DNA of 64,000 nt from contig NC_133897.1 in assembly GCF_964199755.1 (NCBI RefSeq), positions 121,912,552 through 121,976,551 of the forward strand. Reading direction: 5' to 3'. This DNA is from Larus michahellis. Taxonomy: Eukaryota; Chordata; Aves; Charadriiformes; Laridae. Numbering within the stretch: position 1 is the first letter of the stretch; the number at the start of each line of letters is the position of its first letter. Position numbers and translations under genes: made by a program. Below the pieces are notes generated by a model that was not told the DNA's origin, did not search any database, and saw nothing but the letters and a program-made list of their open reading frames with translations. This document shows, piece after piece, positions 1-64,000 of the stretch.

Positions 1-3000
1 CAATACCAGAGTAATGTCTTCATAGAAACACATTAAACAACAAAAACTAAAGCAAATGTTTAACTAAATTAAATGAAGAGGGGCATCGCTCCTGAAAACC
101 ATGGTTAGGGCACTCACTACGACCAGAAGGCATGGTTCCTGATCTAGTAGCTCTAAAAACAAAAGCAAAATGCAAGAACAGAGACCAGTGTGGGCCCAAC
201 AGTACAGAGCAGAGTGTGGCAGGTCAACATGATCAATAGCTCTCAGAACAGCTGAAGTTCCCCTGTTTTGGCTGGTTATAACTCTTGGTCTTACTCATTG
301 GCTTCGTACTGCAGTTTTGCCTAAGAGGAAAGGAGGCCCCCAGCAAATGAGAGCGCATCTTCATCACACTGTTCTGGTTTCATTAGTTAACTGAGTATTC
401 CTGCCATGGCTTCCAATTTATCCAGTGCTATCCAGTGCTAGAACATTTGTACTTTTTTTCTACTTGTTCGAATAGCTGAAACAGTAACAGGATTCCTTAT
501 TTTATCTAAATTTCCAAATGTTTTCAAGTAGTCTATTTCCCACCTCATTTGTAAAGTGGAAAAGGACAGTCAGATTTTCTATTTTCCATTTAGTTATTTG
601 CTACAATGCCTTTGGGAAGGAGCTGTTTTCCTCATTTTGGTTTAACTAAGAGTCCAATTTAAGAGCCCTTTTTTGGTTTTGAGAATCCTTGCCAAAACAA
701 AACCCAATAATGACTGACTTGAAATACCATTTACTTCCACCATGTAAATTCAGTGGAACCCTACATCAAAGCAAGAATGGGGTTTGCGGCCTGTAGGGGA
801 AGCTGAAAGACGGCAGTTTTCCCCTTCAACAAGAATTTAGTAATAAAGCCTGGTTTCAGACTCAGGTGCTGCCATAGGAACCTCCTTGAGGCCATGAAGT
901 TCAGTGAGAGGAACTTAGTTCTGAAAAAAGGACGAAATGCCAGAGGTGACAACAAGAAATAAGGTGGAAATAAGCTGCCTTTTTACTGTTGTGGGAACTT
1001 AATGCTTTGATTTCCTTCCTTGTTGTAGGTAGGATAAATACAACAGAAATTTGTCATTCTCCCCCTGTGCTGCAGGCTCTTCTGAGGTTATTCTGGTACT
1101 GTCACAGCACCCTCTAAGGGACACAAAAGGCACTTTAAGAGACCTGTCATTCTATTACTAATGGAACATCCTCAACTAAGATTTCTGTAGAAATACAGCA
1201 GGTATTGGATGTTACTTGCCAAATTAGAAAAAGATACCTAGTCTGAAAATGTCCTATAAGCAGCCAATTAATAATACAAGTTCTGCTTTCTTCATGAAAA
1301 TGTTACATCTCCTGTACTTCACAGCTTACAACACCCAGTTACACCTCACTCTGACACACACATGACCATGTACATCCTCACAGAACGTGACAAACCGTTT
1401 CTTAGAAATTAAGAGCTTAAGCAGATTAGGAAATCTCTTGTCTGACTTCACACTGCCGGTTCCTCTCTCACGAGGAGAAAGCTGCACCACTTCAAACCTA
1501 CGTCCCAAGCTGCCAAAGCAAGACAGGAGGTCAGCGACTGAGTTTGCCAGATCAGCTAGCTAAACTAGCAAGGAGAGGGGCCAATGGATGAAGTGAAAAA
1601 ACACACTGCCAAACAGCAAAGGTCATAGTGGAACGACGGGCTCCAGAATGGGCCATGCTTGCCAGCTCTGAGACAAACAAAACCCCACCTATGACACTGC
1701 AGCCTCTCTGCTCTGATACTGCCACCACAAAGACCACCACCTCGTGTGTTAGCCGCCTCTTTGCAGACTGATGCTACAGGATGTTACGTTTGTTCAAGGC
1801 AGTGGTGATAAGCCTGATTAACATATTGTTTACCCTGATTAAGGTATTCTCCCTTTCTCTGATATTTGCCTGAAAGACATGTAGATGTAAGTTCAGCCTT
1901 TTTCACACCTAATTCTTCTTCCCTTACCCTGACATCCGTGCTGTCTTCTTTATTTTTTCTTTCTATTTAGTTTATATCTTTCTAATTAAATCCAACGACA
2001 CTCCAGGGTCTGTATAGCTGAGAGGTATTTCATCAGATGGCCCTGAGCCTAAGAACAATCTAAATAAACACCATGAGCAGGATGGATACAGCGAACACCG
2101 CATGGCTCCCATACACAGAAGGGTGTCACTCTAAACCTATTATTATTATTATTGCTGGTAATGACAACAGAAAGAGGTATTTTTGCTTTTAAAAAATCCA
2201 CCTCTCTTCCACTTACTGAGAGAAAGTTGTAAAGGGTCCTGAGATGCTGCAGGGGAGGAAAACAGAGAAAGGGCTTGTTGCAAAGAGGTGCTTGTCTCCT
2301 TGCAATCCCCGACCTTGTGAAAAAGGGCCACTGGACAAATTCTTCATTACCAAACAGGTCTTCCTCGCCAGCGTGGTGCAATACTTGCTCCATTACAAGA
2401 AAGCTCTGGCAAAGTCTCTGGTCTTAATCCAAAACTCAACTGATGTCTGGGAGTAAACATTGTGGCAACTCAAGCTACGGATCACAGCCCAGTGTAAATG
2501 GACTAGAAAACGTGCTAAGCCACACAACTTTCACAGCCAGTGTTCTCTAGTGATGAACAGCTGTAAAACTGCCTGTAGAGAATAAGTACTTTGAATGAGA
2601 AACCACAGCCAAGGCACCTTCAGGCTTCCAGGGACAGAGAGAAGGACTGATTCAGGTCATTTTGTTTGCTAAATCTTGGAACTGATAAATCTCAGATGAG
2701 CCAAATTTATATAGAAACTAAGAACTTTGAAGTAGAAACAGGACCAATTCAAACATATCCACATGCCCTGAAAGGGCTTCAAGGTATTTTTTTTACCAGT
2801 TCAGCCTTTAGACAGATGAACTTTCCACAGACACGTGGAAGGATTTTAGTCCTTTAAAATTACAATTAGCTGAGAATGGATCCAAAGTACTTCTTCAGAA
2901 GTGCTTCTTCTCTCCCTGATGATCCCAGCTGAGAGCGATAGACTGATAAGGGAAAATGAATGGTAAATACCGCTTTGCTGTTGTTCCAACTTCTTCCCGA

Positions 3001-6000
3001 AAAATTAAAGGGGACTGGGACAACCTTGTAGCTGCTGTTTCTATAAGTTGGCAGTGGTAAGATTTACGTACCTACAAAAACTGTCATTCTGGAAGTATTT
3101 TACATTAGAAATTATGACAGAATTTCTCTAGCAGCTAGGAAAAGCTGCATGTTTCTCAGACTAGGACCTTGAGTCTGGGTCAAAAGAAGAATTTAAAGTC
3201 ATTGTTTACGTACAGCATTCAAGAAATATTATTGTACCCAATAACCTACTGGTCAAGCATGAAGGAAAGAGGGAAGCTTTCCTGGGAATATGAATCAGCA
3301 AAAATACTTTTGGAAGGGTTATTACTTCAGCGCACAAAGAGAAAGTGGACAGAAATCAAGACTTGTGGAGCTGCATGCTGGGACTAGACATGATTTTGTG
3401 GCACACACCAAAATTATTTTAATACCACAGTTCTGTTCCAACAGTTTGCAAAGTAGTTGGGTTTTGCCAAAAATCAAAGGAAAGAAGCTAAAATATTTTC
3501 CCGGAATTTCTATGGCTCTAGATTCTGGCTAGTGTTTGGAATGACTCCTTGGAGGAAAGATACCAAACTGAAAAGAGAAGGAAACAATCATTCACCAAGA
3601 AAAGAGAATGCCAAAAAATGTGCAGAGGGAGGCCTTCAAGTGAAATGGATTCCTTGTTCCTGAAGGAATTTGTACCATATCTTGATACTCCTACATCATT
3701 CTTGCTAGAGAGAACTTAAATTGCCTTCTCCTCAGGGACCAGGCGTGATCTTCCAGCTTGACTATAATGCCAACAAAGGAGCTGTACCATTTCTGCTATG
3801 AAAATAAGAGGGAAAAAAAATTGTAACTTTGAATCTCCTAGTCCATGTTTTCCCCCAAGCTTGACAGATGACAGTAAGTAGATTTCTTCAGTCCTGAGCA
3901 GTTCAAATAGAACAGGGTGAGAAGGAAAAAGCCTACTTCCTCTGCCACCAGCTGAAGTGATAGAAGACAGGACTGTGTGATGCCTCTCCCCTTTCCCCAG
4001 CACTACCCTTTCCCAGAACCCTGGGCCAAGGAATAAGAAAGTAAAAGACTCACAGGATCAATAATAAACAGTAACCTTGTTAACATGGCTATGTATTTCA
4101 CCACTAATTATGTTTCAATAATAGATTTCCATGTTTGAGCCATCTGCATCTGTGCACTGTTATCTACGTAGTGCCAGAAAGTTTCCTGGATATTGCTGTG
4201 CTGTTTCACGCACCACTGTGGCCTGTTTCATGCTACACACTTTTTCCTGCTGTTATCGAATACTTTGCTTCAGTAAAACTGCAAAAAATACCCATAGCTT
4301 CTTGTCAAGGGCCAAGTGATATTTAAAAAAATGTCTTCTTCCCACCCTGAAAGAGTACCATCCTAGCTGCGTGTCAGGTCTTGCTATTATGGCCTTTTAC
4401 ATATATTTAGCTATTTAGTTCTAATTAATACTTATTTAGTCCATCTTTTTTTTTTTTTTTACATTTACACTGAGAATAGATTTTCTTCATAAGATTTTAT
4501 GTAACAGCACCTTTTGCTCCAGTATCCGTTCTTTCCCATTGCACGTATATCTTTGCTTAACAGCACTACTCTTTCAAAACCTCAGGAAATCTTCTGCCAC
4601 GCTACAGCTGAATTAGCAAGTCTAGCATCTCTTTTGCTGTTGCTACTATGGCTTAGACAGAAGGCCAGGTCACGGCAATAAAAAACTACTTTACCTTCTT
4701 TTCATTTGCAAGATGGGAGCAGGTAGCTCACGCTGTAGCCATTCCCCTCACCCATCGCTCTGTCTAGTCCGACACAATGCATGCCCTGGAGCTGCAAAGC
4801 ATCCGAGGTTTTATTTTCACCTTTACATTTGATCTTTTACCTAATCTTTTGATGTCATGAATTACGTTAATATCCTGAACGGGGTTACTTTACATCAATA
4901 CTTTCACCCTCCTGCACTGTGAATCAAGCCAGGCTTGCATTTCTTGTGGGAGTGACAAGTTTTTTTACTTTCCACTTGAGTTTCTAAAGTGCTCTCCCAG
5001 GGCTCTGCTCCCTGTTTTGTAACAGTCTTGGTCACTGAAACCTGACACCCAGTTACGGAGAAAAAATAACCATTTGCATGAAACTACATTTACACTTACA
5101 TTTAACTTTATTATTTTTTAGTTTTGGTTGAGATATTGTGCAATCCCATTCTGTTTCACTGCAATTCAGTTTTGGAAGGTGAGGGCAGCAAAGAATCCTT
5201 CAAACTCACAATGTTTAACCTTTTCCCAGCATATGAAGACAAGTTTGGCAAATCTAAATGAAACTTGGATTCAAATCATTTGTGTTCAAAGCCTGTAAAA
5301 TGAACTATTTATTCAACAATATTTTCTTTCAAAGTCATCTACAATTAAACAGATTTCAGATCAGCCAGTTAGCAACAATTTCAGTGAGGTTTTATTGTTT
5401 ATCCTCTTGTTCCCAGCTGGAGATGTAGGCAAAAATCTTGGTTCCACTGCAGTGAGTATTACACTGGCATTGGCAAGTCCAGAACCTCCACCTCCCATTT
5501 AGCTGACGGAAAACAGCACAAAGTGATTTTTCTGTCTATGACAGCCAGGGTCACAATATATAGTTGCTTGTCAAATCTCAAATAATTATCTAAAGGTTGT
5601 ATGTCTGACAAAAGGCTGGATTTTTGGAGAAAAAATAGAATATTTTAGACATGAAAAGTCATGGTTATCATCAAGAATTTCCTGTTGGGACTCAGAGGAT
5701 GCCAAAAAACCTATATGCCATGCATGAATCCTGATCACTGCTGACAGGAAGTGCTCCTGACAGCCCTAATACTTATTTACTGAATTCATATATTCAAATC
5801 TGATAGGCAAAAGGCAAAGCCTGACTCTTTGGCTTCAGATAACGTAGAAACCGCCAGCATCACTCAGCTATGACCAATCATAGGAAGCAGAAATACTGTC
5901 GCACTTGGTTTTGTTGTTATCCAATGCCAAGAGGTGCCGCACACACAATGTCACCACAACACAACATGTATTGATGATCCCCCCTCAGGAATTACAACAT

Positions 6001-7190
6001 TCTTGGGAAAACAGCAAAACCTTTCCTTCTGGGAAGGTGTATATTGAAGGCTGGCCAAACACTTCCTAATGTCATAGTTGCCCTCGCGTGTAACCCAGAA
6101 GAGTTACAAGTCCAGTCACATCATACCTTCTTATAAGCTTCATTACATTCTAACACAGAAACCCTCATCCGCTTCATATTCAGTATGACTGCTTGTGTAA
6201 TATCTGGTCAGAACATTATCTTTTTGCAGAAAAATATATTTTTTCTATTTTAAAAAGTGTTTCTTGTTTAATTGACAAGGAATCTATCTCTTTGGTCAGC
6301 TCTGACAGCAATCCTTCTTATGCAAGGCAGAAGCACCTCTTAACCTGAGAAGCACCTCAAGCAAAGAGATGAAAGCTCTAAGCATGAAATTCACTCATTC
6401 TGCTGACCCTCAGTCTTGTACCCCCTTCTTAGGATCTCACACATTCATAGCATCTTGGCTTCTTTGAAGGGGAAGATGTGCTCCAGTGCTTTGCTGCAGC
6501 TGAGACTGGTGTCTCTGAACATATCCCCAGATCAAAAACTTGGTAGTTGAGACAGCAGAGAGCGGAAAAAAACAAATTTTGCTTTCCACAGTTCGGTCCT
6601 TTTAAAAAGGTTGAATGCTGCAGTTTCTTAGGTCTTACCTGCTATTCTTCTGTGTCTGATCGGAGGCATGTTGTCTGCCCTGCAGCCCTACTGCCAGGGC
6701 AGCTAGGCTGTCTCTATCAGTGTCCCAGAGGAGCGGTGATCCAACACATCACGTTTCTTTCAAAGAGCTAACATAAAGAGCCTAAGCTGGTCAGCCCAAA
6801 CTAGCTTCTCACTTGCATGCAGTAAATCATCAGCCTGCAATACTTCTCAGCTTCTTCAGCCACCTCCTCAAAGGCCCCGCTGTGCTTGTTCTAGCACAAG
6901 ACACATTCACACATGCATTTAGGGGCAGGAAGAGCTGGGCAAAGGACCTTAAGGAAAGAAGATGGTCAAAAGCACGCTTCTTCTGCCAGGCCACCTCTTC
7001 TGGACCATTCCCACCCGCTCCTGTGCATCGCTGAGAGGCACTTGGGAAAGACATGGTTATGAATTGAGTCATAGAATTAGAGTCAGAGGGTAGACCAATG
7101 TGGGCTGTTGTGGTGCATGTCTGCTACGGACTGCCTGCTTAGGAAGAAGTAGAAGATAAGGACTTCTTCAGCTAACTGTAAGGAGTCTCA
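1..7190. other. Non-coding stretch, no gene recognised
   Basis: AT-rich sequence with stops in all frames. The longest open frames here (for example the 114-codon minus frame at 2049-2393) have low-complexity runs, no recognisable family and no convincing flanking splice signals. It may be intergenic or a long intron. No RNA gene, CR1 tail or other repeat family was recognised apart from a short ATT microsatellite. Confidence 0.6.
2138..2153. repeat. (TAT/ATT)5 microsatellite
   Basis: About five perfect ATT trinucleotides in a row. Simple repeat with no sign of function. Confidence 0.8.
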
Positions 7191-7194
7191 CGTT

Positions 7195-8691
7195 TGCAGA
7201 ACCTGGTCCTCACGAAGGACTTCAACCATCCCTGTGTCTGCTGGAGGGCCAGTACAGAAGAGCACATGCAATCCATGAGGTTTCTGACATGAATTAATGG
7301 TAACCTCCTGAGAAAGGGGATCAAGGAACCGACAAGAAGAGACTGTCTGCTAGACCTCACACTTACAAACAAGGATGAACTTCAGGGATATGAAGGTCTG
7401 TACAACTTTGGCTTCAATGACTATAAAATGGATAAGTTCAGGTTTCAAAGAGAAAGGGACAAGGCAAATAAATGTCAGATAGCAAGATCTTCAAGAATGG
7501 CAAGAAGGAAGATCTGGGGAACACACCTTGATCCACAGGAATGTTAAGGAGCAAACAATCCTGGAAACTGTTTCCAAACATAGTAACTCCAAGATAATTG
7601 GGAGCAGTCAACACGGGTTTACAAAAAGGACCAACCTGATAGTGTTCTACAATGAAATTACAAGCTTGGTGAACAAGGGGAAGGCAGTGGATATTGTTTA
7701 CTTTGACATTAGCAAGGTTTTCAACACTTACAACCTCATGGACAAACTGAGGAGTACAGGCTGGAAAAATGGACTGTAAGGTAGGCTGAACACTGGCTGA
7801 ACTTATGGATTGAAAGGGTTGTGATCAGCAGCACAAAGTCCAGATGGACACAAGTCACTAGTGGAATATCCCATGGATAAATACTGGGGCCAATACTGTT
7901 TAATTACTGACCTGGACACTGGGAAAGCGTGGAAGCTCAGTAAGTCTGCAGAGTTTGCAAAACTGAGAGGAATGGTTGATACATCAGAGGGTCATGCTGC
8001 CATTTAGAGGGACCTCAACAGGCTGGAGAAACGGTATGACAGGAACCTTATGAAATTCAGCAAAGGGAAATGCCATGTCCTGCCCCTGGGATAGAACACC
8101 AAGCTGAACATGAGCCAGCAATGTGCCCTTGTGGCAAGGAAAGCCAACAGCCTCCTGGGCTGCATTTAGTAGAGCGTCATCAGGAGGTCAAGGGAAGTGA
8201 TCCTTCCCTTCTACTCAGCACTGGTGAGGCCACAGTAGGAGTGCTGAGTCCAGTTCTGGGTTACCCAGTACGTGAGAGACATGGACATACTGGAACAAGG
8301 ACAATGAAAGACCAGGAAGGTGATTAAAGTATTGGAGCATCTGGAGAAGAGAAGGCTCAGGGGGAGCTTATCAAAGTGCATAAATACATTAGGGTAGGGA
8401 CCAACAAAGAAGGAGACAGGCTTTTCTCAGTGGTGCCCAGTGACAGAAAGAGAGGCGAAGCCCACTAACTGCAGGAAATCCTGTTTGAACAGAGCAAAAA
8501 AAACCTCTTTATGGTAGGGGTGTTCAAACAGTGAGCGGAGGTTGCTCAGAGAGCTTATGGAGTCTCCATCCCTGGAGATATTCAAAACCCGACTGGACAC
8601 AGCCCTCTGTAACCTGCTGTAGGTGATCCTACTTGAACCAGATGATCCCCACAGGTACCTTCCCACCTCAACCATCCTGTGATTCAGTAAA
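7195..8691 (+). mobile_element. CR1 LINE fragment, sense, about 1.5 kb
   Basis: A decayed copy of the avian CR1 non-LTR retrotransposon. The left end resembles the C-terminal endonuclease part of ORF2 (tracts such as GGACTTCAACCATCC and CTGCTAGACCTCACACTTAC). The middle encodes a broken reverse transcriptase. The right end is the usual CR1 3' portion, with TGGAGTCTCCATCCCTGGAG followed by AACCATCCTGTGATTCAGT at the terminus. Frames are interrupted by many stops and shifts, so it is inactive. The 5' end is truncated, as is typical of CR1. The left boundary is uncertain by some tens of bases, and there may be an internal deletion near 7,500. Confidence 0.92.
7528..7779 (+). pseudogene. CR1 ORF2 reverse transcriptase fragment
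   Basis: An open stretch of about 83 codons inside the CR1 copy. It contains QHGFTK, then YNEITSLVNKGKAVDIVYFDISKVF. The second is the reverse transcriptase block in which active CR1 elements have a VDVVYLDFSKAFDT-like motif. Here the FD of the catalytic region is kept, but the following AFDT is changed to VFNT, and the frame stops soon after LMDKLRSTG. It is a dead remnant and not a host gene. There is no sign of domestication. Confidence 0.88.
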
Positions 8692-8699
8692 TTGTTTGG

Positions 8700-10460
8700 C
8701 AGCAGCAGGCAATTTGCAGCAAACCTTTTCCCAGAAAGAACAGTAAAATCCCTTTCCTTGCTCATCTTCTGTATACAAATGCATAAAGGGTCCAGTACTT
8801 CGAGAAAGACCAGGTATGTAAAAAAAGCTGCAAACAGACTTAATGTGCTCTCCAAGTGCAATTACATGGCAAGAAGGACAAAAAGCATGCTATCCTCACC
8901 TGCCAAAAGAAACGTTTGGATCCCAGTTGTGGCTCCAAACTTCAGCTAAACTGAGCACTACTAACTTAGTAATTGAATTATGGCAAGCTGTTCACAGAAC
9001 ATGAGTTTTCTTTTGCTCCATGCCATGAAATCTTCCACAGCAGCCTAAGCAATTTCCTCATACAAATTAGGCAAAGGCTTACTTAGGTGAATCTGAGTCT
9101 TATCCATCCAGAAAAGTACTTCAAACACGAAGCCAAAGACTGTTCTGGGAAGGAGGAGGAATGAGAGTGTTTTCTCTATTCTCTTTATCATTGTGAAATT
9201 CCAAGCATGAAGAAACTCTCCAATTAAATAAAAATAGTACAATTCCACTAAAAAAAATCTGCTTTTGAGACATCCCAGGCAAAAAAAAAAAATGCTAACA
9301 ATTTTTTTCTTCAGAACTAAGTACTCTAGCTGGTAAGTGGGGAAAAACAGTGTTGAATCAGTCCCTGTGTTTTTCCTTTACTTCTTCGGTACATTTACCT
9401 CACTAAGCAGAATGTTTAGCTCAGATTTGTTTTGTCTAGGGATATCTACAACTTAGAAAATGCGGCCTATAAAAATGATTCTAGCTCATTAGTTGCAGAT
9501 AAGGGTTAGGCCGTCGCGTGTGGGAACAAGAATCAGAATGCCTATACTTGGAAAAAAGTCCCACTAAAACTCGATGGTAAAAAATTGCCTTCCAGCATCA
9601 TCAAAGTTAACATGCCAAGTTTCCAAAATTTTGGTTTGCATATCTATGTAGTCGTATGAAAATGCTTAATTCAAAGCTTAGGCAACAAAGAGTGTTTCTG
9701 CTTTCATCTTATCTTATGGCTATACCTTAAAACACACTGCACCCCTATCTATGAGAGTGCAGGCACTAAGTTTGGTAGCATTGTCCTTCAGTAAGTATAT
9801 TCCCTTGCAATTGCAACAACCTAAGACCACTACCTAGGCAAATCTTACAAAGTCATCAGGAATAAGAACAGGAAAAAATGCCTTCCAAAAATGTTTCTAA
9901 ACACTTTTTGCACAAATTAAGAAAATTTAAGCTATTTAGCAGGCTCTGGCTAGACTTGACTAACAAACTCAGAAAGGGTTAGGTATAGTTGGAAATTTTT
10001 TGTATAAGAAGAATGATCATTAGACAAAAATCAAGATCTAAAAAAAAAACCAAACAAAAAACCAACCACCAGATTTGTTTTCAATTACTTCTTTTTCTTT
10101 AATATCCCTTTCCAAAAGGATTAAAAATACTTGAAAGACTTCTTGTGGAAAATAGTCCTATTGTTAACTGGGTCATATCTAGTATGGATATGAGAAAGGC
10201 ATTTATTTCCCACCAAAAATGTCTTTGCAAAAAAGAAATAATTTGAAACTTCAAGAAAAAAAACCAAAAACACAGAGGAAAAGAAGGGTATTGTTTAGGT
10301 TTTCTTTCATTTGGAGCATAGGGAAAGGTAGAGTACAGCATATATACTCTTTAAAAAACTGCTGCCGCTTCACAGCACTGGTTTCCTGCTAGGTGCTTTT
10401 GTGGCCCATTTTTAAAAGTGTTTGGTAAGGGAGACTTCATGGTCTCCCATGTCAGTGTTG
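8700..10460. other. Non-coding stretch, nothing recognised
   Basis: AT-rich sequence between two CR1 fragments. A 67-codon minus frame at 9045-9248 is hydrophobic and matches no family I know. No splice-flanked exon, RNA gene or further repeat was identified. Confidence 0.55.
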
Positions 10461-10469
10461 GTGTTTACC

Positions 10470-10750
10470 AGGCTCATAAATACGTTACTGTTAGAAAGCT
10501 TTTCCTAACATATTACTGACCTGACCTGAGGGATGGCTCCCCAAAATGAATTATCCCCTTCCTCTCTGCAACAGCCTTGAAATAATAGATTAAATGCTGT
10601 TACATCCCCCTTCTACTTCTGAGCTAAACAATGCCTTTTTCAATATTTTTCATTCCTTCCTTTTAGGTGGTATTTTCTCTAGGCCCCCAACCCTTCATTT
10701 TTGTACATCCTGGACTTTGTCCTTCAGTCAGTTATGTTATGGCCATGACC
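10470..10750 (-). mobile_element. Old antisense CR1 fragment
   Basis: Read on the plus strand, this follows the antisense CR1 order: TGTTAGAAAGCTTTTCCTAAC, then a TTATCCCCTTCCTCT block, ACATCCCCCTTCTACTTC, GAGCTAAACAATGCC, and TTCATTTTTGTACATCCTGGACT. Each block resembles the known antisense CR1 3' region, but divergence is heavy, so this is an old insertion. The 3' terminal octamers are not preserved. Boundaries are approximate. The open frames that overlap it are chance. Confidence 0.72.
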
Positions 10751-13700
10751 TCTGCAGCCCATGGGCACAGACCTGTGGCTTCTCCCTCTCTGCTCATCCA
10801 GCCAGACCTCAGCCGGACCCCTCAAGCAACCAGGGCAACATACAGGGTCCTGACCTCAACAAAGAGTCTTCTGGTGCACAAACACGCAAAACTCTGATAT
10901 CAGTCAGCTATGGTCTCACCAAAAGATATAGAATGTAGTTTCTATCAATCTTTAGTAGTTCCCTAACCCTGAATTTATTGCTCCTCTATCACCCACCACA
11001 ATGATTAGAGCTTTCAAGAGATGCACACAAATTGTTCCTTAAGTAATAGGATATAATTCACCTTTGAGCCATCATGATATTGCATGCAGAAGTGGTGTGC
11101 TAGACTTCAGGTCATTCTTTCTGAACCACTGTCCCAGAGAGATCTCCTTTCAAGAGAAATTTCACACTGTATATAACAGCTTCATCTCAAATACGCTTGA
11201 CATAGCTGTGAATTTTCCCACTTCAAGAAGATCTCTCGATTTTCCAGCACTTCCTCAAAAACCAAGAGTTAGTCATTATTCACAGACTTCTTTGTGTTCT
11301 TCCTGGAAAAAAAATGATGAAAAGGTATCACAGGGAACAAAACAAACTTTCATAGATCTCACACCATCCAGGAATGCAGAATCATCACACAGACAGAAGA
11401 AAGAATTTCAATCCATAATGGAAACTCTTTCAGGATATTTTTGGGAAACACCACTGCCCGTGGGGAAAAAATGTATTTTTACCAATTACTTCACAAACCT
11501 TGGGTAGGTTTCGAAGCAGGTACTCATATTCTTCCTGATCGGAACCACTAACAAAAGCAAAGTCAAAATGCATGACTTGCTGTGCTGCCTTATTGTCATC
11601 CATTTAGAAAATAACCAGGAACACATAAAGCTTTTGAAGATGGCGGTGAACAGGAGCTGCCGTCTCTACAGATGCAAAATTTTAGTTTTGGAGTTAGTCA
11701 CCTCCAGCCAATTGCTTTTTTCATTTTATGGTTTTCACACTACATCCATTCAGTCTCCTTATGCGCTATAAAATCTTTGTTACACTGGCACTGCTCCTGA
11801 ACCAGGCACAAATGCAGAAAAAAGTTCTGCTTGCTTTTTTATTATGTTTATAAAAACTGGAATCTCTCTGCAGTCACTGGTGGCTTTGGAAATGGGTAGT
11901 TTTATAGATTTTTCCACTCTTTCATCAAAAGTTTTTCGCCCATGTTTAACAGGGATCATGAAAAGACACAGTGGGTTGTAAATGTTAGTACCTCATGCAC
12001 TGATCAGATTGCCATCCCTCCCAGCAGTTACACAGCTGACGAATCAACACTGTGCAGCGCTCGGTGAACAGGCAGAACAGGTGCCTACAGCCCCACCAAA
12101 CAAGCCCATTTTCTCTGAACAGCAAAGCATTGTAAAAAAAAATTATTTTTTTTTTTTTAAATCCCTGCCTAAACAAGCAGTTAACTCACAGGGCCTGTTG
12201 GGCTGTTCTATATCCATCATGTCTCAAGAGATACTCCACACCGATACTACTGCTAAGATAAAATTCAACTCTCCATTCGGCAGTGTCTTCTGTTCTTCAC
12301 CCAATTTAAATATAAAGGGCATGCCAACACAAAAATCACCCTGTTTACTAAGTATACACACACTACAGCCCAGCTCCCTCTGCATCCCGCTGTTCTGCCA
12401 GGGCTGGGGAAGATCCTGAATTGTGGGAGATGGGAAGCACCACGAGAAAACCTGACCATTCTCAGCAGGGATCTGGTACAGTCTCTGTAAAATGGCAAAA
12501 GGCAGCATTTGAAGGCGCTTGCAGAAAGCACAAATGAATTATGAAGCAGGCCCAGCTCAGTGGTCCACAACGTCAACCCAGCAAATCAGTTCATAAACGA
12601 CGGTTCTCTCTAGAAGCTTCATTGCTCTGGCATTTCGCCCACAGAAAGTAATGGTAGACATAAAGTACTGAGAAGCAGGGAAGAGGCCGGATGTGGAGTT
12701 ACAAGCAAGTTTCTTCTTCTTGTAGGGAAATTTTTCTATACCTTTGATCTTTACTGTATCTTTTCTAGTTCTGCTATGTACTTTTGGGGATGCAGAGACC
12801 AGAAACACAAATACTACCAGTACGTTGTGGTATTGCACAGTGAGATAGTCAAGTTCTCTATTTTGTTTTCCAGTCTTCATCTTGTGATTCCTAAAATTAA
12901 TTTTTTTCTTTTTGATTGCTACTGTACAATGAACAGATGTTAAAGAGAACTGACAATTAGGACTACCACACTTCTTTCTTGAGCTGTGATAGCTAGCTAG
13001 GGGATCTTCAATGTGCTTGTGTAATTACTTGCTCCTTGCTCCACACTCAAAGTTAAATTTGTCTTCTAGTTTACCACCAAGTCTCTCAGTACCGTGATAC
13101 CAACCCACACCTCTTCAGAGCCAGTTTTATTCTCATCTTGTACCATTTCCAAATAAAATGACAAAAGGTTTATTTTGACTGTCTCTTCTCTCCCAGTCCA
13201 CTCCCTGGCTTAACCTGTTTGCAAAGGGTGCGGAAATATCCTGTCTTCCCTGTCTACCGGTCAAACTTCCACTCCCATGAAACCATTCTGTACTTCACTG
13301 CTAAGCTCAGTACCAGTATTTTATCAGAAATATCTATCACAGTCTAGGGCCACATCTACCTCCTTCGTATCACTGCCAGAAACACATTATGCATCCTCTT
13401 TCACAGAGGGAAAGATGTGTATTTATTCCCAGGAAGCGAGGGCCCAACCACCACCTGTGCCCTGCCATCACCAGGCTTGGGGCAATACCTGACATATAGT
13501 TTTTTTTCCTTCTCTACATTAAACTACAGGCTGGTTTTAGATGGTTAAAATTTACTAAAGCCACAGTCCATAATGACACATCTCTCTCAATCAAATTTGA
13601 AAACTTACAACAAACACTCATTAGTTCAACCCCAGCAAAGTTTCTCTTTTAAAACCATCCTCTCCTGTCCTGCTAAGTAATTTTTCACCAGAGAACGCCT

Positions 13701-16500
13701 GTTTTATCCTTGTGATTTTTCCTTATGCCTTTGGAGCTTATAGCTGTTTTCTTAGAAAAGGTGTTCTTCACGCACACTTTCACATCGGTCTTTGCTGACC
13801 AGGAAATGCTCTTCCCTGTCCATAGCTGAGTCACAACTGCTCTCATACTGAGTCCATCAGCCCTTCAAAAGACTTTGCTTTACACCAGAGGCTTAAGACA
13901 TTAAATTTTCTCCCTCAGGCTCTTTACTTAAATAATCAAGGTTTTCTGTTGTCTCATTTACCTTGTCCAGGTTCTTAAAGGAACAGGTAAAATCCTTTTA
14001 TCTAACTGCATTTCTGTGTCTGTCATTGTCCTCAACTGTTTCTCTTAGCTATCCCTTATACTACCTTCTTGCCCACCTGACATATTTTACTTTGTTTTTC
14101 TAGTTGGCACCTTTTTGTACTTTTAAGGCAGGTCTGAAGATTATACATCTCTTCAGCCTTCCCCCTCACATTCCTCTCTTAAAACTTTTTATTGGCTATA
14201 GTATCTTGACATTATAGGACTTGCATCAAGTCACAGAGGAAAAATATAAAGAACTCTTTTTCCATGACCTTCCTCCAAGGCAGCTCTAACAGAGCTCCCA
14301 GATCTTCTTCGTGGCACCCGGCTTAGAGGCATTCACTGCCTGAAGACTCCTTACTATATGGAGTCTAATTCTCTGTGACTTAAGGGAGCATTTCTTACAT
14401 CTCATATGATCTTTTTGTTAGCCCTGATGTCTTCCAGAATGCTTGGAAAGCTGCTTCAAGGTTTTTCCCATAAGTGTCAGTTTCTGGAGCTCTAAGAGGT
14501 TCTTCAGACTTGAGTGTTCCCAGGCACAATGCCATAGGGAACCGCTGGTCACTAAAGGGTCACTACAGGTCACATACAGGTGTGTGGGGGTGGAGGGAAC
14601 CTGCCACACACCTACATTAAACCACATAATAAATTTTCAGCAAAACTAATCCCATCTGGATTATACCTCCTCCCAGGTGTTTCCATATCTATTCTTGAAG
14701 AATTAATTACTCAGTTTTGGGGGAAGAGGAGGATATGAGGCAAAGGAGAGAATAACTTAACATTGGGTTTTGTCTCCTCAAAAATTCTCCTTTATATAGT
14801 GGTTTTATTCCATACTCTGTCTTACAAGCTGATTTCTCGTCCAGAGTGAATCATTTGCAATTCCACAACCTGAAGGAAATTCTGCTCACAGAACATCCTT
14901 GTTCCATCCTGAAGCTGGCTGAGGCCATGCACACCCTACACATGGCAGACAAAGGCTTTGCATCCCACTACCGGCTAGTTACACACTTTGAACTGATTGC
15001 CTGTCTATAAACCTTTTTAGAGCTCTGAGAAAGTCTGCCCAAATGTGCAAGTAGTTGTGCACTATTACCACGTTTCTCACTATCACTCAACAGATCTTGC
15101 TTCTCTGTGTAGAAAAAGGTTAGTAAATATTTCCCTGGAAGTGACATTATCCCTTTACCACATGACAATTTGAAGGAAAAGCCAAGGTAGACACAATTGC
15201 CAGCGCTCACACTTTGCTGGTCTTTGTCTTTATCGGATAATTTAAAAATATAGGCATTACTGGCCCCTACATGTCTTGCCTTGTTCCAAGGGTATAAACA
15301 CTGTGATGACACTAAAAATGGTTGGATTTGCCATATTCCCCCAGCATCTCATAACTTCTGCGAAATATGGGAATCAAACTAGCTCAGAATCATTTAGCAA
15401 CATCACTGTCAAACAGTCGTGGTGTATAGTGCATGTCAAAACCCTTCTGATTGTTTACAGGGCAGCAACTACTTGTTCCAAAGTGAAGATAACAGAGGTA
15501 TCTCCATAAGCCACTTACCCTTAAAAAAGGCTATATCTCACAGTGTCTGTATTCAAAAAAATGATGTATTTCCTGACTACCATTAAAAAACTAAAGCTAG
15601 ACTGTAGACAAATATCAAAACCAGTTATCTATTATTATATGAAAATAAGACCACACTTCCTGGAGTTTAACTTTCTTTTTACCAGAACTCATCTGAACTA
15701 AATTTAGATTTCACAAGAAGCAAGTTGGAAACTCACAGCTGAGATGTGTTTAATAGCTAAGAAATATTTTTTGTTTTGGGCCAAAGTATAACCAGTTTAT
15801 GAGGTGCTGAAGAAATGAGGAACAAATCCATCTCCTGTAGCTTCACCAATCAAAACTCAACATCTCTAACAAATATTCAAAGACTCAGAGACACAATTTT
15901 CTAAGATGTCATAAGTAGCGATACAATAAAAATATATATATTCAAAGACACTGCAAAAAGAATAAATTAAATTGGCCCTTCTACCAACCTCCGGAGTGCT
16001 AAACTCATGCAGTTCAGCCCCCTAGAATTGTTTAATTTTTTATAGATCATGGGATTTTAAGAGAGTAAATTCCAGGTTTTCATTCTTTGGCTAATGTTTT
16101 GAGAGAATAAGACATAATGCGTTAGAGCTTTTGGCGTTAGCTCGACGGATAGAAGCCTACTTAAATTCAATCTACAGTTTTCCTGTAATTCCCTGAATCC
16201 CTGAACTGACATTCCGATCACGGCAACGCGGCAACACAGAACAATTTGTGAATGGAGAAGATGTGCAAGATTAATATCTCTGTTCAAAAGCTCCATAGCT
16301 TCCATGTGTATATCACAATGCATCTGATGGCGCAGCGGTGAACGTCCCCTGACACCTCTACAGCAGAAGCACCTGTAGAGCCGCCACCAGGCAGGTGACA
16401 GTGGACGGACAGTCGGCGCGCTGGGTAACAGCGCTCCAGGACCGGGACACTTGATAAATGCTCTGCCAGCCAGAGCCCCATCTCGAAGTATTTACCGTTT
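10751..16500. other. Non-coding or intronic stretch left of a CpG island
   Basis: No exon can be named. Several open frames exceed 90 codons on both strands (11,064-11,507 plus; 11,982-12,419 plus; 12,224-12,576 minus; 14,968-15,312 minus), but they overlap each other, match no family I recognise and lack paired splice sites. If the CpG island at 16.6 kb promotes a minus-strand gene, this stretch would be its first intron(s). A human-like gene order would place B4GALT6 on this side of TRAPPC8, but none of its conserved galactosyltransferase motifs was seen. Confidence 0.5.
11430..11603 (-). other. Unidentified 57-codon frame, possible exon
   Basis: An ATG at 11,601-11,603 (minus) opens a short frame that begins MDDNKAAQQVMHFDF and continues through SGSDQEEYEYLLRNLPK before a stop at 11,430-11,432. 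The acidic, well-mixed composition looks more like real protein than the surrounding frames. A possible weak donor (GTTTGT) follows LLRNLPK. I do not recognise the family. The ATG context is weak at -3 but has G at +4, and no clear acceptor lies just upstream. It could be a first coding exon of a gene started at the CpG island 5 kb away, or chance. Confidence 0.2.
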
Positions 16501-16517
16501 GAACATCCCATCCCTCC

Positions 16518-16544
16518 AAAAAAAAAAAAAAAAAAAAAAAAAAA
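16518..16544 (+). repeat. A27 homopolymer
   Basis: Twenty-seven consecutive A just left of the CpG island. A second run of 28 A lies on its right side at 17,173. Either could be a retroposon tail or simple expansion; no retroposed body was recognised next to it. Confidence 0.9.
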
Positions 16545-16618
16545 GCCAATTAGCGGATGAGCTGAATAAGCGGCATTCATCCGCGGGGCGTTAATGAGGA
16601 GGAGAAGGGGAAGGAGGT

Positions 16619-16625
16619 ACTCACG
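16619..16625 (-). other. Candidate splice donor, minus strand
   Basis: GTGAGT on the minus strand directly follows CTCTCC. It would end a minus-strand first exon at 16,625 inside the CpG island. Consensus donor only; no partner acceptor is assigned. Confidence 0.3.
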
Positions 16626-16724
16626 GAGAGACGGTCCCCGCGTCGCAGAGCCCCTCGCAAGCACCTTGAACCCAAGAGCCACTTTCCCTCCCGGTTCCCG
16701 ATCTCCGGGATGGGGAACCGGCAG

Positions 16725-16820
16725 CCGCCCCGCCCGTGCCCGCCGTCGTCCCGGCAGCGGCGGCGGGACCGTCCGGTCCCGCCGCCGCTGCCGGGACGAC
16801 GGCGGGCACGGGCGGGGCGG
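16725..16820. repeat. Perfect 47-bp inverted repeat, 2-nt loop
   Basis: The left arm (16,725-16,771) is the exact reverse complement of the right arm (16,774-16,820). Only TC at 16,772-16,773 lies between them, giving a 96-bp hairpin that is about 85 percent G+C. Similarity continues outward: GGGGAACC lies left of the left arm and its complement right of the right arm, offset by a 5-bp GGCAG insertion on the left. The palindrome explains the nearly identical Arg/Pro-rich frames seen on both strands. It lies in the probable promoter or first exon. It may be a genuine foldback duplication or an assembly or sequencing artefact. Confidence 0.93.
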
Positions 16821-16894
16821 TTCCCCGCACCTCCCCGGCCCCACGGCCACCCCTTAGACCCCTCTTCACCCCCCCACGCATCCTCTAACCTCAG

Positions 16895-16904
16895 CAAGGT
16901 AAGA
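16895..16904 (+). other. Candidate splice donor, plus strand
   Basis: CAAG|GTAAGA is a near-perfect consensus donor with the exon ending at 16,898. It would end a plus-strand first exon that starts inside the CpG island and includes the palindrome. No acceptor is assigned. Confidence 0.35.
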
Positions 16905-17172
16905 GCCCGGCTGCAGCGCCCACCGCCCAGCGAGGCGGCAAAGCCGAGTTCCTCGGGAACTGATGCGGGAGAAAGAAAGAGAGAGAGAAAAAAGAAAAAA
17001 AAACCCCAAGGTCCAGCGGCAGCAGCCCGAGCAAGAGCTGGCCAATTGCAGCCGCTTGAGGTCCCAGTTTATCCCAAACTGCCGGGATGTCTCGCCCCGA
17101 CATCCAGATGATGCGACACACGCGGCGCGCATAGAGCCGTAGCTCTTCCCGTCTCCCTGGGGGGGAAAGAGG

Positions 17173-17200
<28 letters not shown>
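17173..17200 (+). repeat. A28 homopolymer
   Basis: Twenty-eight consecutive A at the right flank of the CpG island, just before a sense CR1 fragment. Confidence 0.9.
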
Positions 17201-17203
<3 letters not shown>

Positions 17204-17267
17204 CGACCCCGGACTCCACAGCACTGGGGTGAAAACTAACCCAAACGAAACAAAACGTTGGACGTTG

Positions 17268-17576
17268 TAGAGAGGTTGGTGCTGGTCACTTCTCACAGGC
17301 AATTAGCAATAGAACAAGAGGGAATGGGTTCAAGCTGCAGCAGGGTAGGGTTAGGCTGGACATTAGGAAAAAATTCTTCACAGAAAGCGTGGTGAGACAC
17401 TGGAATAGGCTGCCCGGGGAGGTGGTGGAGTCACCATCCCTGAATGTGTTCAAGACTCGTTTAGATGTAGTGTTAAGGGATATGGTGTAAGGGAGAACTT
17501 TGTAGAGTGGGGTTGATAGTTGGACTCGATGATCCCAAGAGTCTTTTCCAACCTAAATGATTCTATGATTCTATGA
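17268..17576 (+). mobile_element. CR1 LINE 3' fragment, sense
   Basis: A short, rather young-looking CR1 tail. It has CTTCTCACAGG, then GGCTGGACATTAGGAAAAA, TGGAATAGGCTGCCC, GTGGTGGAGTCACCATCCCT, GTTGGACTCGATGATC, and the diagnostic ending CAACCTAAATGATTCTATG ATTCTATG. The two tandem ATTCTATG octamers fix the 3' end. It is 5'-truncated and non-coding. It lies right beside the A28 run and the CpG island. Confidence 0.96.
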
Positions 17577-20500
17577 AAACCCCCTTATCATCACCATAAA
17601 AAAAACGTATGTTCTCAGTGCTCCTTATCAAAATCTTCTTCTGCGTACAGAGAGGGGAAGAGGCAGCCTGTCTAACAACCAAGGCAGATCCAAAGCACAC
17701 TTGATTCAGACTTTAACTCTCCCTGTTGCCGAGAAAGGGGCTCCCCACACCTCAAGCCCAAATACTGCATGGTTGGCTGCAGTGCTCCACGGCCTCTGCT
17801 GGGACCCAGGTCTCCACAACCACCTGAGCAGAATTACCCCACTGTTTGCTGGAGCCAACCTCTTCCAGCCTTCCCAGGCTCCATAGGAGGCCACCAGGTC
17901 AAATGCAGCAAAGCTATAGAAGTAGTGCACACACATCCACACCCATATCTGACACCAAGCACAGCTGGATTTGTCACGCTTTCAGCACAAGCTGAACCCA
18001 AAATGTCTCTGCAAATAGAAACTGCCCCCAAAACGGCAATGCATGGCACTGAAGCAGAGGACGGTGGAGGGTGGCATGTCAACAACAACACCAATTGCAC
18101 AGCATCATTTCTGAGTGTTCTCTAAGCCAAAATTCACAGGCACTGAGCTGAAATTTTGGCTCCTAATTAGCTACATATCTCCAAGAAATTAACAACAAAA
18201 AAAAAAACACACAAAAAATAATAAAAAAACTCCATTACCTAAAGATCTTATGCAGATTTTTGTACAGAAAAAACCCCTTATTTTCTTTGGAGTTCACACT
18301 TTTTCCCACCAAAACATGATAATGAAACAGAGGATGTAAATCAAAGCCTTCCCTCCATTCTTTATTTACCCTCCATCCATTGAAGTCTGCATTTCTATTA
18401 ATTTATTCCAGCTCGTACAAAGCAAGAAGTCATGCAGACTGTTGAGGTTAAAACATAATTATGGGACAGTATATGATTACCAAATGCAAGTATATCTCCC
18501 AGAAAAGTTAAATCCTTTTTTCAAAGTTAATACACACCTGGAAACGGTTCTGACTTGACCAAGTCTATCAACTGGCCTTCAAAATATCACCAGTCTCTGA
18601 AATTCACCTTACATATATGCAAGCACTCTGTAGCCCCTGCTTATAGAATACAAGCTTGCTAAACATTACATTGCCGTACCTCCACACCAGTTCTTACCAG
18701 AGCCTTTCCAGATTCCCTGATCTCCAAGACTGCTTCTCCTTACCTTGGTAACTCTTACTACTCGCTCCTGCCACAGAGAGTCATGTAGCTTCCTCAACCT
18801 CTGTAGCTGCACCAGTCACTACTTGCCTCTGCGTATTAAACTCCAGCTGTCAGAAGGTGAAGTTTGGCTGCTCAGGTTGTATTTGAATAGCTGTTCCTCA
18901 TCCCTTCATAAAATGAAGGAGGACTGGATGGAAATACCTGTATGGCAGTAGTCCATCCTTGGTATCCATAATGAGTTTATCAGTGGCTACCAAACGCCAG
19001 TCTCTGCAGCATTAAGAGGAGACAATGAAGACCTTGATCACGTGGGTGTCTTTCTCAGCATTAAGATCCATCCATGTCAGCTTAAAGCTGATGCAAAGTT
19101 GCAGTGCTGCCCCATCTCTTGGCGCAGCGAGCTGATTCAGAGAATGCCAGCCACTGAAAAACCCGTAACAGCAACTGGATCGTCTCCCAGAAACAACTGA
19201 TTGAGAGCAGGACTACAGCAGCCTTGACTCTGCTTGGGCTGCTGTGCAACCCCGTCCTTTCTAGTGACACCAGCTCAGGTGTTCCCTGCTCATTGCACAG
19301 CTGAAAAAGGCAGAGTATTTTAACCTTAATTAACGCTGTGAGTTATCACACAGATCCCAAACAGTTATATTGGTCCAACTAGAAAAAGAAGCAAAAGGCA
19401 GGAGTGCATAGACCATTTAAGCCAGCTTTGCCCACATCCAAGGCATTGGATGGAAAAACAGCCAGAGCGGAGGGCAGGCACCTGGCATGGGATAGGTGCC
19501 TCCTCCCTTCACACACCTCCAAGAATGACACAGAACGCCCTCAAAATGGATCCTTGGCAGCGAAGTGTTGCACTTCCAAGCATGGAGAAATGCTGTTTCA
19601 CAAACAGAGACAGATAGGATCTGCCATTGGCTTCATAACGCAGGGTTAGGAGGCTACTGCACTCCAGTTTCTATCAGGAGTAATTCAGTTGAGGTCGATG
19701 GTATTTCACGTGAACAAAACAGATGCAAGACTCAAATCAGACACATAACATTCAAATGTTGTTTGCTAGTTATTAATCACCTTTGCAAAGTTTTACTTCT
19801 TGAAATGCAATTTGGAGGGCTGCACAAACAATCTGAATATGGTTTAAGTCGTTTCCTTGAAAGTAAAACAACTAAAATTAGTCACTGTGAGAACAAGTCT
19901 GGTTACTGTAATGTTGCTGTAGCAAACATCTAAACTTCTGGGACAGCAGTCTAGAGAAAAAGTTAGATACCGTTTTTTAAAGCCTTTTGGGAGATGAAAG
20001 TGACTATAACTCCTCAGTAAATTTTAAACAATTAACAAACCATTGCTGTTTAAACATAAAACATAACGTACAATCCAGTGCACTGCTTTAAGAAATATAA
20101 AATGTATGTACTGCTTACTGACTTTGTAATAGAATTATCATCTTTTTTCTTCTGCACAAATTTATCACAGACCCAGCATTGTTAACTACCCAGGAGCTGT
20201 ACGTCTGGCAGTTTCATTAAATTGAGTGTAACTTTGGCCTCATACTTATCAGTCCAAGTATATTTATTAATTTGTCTTTCCCCTTTTTAATTAAGATTTG
20301 TTAGCTTTATCTGTGGGAGGATATCCACACAGAAAGTCATTATTTATCTCTCATGGGTGCTTCCCTTTTGGCTTTTAAAATCCATGAGAGTGATGATCCT
20401 TTTATTCACCGGTGTCGTAGACTTCATTCTAGATCAAGTAAGCCAACACAAGTTATTTAAGATATTTTACAGTCAAACACTCTTAATTTTTAGTCTATTT

Positions 20501-22946
20501 ATGTTTACGAAATAGGAACACACTCTGCTATTTTTAAAATGTGGGAAGTAAAAGACAGGCAGGTTCTGTAGCTTCAAGATGTCTAAATCATTAACTTCCA
20601 GGTGGTTTAGGTGCTTTAAAATCTTAGAGAGTTTGGGACAGCTCCTGCCCAAAGGACACCTCTAGTAGAATGGGAATTAAATTCAGATCCCATCCTAGCA
20701 TTTTATCCATGCACTTGACCATTTTCTCCAAGGCAGCTGCCTTCACCATCTCTAGTTCCTCTTCTAAGGAACCAAAACCATCTCTAAACTATGGTCCATG
20801 AACAGCAGGCAACACAGAGGCCACTCTGCCCTACTGATGTGGGGATGCTCTTCGAGCAGCCGAGTGAGCCCTCCTGCACCCACCTGCAGCCGGCACAGCA
20901 CCAGCAGTTATCGGTGCTGCTTGACGGCAGCGGACAAGCAAATTAGAGTCAACTCTAACGTCTGCTCTGCACCTGACGAGAACTGGCCCAAGGGCAGAAG
21001 TTACTATGAGCTTCAGTCAGCTGAGAATAACGTTGTTTTCTGTACTCTGGCTCTGGCTTGGAGACCAGTTCTTTCTATGGCTGTAATCAATTTATTTAAT
21101 CAGCAGCCTCCTTTCCTCCATCCATAAAGTAAGGGCACTAGTACTCACAATGTGTTAAAAATTTCAGTAGGATGCACATCACGCTGGCTTGCCAGTGGCC
21201 TGCAAGTCCTCAGAGTAATCAGGCAGTTGTGTTTTTCTTTGGTTTTCCATTTGGGGTAAGTATCTGTAGTGCCTGGAACAAGTTATCTAGAGTCTTTATG
21301 TGATCTGCCAAGTTATCTAGTCTTCACTGTACAGAAACCAGCACTAGGCAGTGTTGGCTGTGGTGCAATACTCAGATCCTCACATTAAATCTCCTCTGGA
21401 TCTTAAATAACTTCAGAAATAGTTGGAAGTACTCTAATAGCTGGAGAACTATTTTCTGCATAAGAGAAAATGGAAAAAAAATTGTGATGTGCTCCAAAGA
21501 ATCAGGCCATGAACTCACACCAGATCCCTCAGAGTAGCCCATATTACAGGACAACTATGTTATATCCTGAAGGACAGGAGCTGGGTATGTTTGGTGGGTG
21601 GAAGAACAAGATTATATTCATTGCTTGCCCTTAGGTAAAGCAGGACCAAAAATGCTGCAGGCACATCTGGCAGGAGCTGATGCAAAGGACTAACTCTGTT
21701 TTCCAGTTAGCCATGGATGACCTTAGTTCCTTATAAAATAAGTATTTTTTTCTTAAGACAATTAGTTACATAACTGACTTTCCCATTGGCATAACTTGAA
21801 GTTCTTTTTTCTTATAGACTTTCACTTCACTCATGCAGTGCTAACAGGATCAAAGTCTCCTACCCACATGTTCTGCAGTATTCAAGAATAAAATGGTATA
21901 AGGCATGGAAGATTTTTATGGTTTACAGTCTTATATGATCTCTCTCATTTGACACTTTTACATTTTTCAAATCTAAAATTGATCTTTTAAAAAAACAGAA
22001 AAGAAAAGAATGGGATATATCCACATTGTGTCTACTGTTAAAATGTGTTGATGTAACTATCAGTTTTGTTCTCATCGTCCACCTCTGTTGCATGCCTTGA
22101 TGTTCCATGAGGACATTACTGGGACAGTCTTTACCTGAATGATTTTACTATAGTTTTCACCAGCTGAGGATCTGTTTCTACCAAACGCAGCAAATGAGGA
22201 GAGACATCTGGCATCTGAAGTGAGGATTTTTGGATGTGAATAAGTAGACTATAATCCATTACTCAAGGTTAGGCGAAAAAGATGCTGTATACTCTTTCCT
22301 TTGAGGCACCTCACTGATCCTGAAGTCAAGGATCTGAATTATCAATTCTAGACTTTCTTCCTGTGCCCCAACCACACACATAAAATGAAAGACAGCAAAG
22401 TCAGGCAAGGATTTGCAGATTTCCGTGGGGAATATAAATTAAATATATTGCTAAATATTTTAGCAATTTAGGTGGCCAATTAAAGGCAGATGAGATGGAA
22501 GTAAACAAAAACCTACTTAGAGAAATACACACTCCATACGCAGAACAGATATAGTAAAAGCACTTTTTCAGACTAACTGCCCGACTCTCTCTGTAAAGTT
22601 CTGGAATAAAACCAACAGTTGTTAGAATACTCTAAAATACAAATATAAACAATTCTGTGGAGGTTTGGGGTTTTTTTTTGCTTTATTTTATGGGTAAAAT
22701 TAAAGCATTCTCTTGATCCCAGACATCCATGTCTTTCTAAATCTTTCTTTGGCAAACTCAAATGTCTGAAATAGGAGCCTGAACACACACATCTCCTGGG
22801 CCTGAGAATCACAGTTTTTTCTTATAAACTTACTGGTTTTGAAAGCTCTATGCTATCAAAATTTAAGGTACCATCCCCTCTCAGGATATTCTTTTGGGAT
22901 TACAGAAGTAAATACAATTATATGGTGGTACATATTGAGCACATAT

Positions 22947-22964
22947 TGAATATTTAAATATTCA
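22947..22964. repeat. 18-bp perfect AT palindrome
   Basis: TGAATATTTAAATATTCA is its own reverse complement. Such a sequence can occur by chance in AT-rich DNA, and no function is implied. Confidence 0.85.
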
Positions 22965-25900
22965 GTGCTTTTTATTTATCAGGCTCTCAATGTCATTCTT
23001 CAACTAAAGATTTTATTTGACTTGCGCATATGAACACAATGTGAAATAAGACCTACTAGTTCCCTGGACACCAAGGGTTACATACATCCGTATGCATATA
23101 CACATTCTCCACAAAAACCTAGAAAGAAGGTTGGTAAAGTCACAGGCATTCATTCAAAATGTGTTAATTCTAAGCTCAATATTTATTTGTATATAGAGAT
23201 GTTATTGTTTAAAGACCGCAGTACAACATTGTTCAAAGTGGAATGAAAGAACCCATAGATACTCACTCATCCACTCTGAGGGCTAAATATCCTTTTGAGT
23301 AGAACAAAATGCCCTTCTTATCACAGACGAGGGTTGTGTGCTACAACGAGTTCTGCAGTGAATCATGTCATGTGGAACTTTCAACAGTGCTCATCATTTT
23401 TTTTCTTGATTGGAATAATGTGAAAAGCTGCTGAAAAATGCAGTTGAGAAACTGAAGATTTTGGGGTACTACAAATAAATTCAGAAAGACAGATTTTCGA
23501 AGCAGTGTTTAGGCATCTATAAATGAAGAGAGGGCCCTGATAGATTCAAAAAACCAATCAAACAAAAAAAAAACCTCAAAGTACCCAAATGAAAAGACAA
23601 AGCACCAGATAGGCTTTGAAAGAAATTGAGTACGTGTGCCTACAAAAGATATTTTTAAAAACTGTTCTTCTCTATCAGTATGTACCAACATAGTTTGGAA
23701 ATATGACCACATTTATCAATAACTTTTAAATACTAAATCTAGAAAATGGATTATGACCTCAAAAGCATTTCCAGCAGTGTTTCGTAAGGCCCAATTTTTT
23801 GCTGATATAAAATATTGCAATAAAATCAAGTCAAAAGTTGCTCTGTTTTGTTACTGAAGACACCTCTAAAAATCTGCCAGTTAGAAGTGAAATATTTGTG
23901 CAAGGTAGCACTAGCATCATAAGGGACATCAGTTTTGTTGTAATATAGTTAAATAAAGTATAAGAAATAAGAGAGACCAATAAGGAATTTTTCATGCAAA
24001 AGAAGTTAGGTAAGAAGATGAAAGGATTCAATATTCATAAATCTTAACATATTCTTTATTTGGAAAATTATTTAGTATGAGGTAAACTAAAGCTAACTTG
24101 GAGTCACATACACAGAGAAGTGTAACCTCTTTGCTCAGTTTTCATGAAGACTCCAACATCCCTAAAAAAATTGTTAAAACAATTCGTTTCACAGTCATGT
24201 ACACTCTTATTTGAATTGGATCTTAATCTAAACAGAACTTTACACATATAAAATAGCAATGATTTAAGAAAAAAAAGAGTCCTCATGTACCACTTTTGAC
24301 CATTAAGAAGTAGCTTAAAATATCCAAATAACCTAAGCATGAATGAATAAATAAATTAATATGATGGACCTAAATGCATCTATGAAACTAGGCCTGCCAC
24401 TCCCATTGGATTCAGCCATGGGCAGCCAGGCTAAATAGTGCTTATCTTCCTGGAGAGCAAAAGATTCATCAACTTTAGTGTAAATACTATCCTAATCAGA
24501 CTGGTTTAATAATTACTAGCTACCACGAATGAACATTCCTATAAAAAAGCTATGAAAATGCTTGAATCCAAAACAAAATTAAAGTTGCTAATTAAAGTTT
24601 AACACCACAGTCTTTCTTCATCATGTGATTTTGGCTCCACTGCCGCTTGTGCTGTTGAATTTGAGACGTTTTGCTGTAGCTAATGGCAGTGGGACTTTGA
24701 TCTGCTCACACAGGGCTAGTGGCCTCTGATCCAAGTTTCTTTTCTTGCAACACAACTGTCTTTTTAGACGGGTGTTCCTCCAAAGGTCTTGCTCTATCCC
24801 TCCCTCCAGCTGTGGGCAGCTATCTAATAAGAAAGCAGAGCCTTAGATACAGCTGGTTGGGCCTTCAAAACCACTCCTGTCCTTGAGTGGTTTTAAAGAA
24901 ACAGTACAACACTGCTAAGGCAAACTGAGTCTGTCTGCCTTTGACATTGGTATTCTGGCTGCCTTCATAGCTGACTCCATTCTTGCTGCTTTTTTGGAGG
25001 GAATACCATTGCACAGCTTCCTCTTAAGTGCTGAACCATATGACACAGTGCAATTCAGTTCGCTACTGTTGTTTGAATCAGGGACTACCACTTTTTATCC
25101 ATTTTCCATTTCCTTACCACTCTCCTCAGTAAGACCTCTAAGTTTACTATATGTATATCATGACTCCCTTCCTTCAAAAAAAAAAAAAAATTCTATTATC
25201 CTGTGATTATTTGTGCCCAACCTTATTCCCCAACAAGGAGGTGATATCCCCTTTCTGATCCCGACACTAATGCTTGTTTCTTTAAATACATACAGTCAAT
25301 AGCCGAGGTTTGATCTGGTCTCAGAAATTTCTCAGTGTACGTAGCTGGGATTCCCAGTCAAATATTGCTGTTTATCGTGACTGTGGGGATTGCACTGCAA
25401 ATGCCTCAACAATCCAGATACAAATTAATTAGTCACTCTTCTAAAACGATTAATCCAGAAAATACCAGTTGAATGGCTGACAGCTGCCACCTGCAGCATG
25501 CATCTCTTGGCTAGGCTAATCACGTCATTCATCTTAATTGTAACCTCTAACATCCCCACTCAATACAGGGGAGCTTTTTTTTCTTCTTGAGGTATCTGTA
25601 GTACCGAAACACAAATTGGTTTCTTCACATATTCTTTGTATGGTTGCTTGTAGACTGGACATTTTTGCTTCTGTCTTTCATATTGCTTCCAAACGTTTCT
25701 GTGTATATATACATGCCACTCCATAATGAATTCTTGGTCATACTGGCTGTGCTCTCCTTTTTTGTGTTCCTTCAGCTTGAATTTACATAACTATCCTGTA
25801 TTAGTAACTACTATTCCTTTGAGCCAGTATCTGAACATCAGCAGCCCATCACTTGGAAGTATTTCTCCAATGTCAGACCTGTTGCTGTCAGTGGCGTGTT

Positions 25901-26730
25901 ATCTAGGATCCTATATCCCACAGACAATACTGTCTTCAGTGGGGAATGTCACGCACACATTTGCACATGGGTATCTGATCTCAACTTAACTTATTTTTTT
26001 TTGGGGGGTGGGGAGTGTCATTGAGTTTCATTCTGCAGACATAGTACAAATCAAAGCCCAGCATTCCGCCTTTATACTAATTTAGGATATTAATTCTGGC
26101 AATGTTTCACTTCTCCAATAATTTCGCTCTCTTTTAATAAACCTTGACTTTCCTTTTCTTACCTTTATCTCCTATGGACAACTTTGTATACAGAAGATTA
26201 GTTTTTGCTTGCATCCTTGTGCAATTTCCTAGAGATTCAGGATGCATTATTCATAAATGTCTGTTCTTCATACGTACGCTTCTGTCTATTACCATACTCT
26301 TCCTACTAGGTAGGAATCCCTTCAGCACCAGTGCTGCATTGTGTTTCGTTTACTGTGTATTCTGGGTCCTAAGTGAAAGGATACTGCAAAACAACATCAG
26401 CTTATTATTAAAAGAAAAATTTAGTTTCATCTGCTTCTGATACAGATTAGCATATACTGTCTTCTCCTTTTCTTTCCAGGACCTTGGCAACTGCTTGAAA
26501 TCTGCACAGAAAGATTCCATAAAATAACAATTGCTGGCAAAGTAAGTTTGTAGCTAAAACATTCTCTTCTCTCCCAAAAATAACACCTTCAAAGAGAGCT
26601 AGGTTTCCTGGGAACCTATATGATCTAGTTGTCACTTTTAACCTGAGCAATTTGTATTCAGGGAATTTGGATTTATTTCCACTGGTGGTTAAAGTGAAGT
26701 AATAGTTTGATGGAATGCTAGTGGTTTATC

Positions 26731-26774
26731 AGAAGAAAAAAAAAAAAAAAAGAAAAAAAAAGAAGAAAGAAAAG
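26731..26774 (+). repeat. A-rich / (GAAA) simple repeat
   Basis: A purine-only tract of A runs broken by single G residues. Low-complexity sequence, perhaps a decayed poly(A) tail. Confidence 0.8.
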
Positions 26775-29456
26775 TCAGGGAGACCTTTCTTTCCCTTCTG
26801 CATGTAGTAAAGAGGGAATACCAGGAACCCAGAAGGTCATTACCTCCCCTGGTTCTCAATCTCCCCTTTCACCTTTTGAAGTTCTGCCCAAAACCTGCTT
26901 GCCTCAGATTTCTTACTCGGCCACGATACAAATACTTCTCCTTCAGTAATTTTTAGGTTTGTTTTGCCAGCTTCATTTCGCTTTTATAGAAGACAGTCAC
27001 CACGAGCAGCAATTTTAGAGAGTTCTGTGATTATCCATCAACCATTGCTGGAAGCCACCTGATCTCCAGCCTAATATTCTTTAAAGCAGCATAAAGGATA
27101 ATACAGATATAGTCTCCAAAATAACTAAAATCCTGAGGCTCTCTGTAATAGGCCACAAGTTAAATGTATACAAGTCAATTAGTTTCCGAAAATCTCTATC
27201 AGCGTTTTCCTCAGGTTTTGACAGAAAGGGCGACCAGAACCTACCAGCTACCACTGTTCTTTCCTGATATTTCTGCAGGATTGGGAGGGGGAGGGAGCCC
27301 AAGGCTTTTATGCTCAACTCCTTTTCCCATCCAAGTTGAGGAATGGTGATTATATCTTTGTTTCTTCCAATCTGGTAACAAAGTGAAAGCAGGTGATTTC
27401 AAATAGTAAATCTATACTACTTTTCAGATACCATTTTCCACACTTTTCTCTTCTTAGGACCCCAGGTGAGACCACTGCTCAGAGTTCTCATGTACCCTAT
27501 CCCTTCCTCTTAGATCCAGTATCAGGACACTAATGCTTCAAAAAATGCAGAATAAATTTAGTGGGGATTAAGTATTTATTTCCCACCACCACCACCCCCC
27601 TTTTTATTTGCCTAGTGACAGCTTGTCTTATCACAAGAACAAACACACTAAAATGAGAATTTCAGGACTAGTTTGAAGAGGGTTATATAATCACTGAGCT
27701 ATATATGCCATAGAAGAAACAAAGAAAAATTATCTGAATTAAAAATGTACTCTGTTTTATCTAACACATATCACAGTACCGTGTCTTTGCAAAAATTAAC
27801 ACCAAGTGTAAACAAATATAATAAAATATGAAATGAGAATTCACAGAAGCCAGTTCTGTTTCAGGAATTGTATGTTGTTAGTTGTACATCTGTATGTTGT
27901 TAGTAGTATAACATTTAGTAAATACAATAAAATGCAAAAATATATTTTCTTCTGAAAAAGGAAAAAGACAATCAGGGATAAAAACTACAGTTTAATTTAG
28001 CAATAGGTTTGTCTGGTTTATAATTTATGCTCAGAATATGTTCCTTTTTGTGCTTCGTTATATTCTTGCACAGTCAAGAATTTTCCTATGAAAACTCTTG
28101 GTTGCAACAACAAACCACTTTTCCTCAAAAATCTTATAAATACTGTGGCTGATTTGTTCAGAGAGCCTCATCTGTTTGCAGTGTTGCCTCCCCGTACAAC
28201 AGGAAGAGAAGCAGTGTAAGCTAAAGAAGGACTAAAACCACTTCACTATAATGAAGTTGGGTTTAATCTTAGCCTCCTTCTTGTACATTGGCTAAAACAA
28301 ATGTTGTTAGTATTGTTTTACCACTTAAAGTTCCAAGGATTGGAACAATGAAAAAAAATATTGTACCAAAAATGAAAAATTATGAGCAGAAAAAAAATAA
28401 TTAAGGACATTAGGGAAAGAGAAAGAAAATTGCTGGAGGGAGGGGATCACGTCTGCTTGCTAGTCCAAAACCTGAAGATTTTATTCCGCTTTTGTTCAGA
28501 CAAACCCCCCTTTGACTTTGACAAGACTTGAGCCAAAAATGACCTGGGGATTTTTGGCCTTGCTGCTTAAAGATATATGCCAAACTTCAATTCATTTCAT
28601 AGACACAGAGACTCTATTAATCAGTGGTATCAAGTGTCAAACCATAGTAGTGTGTCGAGCAGTTGGGTTTGTACTCTTCATGCATAAAAGCAGCCTTTTG
28701 AAATGAAGACATTGACTTTTTTTTCTGCTCAGCCAGGAGCCACTGCCCACTGCGGTGCTGTCAATGGTGGATCTATTTCTCATTTCAGTGTCTTTGGAAA
28801 TGCCACGTTGGTCAAGGCATCCATCATAGAGGTACTGTATAAGTAACACCGTGCTGAAGTTGTATGATTGCTCTTAAGCAGCTATACCTGATTAAGCACC
28901 CTGACGAGAATAATTACCTGTTTAACAAACGTAACTGTCTACAGCAGCACATAGGATTTTTACTAAGATAGCTGATACAGGGCATTCATAATGAGCAAGA
29001 CCATACTCGCAGGAGACAATTATATTTGGTAAACTACTCTAATTAAGAATATGGAGAGCACAGTCCCCTTTTCATTTACCACCAGACATCGAGGAACACA
29101 GCTCTTTCAGCAAGCAGGGGTTTCTGGTCTGCTATCCCAGCTGCTCCTGGGGATGCTACAGCTGGTGTGTTGGTCCCACAGCTGGCTCTGGGATTCCTTC
29201 ATGCAATCAATGAAAGAGCAGGTGCTCGAGTTCTTGTTCCCAGACTCTCTTTCCAGAGCTGCTTAGCACTGCAGGGCTTCTGCAAGGCTGCCTGGAACCT
29301 CCCTGTCACACGGTGTCCTTAATCACACTGAGATACAGAGCACTGACAGCTCAGGCAGAGCATTAACTCACATAAAAGGCTCTTAGTTTCATGTTAGTTT
29401 CAAACCTATATACTTACATTTACAAGTTTTCTTTGTAAAGATTCTGTTCAAGACCG

Positions 29457-29477
29457 CCCCCCCCCAAAAAAAAAAAA
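29457..29477 (+). repeat. C9A12 homopolymer junction
   Basis: Nine C followed by twelve A, directly abutting the antisense CR1 copy at 29,478. Homopolymers like these are prone to length error. Confidence 0.85.
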
Positions 29478-29622
29478 ATCATACAATGGTTTGGGTTAGA
29501 AGGGACCTTAAAGATCACCCAGTTCCAACCCCTCTGCCATGGGCAGGGACACCTCCCACTAGACCAGGCTGCTCAAAGCCCCATCCAGCCTGGCCTTGAA
29601 CACTCCCAGGGATGGGGCAATG
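29478..29622 (-). mobile_element. CR1 LINE 3' fragment, antisense
   Basis: On the plus strand it reads TCATACAATGGTTTGGGTTAG, AAGGGACCTTAAAGATCACC, AGTTCCAACCCC, CTGCCATGGGCAGGGACACC, and ACTAGACCAGGCTGCTCA, then GGCCTTGAACACTCCCAGGG. This is the reverse complement of a standard CR1 3' end. It is heavily 5'-truncated and non-coding. Similarity fades after the GGGATGGGGCA tract. Confidence 0.95.
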
Positions 29623-32600
29623 CGATGCGATGAAGCTGCTCTTTCACAACAGCCCCACACTTCCACCAATTCCTGGCAGCCAAAGTGAGGAAGACAGCAG
29701 CACAGTGAAGAAGGTTTCCATTACATACCTGCTATTCCTCTGTCATCCTAATGCGCACATTCTCATTTGTCTTGCCTAACAGAAGAATATCACTGTGCAA
29801 AACCCTTCATTGAAAGGAGTTCAAACTTCCCATTTTTGAGGGGAAGTTCTCAATGCTAAGAAAATGAATGTATTTTCATGGCAACCTTCATCAAGGTCAA
29901 GTTCCACACCCTCAAAAAGGATACTGTAAAATGCTAAAAACCCCTACCAAATCTTCAGAAAAAATCCTAGCCAGTAGCCAGTTTCATAACATACTGAAAA
30001 ACACTGTAGTATTGCCTTGGGCAGAAGAAAACTTTTCTGAGGAGTATATTCAGCACCCAGTCATGTTCTCTGAGCTCTGGCTTGCAGAGAAAAAAAAAAT
30101 CTCACCTAGTAGGAAAAAAATGTGGTCACAAACAACAATGGAATATTCCTTATCTCCTTGTAATCTTTTACAGCTTTGATATTGAAAAAGTTTTACGTAT
30201 TACTCTAAAAATACATATATTTTTAAATGGCATTTCAGTAAGTTAAAGAAAAATTCTGCTTTAATTTGCATCTATAAAAGAAGAAATAAATTCAATAGTG
30301 TTTTTAATGTAGCTGAGGATACCATTCATCCAGAATGCTTAGGGCTCATTTGACCTACAGATGAAGAGAGTGGATTTGAAAAGCAGCCGGAAACAGAACA
30401 TGAACCTCTAAGGCAGTGACATCTCCCCTTTGTGGTCTAGAGAATAAAAACTGGGATCCTTAAGGACAGATGTTAAGACGAAAAATGGTATTAGCTGTGA
30501 TTCCTGAGCCTCGTCTCCTCAACTCGACTGATGCTTTCAATCGGTTCTGTCACAATAGAAAACTCTCTGGGGTTGTCTTCCCTCATAAACCTCCCACTGT
30601 TCCTCCCAAGCAGAGCCAGAACTGCTCTAAGCTGCCGCTGCCCTTTCCCTTCTCCAGCAGCTCCCTTTAGTTGCCCATGGCACGGCAATAGGGAGGGGCT
30701 TTTTACTTTCTTTTCTTTTTAAACTTGTCTTATGACTGCAGAGGTTTTGGCAAACTCGGATCACATTTTCGGGTGTTTCCCTGACATCGTGAGAGTTAGC
30801 AGTGCATACTACAAAAAGCTGAGAGCCTCAAAGTATCATCTGGGTCCAAAAGCTTAAGTTTTAGCTGAAAGAGCAAAAACCTTCAATACCACCCTGGGTG
30901 CCAGCAACGACAAGAAGTGGAGCCCATGTCCCAGGCACTTCCTTGCTGCTCCCTCTGGCGTGCCCCTGGCAGCAGCATCTGCAGGGAGAGGGGCTAAACC
31001 TGGGCATATCTCCTGACGGTTTCTTCACAAGGATAGGAAGAAAGAAACATTTTGCCTGCGAATTTCAGTAATTTATTTTCATTGCCAGAGGAAGCTGTTA
31101 CTTCCTCTGCAACCTCAACCTACAGAAATACCTCCTTCATCCTAGGGCTTCAATACCCTAGTAATATCCCTAGTAATATTCGATATCCCTAGTAATACCT
31201 AAGGATCATGAGGCACTTGCTTAAAAACTATCACTAAGTTATTTCCTTCATTAAGTAAAAATCTACAGTTTTGGGGTGGTTTTGAGCAGAATTTTCATCA
31301 TCCTGGAGGAAACGGGGTAAGGAACCACACCACAATTATCAGGAGAACAGCAGCACATCTATTCTAACTGAGAAAGAGGAAAACCCAAAGGAACAACATT
31401 TGCAAGCATCAGCTGAATTGATTTATACACTGCTATAGTCTATAAGCAACATTTTTTAAACCATGTTAATTTTTCACTTTTCCAGCTACCACTAAGGCAA
31501 TTAGCAGGACTCATTAGCCGAGTGACATTTTACAAATTAATGATTTACTCCTGTAAACTGATAGAAATGCATAGTAAATAAATCTTGATATAAATGGGAT
31601 CAGGAAATCACTCGGTCCTGGAATAAATTTAATCATCCTTCAGGGTTTTAAAAACAGAAGTGTTGAGAAAATTATTATCTTCTGTTCCAGTCTAGTTTTT
31701 GCTCTATGGAAGTAATTTTGTCCATGAAATTATTCAAGGGTAATTTTGAGAAGACAGCAAACATTAAGATTTCAAGTGACTGAAATAATGGCAATGTGCA
31801 CATGAAGAAAGAGTGTATTTCCCTCCATGGGTTTCCATTACTGCAAACATCTTTATATTTTAATATACTCAGAAATAATTCCTTATGTCACTGGAATAAG
31901 GGTAGAATAAGTGAAAAACAACCAGGAGTCTCTTATCTACTGCAAATCAGAGACCTGACTTTTGATACCTGGGCTAGATGACACTTTAGTGTACACAGCT
32001 CCGTATCACAGTAGATACTGAACTAGAAGATAAGCTTCAAAATTAAATCTTTTGAGTAAAGGTGAAAGCCTGGTTTTATATTTCATGACCATGGTTGGGA
32101 ACAAAGTTGAAGATAAATTCTGTCCCTGTTAATCTGGGCGTAGCTGTGATTTACCGCCTGAGATTCCATTCTCCTCCAAGCAGTCTCACTGGCAGGGGGA
32201 CAGCTTTCAGTAAGGCAGCCATACTTGCATTTTACAACTGAATAATAATAGAAATATTGATTTTGTGGTTTAGTCAGTGGAGGGAAAACTTTTTTTTGAT
32301 GAGTAAGAACGATTCCTCATGTTATATAGCTATTGTGACCTCGGATTTAAATAATGAAAGCCATAAAAAAATGTATATACTTTTTTTTTTATTTTCATCA
32401 TACTATTTATACACTACCCTCCCCCTTGAGCCATAGGTATTTTCCACTCCTACGAGCATTTTGACAGAGTGTTTCTCACAACCTACACCAATTGATTTTA
32501 CTCTTTATCTTAACAAATATGCTGTACATAAACGGTTTTGTGTTACACATAGAAAAAGTATCTATTTGACACACAAGCCACAGGTATTGAGCATCATTTC

Positions 32601-33569
32601 TACTGAACAGGAGCTCTGCCAACAAATCCAAATGTTAGAAGTGAAAAGTCTTCTATTTTTATATTGGCATCTTTCGTGTTTCTTCAGCAGCAACACACAA
32701 TGTAAGTAACTGTCAAACGAACAGTTGCTTTGAACCTCTGTATTCTGCTGTTGAACGCAGCAAAACCCTATTTCAAAAGTGCAGTCGAATGCATGTTTCG
32801 AGAAACAATATCTCCTCCTAATACTAGGAACTTTTCCCAAACAGCAAGAAATTGTACTTACAGAGATAATTTAGGGAATTTTCTGATGTATTTTCTCCTG
32901 AGGGAATGCCAATAATTCCAGGAGGACTCCCAAACTATTTAGTAAACAAAGCTAGGACTTAAGTTTTTAAAAACATATGAACCAAGGAACACATAATCTT
33001 CGTTATGGAGAAGCTGATGTTTCAAGGCACAGGCCACTGGAGAACATGTATCTGAGCAAAACCTACTCATAGTCAAAACTGAAAGCGAGCTGGTGCTCAT
33101 TTCCTATGTTAGCCTCAAGTCTTGAATCCTTAAAGTCAATGATATTTATCTATGACATGAAGGATAATACTACTATTTGGCTTTCTGTATAAGGACTTAG
33201 GGGGAGAGAAATAGATCTTCAGCTCCTACTGGTAAGTTTCCAATTATAGAACCGAGCCCTCCCTATGTTCCCCCCACACACACGCTCACCCTTTCTTTTA
33301 CCTGAAGTTTTGAGTGATACTGAAAGGGTGTTAGGAGATGCTGAATCTGTCCTGATAGACGTAAAGCCACTGCAGCTCCATGTTCTTGGCTTTAGCCAGC
33401 AGTGAGGTTGAGCACGTTTTCCCGATAGGCAGAGGGACACATTCCTGTAACGCACGTTACACCTGGCCGGCTCCACAGATCACCAGAAAAAAAAACCATA
33501 GCAGTCGCACAACACAAATGGCTGATCAGGATGAAGGCGTGCTAGTTGGAAATACGTACAGTGTGGGGC
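29623..33569. other. Intergenic stretch, no gene recognised
   Basis: AT-rich DNA without a recognised exon, RNA gene or transposon. It holds a small 12-bp triplet repeat at 31,156. Frames of 80-100 codons (for example 29,868-30,179 plus; 32,562-32,840 minus) look like chance. Confidence 0.55.
31156..31197. repeat. Three copies of CCCTAGTAAT(AT)
   Basis: Two adjacent 12-bp copies of CCCTAGTAATAT and a third, shortened copy after a 7-bp spacer. A small local slippage duplication. Confidence 0.75.
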
Positions 33570-34212
33570 CCCTGCAGCAGCTGGCCTCGCACACTCAGGC
33601 TGCCCAGTGGCTAGCCCCTGGATGCCAGGTCCCCCCAGTTGCTGACACGTGAACAGTTACAAGCCCTGAGGGCCACAGCCCAACTCCACTTGCTGATGCA
33701 GAGCCCCTGACTCCCAGCTATGCACACACCCCCAGAGGGACGCTACCAATACCACAAGTGCCTTTAGACACTTGGTTTACCCAGTAGCTGGCCCTGGGTC
33801 CTTGGTTTCCTCCCAGCTGGAGGCATCTAGGCAGGTGAGCACCCAATGCCCACAGTCCTACTCCAGTTGCTGGTACACAGGAGCCCTCTTGCTCACACCA
33901 ACACACGTACAGACGCACACCACTTTGTGGGTCCCTGCAGCAACTGGCCTTAGATACTAAGTCTATGCAGCAGCTGACCCTTAGATCTTCTCATCTCCAG
34001 TTGCTTTGCATACAGAGAGGCGCATATGTGGATGTGTCTCTTGGTCAACCTCCAGACTTCACGGTCTCCACAGTAGCAGGACCTCCTGGTCTCTCCAGTA
34101 GCCAGCTTCTCCAGTTGTCTCACACACAGAGGCTGACTGAGAGACTCCTAGATCCCACAGTCTTGCCTGTAGCTGGCTTAGACCTCCTGGCACCTCCAGT
34201 ATCCGGCTCTGT
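33570..34212. repeat. Degenerate tandem array, CCAGTAGCTGGC-type core
   Basis: About fifteen imperfect copies of a core like CCAGTAGCTGGCC, spaced about 20-70 bp apart. Examples are GCAGCAGCTGGCC near 33,573, CCAGTTGCTGAC near 33,635, CCAGTAGCTGGCC near 33,780, CCAGTTGCTGG near 33,862, GCAGCAACTGGCC near 33,934, CCAGTAGCCAGC near 34,097, and CTGTAGCTGGC near 34,166. Many are followed by a TTAGA/CCTGG/CACAC-rich half. This looks like an old minisatellite, possibly the internal variable repeat of a decayed LTR. No LTR ends were identified. A mixed A-rich run follows at 34,226-34,247. Frames read through it on both strands are by-products of the repeat. Confidence 0.65.
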
Positions 34213-34301
34213 GAAGGAAAATAATGAAAAAAAAAAGAAAAAAAAAATGATGTCCACTTACTGGTGAGACAGAACAGACATATAGAAGCAGAAAGCACTA
34301 G

Positions 34302-34760
34302 ATGGCAGCAGTGCTCAACTCGTTTAATTTAGATGCAAAAGTAGAGCAGTCACCTATATTCGGCAATGCAATTTCTATGTATTTCCCACGGCACCTGAGA
34401 CAGGAATTCGATACTAAAGACTGCGTAGATAAATCTTATAAAGCTAAAATTCTCAGTGAATACAGGAGGCAACAGCAGAATCAAGCAATCTTCCAACTTC
34501 CCACTGCCATAAGAAAAGACATGAGGACTAGTAATGTGACAGAACCACTAACTGTATTTCTCAGTATCAGAGGGAAAAATACCGTTCAGCTGGAGGTATA
34601 CAGCGCTCCTGTCTCATCTCCCACCTCCCACTTCCACAGGGCTGGGCAATGCCACCCCTCTCCCCTCTGCCTGCCACAGCACGGCCCTGGTGCTGCTGAA
34701 GGAAGGGAAGGAGAAACCTCCCACCCTGCTAAGGACTGCCAGTATCTTCTGTGCAATTAA
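34302..34760 (+). other. Unidentified 152-codon open frame
   Basis: A single open frame that starts MAAVLNSFNLDAKVEQ and is reasonably mixed in composition for its first 100 codons; the later part is Ser/Pro/His-rich. It lies between the tandem array and the CATSPERG retrocopy. I recognise no family, and it does not resemble CATSPERG. It may be chance, an unannotated exon, or part of a decayed retroelement. Confidence 0.15.
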
Positions 34761-34984
34761 TGGTGATGGCGAGTGGTTAATTCAGACTAGGCTTAAGCAT
34801 CAGATGGTTGAAGGAGAGCTGGTAACATCATAAGATCCAGTAAAAAAGGGTGGGTTTGGGCCATTCCCCTCCCCCTTCAATAATTAGGATAAAATAACTA
34901 TCTAGACATGCAGGTTTCTGACCTGTACCAGTTCCCTTGTGCTACCCAAACACTAGATGTGATCAAGAGACATGGCCTGGTAAC

Positions 34985-35317
34985 AGACAGTGTCTCTCTC
35001 GGACAGGGGGGAGCAGGCTACCCACCATGCAGCCTCACCTAGGGCAGCCCTAACCCCCCACAACTGCCATCGCAGGCCCTCAGCCACCAGGGACACAGTG
35101 CCCGCAGCATGGCAGATGCTGGTGGCCAAGATCTGTCTGTGCCTCTGCTTGCAGGGCCACAGGGGCAGCTCAGGCTGCAGCCACGCACAGCTGGCGTGCT
35201 CAATACATTTTGGCCACGACACAAAGCCAGCAAGAGACACCCACACGAGCTGCCATGGCACCAGCCCCCTGGTCCTGCAGCACCCTGGAGGGGCATGGCC
35301 CTGGCAGGGGGGAGCCA
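34985..35317 (+). other. GC-rich block abutting the CATSPERG retrocopy
   Basis: A locally GC-rich segment with no introns that runs straight into the recognisable CATSPERG frame. Overlapping open frames exist in all three plus registers, and none gives convincing CATSPERG similarity to my eye. The block may be a more decayed 5' part of the retrocopy, because the first recognised part of the copy is equally GC-rich, or host sequence of unrelated origin. Confidence 0.35.
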
Positions 35318-37388
35318 AAGGTGGATGTGGACCTGGGTAAGGAGATTTTCATCAGCCTGGAGGCTTTTGAGAGCTACCTCTCCCCACTCCCCACCCCCAA
35401 AGAGCTTGAGGCCAAGGAAGCCATTGTCAGCGCCATCTCCTTCATGGAGGTCAACAGACAGGTGTACTTGGATTTCAAGACCATTGACAGGTGGGATCCC
35501 ATCAGCAAGATTCACGTCCCCTGTGTCTGAACTCTCAAAAGCCCGTTGCTGCTACACAGGAGCAGACCCCCAGTGCAAGGGGCTCAGCTGGACACTTTTT
35601 GCTTACGACGCCAGGCGCTCTGTTTCGGTCAGCCACACCTTCCTTTCTCAGGATGGGGTTACACCTGTACCCGCATTGAGACCAGTACAACAGAGCAAAG
35701 AGTACTTCTAAGGGTCTACAGTTTCATCTCCTTTGCCATGACGGCCTGCTGATCGACAGAAGCAGAGAGCATGGGGCAGGGAAGGCGGCAGGGGCCTATT
35801 TCAGGTATAAGGGTGCCAAAAACACACATATGTCCAACCCTAGCTCTACCACCTTCCACCTGCTGTCCAAAGGCCCTGCTAAGCTTTGCAGTATCCAGAA
35901 CCACACCATGAGGGGTTTCATCATCCTCTAGACAACAGATACTTTGCTTATATCTGCCAACCATGGCTTGATCACAGAAGAAGTGACAGTTGTGCCCTCA
36001 GAGACCCTTCAAAGCACTACCTTCCCTGACAGCAGTTTCTTACTTGTGATTGTTAGTGGCTCCCAGATTGCAGTCTTGACCCAGGACAGACACGTCTCCT
36101 ACAGCAGCATCAGCCAGGTCACAAGTGTGGTGCACATTGCCAAGGATAAGAGCATGGATTTGAAAAACACAGGGATGTTGTTTGAAGAAACCTTCCTCAG
36201 TCCTGTGGTTAGCAATTTTACTCAGCTGTGTGACTTCAATAAATGCAAGCTCAACTTGCAGTTAGGAGTCTGGAGATCTCAGCAGTCCTGCACTGTGGAG
36301 ATCCTCGTGGGACATTTCTGGAACAAGATCTATTACATTGACATGCATGAAAGTTTGACTTTGAAGGCCGTATTTGTGCCCAATCCAGGCAAAAGGTCCA
36401 CTCCCTTGGTGACAGTGAGCAACCCCCATATGCTGGCTTTCAGTCAGTGCCTACGTAATAGAAGTGGAACTGACATATGGTGGAAACACCAAATACCTCT
36501 TGCATATAGTTCTGGAACAGCAGTATTTCTCTGAATTTGCAGACACTGACTTCTGCAACAATGTACGTGACAAGGAGATGTCTACTGTCACCGTGGACAT
36601 ACGTGACAACCCAATCGGTTGTATGGATGTGGCTCCCCTGACCGCACTTGTTGCGGTGTCCTGCCCACCTGCAGAGCACATCAGACTTGTAAAAAAATGT
36701 AACAGGACCTGACAAAGAACTCGCTCAGGAAGCGGCACTGAGAAATAATTTCAGTTATACAATCAGCCATAACATATTTGACTCACATTTTCTTGCCAGG
36801 AAAGATACACAGCAGGACAATCTACAGATCAAATATAACTTTACAAATCTGGGATGTCCTCTTCTGGTACATTATAAAAATCCTTGGGTGCCAAGTTTTG
36901 AGTTACAGGAAAGCAATAGATTTCAGGAGCATTTCCCTGCCAAATTTGTTCCATTTGAAACAAATGGAATGCACAACTATGATTATCTTTTGACTGCACA
37001 TGATGCCAACTGCATCTCTCAACCTCAAAACTGGACTCCTTCGCTAGAGGAACAGGAGTCTCCAGATCCACGTACTGCGTGCACCAGAAGAAACCGCATG
37101 AGCTGTAAGGATTGGAATGGACCTGAGTTAAAGTGGCCCTCAGTCAAGTATCAGGTTCTTGGTGGACATAAAAATAAGATCACCTTCCCTCCATACAACG
37201 GTCTATATATCTTTAAAGACATTGTAATGGATGTATTTTACAGTTATTGTGATTTATCCATAACCTTCTCAGGATATGTCTATAGCACTTTTCCCAGGAA
37301 CTTCGTACACTTCTGGGCACCGCTGACAGTCTTTCTGATTTTACTTTTGATTTTGACAAGATACTCCCTATCTCATTTATCAGTCTAA
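35318..37388 (+). pseudogene. CATSPERG: Intronless CATSPERG retrocopy (processed pseudogene)
   Basis: A broken, intron-free copy of the auxiliary gamma subunit of the CatSper sperm calcium channel, a one-pass protein with a large extracellular head. Family marks I recognise: DMHESLTLKA then PLVTVSNPH (36,343-36,430), GGNTKY (about 36,480), MSTVTVDI (36,578-36,601), LGCPLLVHY (36,849-36,875), SQPQNWT (37,017-37,037), VKYQVLGG, and YSYC before one hydrophobic helix (about 37,311-37,362). The stop is at 37,386. Lesions: frameshifts near 35,525, 35,655, 35,733, 36,440 and in A7 at 36,691-36,697, plus an in-frame TAG at 35,929. From 36,698 to the stop the frame is clean. It spans about 690 codons of a protein usually near 1,150, so the 5' part is missing or unrecognised. 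The multi-exon parent gene implies an mRNA origin. No poly(A) tail or target duplication is visible. Confidence in the family is high from the C-terminal half and lower for 35,318-35,700. Confidence 0.88.
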
Positions 37389-40300
37389 AAAGTGGGATGC
37401 GAGAGTTAAAGTATTTTGCATGGAATTTTTGAAAGTCTCTGGGAAATCTAACTGCAGAATTTCCCTTTTATTTAGGCAAGTTTTGTTGTTATGAAAACAC
37501 GATGGAGACACTAGCTCAATGTCTTCTTTTCTAATTAGAAAGTTGAAAGTTTTATTATTTTGAAATTGAAAAGGGAGATTGTTTTACAATGGCTTATACT
37601 TGTTAATCTGTTTTTCCCATTATTTTTTTTTCCCCTCATTTTTCATTCTGAATTTTTCACTGACTATGTGGCTAGTCCTACTCGTTTCAGCATAGAGATA
37701 GTTCAAAAGTCTTTCCAGTACAAGTGCATGATTTCAGAAATAAGACAGCTTTTAAATTTAATTTTAGGAAGCATTTTTTTTAATTAAGTGGACTTCAGGG
37801 GATTTCCTACTAATCAGTATCAATCCAGGCTGTGTGACGAAGACCAATTATCTCCAAACTTCCCAACTTGAAGCTGTAACCAACTCCTACAGAGGGCGCA
37901 GCTTTTCACTCAAGCTGAATATGAGGAGAAAATCACCTGTCTTAATAACTGTACTGTGAAAGCCCAGCATCCTCTAGAATTTCTACATCCATTGTAAGGA
38001 TGGATTTTTTTAATGTATTTAAAGTAATTTGGTAGGCATTTTCCTAAGACGACAGTAATAGTCAGTTAAAATTAAACCAGCCACAATAGTAAGGAATTGG
38101 GTATTTTGTCTACAAGTTAGACAACAATTAACACTGCTTTTGCTATGAACTATTTCAGACAACTATTTTAGAATCCTGTGAATCTGCAATACATATGACT
38201 TCTAGGTATTCATTGCTAGTTAAGGCCTTATTCCATTACATAGAATGTTCAAACAAGATGTAAATAATGTAGTTTAAGATAGAGACATTAAAGATGGGTT
38301 TCCGTCATAAGTAATTTAAACTATAAATTAAAGTTCAGGTTTTTTGCCTGTTTCAACGCATAGAAGAGTTTAGTTTAAAAGTTAAGACTGGCGACAAGTT
38401 CTGAGAACTCCACACCTATATCGGCATAAACAGTCCTTCTAAAAAAGTTTTAAAATGAAGTACAGAATCCAAGAGGAATATTACATTTAGTATGATTTCC
38501 ACCATTTTTTAAAAGGTGGACAGGGTTGATGCTTGAGACCAGAAAAGGCACAAGACCGTGCTGTGAATTCATAGTCATCTCCTAGATCAGTAAGAGGAAT
38601 CACAGAAATCTCCAGGTAACTATTATAACTGAAGCACAAAATGTAGCCTCTTCATGAAGCTTATATAGGAGATTCTGGGCTTTCCTTCTGCCGTACCAGC
38701 AGCCAGTCTAATTGCAGGAGTCATTAGAAGCAGTCTTTGTTTGCCCACAAAATAATTAAAGGCTCCGTCTCTTTTAGTAACCACCAATTATAATTACTCC
38801 AGAATTTGTGACGGACAGCCTGAACAACAAATGAAATGGAGCTTCAAGGTGCACGCAGACTTTTAACAGGCAATACCTGTTCACAGAAAATGTTTGTCTC
38901 CCAGGGCTTGTCCTTGTGCTGCTCTGCTCGGCTTCTTCCTTTTTGTCTGGCTTCAAGCTGCGAGATCCCATCCTTCTTCCCACAGTTTCTCTAAACCTGC
39001 CCCTTTCCTTTTCAATCCTTCTGACAAGCTTCCTTGCTTTCACTAGATGTACCCCAATGACAGCATTCATCTTTTAAAAAGCCAAATTTTGGTCCTGCTT
39101 GGTTCAGCAGTTGGGCACATTCCCTTGGCAATTGTTCTGCCTACAGGCACCATCCAGACATCATCCTTATTTTTCATTATGGTGAAGGCCCTTGGTTTTC
39201 ACTTGGAAAGCTGTGTCCAACTCTGCTCCTCTCTTCCTCCTTCCCCTCCCCGTTGGCTGAGGTCCCCATTGCTCTTTCATGAGACACACTCAGACCGTTC
39301 CCTCTGCACGCTTTCTACATTCTCTCTAACTCTTCATGGCATGCAGCTTTCTCAGCACCCTTGTCACATAGTGTCACAAACAACTCCAAGCAATTGAAGC
39401 TGATTTTTTTGTACCATTCAGGCACCTATTCACTTCTATTACCTCCTGGCAGCATCTAATATTCTTAAGCAGCTTTATTTGTAAGTACTTTGGAGACATG
39501 ACCGTTCATACAAGCAAAATACCACTAAGTTCTCAGAAACATCAAGACGGGTCTCCACACAGTATGTCCTTCAAGCCAAGCTACACAATGTGTTATCACA
39601 TTTTTTTTTACCTAGATTAGCACTAACGGACATGGCAAGTATTGGTTTACTTAATCTAAAAGTTAGAATCACTGACAAGTAATATACCAGTCAGCAGTAC
39701 CAGGACAGCCTGGTAGTTTCTGCGGGTAGTCAAGCCTGCTCTTTACGGCGGTGCAACTTTGAAATCACAGAAGATACCACTTGTCTCTACCAGTTTCTTC
39801 TGACAGGCTGAAAAGCAGTTAAACTTCTCACAAAACTCTCGTGGAGACATCCTCTATCAGAATAATGTGACTTGTGCCACTGAGTATTTGAACAAGTCTT
39901 AAAAATTCACCAACTGTGACTTAGAATATTGTGGCCTACAGCTGAGTAGCTGAATGGCATCAATGATGGCTTCTCTTTCCCTAAAAAGAGTGCCAAGATG
40001 TAAAGAGGACTGATGACATAGCTTAAGGCTACAATGCCAAGAACCATTTAGAAAGATCAGTCTGCCAATCTGCCCAAGAAAAGAATAACTCAATTCCTGA
40101 AGCAACGTATTCATTGTTAGATAATACTCAAGTATTCTATTGATTGGTTACCATGGTCCACAGCCCTATAAGTGCGACTATGAAGGGACACGAGCTGTGC
40201 ATGTGTTCCAAGGCTTTTCAGGAAGTCTTAAATCCCAGAGACAGTCATACAGTAGTACTGAACGAGCAAAAATGGAAACCTTGTCTAAAAAGAAAAAATG

Positions 40301-40797
40301 CATCTGAAGGCAGATGTACAATATTGTCCTATTAAGAAATCTCCTTCAGCCACAAGATAGAGCAGACTGTCAGAAGCATTAGGTTTATTTAGATGCTCAG
40401 TTTTCCTTGTACTCAGCTAACCCATCATAAACTGTAACTCCCAACTCCGAGCTGGTTTTGCTGTACCAGATTGCTTCACACAGCCCTCTCTACCTTCAGC
40501 AGCTATTACTCAAATTAAAAATCCCCAGCACACCACAAGTAACAGATTTCCCAGACTTCTGGGTTGTACCTGGGAACATCGGATAAGAACTCAAAAGGCA
40601 AATACAGCAGCCGCTACAAGTTTTGATGTACACCAACGCTACACATGGCAACAGGGCAGGAACTTCACCTGAGCAAAGAGGGCCACAATGAAGACAGTGC
40701 AGAAAACATATGTAACCAGTATCAGCACCTGTAGATTGCCACAGCTGTACGAAAAGGAAGAAGGGTCACAAATCCGTACAGTGAATATGGTGTATGT

Positions 40798-40803
40798 TTT
40801 ATT
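40798..40803 (-). promoter_or_regulatory. Candidate distal TRAPPC8 polyadenylation signal
   Basis: AATAAA on the minus strand about 0.8 kb after the TRAPPC8 stop, with a TGTA motif a few bases upstream. No cleavage evidence exists in the sequence itself. Another AATAAA lies at 40,384-40,389. Confidence 0.3.
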
Positions 40804-41553
40804 CTATTTACAGTACATTTGTTATAAATATAATACATTTCTTGAAAATCTTGAGTACTTTTTTTTAAAACAGATCAATTGTTATAGTTACATAATAAAG
40901 TAAGTGACAATTTAAATGACAATCTCATGGTTGTGAAATAGTGCATTCTGCATTGAGATGAATGAGAAAATACTCAAACTGGTTGAAGAAATTAATTTTT
41001 TTTTAAACACCTTAGGTGGGACTTGTATGTAAACCTTGAAAGGTCACTAGCTTCCATAAACATGAGAACTCAAAACAAGATTTTAAACTAAAGAACTGAG
41101 AAACAAAAATGGATTTGAGAGACCTTATTGACCGTCACAGTAAGGTTGGGATTTATCATGACTAATGGCTTCAGACAGGAAAAAGCCAATGAGGGTTTCT
41201 TCCTGAACCGTATCCTAATACAGCCACAAATATTAAACACACCATGCTGGAAGTTGTAACAGCAGTCAAGCTGCATTTCTGACAGGGCATAGGACATACA
41301 AATATGTTCAGATCTGGACTTAAAGTGTATTTTGTGTTATGAGTATCTTAATTACCAGAGAAGAAATATATTATAAAAGGATAGATGTATTTTCAGTCCA
41401 ACGTGCGTTGCATTGAGAAACAAAGTGACAAGTCGTCTGAATATTTCGCTATTTTTTCTCCTACGCAATCTTTAGTAACAAGTTAGATGTTTGAGGTGCT
41501 ATTTCCAAAAACTGCAGCAAAATGTCAACCAGCAATATAAGAAAAGAATCCCA

Positions 41554-41559
41554 TTTATT
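41554..41559 (-). promoter_or_regulatory. Candidate proximal TRAPPC8 polyadenylation signal
   Basis: AATAAA on the minus strand about 40 nt after the TRAPPC8 stop, followed by T-rich sequence. It is unusually close to the stop codon, so use of this site would leave a very short 3' UTR. Confidence 0.25.
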
Positions 41560-41597
41560 TTGTTTTTTAGTGTGATTTTTTTTTCCCCAGGAAGTGG

Positions 41598-41832
41598 TCA
41601 GATATTATTGATAATAATCAGTGCAGGCATGGAGTTCTGCTGACTCGTTTCAAACAAAGTAACTTGGTCCGCTAGCTTGGCAAATACTCTGGGGGTTCCG
41701 AGATTATAGACACCTGTATGAACAAAGCAAGCTTTCAGCTGCAAGCTATAGACCTCCTGGCTTTTTAGTTGAAGCTTGTACTGTGTTTGCCCAAGCCATG
41801 TAAAAGATCCATGGATTTCTAATGCTTCTGGG
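41598..41832 (-). CDS. TRAPPC8: TRAPPC8 last coding exon and stop
   Basis: 235 nt of coding sequence. Acceptor CTCTTTCAG, then (S)PEALEIHGSFTWLGQTQYK, GVYNLGTPRVFAKLADQV and a C-terminus ending MPALIIINNI before TGA at 41,598-41,600. The last exon continues into the 3' UTR at lower coordinates. Confidence 0.97.
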
Positions 41833-44800
41833 CTGAAAGAGAAGATAACAACATTATTTGTCTGCATTTGAAGCATATATTACCAGTTTACATCATTCCC
41901 TCTGAGCTCCAGTTTTCCCAAGATAGAATGCACTGTGTCCCCCTGACCAGCCCATTACAAAGATATGCTTGTTTATGCTTCCTGAAAACTTATTTTCAGA
42001 AGTCAGGAGCTGGGAACTTAAGTTACTATTCTGGCAGCCTTTGGATGTGAGAGTGCCCGCTGCCACTTGTCTTTGATGTCTTGGAATTTGCTGAGTCTTT
42101 TTGACTGCTTGCCTACAATAACTTCCCTTAAGTCACCACCTTGCCCAAATGCATTGTGCTTTTTTTGTTCCACACATGCCCCTTATCTTTAATCTCAAAG
42201 TTTTTCTAGCAAGACAAAGCTAGATTTTGAACAGGTAACAGTTGTGACCATAGGTATAGACAGAACTGCACTTAACATTTTATCGAGATATTAAATGCAG
42301 CTTCAAAAAAGGTCATGTCTGTACGGCCTCTTTTCTACTGCATCCACATCCCCACAAACATATACACACACTGAGACAGATTACCTAAGGTACCCTTGGT
42401 TATCTTTATGCATCCCTACGTCTACCCATCAGCTAAATTTAACTCTGGGTCCTTACTTATTACCACATACTTTATGTTCTCTGACTCACACTTAACATGC
42501 TCATTGCAGCAGCTCTCCCCTTGGCTCAAATGAATCAGTACAAATCTTTACAGCATTTATTTTGTTCCTAGTATACTGTATGTTACATACAGAACATTAC
42601 TTATATGTATAATGATGAATTCCAGTGCATTCCTAGCTTTCTACAGAACAGGCACACAACACTAACAATAGACATCGTAAAAAGATCCAAACCGTCAGTT
42701 TTAGGAATTCCTATATAAAGCATTCTTATGCCTGTCCCAAGAGTTAGAGTTAAATCAGAGTTTATGTCACACAGAAATTATCAACAAGGATATACACTTC
42801 TTTAGGGACGTTGCATTAATAAGCTGTGGGGGTGTTGGGGCTTTGTCTGTTTTTAAGATGTTTCAGAGCACATGAACTACAATATCCTTCCAAAGACATG
42901 TTTTACAATGCTGTTATAAAACATCATTGCCTTGTGAAAAAACACCAGATCAGTGAATACCTTCCTATTCTTAACTGATAAATAAACCAGAAGGCTTAAG
43001 TCTTCCGTCCTCTGTTTCTGAAACTGTGTTCAGAAGGCTCTGTGCTTTTAACTTCTTACTTGCCTGGGTGGACTGTTGGCAAGAAGCCAATGGTCCCCCA
43101 TGACTAAGCCTACCTGAGTGTCTTCAAGAATCTGCCTCCCTCCCCAAGAATATTCAGTCAAGAATATCACAGTCTGTTCTGTGGTAAGCAGATCAAGTAG
43201 CATTATGTCTACCAGGGGCAGAAGGCAGGGAAGAGGAGATGCCACCTGAATTACACATGAGTTTTAAAAGAAGCAGAAGAATTTACAATGGTATATCATG
43301 GTACTGAATTCTCTCTCCCACCAAAATCCTTAGTAAAGCTTTTAGAAGCGATTCACAAAACATTTCCTCAGTGCTAATGTTTTTGCACATAATACTTCAG
43401 TTCCAAGAAAAAAAACTAGTCATAAGAATCAGCTGATAAACCTAGGGGAAGCATTAAAAATACCTTTGGCTTTTATACTAAGACAAACTGCAGTAGGATG
43501 TACTTGTTTAAGCTTCAAAAGTTGTTTTCTACAAATTACTTGATATTTTAAAAATGAACACTCAACAATGTATGTTTAATAAAGTAAGGCTACTGAAGAT
43601 CAAAAGCATTTCCACTTTCCTAGAAAAGCTCTGCAGAGTTTAACTATTCAAGAGTCACAATTCAACTAGCAGTAGTCAGAACCAAAGTAAAATTTGAGCA
43701 CTGACTGAAGACTCCCATTTGACTGTATGAAGTCTTTATCACCTTCCATTCTTTCAAAGAAGCCACTGTTGAAAAAATCCTATTCTAGATCTTTAATATA
43801 GTTAAAACTTTAAAAGACTCCCCAAAACTAAGAAGCATTCTCAGAAAGTACTTTTAAATTAACATTCATACATTACCTTGCTGTTTTATGCCTCAAATCA
43901 ATCATCACATCTACAACAGCCTGGGAACAATTGGAAAGTAGGAGAGTGACAGGTACCAGACAGAGGCTGCAACGAGAAATAGTTCCATAGTAAAGGAAAA
44001 ATGTCTGACTCTGGATAGTCTTAATTATACTCTTAAATAGTTAAAATAAATTCCAAGTATGATAAAATTAACATGCAGTTTTCTATTACACAACAGTCAG
44101 TGTACACAGCAACATAATCACTTACATTGACTAGAGCAAATTATAGTAAAAGCTATTAGTTGAGGCAAACAGCATTGGCTCAACTGAGGCAAATGAAGTT
44201 ACCACCCTCCTTTGCCCAGCTGAGAAAGGCTAGCAAAAGCATAAATACCGCCTTATTTTACAGGAAATCTACTGTTACGACAAGAGACATTTCAGAATGA
44301 GATAACGTGGTCTAGTATGCTATTCTCTGAACTGCTGTTTAGTACATTTTGTCTAGGTACTTTTCTTCTGCACTGCCTCTTGTAAAGGAACTGCCTAGTT
44401 TTAGCCAGAACAGCGCCCAAACGGAACAGACAGCACATACACATTTAGTGTTAATTTAAGACTTTACCCTGAATAAAATTAATACAGTTAGTTGATATTC
44501 TGCTTGTTCACAATTAGTATGATTGTTTTTAGAAATAATGCTGCAGCAAGAAAGACCGCAAGATATTCACAGGCAGGTACACAGACTACTGCAGCTGCAA
44601 CAGCTCTATGTATGCAACGAGGGATTGCTATTGCTTAACAGTTTAAATATCCTAAACTTGACCAACAAGAAAAGAACAATTACCAACTTCAACGAATAGG
44701 ATATGAACTTGTTAATTCATGCTTTGTAACTGACATTAAAATATGCCACGTTATAAAACATTTAAATGATAGGTTTTATAAAGAAATCCCTTTCTTTTTG

Positions 44801-45010
44801 CAACTTACTTTATTAACTGAAATTTCAGAAAAAAGTTAACACAGTAGAAGTTATCAGATAAATCAACTCAAACATAAATAGGTATCTTTATGTTTTGAGT
44901 ACAGTTCATTTCATATCTGGAAATAAATCCAGGGGGCTTTGTTCATGTATTTTAATTTTGAAAGATTAGTGGATTTTACAGGCCCCAACTAATTCACTCC
45001 AGCAATCTAC

Positions 45011-45041
<31 letters not shown>

Positions 45042-48000
45042 GGTTAATTCTGATATTCCTCCAGGTGACAAGCCCCAGTGATCTGATTTGTTACCATCTT
45101 TTTTTCTGACATAAATCAGAACCACGTGCAGCTAATCTTGGCAAGTCAGATGCTGTAGACATAACAGTTCTTTTGACTTAAAAGTGCCTCTTACTTTCTG
45201 TCTAGCTTCTCAGAGTAGTCACACTGGTTACTCTGACACCAAAAATAAACAAAGGCAGCAGAGTATTTATTTTTCTTTCGGTAAGTTTGATAACATTACT
45301 TGTTAACATTAAAACTGTGAACTGTGGTATTACAGCCTGTTTCTCTACACGAAACTGCCATTTTACCTATAAAATTCTGAAGAAGTGAGCTTAAGAATTG
45401 AGCAAGATTTCATCTTTGCATACCAGACTTATCTTTTGTATCATAACCCACATAGCATCTCTCAAGAGGACTTATGTCAAATTAACAATATTTCAAAAGT
45501 TTCTAAAGAAAACATTGTACTAACCTTTTTTGCTGAAAAGAATGATTGAAAGACTCTGGATAATGAAGACTTGTCTTGATAAGATTAGAAAGCTGCTCTG
45601 GTGTTGGTCTAGCAGGTACTGGTGTGTTTTCTGGTCGAAAAAACTTTAGGAGAACCATTTCTGGTAATTCCTGAAACACAAATTCAGAATGACATTTAAA
45701 ATACTGATATAAGGTACGGTGCAATGCAACACAAGAAATCCAGTCACAGAAGCCACGATTTTCCATTATGAACTATAACTCCAGGGAAACAAGTCTACAG
45801 AATCATGACACTTACAGTTTTTTTCCCCAATGTGTTTTGTATTTAAGCATGCTAGATGAGGAATTGATATGACTTATCTGTTACCTTATTTTCAGACAGA
45901 TTTCACAGCTGCTTGTGAAAACATGTCCATGCAAGTTTCACAAAAGCATGCTATTGTTGCAGTAGTTTGTTAGTGTTTGGTTTTTGTTTTGCCTCTAGGA
46001 AAAAGGGATAGCATTTACACAATTCCCTGTTCAGCAGCTGTACCTAAAATAACCCCAAAATATCCATCACCTGCCCTGGGAAGTTCACAACAGGAAAACC
46101 AATGTCCAAGTTTCCCAAAACAGATACAAAGTAAAGCAAACAGAAGTTTATAGGAAGATGCTAGCAACGACAGAAGGATTTAATGCAGAGTATCTTAAAA
46201 ACTGTATAGCAAGCTCTTGCAGATATGGAAGTTACCTTTGTCCCCAGCTGAAAACCCAAGTCAAGCACTGACACACTACTTGGGATTCATCCTAACCCCG
46301 TGGGCAGAATCAATCTCTGAAGCAGAAGAAATTAGATGATACAGCAAGATGCAACACCAAATGAGGCAATCAGGCTGCATTTGGTCCAGCATTCCAGTGC
46401 TACTGTAACTCTGTCCAACATCATCTAATCTGTTTTGCAAGCAGGATTTATTCAGGAAGGGGCTGACTTTTAGTATACCCTTATGAATCTATTCTGCAAA
46501 AAGTACACCTTTAGAAAAAAAAGAAATTTGCAGCAATAAGCATGACTGACTACTAGAAGCATGTGAAAGAATATTTTAAAAAGCCATCAATAAGTCAGTA
46601 CAGTGTAATAAACTAATACTTTTCATTTAAGGGTGATGGATTGTACCTTCTAAATTGAAAAGAAATACTATCAGCAACAAAACCTGACTCAAAGTAACAG
46701 ACACACTGGGTATTCTGCAATATGTATGAACGTCTCAGTCACTGTTTGCCTGTGCTGGTAATACCAAGACAACATCAAATGTTTTATCAGGTTTGCAATT
46801 CTTTCCTCTTGAAAGAAAGAGTAGTTTTCTTAAAAAGTAATTTGAGAAGAAAAAAGATATTTCACAGTAACAATGAAATATATTTTAAGCATTGAATGAA
46901 TATGGTATTTCCACCCTACCCTACGGTTATCTAACTTTATGAAAATTGACAACATGAAACACCCGAGAGATAAGATTACAGGTTTTCATTTAAATTATCT
47001 TTCTCCTCAAATTACAGTCCAACCAGTTATTCAATGCCCTCGACCACATATCAATATCCTACGCACTGTAGTTTGCCCTAGAGTCAGTTACCTGTTCCAA
47101 GTCCTCCCAATCAGAATTCCCGAGTATTTTTTTAAAACCCTACAAAAGACAAATACGAAGGTTTATCTCTACAAATAGACAAGAACATCATGAAATGCAG
47201 CAGGAACATTTACTGGTGAAAGTACCAGAGTGCCATTAATATTTAAAACCTTTAGTTCTAATATCACACCTCTGTTGAAGGACTGGAAAGCAGTAAGATT
47301 AACCATTTACCATCACAGAGCTAAACCTTAATTCCAGTCAGCCTCTGGGTGTCAGATTCAGAAGAGATATCTGTCTCTCCAAGTTCAGCTGCTCAAAGAC
47401 TAGTTTTTTTGCAATTGTGTACCTAGAACAAAGGCTAAAACATGACATTTAGTACATGATTCTCTTACCTAATGGTTCAGCACAGAATTAAGCACTTCCA
47501 AATACAGCTGTGCATACAGATCAGGAGCTGGAGGCAGCTAATAAGAAATGCTAAGTTTAAGGATGCATAAAACTCCTGCCCTACTCTGGAGCTTGGGAAA
47601 TTGGATCAAGGCTTGAAAAAAGGTGTCCATACCTACTTGGGCACCTGTATCCTCCCTTCAAGAATATGCACAAAGCAGGTAACAGCCTCAAGTCTTTAGG
47701 TTATTTACGCTTAGAAACAAAGTAAAAAAAAAAAAAAACAACTGAGAAGTAAACAGATAGCATTTTGTTGCTGAACTCCTAGAATACCAGTCCAAAGGGA
47801 GTACTGCCTTTTTTAAGCCAATAACAAGAATTCCGACACCTAAAGTCTGCTTGTTGACCCATTACGGTTCCTTCCAAAGACTCCAGAAGTGCCGCAGGTT
47901 CCAATAGACAGCAAACACCATATACAAAAAGGCCAAAACAATGGTTAAGACGTTCCCTTTAAAAAATTGCTTAAGGTGTAATTTGAAGGTCTCATTCATA

Positions 48001-51000
48001 CATAACGGTAGAGGTACAGATAACTTGACTGGAAGAGCCTTCATCATAAGAAGAGTTTGGAAGAACTGTACACAGGGGAGTTACTGTTTTAAATTTCATA
48101 GCTGCATTTTTATGCTTTTTGGTTTTTGACTCAAAGCACACAAAGGGCAGCAGCACCAGAACCACACTACTCCCACAGTTGCTTTCCAAGAGCTACATAC
48201 ACACTGTGCAACTGGTGCTAGGAAAGCTGTTTCTATTCTTAGAAAAGTTTTTGCTGCCCATAGCCATTTACAAAGGCTAGCTTCAAACAAATATACTTAA
48301 AATTAGACACAAGCCTACTGTTCCAAGTAGAAGAGTCTCCATATCTTCGCTTATTTCGTAGTTATAAAAAAGCCTGGATCTTTAGAGTCTGATGTTTAGC
48401 TACTTTGAAACAAAGTTACATACTATCACTTACACTTCTGAAATTACATATTAGTCATTCACACTGGATTTAGATATCTCCTGCAACTGCACTAAGCTAA
48501 AAGTTTGAAAAGTCAGAACTTACACCATTCAAAACATCTTTTGCATTATCTGATAGATGCAATAGACAAGTCTGTCTATAACGTATTCTTTAATATCTTA
48601 GAATGCACTTTCAAATTGAAAAGTTCTTCCTTTCCATCAGATGGATGGAAGTGATGGTATCTTTACGTGCAATCATTTTAAAGGATTTTTCTACATAATT
48701 TTAGACAACTTGAAGTTTTCAATTTCAAAACCAGTCTTCTCAATGACTTGGGCAATGTGCTCTTAAACGTACTAGGAGAAATTAAGCACCACAATTTGAT
48801 TTCCAAGTTATATGGAAATTCAGCACATTTGCCCTATAAATCACAAGTTACACGCAGCCAAAAGGATTATTAACATGCTCAGTCAAGTATGAAGGACCAA
48901 TATGCACAGCATACAAGAAAATCTACATAGGAAACTCTGGAACAACACTAAGCATAAGTAAAAGCAGAATATATGAAAGCAACACGTAAGACAGAGATCC
49001 CAAGTGATGTGTCTTTCTCCCTCTCCCATTTTAGAACAGAGAACTTCCATTTCAAAACCTCAGTTTTAAGTCGGTTTCCTTTACCATGTAACTCATCTAC
49101 ATTTATTCTAGCTCCTAACTATAGAAACGACGACTCCAGGAATAGTATTTTACTAAGACACCAGTAATAATGCATCTGAAAGCATAAATATTGTCATCAG
49201 CTCTGCAGTCCATCAATGGGTAAAGCATCAGATACAATTTTTCACCTATTTCGAATATTTCATTCATGACAATAACGTAAGTCAGTCCTCACAAAATCGG
49301 TACAGTAACTGGTACATTAATTCAGAGTAAAAATGTACACTTCAGCTCTTGATGTTTACTCTTAAGAATTTTGCTTTCCCCCCACTAAGCCTGTTTAAAG
49401 CTGTGTTTGACTCAAGTATCCCTCCCCATGAACTCTGTAAAACAAAAAAAATATGAACTAGCATAACATGTCACTTCCAGTAATTCACTGTTAGGAAAAG
49501 CAAAATTATTTAAACCCTACCCTCTCCTACCTTTCAAAATTCCTACTTCCAACTGAACTATTGCTGCCTCACTAAGTTACATCTACATTAAGAAGCAGTG
49601 TTACCAAAAATAATCATCTCTCAAATGCAATGCTGACAACAAGCCTGCATCTGTGCTAAATGCATTTATGGATTTTACTTTGGGCTAGCACTGGTCTAAT
49701 CCACAGGACTGACTGAGCAGCACAGAAGCACACCATGTGCAGTCCTGGAGCATATCTAGATTAATTCTGCCTGGCAGCTCTCCACTTTGTGCGTTACAAG
49801 ACCACTTCACAATGAAAACAGAGTGCTGTACATGGGGACAGTCTCTTAAAAAAAAGTATGCCTGATCTAAAACACACTCGTAGCCACTTTATCTCATCTA
49901 GACTTCAGTCAAAACTAAGTTTACACTCACATGCTAATGTATTTCAGAAGTATGGACACAGTATTCACAACATGCCAGCATGCCCAAGTGACACGCCTCT
50001 ATTAGATTGCTTCTCACCTTCCATCAGTGTGAAGGCTTTGCCAATCCTAAGCGTGGCAAATGCCCCAGCCCCACACTACTACTTCCATTCCACCGCATTA
50101 CACTGTGCTTTTCCTTTTGGATTGAATTCATCAGATCAGAAAAATATGGAAGACGGCAATAAGAAATAATATTGATCAACAGCCCTGAATGAACAGATGT
50201 TTAAAGTATCTGAAATTTTAGTCCTTTTACTAAGTTATGGTAGAGAGGTCAAGAACAAGAGACAGAATAGCTGTATTTCAAGTGCAATCGCAAGTTGACC
50301 TTCAGTTAAAACAACCTGATTCCTGAATGTAAGTTTCAGAAGAGAAACGGAACCCATAGCAGTATCACTGTCAAAAAAGAACAGCCATTGGTTACAAATA
50401 CACAGCTAATTTTTATTAGTGAGGCTTTTACTATTTGGACTCTAACAGCTACTGCTAACACATCTTCACACCTATTCACTTTAACATCTTACGTGATTTA
50501 TTCTTCACACACCATTGCTAGTGACTGTAATGTATCACTTTGTGGCACCTTTTGTGGTTTGATTCAAGGAAATAAACTATATTTAGCATTTTTCCCTACC
50601 TTTAGCAAAAGGCTATTTTTGCAAAAAAAAAGTGAGAGAAAGGATAGGAAGATAAATGTAAGCTTTTCTATATGAAGCTTTTCAGCAAGCTTTCTATATG
50701 AAACAAAGAAATGCTTTAACAGAGTCAATATTCTTTAAGTGTTCCTTCAGCATACTATGTGTTACAATTCCAAACTTCTAGAACATAAAGATGCAAGTAG
50801 CTCATCACATCGCTTGATAAGTCTACTGTGTCCAGTAACCTATGCTCAAAAGCAATGCCATGGAGTTAAATAAAAAAAAAAACCACATTGTAGTGTAAAA
50901 GAAAAAAATTGTATTCCATGGCAGAAAATTAGTAAGCTTCAAAGTTACAGTTATCATTGTCTCGGTTAGAATGAAAAGAGTTCAGCATTCACAATTCTGT

Positions 51001-54000
51001 TTTGAACACGGGAAGAAAAAGACGCACATGTATTTTGACCTTCCAAGTAAAACTGTATAGAATTTTACTGTTATTTTCTTTCTTTTTATGTGGGTACATA
51101 CAGAAATTTTACGCAGAAAAATATTTTAAGCCTCCTGCAAACCCCACTACCTTGTGTTTTATAGAAAGCAGAGGTCTTATCTTGATTTTATCAAATACTA
51201 TGGCAAGTTATGCCACTGCAATACAGGAATAATCGCATCCTGCTGTCTGTTCCACATCCCTGTTGTATGCATTAAATGTTCCACAATGAACCATGCAGAA
51301 GTAACCATCTGTCCTTGCACCTCAGCCAGTCTGACATCTTAGCTTAGATATACGATAAAGATGACATTATATCAGTACACCCAACTACCAATCTACCAGC
51401 AACTGCTGGAAGAACTTGAGAAACACAATAGTGCCAATGAATACAGACCCACTGCTCTTATACTACACTGCTTTCCTGCAGCTTTGTTTCCCTGAACAGT
51501 TCTAGAAGCTTCTATAAATCCAAACTAAATCCTTAAAAGCTGGCAAAGAATTTGTCTGAGAGATACCATAGTCAAAGCAGCAGAAGCCAACCAGTACATA
51601 CAATTTAACCAACATATAAAGCAAGCTATCTTAATTTGTTCAACATAGTTATTTGATGAATTCAGCTGAGAATTGAGTCATTTCTCAGAGGGCTAAAAAA
51701 AAAAAAAAAAAAAAGAGAAAGGGGCTACAGAGAGAAGTCTTGTTTGCGTTTTCTCCATGTCTATTGTGAGACTGTTCTTGGCTGGGGATGGCTGTATTGC
51801 CAGACAAAAATTCCTTTCCTGGTTGCAACAGCAGGAAGTAGAAGCAGCCCAAATCAAGAGGAAAGTTGCTGAAGAGAAATACATGGAACAGACTCTTGCA
51901 TCCTAGGTGACACCCTATTCATAATCTGCAAATAAATCTATTTTTTCAGATCTGAACAGTTCTTTATCATTTAAGAACTGGTAACCAACATGTGTTGGTA
52001 AAAAGCATGTATCTCCATCTCCCTCTGCTGTCTAGAGGACAGAAAACAACTTCTATACTGTCATCACAAGACATTCAGGAACAGTCTAGAGTTTCCAACC
52101 CTGTTTATGACTTAGAGAATAAATACAGATTTACAAGACAAACTACTTGAATGTGATGTTATAAGTCTTGAAACTATATATTGGAAGTGTTAAGATAGAA
52201 GTAACTTTTGGGATTTCCCCCCCTCCCCAGCTTTTTACTGCTTGTATAACTTTAATGCAAGAGCACGGTAATTCAAAGGCAATGTGCAGTCCTTAATACA
52301 GTAAGTATATAATTTTCTCTAGCCTCATTTAATCCTATTTTGGGGGTTCTTTTAATTTTTAAGTGTGCACAAAGTAAATGGCTGCGAGGTCTCAAATCAC
52401 TTCATTTTTTATACCTCACCTCCCATCTCAGCAGAGTTTATCTACTCTCCTCACAGTACAGAGTGCCAATTAAAAAAAGTAGTACATGAGCATATGAAAT
52501 TTCTCAATTCTCAGCAGTCCTGAGATTACGGGCTCTTAAAATACAAGTTAAATCTGGGCTTTGGTTACCATGGGGACAGACTTTACGCATTTATTAAAAA
52601 CAGCCACCATTACTCTTATACCAGATTTCAACTGCATCACAACACAGATGCATTTTTGCTTCAAACCCAGGTACAGAATGTTTCAAAGGAAGTATGTTCC
52701 TTATGCTGAAGAAAGTTAATGCAATAATCAATATAACATCTATTTAAATGTAATTATAATAATAATAGATGAGAAACAGATTATAGACAGAGAATGCTAA
52801 TGTAGTAGCATGTTTTCCTTAAAACAAATCGAGGGTACAAATGGATCCTCCTTGCTGCTGGTGGCAAGATTAATTTCTTTTAGTTTGAAACTGAATTTCA
52901 TCCGGACAACTAGATTTCCAGTGCAGTCAACAAGAAACATAAGTTTCTATACCTAGCCTGTTCAGTCATCTATTTACTTTAGGATGCACATCTGATTCAT
53001 TCCTACTTCTCTTCCCACCTGTTTGCTAGAACCAAACCTCAGTGAGATCAGAATTAGTCCACCGTCTTTTCTCTCTTAACTTCAGATGTCTACAGTGTGA
53101 TCAACTGTTCTACGTACGCCTTAAAACAGGAAAGGTAATACCACAGTGGGCAGTTGTCATTAGACCAATACAGCCTAGTATTGCTCAGCATAGCTTGAGC
53201 CCACATGTGCAGCAAAGGCTCTTTTTTTTTTGGGGGGGGTGGGGGGGTGGGGGAGCAGTGTTAGGTGAAAAAAATAATCTTCAGACATTAGAACTTGAAC
53301 TGTCCTATTTTTCAGTACCAAAGAACACCAGCCAGTTTAGCTCAAACTACATGTCCCTTCCCGTCCATTTCATAGCACAAAGAACCAAATGGAAAAGTCA
53401 TCTTAATGATGTAAAAACACTTAAAGGCTTATGAACCAAAGCCAAGTGCACAGCTTCAGAGTAATTCACTACTTACATTATAGCATGGTATGTATAGAAA
53501 CATAAATTTGTCCTACATTGTTTTCTTGACAAAATTAATATACAGTATTACCTGCTGCACTTTTGAGTAAGAGATCACTAAAAGCTATATATGATGTTTG
53601 CAACATTGGCAAGAACATCACAATGGCACCAAAGCAAGACGGAACAGCAAGGTACTGCTCAGAAGACTAAACAAGACTTGTTTCTTTTTATTTTGCACAT
53701 TAGTCTTCTTCACACGCATAAATTGCGTCTAGTATAGACGTTTTTACAGAAACTTATCTATAGCTTCCATAGTTGCTACTGATTCATGTACCAGTAGACA
53801 TCCACCAATTTCTTACAGATGCTATTTTCTTTGAACAATCAAATAGGCTATAAAACTTCAAAGTGAAGTAACATGCTATTAATGGATCAATTCTAATGGA
53901 GCTTTCAATATCTTTTTAACTGCTCCAGTGTTTCTGCTGTTCTAACATTTTATACTAAAGGTCTTCACTTAAAAGTTGCACATAGAAGAATTTATAAAAT

Positions 54001-57000
54001 TGATTTTGTAACACTCAAAAATAATTTCACCATTTTACTATTAGCCTTGTTATGAAACAGTTGTTAATTTTGACTTAGTACCATTAATAAGCTCCTAGTT
54101 CTACCCTGAAATACCACAGAACAGTTTACTCCAACAACTGCACAGCAGTATACTTACTCGTATATGCTCTTCTCATCTTTAAACTGAGCCTAGCTATTTC
54201 AATACAGATGACTAATCAAAGGTGAAGTAAGTAAATCTGAATTACTTAGCAATAACACATATCTGATGTTAGATTGTACAAAAGCACCCAAAGTGATTCC
54301 ACTTATTTACAAGAAAACACATCAAGTCTATTTTGGGAAACAAGCAATTGTAAAGGACAGCTTCACACCAGATTACCTGCTTCTGAGGAAACGAAAAAGC
54401 CTCCTTCCCAACTGTATTAAGGGCAACATGATGCTGGCCCTCCAAAATAAGCTGCTTGTTGTCTTCCACAACATATGCCTACAGAACACAACACAAAGAC
54501 ATTAGCAGACCAGAGACCGTCATAAGCTTCGTAATACAGAACTACTGACTTCGCCCTAACGTAAGTGAAAGATGTTGTACTGTTCAAAACCTAAAGGCTG
54601 GCATGACATATTTATTTTATGTTTATGCTTCCAATTTTGAAAGCACAGACAACTACTGAAGTACAGACTGCCGATTTCCACTACTTAATATTCACATTCT
54701 GGTAAATGAGATCCTCTTCTTCAAAGCAGACTGGGTTACTCTTACAGTTCTATGATAAAAGCAAGCATTAACAAATCTTAGTTTAAGATTTCAGAATCTT
54801 CTCTTTTAAGAGGAGAACTTGTAAGAACTGGGTGCATCCAAAATAACGTAAAACCACTTAAGCATACTTATTACAGTAACAGCTACTAAGACTGTCTTTG
54901 CTTCTTGACACCATTTTAGCTCATTTGACTGCTCTCTAAAGAAATTCATCCATAAATTTTGTATGAGTACTCCGGAAATTCAGGATGCCATATTAAATTT
55001 TTTTTCTAACAGTCATACTTCACAGCCAAATTACTGCAAAGGCCACAACCATACATACCTTCCACAGTACAACAACATTCAAATCAACTTCACTGCATCT
55101 TTGTATCAATCGGACTGTCTCATCAAATGATTGCTTCACAGCCCTTTGAGAAGCATGAGTATGAGACTGCACATGCGTTCTTTTAAATTCAGATGATAAG
55201 CTTTGAAAAAAAAAGTCTGCACAAGGACTGGCTGAACTTATTATCTGCAAGAAAAAAAAAGCAAGAAAGACTGCTCTCAGAACAGGATGCAAGCTAACAC
55301 AAGTTACTCTAACACAGCTCACTGCTGTAGTACTTCAGTTCCATCATCTTGCTTCTCCTTGCAAACCTACAGGATGCCACACATTTTGGTTTCCATACTT
55401 GCCCTGTTAGAGATCAGCCCTACCTAATGAACTGTCTAAGCGAAAAAGAGCTATAGATTATTGGCCCAAAACTACAAATACCAGAATTGGAAATAAGGGC
55501 TTTGATGATTATCACCAGACAGCCTACTGTGATGTATCAAGCATAGTGGAGAGAGCTGAAGTGTCCAACCCACAAAATAAGTCACATACAAGTCTTTATT
55601 GCTTATTAATTCGGGTTAGCTAGAATTATCAAAGTTAGGAACATACATTTTGCTAGCAACAGCGAAGGCAGATTGCATAGCATATTCCCCATGTACAAGT
55701 GGCACAGCAGAAGCACTGTGCTGTTTGTCAAGTTTGTTATCATTTATGCTGAGCTTTTCCAACACCAAAAGCTTGATAGGAAAGCAGTGGTTTTAAGACT
55801 GACAGCAATGATACTTGGAGACAGCAAGATAAGTAAAAAACAAAAGACTTTAGCTTCCTAACCCCTCCCTTTCAAAAACGTTCCCCTTTCCACAAGATGC
55901 TGTTGCAGAGCTGCTAATTGTTGCATTAGCAGAATACTCATACCCAGGGAGACAAAAATCTGCTTTTGGAGTAACTGTCTAGAAGGGAGGTCCCCCTGCC
56001 CACCCCCCCATTACAGAACATTTTCTTATAATAAAGCTGAAGTTCATGCAGTTCATCCAACTTTGAAAATGCAAAGAGGGATCATCTACCTCAGATTTTT
56101 AGTCCTAACTTCAAATTTATACTCCCAAAAAATGAAGTGGCACTGAGTAGGTTTTCTTTGGCTTTTAAAAGCTGGATACATATATGAAAAGCGTACACTC
56201 AGCATAAGGCAGTCTGAAATTTCATAGGCAGTCTGAAATCCAGCTAACTAAATCCACTATGCTGATGTAAATTTCTGATCTGATGCAAGTGGCCTACTTT
56301 CCTCACATTTTGAGAAAGCATTCACTGTACCAAGGGCATTTGCTAAAAGGATTCTTCTTCAAACAACACCTGTATGCTTAAAAAGATTAAAAGAGCATGA
56401 CAGTTTAGAATCTTAAAGTGTTGGGTTTTTTTTTGTTTTTTTTTTTTTTAAAGAAAAATCAAAGAAACAGACTCCTTGAACTGCTTGCAACCTACATCAG
56501 CAGTTTTGAAATTTTGGTACCAACATTCATCAGAGGTTTCCAGATTATTTTTAGAATAAGCTCTAATTAGAGTTTTTAACTTATCTTATAAAAATATAAT
56601 TAAGAAAAAAACAATAGAACAAGAATCTGATATCCGCAGATCTCTACTAGAAAACTAGCAAGCTGGGAAATATTCAGAAGAACTGCTCTGAAGAGTTGGA
56701 AAGGAAGGAAAACATTAGCAAAGAAATTAGCATCACAATGCACTAGCAAATTAGTTCAGCTGTGGAGTTAAAATTCCAGGCTACCCACTAGCCTATGCAA
56801 CCTTACCTTCTCTTTGCAAAAGAGTTGACCTGGAAGACCAACAGTTTCTGACGTGCAAAACTCATCTTCCCAACTATTAACACACTGTTCCCATTTTTGA
56901 ATTTTAGAAGAGGCTTTCACTGGGATACTTGCACATGACAGGGATACCTTGCACAAGACTAAATATGCAGTTGCACCAGTTCACCTACCTGTTCATTTCC

Positions 57001-60000
57001 AAAGACAATGTCTGCAAATGTGTAATTTTCTGAGGGATAAAAAGAGAAGGCATTGTTTCAGCATCACGAGAAGTTACTTCAGCATACAGCATCCAAATGG
57101 TATTTTCTTCAAAACATTACCGTATTCAGGAGAAAACCTACCTTCTGAGTTTTTGCACCTTACTGCTTTAAAGCATAACTTCGCTCTCTCTCTGCTAGCA
57201 AGTTTAGTATCTGAAAGAAAAAGATTGCAAGATTTTTTCCCCCTCAGCATAATCAGATTCCCTCCTGATTAGCCAAAAGTCAGCCTTTAAAATCCACAAA
57301 TAAAACACACACTGATGATACTCAAGAAGCACAACTAATCAAGCAGAGCAACTGCATGGTAGTAAAGATGTTGCATTTTCTGTGACTGTATGGTAGTAAA
57401 GAAGATGCATCTTCTGCTGACCCCTTCCATCTACTTCTAGAGCAGGAAGTGAGTCATGATACATAAAGATACAAAGAAAGAAGGAACAGAAGACAAAAGA
57501 TTCAGTTTTACATAAATGGTTCACCCTCAATATTAATACAAGAGGAATACATGCCTAGAGCAATTCTGATGTACATAAAATGTCAGCATACAAGTAATAA
57601 TAACATTTGTCAGATACAGTAACAGCACTTTTTTTTGTCCAGGATAGTTAGCCTTTTCAAAAATTAGCAGCTTGTATTAGTTAAGGCAGGATACAGCAGT
57701 AGCAATTCTGGTATGTTTCTAATAAGTGACTAGAGCACTTACCAAATACTCCGTTGCTCAGTTAAATCCAGCACTGATATAAATAACTAAAAGTAAAGGA
57801 ACACTGAAACGTATTTCTTGTGAGGCAAGTTATAAGCCAACACAGACATGGATTTCTCTACCTCACAGAAATAATTTATCTGTAAGTTAAGCCTATTTTT
57901 AAAATTAATGATATCTGAAAGTTATCTGTCAATATACTTTTCTTGAAACACTAACAAAAGAAGGGCTGTAGTATGTTTGAAACAAAGTTTTTAGAAGTAA
58001 GTATTCTGAAAGCCAAATTGAATTCCTTGTATGATTCCTTTAACAGTCCTTATCACACAGAAGCAAGACTTGCCACCCTTTTGGTGATAAAGATACACAC
58101 CTTTGTCTTCAGAGATGTTAACAGATTTTTGAAGCTTCCAGTGCTTGCTATTACTTGAAACTTGCACTATATGAAATTCTTTAACACCAGTCTCACTCTA
58201 AGGAAAAAACAAAAGTTATGTCAAATAAGACCAGTCACAGTTGTGATGTTCCACAACACATGAAGTGTTCATTGCAAGGTGGCACTGTTAGAATCTTAAT
58301 TTAACTCATTATTCACACCATCCATAATACAATACTAAGGAGAAATAAGGAGATTTAAGACCCACTGTAAGGTTAAACAACAGTCCCAGCTCACAGCAAC
58401 TTCCAACTCCAGTAAACAAAGCCACACAAAGAGGAAACAAAAGATCCCCCAGAAAAATACCCACAAGCTAGTATTTTAGATTAAGACAACTATAAAAAAA
58501 ACTAGGCTTTTAACTCCAATGCAGAACACTGTCGACAAGGCCACTTAGTTTTTAAGATTACTTTAGGAACATTGCTAGCTGGTAAATCCCAGAAATTCAA
58601 GAACTTTTTTTATCATATATACACAATGAAAAGTAGCTTTCAGTGTTGGTTTCCTTCCTCAGAAAGGGCAAAGTGGTAGTGGAAAATTAAGTCTCAACGT
58701 AATCTGATAACTTTGTAAGTACTTTATAAAACATCCCTTCCTCCTCAAAGGAGGATTGGACAACATTCACTTTCATAGCTGAAGAAAAAATGCCGAGTGC
58801 ACACACCTTTGAAACAAAATGACAAATCAGGTCAGTGATTCCACTACCAGCTAAGTGTCTAGGAATTCTTTAAGCAGAGGATTCAATTACCTTGCTTGAA
58901 AAAATGGGAGCAGGTTTACCAAAAAAATGAGTAAATTTAAATTAGTGTGGTATGACAGAATGAAGTATTTTAGTCTGCTTTGCTAAGTCAACAGATCACA
59001 ACATATATGGATACAGACATATCTGTATTTGGATTATATTTGCAAAAAACATCTTTTAGAACTTGGTAATACATGTAAACACAGAAGCTTCCTTCAACTT
59101 GGAGCTTAAATTTTTGACTTCACAATACCACTTATTCCAGCAGTGTTTTCACTGAAAGGTTGCAGGGGGCACACATCTCGTTCAGAACTATCTTGAAAGC
59201 TGTGATCGTCAACAACATTCATTAATTTGGAATAAGTCTTCCTAAAAGAAAAAAAGACTCCGGGCTACAGTACTGTAATTCACTTAGAACAGAGACAGTT
59301 ATAAGCAGACTTCCAGAGAGTTGAGATATAACTTAATGTCAGTATTCTCTTCCCAACAGTAACTGGAATGATTAAATATGCAAGGTTTACTTAGCATTTG
59401 CAGAATAGTTGTAAAAAACCTTTTACTTAAGTCTTGGTTCTAGTGGTGACATTACACATCTGCTGAGATTTAGAACCGTATTATTAAAAATAAGAACTTA
59501 CGGTATTGATATTTTCTACATCCACAAACACCAACATACTGTCCCCTCTGCCTTCTTCATCTTCAAGTGCATTACTTCTGCAGACAGTAGCTCGAATATG
59601 CAGAGACCGGCTAGTACAAATAACTGCAGTGTGCCTTAATACCCTATGACTAGGAAAAGTGGAAGAAAAAAAAAAAAAAGAGACATTCTGAACAACCAGG
59701 ACTGCCATACAGAACTTGTCATCAGGAAGTTTAGCTTTTATGTTTGCCTTCAATACTAAGGCCATTAGACAATTTATTCCTTTTAACCAGAGACACTTTT
59801 TAGGTTCCTATCAGAACTACATTATTTTTAATAGTCATGCTGCATGGGTAGTGCTGTTCAAACATGCAATCTCTTAGCCACTTTGAAATACTGGAGAAAG
59901 GTTCATAAGTTACCATGATAAAAAATACACCAAAAATATTTCTGGTGTAAGGTAACTGGCACAGTGAAAGCAAACAGGCATGTATTGGGAGAGGGATGTC

Positions 60001-63000
60001 ACTGAACTATTTAATGCCACCACATGCTTTTTAAAATAGAATTTTTGAGTAAATAAACCATAAGAGGTCCACTAGTTAGTCCCATCTCCTGCATAAATAT
60101 TTACTAAAAAGCATTTAGACAGAATACCACTGCATTCAACAAATTCCCCTGAACCAAGAATCTTGGAAGTTTACTTCTAGAACCATCACTACTCTGCCCT
60201 GCCTTTTTCCAGACAAGCTCAACTTCCAGGCCAACAAGCCCTTTGTAAAAGTTATCTTCCTGTTTTTCTAATGATGAATAAACTTACATTCTTGGACACC
60301 ATCAAACACATGAGCTTTTCCCATGTAGAAGTTTGTGTTACCATAACTTCCACTTGGAAACATTAAAGGCATGTAAAAGTCTGACACATTACCAACTAAA
60401 TATGCTGAAACATCACGTAATACTTGTTTTGGGAGGGGAAGAATCAGTGGTTTCCTAAACTCTACTCAACATAACATCACAATCTACAGGATAAACTTAA
60501 CAGTTTCGCAGTTAATCTTCAGAAAGATACACAGATGTCTGTGTAACTTTCAAGTGTCACAAACTAAATTGTTTTTTTGAAAATTTAAAAGCTATGCTCA
60601 GTCTACAAAGAGTACTGTTAAACAAGACCACATCACTTAAGTTTTCCTGGAAACTTCAATGTAGTAGGGAACAAATATATTCCCTAAACAACCACCTTCC
60701 ATCTCTGAAACACCTTGCTTTCTGAATACTATGAACTCAGAGGAGAAATAAGTTCTATTCTTAAAAAAAAAAAGGAAAGAAAAATAACTACATTGTAGGG
60801 GAACAAATTCCCTATTCCTACAGACTAGTTTAAAGCCAAATGAAAAGTTAACTGGCTTTTCAAAAGCTACAGAAAAATCTAAACAAAGGGTGCATTCGCA
60901 TGGCTTTTAGTTTAATTTCAAGAACATGCCACTGATCCACTCTCTTGATCAACTCACTTTGCTTTGGTTTACATTACAGAGCAGTCTCACAGCACATGAA
61001 CTTGGTTTCTTTCTCAGAACTAGCCTGGAAAACAAGCTCCAGCCACAAGCAGACATTCAGTCCATGCAACTAGAGGTTATCTGGAGTAGCCCTGCTCCCC
61101 ACCATCATCCTGAATATGTACAGTAAAGACACTCAAGTATGTTGGTTTTGGCTGTAGTAAGAGTCCAGTTTCTTCACAGTAGCTGCTAAGGGGCTATGTT
61201 TTAGGTTTGTGCTAGAATCAGGGTTGGTAGTAGAGGGATGTTTTCATTATTGCTGAGCAGCGCTCACAGAGTCAAGGCCTTTTCTGCTCCTCACACCACT
61301 CCGGCAGCGAGCGGGCTGGGGATACACAAGAAGCTGGGAGGAGACACAGCCAGGACAACTGACCCCCACTGACCAAAGGGATATTCCATACCATATGATG
61401 TCACGCTCAGCAATAAAACTAAGGAGGAAGAAGGTACGGGGGACATTTGGAGTTACAGCATTTGTCTTAAATAACACATGATGGAGCCCTGCTTTCTTGG
61501 AGATGGCTGAACACCTGCCTGCCAATGAGTAGTAGTGAATGAATTCTTTGTTTTGCTTTGCTTGCATGGCTTTTGCTTTACCTAAACTGCCTTATCTCAA
61601 CCCACAAGTTCTCACTTCTACCCTTCCAATTCTCTCCCCCATCCTGTCAGGGGAAAAGGAGCAAACAAGCAGGCATGTGGAGCTTAGCTGCCAGCTGTGG
61701 TTAAACCACACCAGGTCCCCAGCTCTGATTACAGATCCACTGTCTGCACAGCTTCTTAAGGTGGGCAGAGACACATTCTCCAGACAAACAAATCTAGCAC
61801 ATGCAGCTCCATCATAAATTTCTCTCCCAGAAAATTAAGTAGTAACATTCATTAAATCTGTGGCCATTATTCTTAGTGGGCTAAAAACTAAATCTAGACA
61901 AAGCCTGTGGCAACTTTCTCAGCTCTAGCTATGAGCTCCAACAGCTGTAAGGTAGCAATGCAAGAACAGTATTTCCAGAAGAGTGAAAGAGAAGGGATAA
62001 AGAGACAGTCTTCATTTCTGAATTTGGCTGTTCGCTAGATTGCTACACTAAGGCTTCCTGAACACTGATCTCCACTTTCTGAACAAAGGCCTATTCAGCC
62101 CAGAATCTTTGAAGAACAGGTTTCTCAAAAAAGTTATCTTCTGAGCCTTCTTAGCCTGGGACATGAGTGGGATTTGGGAATAAGTGAAACAAAGTCAACT
62201 TGCTACCTTTCAAGTTAAGTTCAAAGAAAGCACTATTTGTTAGCTTGTGGTGTCAAATTTGACTGTCCACTGTCTCAAAATGGTCTAAAAAGGAACAATA
62301 CAACAGCATGCAAGTCAAACTTGGTATTTAAACTCTTCAAAGAGAATAACTTTCATCATAGTACAGTTACTAACCACATTCTAATGAAGAGCAAGACCTT
62401 TTGTTCAAAGTATACAAGATTGTTTTATAGCATGCAGAAACACTTAACGAGTTTTTCCTCCCTATGCCTCAGAAAGATGTGCTTCCAGAGAAATTAAATA
62501 CGAAGAGTCTGTATTAACGTTATTCCATTAATCCTCCTTCTACTAAATAATTTTAGTAATTACCACTTCGATAGAAGTGTAGGCTATGTAATTTCATACG
62601 GAAATTAGATCCTATAGTAGAAAAAATTATTGCTTAGAATAGCAGATAACCAGCCACATTTACACCATCACAGCAAATGAGAGAAATTCAGTAAAATTTA
62701 CATGTATGCTTACAACATTTATAATGTGTCCAATAAGCATGACAAAAAAGTAGATGATAAAAACTTACCACATTTTTGAGTGTCTTTTAATACTTTCATA
62801 GTAAAACAAAAAGTTAATTTCATGAACACCTTCCTCATCTGGTCCCCGTAACCACATTGGCAGCTGAACTGAAGCCCCAGGAAGAAGAACAGCATCAGGA
62901 AGTGGGACGTGTATTACTTCAGGCTGACCTCCTGTGCCAACCCCAAAGTCTACAGAAGAAGCTGAAGATAGCAGTGCTGTACGCACAGAGGTAGGATCCG

Positions 63001-63211
63001 TCACAACAGTCTTGTAAGCACTACAGTTTTCAGAAGCTGAAGGACTTAGTGGCGTTAGAACAGCAGTATTTCCACCAAAAGTAAAGAATTCTGGATGCTT
63101 GGACACAACCTTCAGTGCGGTAAGAGGACACTTGCTTACATTCACAAATTCTACATATGCTTTTCTGATTTCTCCACAGAGAAGCCCTGTAGGAAAATTT
63201 ATAAAGAACAC
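41598..63211 (-). CDS. TRAPPC8: TRAPPC8, C-terminal ten exons (partial)
   Basis: Trafficking protein particle complex subunit 8, the vertebrate counterpart of yeast Trs85. It is a subunit specific to TRAPPIII, the complex that activates Rab1 on Golgi and pre-autophagosomal membranes and supports ATG9 traffic and autophagy. Ten exons join in frame with canonical GT-AG introns: 63211-62769, 59649-59502, 58197-58101, 57210-57142, 57029-56989, 55244-55059, 54478-54377, 45670-45525, 43966-43877 and 41832-41598 (1,557 nt, 518 residues plus TGA). Diagnostic stretches include NFPTGLLCGEIRKAY, FTFGGNTAVLTPLSPS, QLPMWLRGPDEEGVHEINF, IKTSLHYPESFNH, EIHGSFTWLGQTQYKLQL and ETSQQNSMPALIII. The human protein is about 1,435 residues, so the N-terminal two thirds lie beyond the right edge. 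No lesions were seen, so it appears functional. The C-terminal part is expected to form beta-sandwich domains. Confidence 0.97.
43877..43966 (-). CDS. TRAPPC8: TRAPPC8 coding exon
   Basis: 90 nt. Acceptor CGTTGCAG, then (S)LCLVPVTLLLSNCSQAVV and DVMIDLRHKTA; donor GTAATG. It ends two bases into the Ser codon completed by the last exon. Confidence 0.94.
45011..45036 (-). repeat. T26 run (A26 on the TRAPPC8 sense strand)
   Basis: Twenty-six consecutive T in a TRAPPC8 intron. No retroposed body was recognised beside it. Confidence 0.85.
45525..45670 (-). CDS. TRAPPC8: TRAPPC8 coding exon
   Basis: 146 nt after an 8.7 kb intron. Acceptor TGTTTCAG, then ELPEMVLLKFFRPENTPVPA and RPTPEQLSNLIKTSLHYPES, FNHSFQQK; donor GTTAGT. 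It ends two bases into a Ser codon (AG|C). Confidence 0.96.
51695..51714 (+). repeat. A20 homopolymer
   Basis: Twenty A in the long TRAPPC8 intron. A minus-strand open frame that appears to end in poly-Phe here is an artefact of this run. Confidence 0.85.
51757..51906 (+). other. Unidentified 49-codon frame in a TRAPPC8 intron
   Basis: A plus-strand (antisense to TRAPPC8) ATG frame that begins MSIVRLFLAGDGCIARQKF and has an amphipathic, charged C-terminal half (EVEAAQIKRKVAEEKYMEQ) before TAG. An AATAAA lies about 30 nt downstream. It resembles the tail of a small coiled-coil protein or a piece of a retrocopy. No family is recognised, and chance is likely. Confidence 0.15.
53222..53253 (+). 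repeat. T10 then G8-T-G7-T-G5 tract
   Basis: A homopolymer T run followed by three G blocks of 8, 7 and 5. The G blocks can be split to give a G-quadruplex motif on the strand opposite to TRAPPC8 sense. The length is error-prone in sequencing. Confidence 0.8.
54377..54478 (-). CDS. TRAPPC8: TRAPPC8 coding exon
   Basis: 102 nt, 34 codons, phase 0 at both ends. Acceptor TTCTGTAG, then AYVVEDNKQLILEGQHHVAL and NTVGKEAFSFPQKQ; donor GTAATC. Confidence 0.95.
55059..55244 (-). CDS. TRAPPC8: TRAPPC8 coding exon
   Basis: 186 nt, 62 codons, phase 0 at both ends. Acceptor TTCTTGCAG, then IISSASPCADFFFQSLSSEF, ending LIQRCSEVDLNVVVLWK; donor GTATGT. The middle (KRTHVQSHTHASQRAVKQS) is the least conserved part. 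Confidence 0.96.
56989..57029 (-). CDS. TRAPPC8: TRAPPC8 41-nt small exon
   Basis: Only 41 nt: acceptor ATCCCTCAG, residues ENYTFADIVFGNEQ, donor GTAGGT. The phases agree with both neighbours. Compared with the human protein as I remember it, the linker between RCK and YTFAD is about six residues shorter, because the human acidic/Ser/Gln linker has no counterpart here. Confidence 0.9.
57142..57210 (-). CDS. TRAPPC8: TRAPPC8 coding exon
   Basis: 69 nt. Acceptor TTTCTTTCAG, then DTKLASRERAKLCFKAVRCK and NSE; donor GTAGGT. It matches the family segment that precedes the acidic linker and continues in phase 1 to the small exon at 57,029. Confidence 0.92.
58101..58197 (-). CDS. TRAPPC8: TRAPPC8 coding exon
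   Basis: 97 nt. Acceptor TTCCTTAG, then SETGVKEFHIVQVSSNSKHW and KLQKSVNISEDK; donor GTGTGT. It is shorter than the reading-frame tracks usually report and was found from the protein order. It ends one base into an Asp codon. Confidence 0.94.
59502..59649 (-). CDS. TRAPPC8: TRAPPC8 coding exon
   Basis: 148 nt between acceptor TTCCTAG and donor GTAAGT. It encodes HRVLRHTAVICTSRSLHIRA, then TVCRSNALEDEEGRGDSMLV and FVDVENINT, and ends in phase 0. Strong match to the family. Confidence 0.96.
59650..62768 (-). other. 3.1 kb TRAPPC8 intron
   Basis: The flanking exons share a split Cys codon, so no coding exon is missing. No transposon or RNA gene was recognised. Open frames on the plus strand (60,926-61,126; 61,539-61,817) look like chance. 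Confidence 0.7.
62769..63211 (-). CDS. TRAPPC8: TRAPPC8 coding exon (first in window)
   Basis: 443 nt. Acceptor CATACAG precedes GTGTTCTTTATAAATTTTCC (VFFINFPTG); the donor is GTAAGT after ATGTG. It encodes FVNVSKCPLTALKVVSKHPEF, SSASSVDFGVGTGGQPEV and WLRGPDEEGVHEINFLFYYES, near identical to mammalian TRAPPC8. It ends in phase 2; the split codon completes as Cys with the next exon. Confidence 0.97.
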
Positions 63212-63308
63212 CTGTATGGGAGAGAACAGGAGAAAAAAAAACCTGAACGCTGAACCACATTGCGATTGGGCATGAATACAACAATGAACATATTTAAACT
63301 ATATTGCT

Positions 63309-63637
63309 CTCTACAGCTTCCTGAGGTGGGCAAGTGGAGAGGGAGGCGCTGATCTCTTCTCCCTGGTATCCAGTGATAGCACATGTTGGAATGGCTCAAA
63401 GCTGCACTGGGGGAGGTTAAGACCAGACATCGGGAAGCATTTCTTTACCGAGAGGGTGGTCAAACACTGGAATGGGCTTCCTAGAGAGGGGGTCAATGGC
63501 CGAAGCCTGTCATGTTCAAAAGGCATTTGGACAATAACTTTAACATGCTTTTACTTCTGGTCAGCTTTGAATTGGTCAGGCAGCTGGACTAGATAATCAC
63601 TGGAAGCTCCTTCCAGCTGAACTATTCTATTCTGTAG
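63309..63637 (+). mobile_element. CR1 LINE 3' fragment in a TRAPPC8 intron
   Basis: Blocks in CR1 order: CTACAGCTTCCTGAGG, GCGCTGATCTCTTCTCCCTG, GGGGGAGGTTAAGACCAGAC, GAGAGGGTGGTCAAACACTG, TTCAAAAGGCATTTGGACAA, GGACTAGATAATCACTGGA and CTATTCTATTCTG at the end. It is inserted opposite to the sense of TRAPPC8, in the intron upstream of the first exon in this window. It is 5'-truncated and non-coding. Confidence 0.93.
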
Positions 63638-64000
63638 AGTGTTGTCATTAACCACTTAATCAGGTCATTTTAACAACCCTCGTAAAGAAAACCACTGTGT
63701 TTTAATTAACCAACTTGAAGAACTATTCTAGATGAATGGGAAGCAAACAGAAAAAAGCTTCTTTGCCTACTCCTTCTCACTTTGAAATTTGGCTACAAAA
63801 GCTATTGCCAACTAAAATTCAAAATGGAATATAACAAATTCAGAAGGATATTAATCTGGGGGCTTCAAGCTTCACTTGAAAAAAAAAACCCCACACAAGA
63901 TTGGCGCTGACAGATCAGAAGTTAACTGGAAAGATTCAGACATAAACAAAGTCTAAGACTTCATTGTTAGAATTACATTTATAAGCTCTAGGTTCAGTTA

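Follow-up and report, generated by a model that had tools for sequence, protein, structure and literature searches.

Genomic context of the relic

The window analysed here, a stretch of 64,000 nucleotides from the gull Larus michahellis, contains the gene TRAPPC8 and, beyond the 3' end of the latter, a coding relic that is read as one protein across several frames (Table 1). The proximity of the relic to TRAPPC8, proposed in a preliminary description of this DNA, was borne out by the TRAPPC8 domains and exons found in the window. The last coding exon of TRAPPC8, located by tblastn with the human protein as a query, occupies positions 41601–41834 of the minus strand, and the relic lies ∼4.2 kb beyond the TRAPPC8 stop codon in convergent orientation. 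A search of the window with the B4GALT6 protein gave no sign of that gene. When a 6-kb segment (positions 33500–39500) was used as a query, repeats were detected only at 33519–34136, which we take to be CR1-like, and none at the edges of the relic; carriage of the relic by a repeat or an LTR element was therefore rejected.

Two further features of the window are recorded here as such. Just 5' of the relic, at positions 34302–34760 of the plus strand, there is a single-copy open frame of 152 codons with no Pfam match. At positions 16057–17285, overlapping GC-rich open frames are found on both strands, clustered beside A/T runs, and this region is perhaps a promoter island.

Table 1. Positions of the features in and around the relic (numbering of the window).
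Feature	Position	Strand	Evidence
Old dispersed repeat upstream of the copy	33519..34136		40 other matches, all falling within 33519–34136, most near 70% identity (6-kb query; repeat counts are lower bounds)
Intronless, broken CATSPERD copy	35321..37388	+	Frameshift-aware alignment; joined reading
Beta-propeller part (PF15020), in several frames, with TAG at 35929–35931	35321..36246	+	Profile matches at 35321–35521, 35511–35657 and 35719–36246
Ig-like CATSPERD domain (PF23747), in two frames	36295..36658	+	Per-frame E=8.3e-20 and 1.2e-23
Last open frame, 231 codons, with PF22850 and one transmembrane stretch (∼37308–37355, by eye)	36693..37388	+
TRAPPC8 exons	41601..63217	-	TPPC8 Ig-like Pfam domains in three of ten frames scanned; tblastn with human TRAPPC8, nine pieces

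The relic derives from CATSPERD

The segment is a relic of CATSPERD (delta), an auxiliary subunit of CatSper. Frameshift-aware alignment of mouse CATSPERD to the segment gave a score of 797, whereas the reverse complement scored 43 and five shuffled versions of the DNA 39–45; it spans positions 35321–37358, the last open frame continuing to 37388, and 226 of the 654 aligned residues are identical. The frames were then fused into one protein, with an X at every join and at the stop (hereafter, the joined reading). This reading produced a single unbroken match to residues 60–732 of the 805 residues of mouse CATSPERD (PDB 7eeb chain G; E=1.6e-87), whereas the match to CATSPERE was much weaker (E=6.3e-19). 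Along 2.07 kb it matches three CATSPERD models of Pfam in order, namely the beta-propeller (PF15020; profile positions 21–329 of 329, E=1.6e-41), the Ig-like domain (PF23747; positions 1–120 of 120, E=6e-46) and the C-terminal domain common to CATSPERD and CATSPERE (PF22850; positions 1–199 of 215, E=2.9e-61 within a single open frame). When six frames were scanned separately, PF22850 was matched in the last one, PF23747 in two and PF15020 in two, and two of the six had no match. The domain order is the same as in mouse CATSPERD (7eeb chain G and 9ubw chain G), from which the gull copy differs in its broken frames, in the absence of homology before residue 60 and in the short tail that follows the transmembrane stretch.

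The C-terminal frame alone retrieved four PDB sequences at E values up to 1, two of CATSPERD and two of CATSPERE, the best E values being 5.5e-41 and 2.6e-19 (7eeb chain H), respectively. Identity with CATSPERE was rejected, considering both the lower scores and the fact that the propeller and Ig-like models matched by the gull copy are those of CATSPERD.

The preliminary description had rightly recognised the segment as the remains of one of the auxiliary subunits of CatSper, but had assigned them to CATSPERG. The general layout is common to CatSper auxiliary subunits, but not a single CATSPERG family match was obtained at E values up to 1 in the six frames, and the Pfam frame scan, the PDB matches, the match of the joined reading and the CATSPERD-specific propeller and Ig-like models all point to CATSPERD, so that the CATSPERG assignment is refuted for practical purposes. 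The motifs on which it was founded (VTVDI, LGCPLLV, SQPQNWT and YSYC, plus a transmembrane stretch) are present; their counterparts, however, are SVTVDI, LGCPRLV, SQPQNWS and YSYC of CATSPERD. Restriction of the homology to the C-terminal half was too narrow, since the propeller, Ig-like and C-terminal domains were all matched. The wrong gene name does not weaken the main point of that description.

An intronless and broken copy

The match covers 673 residues of the mouse protein in ∼2.04 kb of DNA, with gaps of no more than 5 residues and extra runs of no more than 4 codons. Mammalian CATSPERD consists of many exons. Given the continuity of the match, the relic is therefore an intronless copy, and it is from this absence of introns that we infer its origin by reverse transcription. 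Taken together, the data make it very probable that we are dealing with a processed copy of CATSPERD, which is now a pseudogene. According to this scenario, a CATSPERD mRNA would have been reverse-transcribed and then inserted just past the 3' end of TRAPPC8; the enzyme responsible and the date of the insertion would be matters of inference.

The alignment places seven frame changes, near positions 35514, 35657, 35698, 36131, 36160, 36473 and 36699, and there is one in-frame stop codon, TAG at 35929. The changes at 36131 and 36160 cancel each other, the frame around them being open in any case, and those at 35657 and 35698 together amount to one net change; therefore, at least four net frame changes are needed. 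Several of them are located near homopolymers of 4–7 bases, so that individual ones may represent assembly errors. An intact CATSPERD reading frame is nevertheless absent, given the stop codon and the at least four frame changes. Judging from the sequence, the copy would have no role as a part of the channel, because these lesions preclude a full-length protein.

The ends of the copy bear none of the hallmarks searched for. No run of seven or more A residues is present at positions 37381–39500, and the segments 34950–35340 and 37389–38400 share no 11-mer, nor a 14-mer with one mismatch, that could represent a target-site duplication. Both poly-A tracts and target-site duplications are expected to erode with age. 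No homology was found upstream of position 35321. As regards the N-terminal part with its signal peptide, a frame at 35116–35313 offers a plausible start by eye, but nothing ahead of residue 69 of the query was matched, and an N-terminal extension from 35116 thus gained no support.

Search for a parental gene

The assembly searched comprises 1,405,500,149 bases in 616 contigs, the window being located on contig C2. Its beta-globin, pieced together from exons, confirms that the host is a bird: 12 distinct PDB sequences were matched at E values up to 1e-80, all of them bird haemoglobins (324 to 305 bits), and bar-headed goose (1a4f, 324 bits) ranked above ostrich (3a59, 317 bits) and emu (3wtg, 307 bits), an order that leans towards a neognath. 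At the DNA level, the sequence of the copy matched only itself throughout the assembly. A 690-residue protein query yielded five matches at E values up to 10 and the PF15020 profile three at E values up to 1, all of them at the locus next to TRAPPC8. With PF22850 (E values up to 10), the same locus was retrieved along with four others, which had E values of 3.2–7.5 and were thus at chance level. These searches score only the best candidates, and a strongly decayed parent could escape them; multi-exon genes were nonetheless recovered, as illustrated by the Lon family exons (four matches on C27 and three on C4). Since no second CATSPERD locus was found, the copy appears to be an orphan fossil, the original gene having gone from the genome. 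Survival of the parental gene in this lineage, which the preliminary description had considered, is accordingly unsupported by the protein, DNA and domain searches alike.

In mammals CATSPERD adjoins LONP1, which in the gull is located on contig C27. Within the 120 kb around LONP1 no CATSPERD was detected, either by tblastn with six pieces (best E=0.089, as compared with 0.054 for the reversed control) or by blastn (best E=0.078). A gene upstream of LONP1 resembles SLC1A6 (by eye), which indicates that synteny is rearranged there, and the gene order around LONP1 is different from the mammalian order. As for the landmark DUS3L, five matches to the Dus family were found, confined to C1 and C18 and none on C27. 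Immediately upstream of LONP1 (C27:1626122–1628890) lies an open frame of 923 codons that by eye resembles a CR1 reverse transcriptase and possibly belongs to a young CR1 copy.

CatSper remnants in birds

In mammals, CatSper governs calcium entry into sperm; that most birds have lost it is a long-standing puzzle. As a processed pseudogene the copy described here is of a common type, and what makes it unusual is the gene concerned: it seems to be the sole CATSPERD remaining in the genome of this bird. Since the copy is nearly complete and datable, it could show when coding constraint on this subunit ended, irrespective of the other subunits, and a route to such dating is to seek the orthologous insertion next to TRAPPC8 in further birds and in reptiles.

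The published accounts are not uniform. Birds have been described as devoid of CatSper and CatSper-beta, chicken and zebra finch retaining short fragments in a degenerate state (PMC2572835). Among the birds examined elsewhere, CatSper was retained only in Apteryx australis and Tinamus guttatus (PMC6660944), and CATSPERB was found only in a ratite (PMC4290089). Fragments of CATSPER3, B, D and E were reported from zebra finch, and CATSPER1, 4 and G from ratites (PMC6679542), whereas another study disagrees, with only CatSper1 missing in birds (PMC11289002). The view that birds lost CatSper, taken up in the preliminary description, consequently needs to be qualified, since retained members or fragments are reported by three of these papers (PMC6660944, PMC6679542 and PMC11289002). 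A parallel case is STK33, a unitary pseudogene in neognaths (PMC4509753).

CATSPERD remnants in a bird are thus already in print. The zebra finch fragment, likewise from a neognath bird, comprises 267 bases (MUGN01000898.1:10200480–10200746), is labelled highly partial or truncated and has its synteny marked 'traced through phylogenetic relationships' (PMC6679542); the gull copy, in contrast, extends over 2.07 kb and is intronless. The chicken and zebra finch fragments of PMC2572835 are also CatSper remnants of birds, but they are short, derive from CatSper-beta and CatSper3 and lie partly at the expected syntenic place, whereas the gull sequence is a retrocopy of CATSPERD. Among the titles and abstracts searched, none describes an intronless, nearly complete CATSPERD in birds, and none of the papers searched mentions CATSPERD together with TRAPPC8.

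Retrocopies are scarce in birds, with 78 reported in chicken (PMC3136929), and orphan ones are easily overlooked. In the VGP survey (PMC13320880), each genome was queried for retrocopies with the mRNAs of its own annotated genes; therefore, a retrocopy whose parent has vanished would be missed by such a survey.

Decay of the copy relative to other CatSper subunits

For CATSPERG, the propeller profile PF15064 produced a single match in the whole assembly, which fell below the cut-off (19.3 bits against 27; E=0.187). CATSPERB survives as decayed exons with stops: the CATSPERB_C profile (PF15149) gave three matches over the cut-off at C4:40750047–40752472, plus one at E=0.8, and the best of them matches residues 942–995 of mouse CATSPERB (E=4.6e-5). 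The three exons (41, 42 and 54 codons) contain four stops in 137 codons, a count that relies on the Pfam ranges and, in part, on the human sequence; one further stop lies beyond the matched 54 codons. The CATSPERD copy has one stop in 689 codons (Fisher's exact test, one-sided, p=0.003). The contrast depends on one exon, as p rises to 0.23 when the worst CATSPERB exon is left out; if the four stops are counted over the 83 codons of two exons, p=0.0006, the choice of exons being post hoc. We regard this as weak evidence that CATSPERD, be it the parent or the copy, stayed under coding constraint for longer than CATSPERB. The lower number of stops in the copy is a weak hint of one of two histories: either the insertion came late, or the copy took over from its parent as a retrogene and decayed afterwards.

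Under the former scenario, the parent was alive in the lineage and was copied within approximately the last 40 Myr, being subsequently lost or lying outside the assembly. The stops and frame changes of the copy correspond to d of ∼0.02–0.03 per site, or roughly 3–37 Myr at a rate of 1.9e-9, which agrees with such a history. It requires, however, a living CATSPERD alongside a decayed CATSPERB, followed by complete disappearance of the parent, and we consider it possible but rather doubtful.

Alternatively, the insertion could date back to an early phase of sauropsid or avian evolution and the copy have become a working gene, with the parent lost and decay setting in late, perhaps after that of the rest of CatSper. 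No parent was found assembly-wide or in the 120 kb around LONP1, and the stop contrast with CATSPERB points in the same direction. Furthermore, the finch fragment is located at 10.2 Mb of its contig (PMC6679542), whereas the gull contig carrying LONP1 is only 6.85 Mb long; the finch fragment may therefore represent the same moved locus. Against this stand the dependence of the contrast on one exon and the rearranged synteny at LONP1, owing to which the old CATSPERD site may lie outside the stretch inspected. Replacement by a retrogene is, on balance, unlikely. Its most specific version, which we hold to be more unlikely still, is that retroposition to the side of TRAPPC8 took place in a bird ancestor and that the copy, with its single exon, took the place of the multi-exon parent and outlived the rest of CatSper in this lineage; in palaeognaths with a retained CatSper, the delta subunit of the channel would in that case be encoded by an intronless gene.

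A point against a pseudogene is that the last third of the copy remains open for 231 codons, which could reflect constraint. Conceivably, translation of this C-terminal frame, with its single transmembrane stretch, persists and is maintained by selection for a new role, and its 693 bases contain neither a stop nor a frame change. Such a putative product would be a very improbable survivor: finding none of five disablements in the last third of the copy has a chance probability of 0.13.
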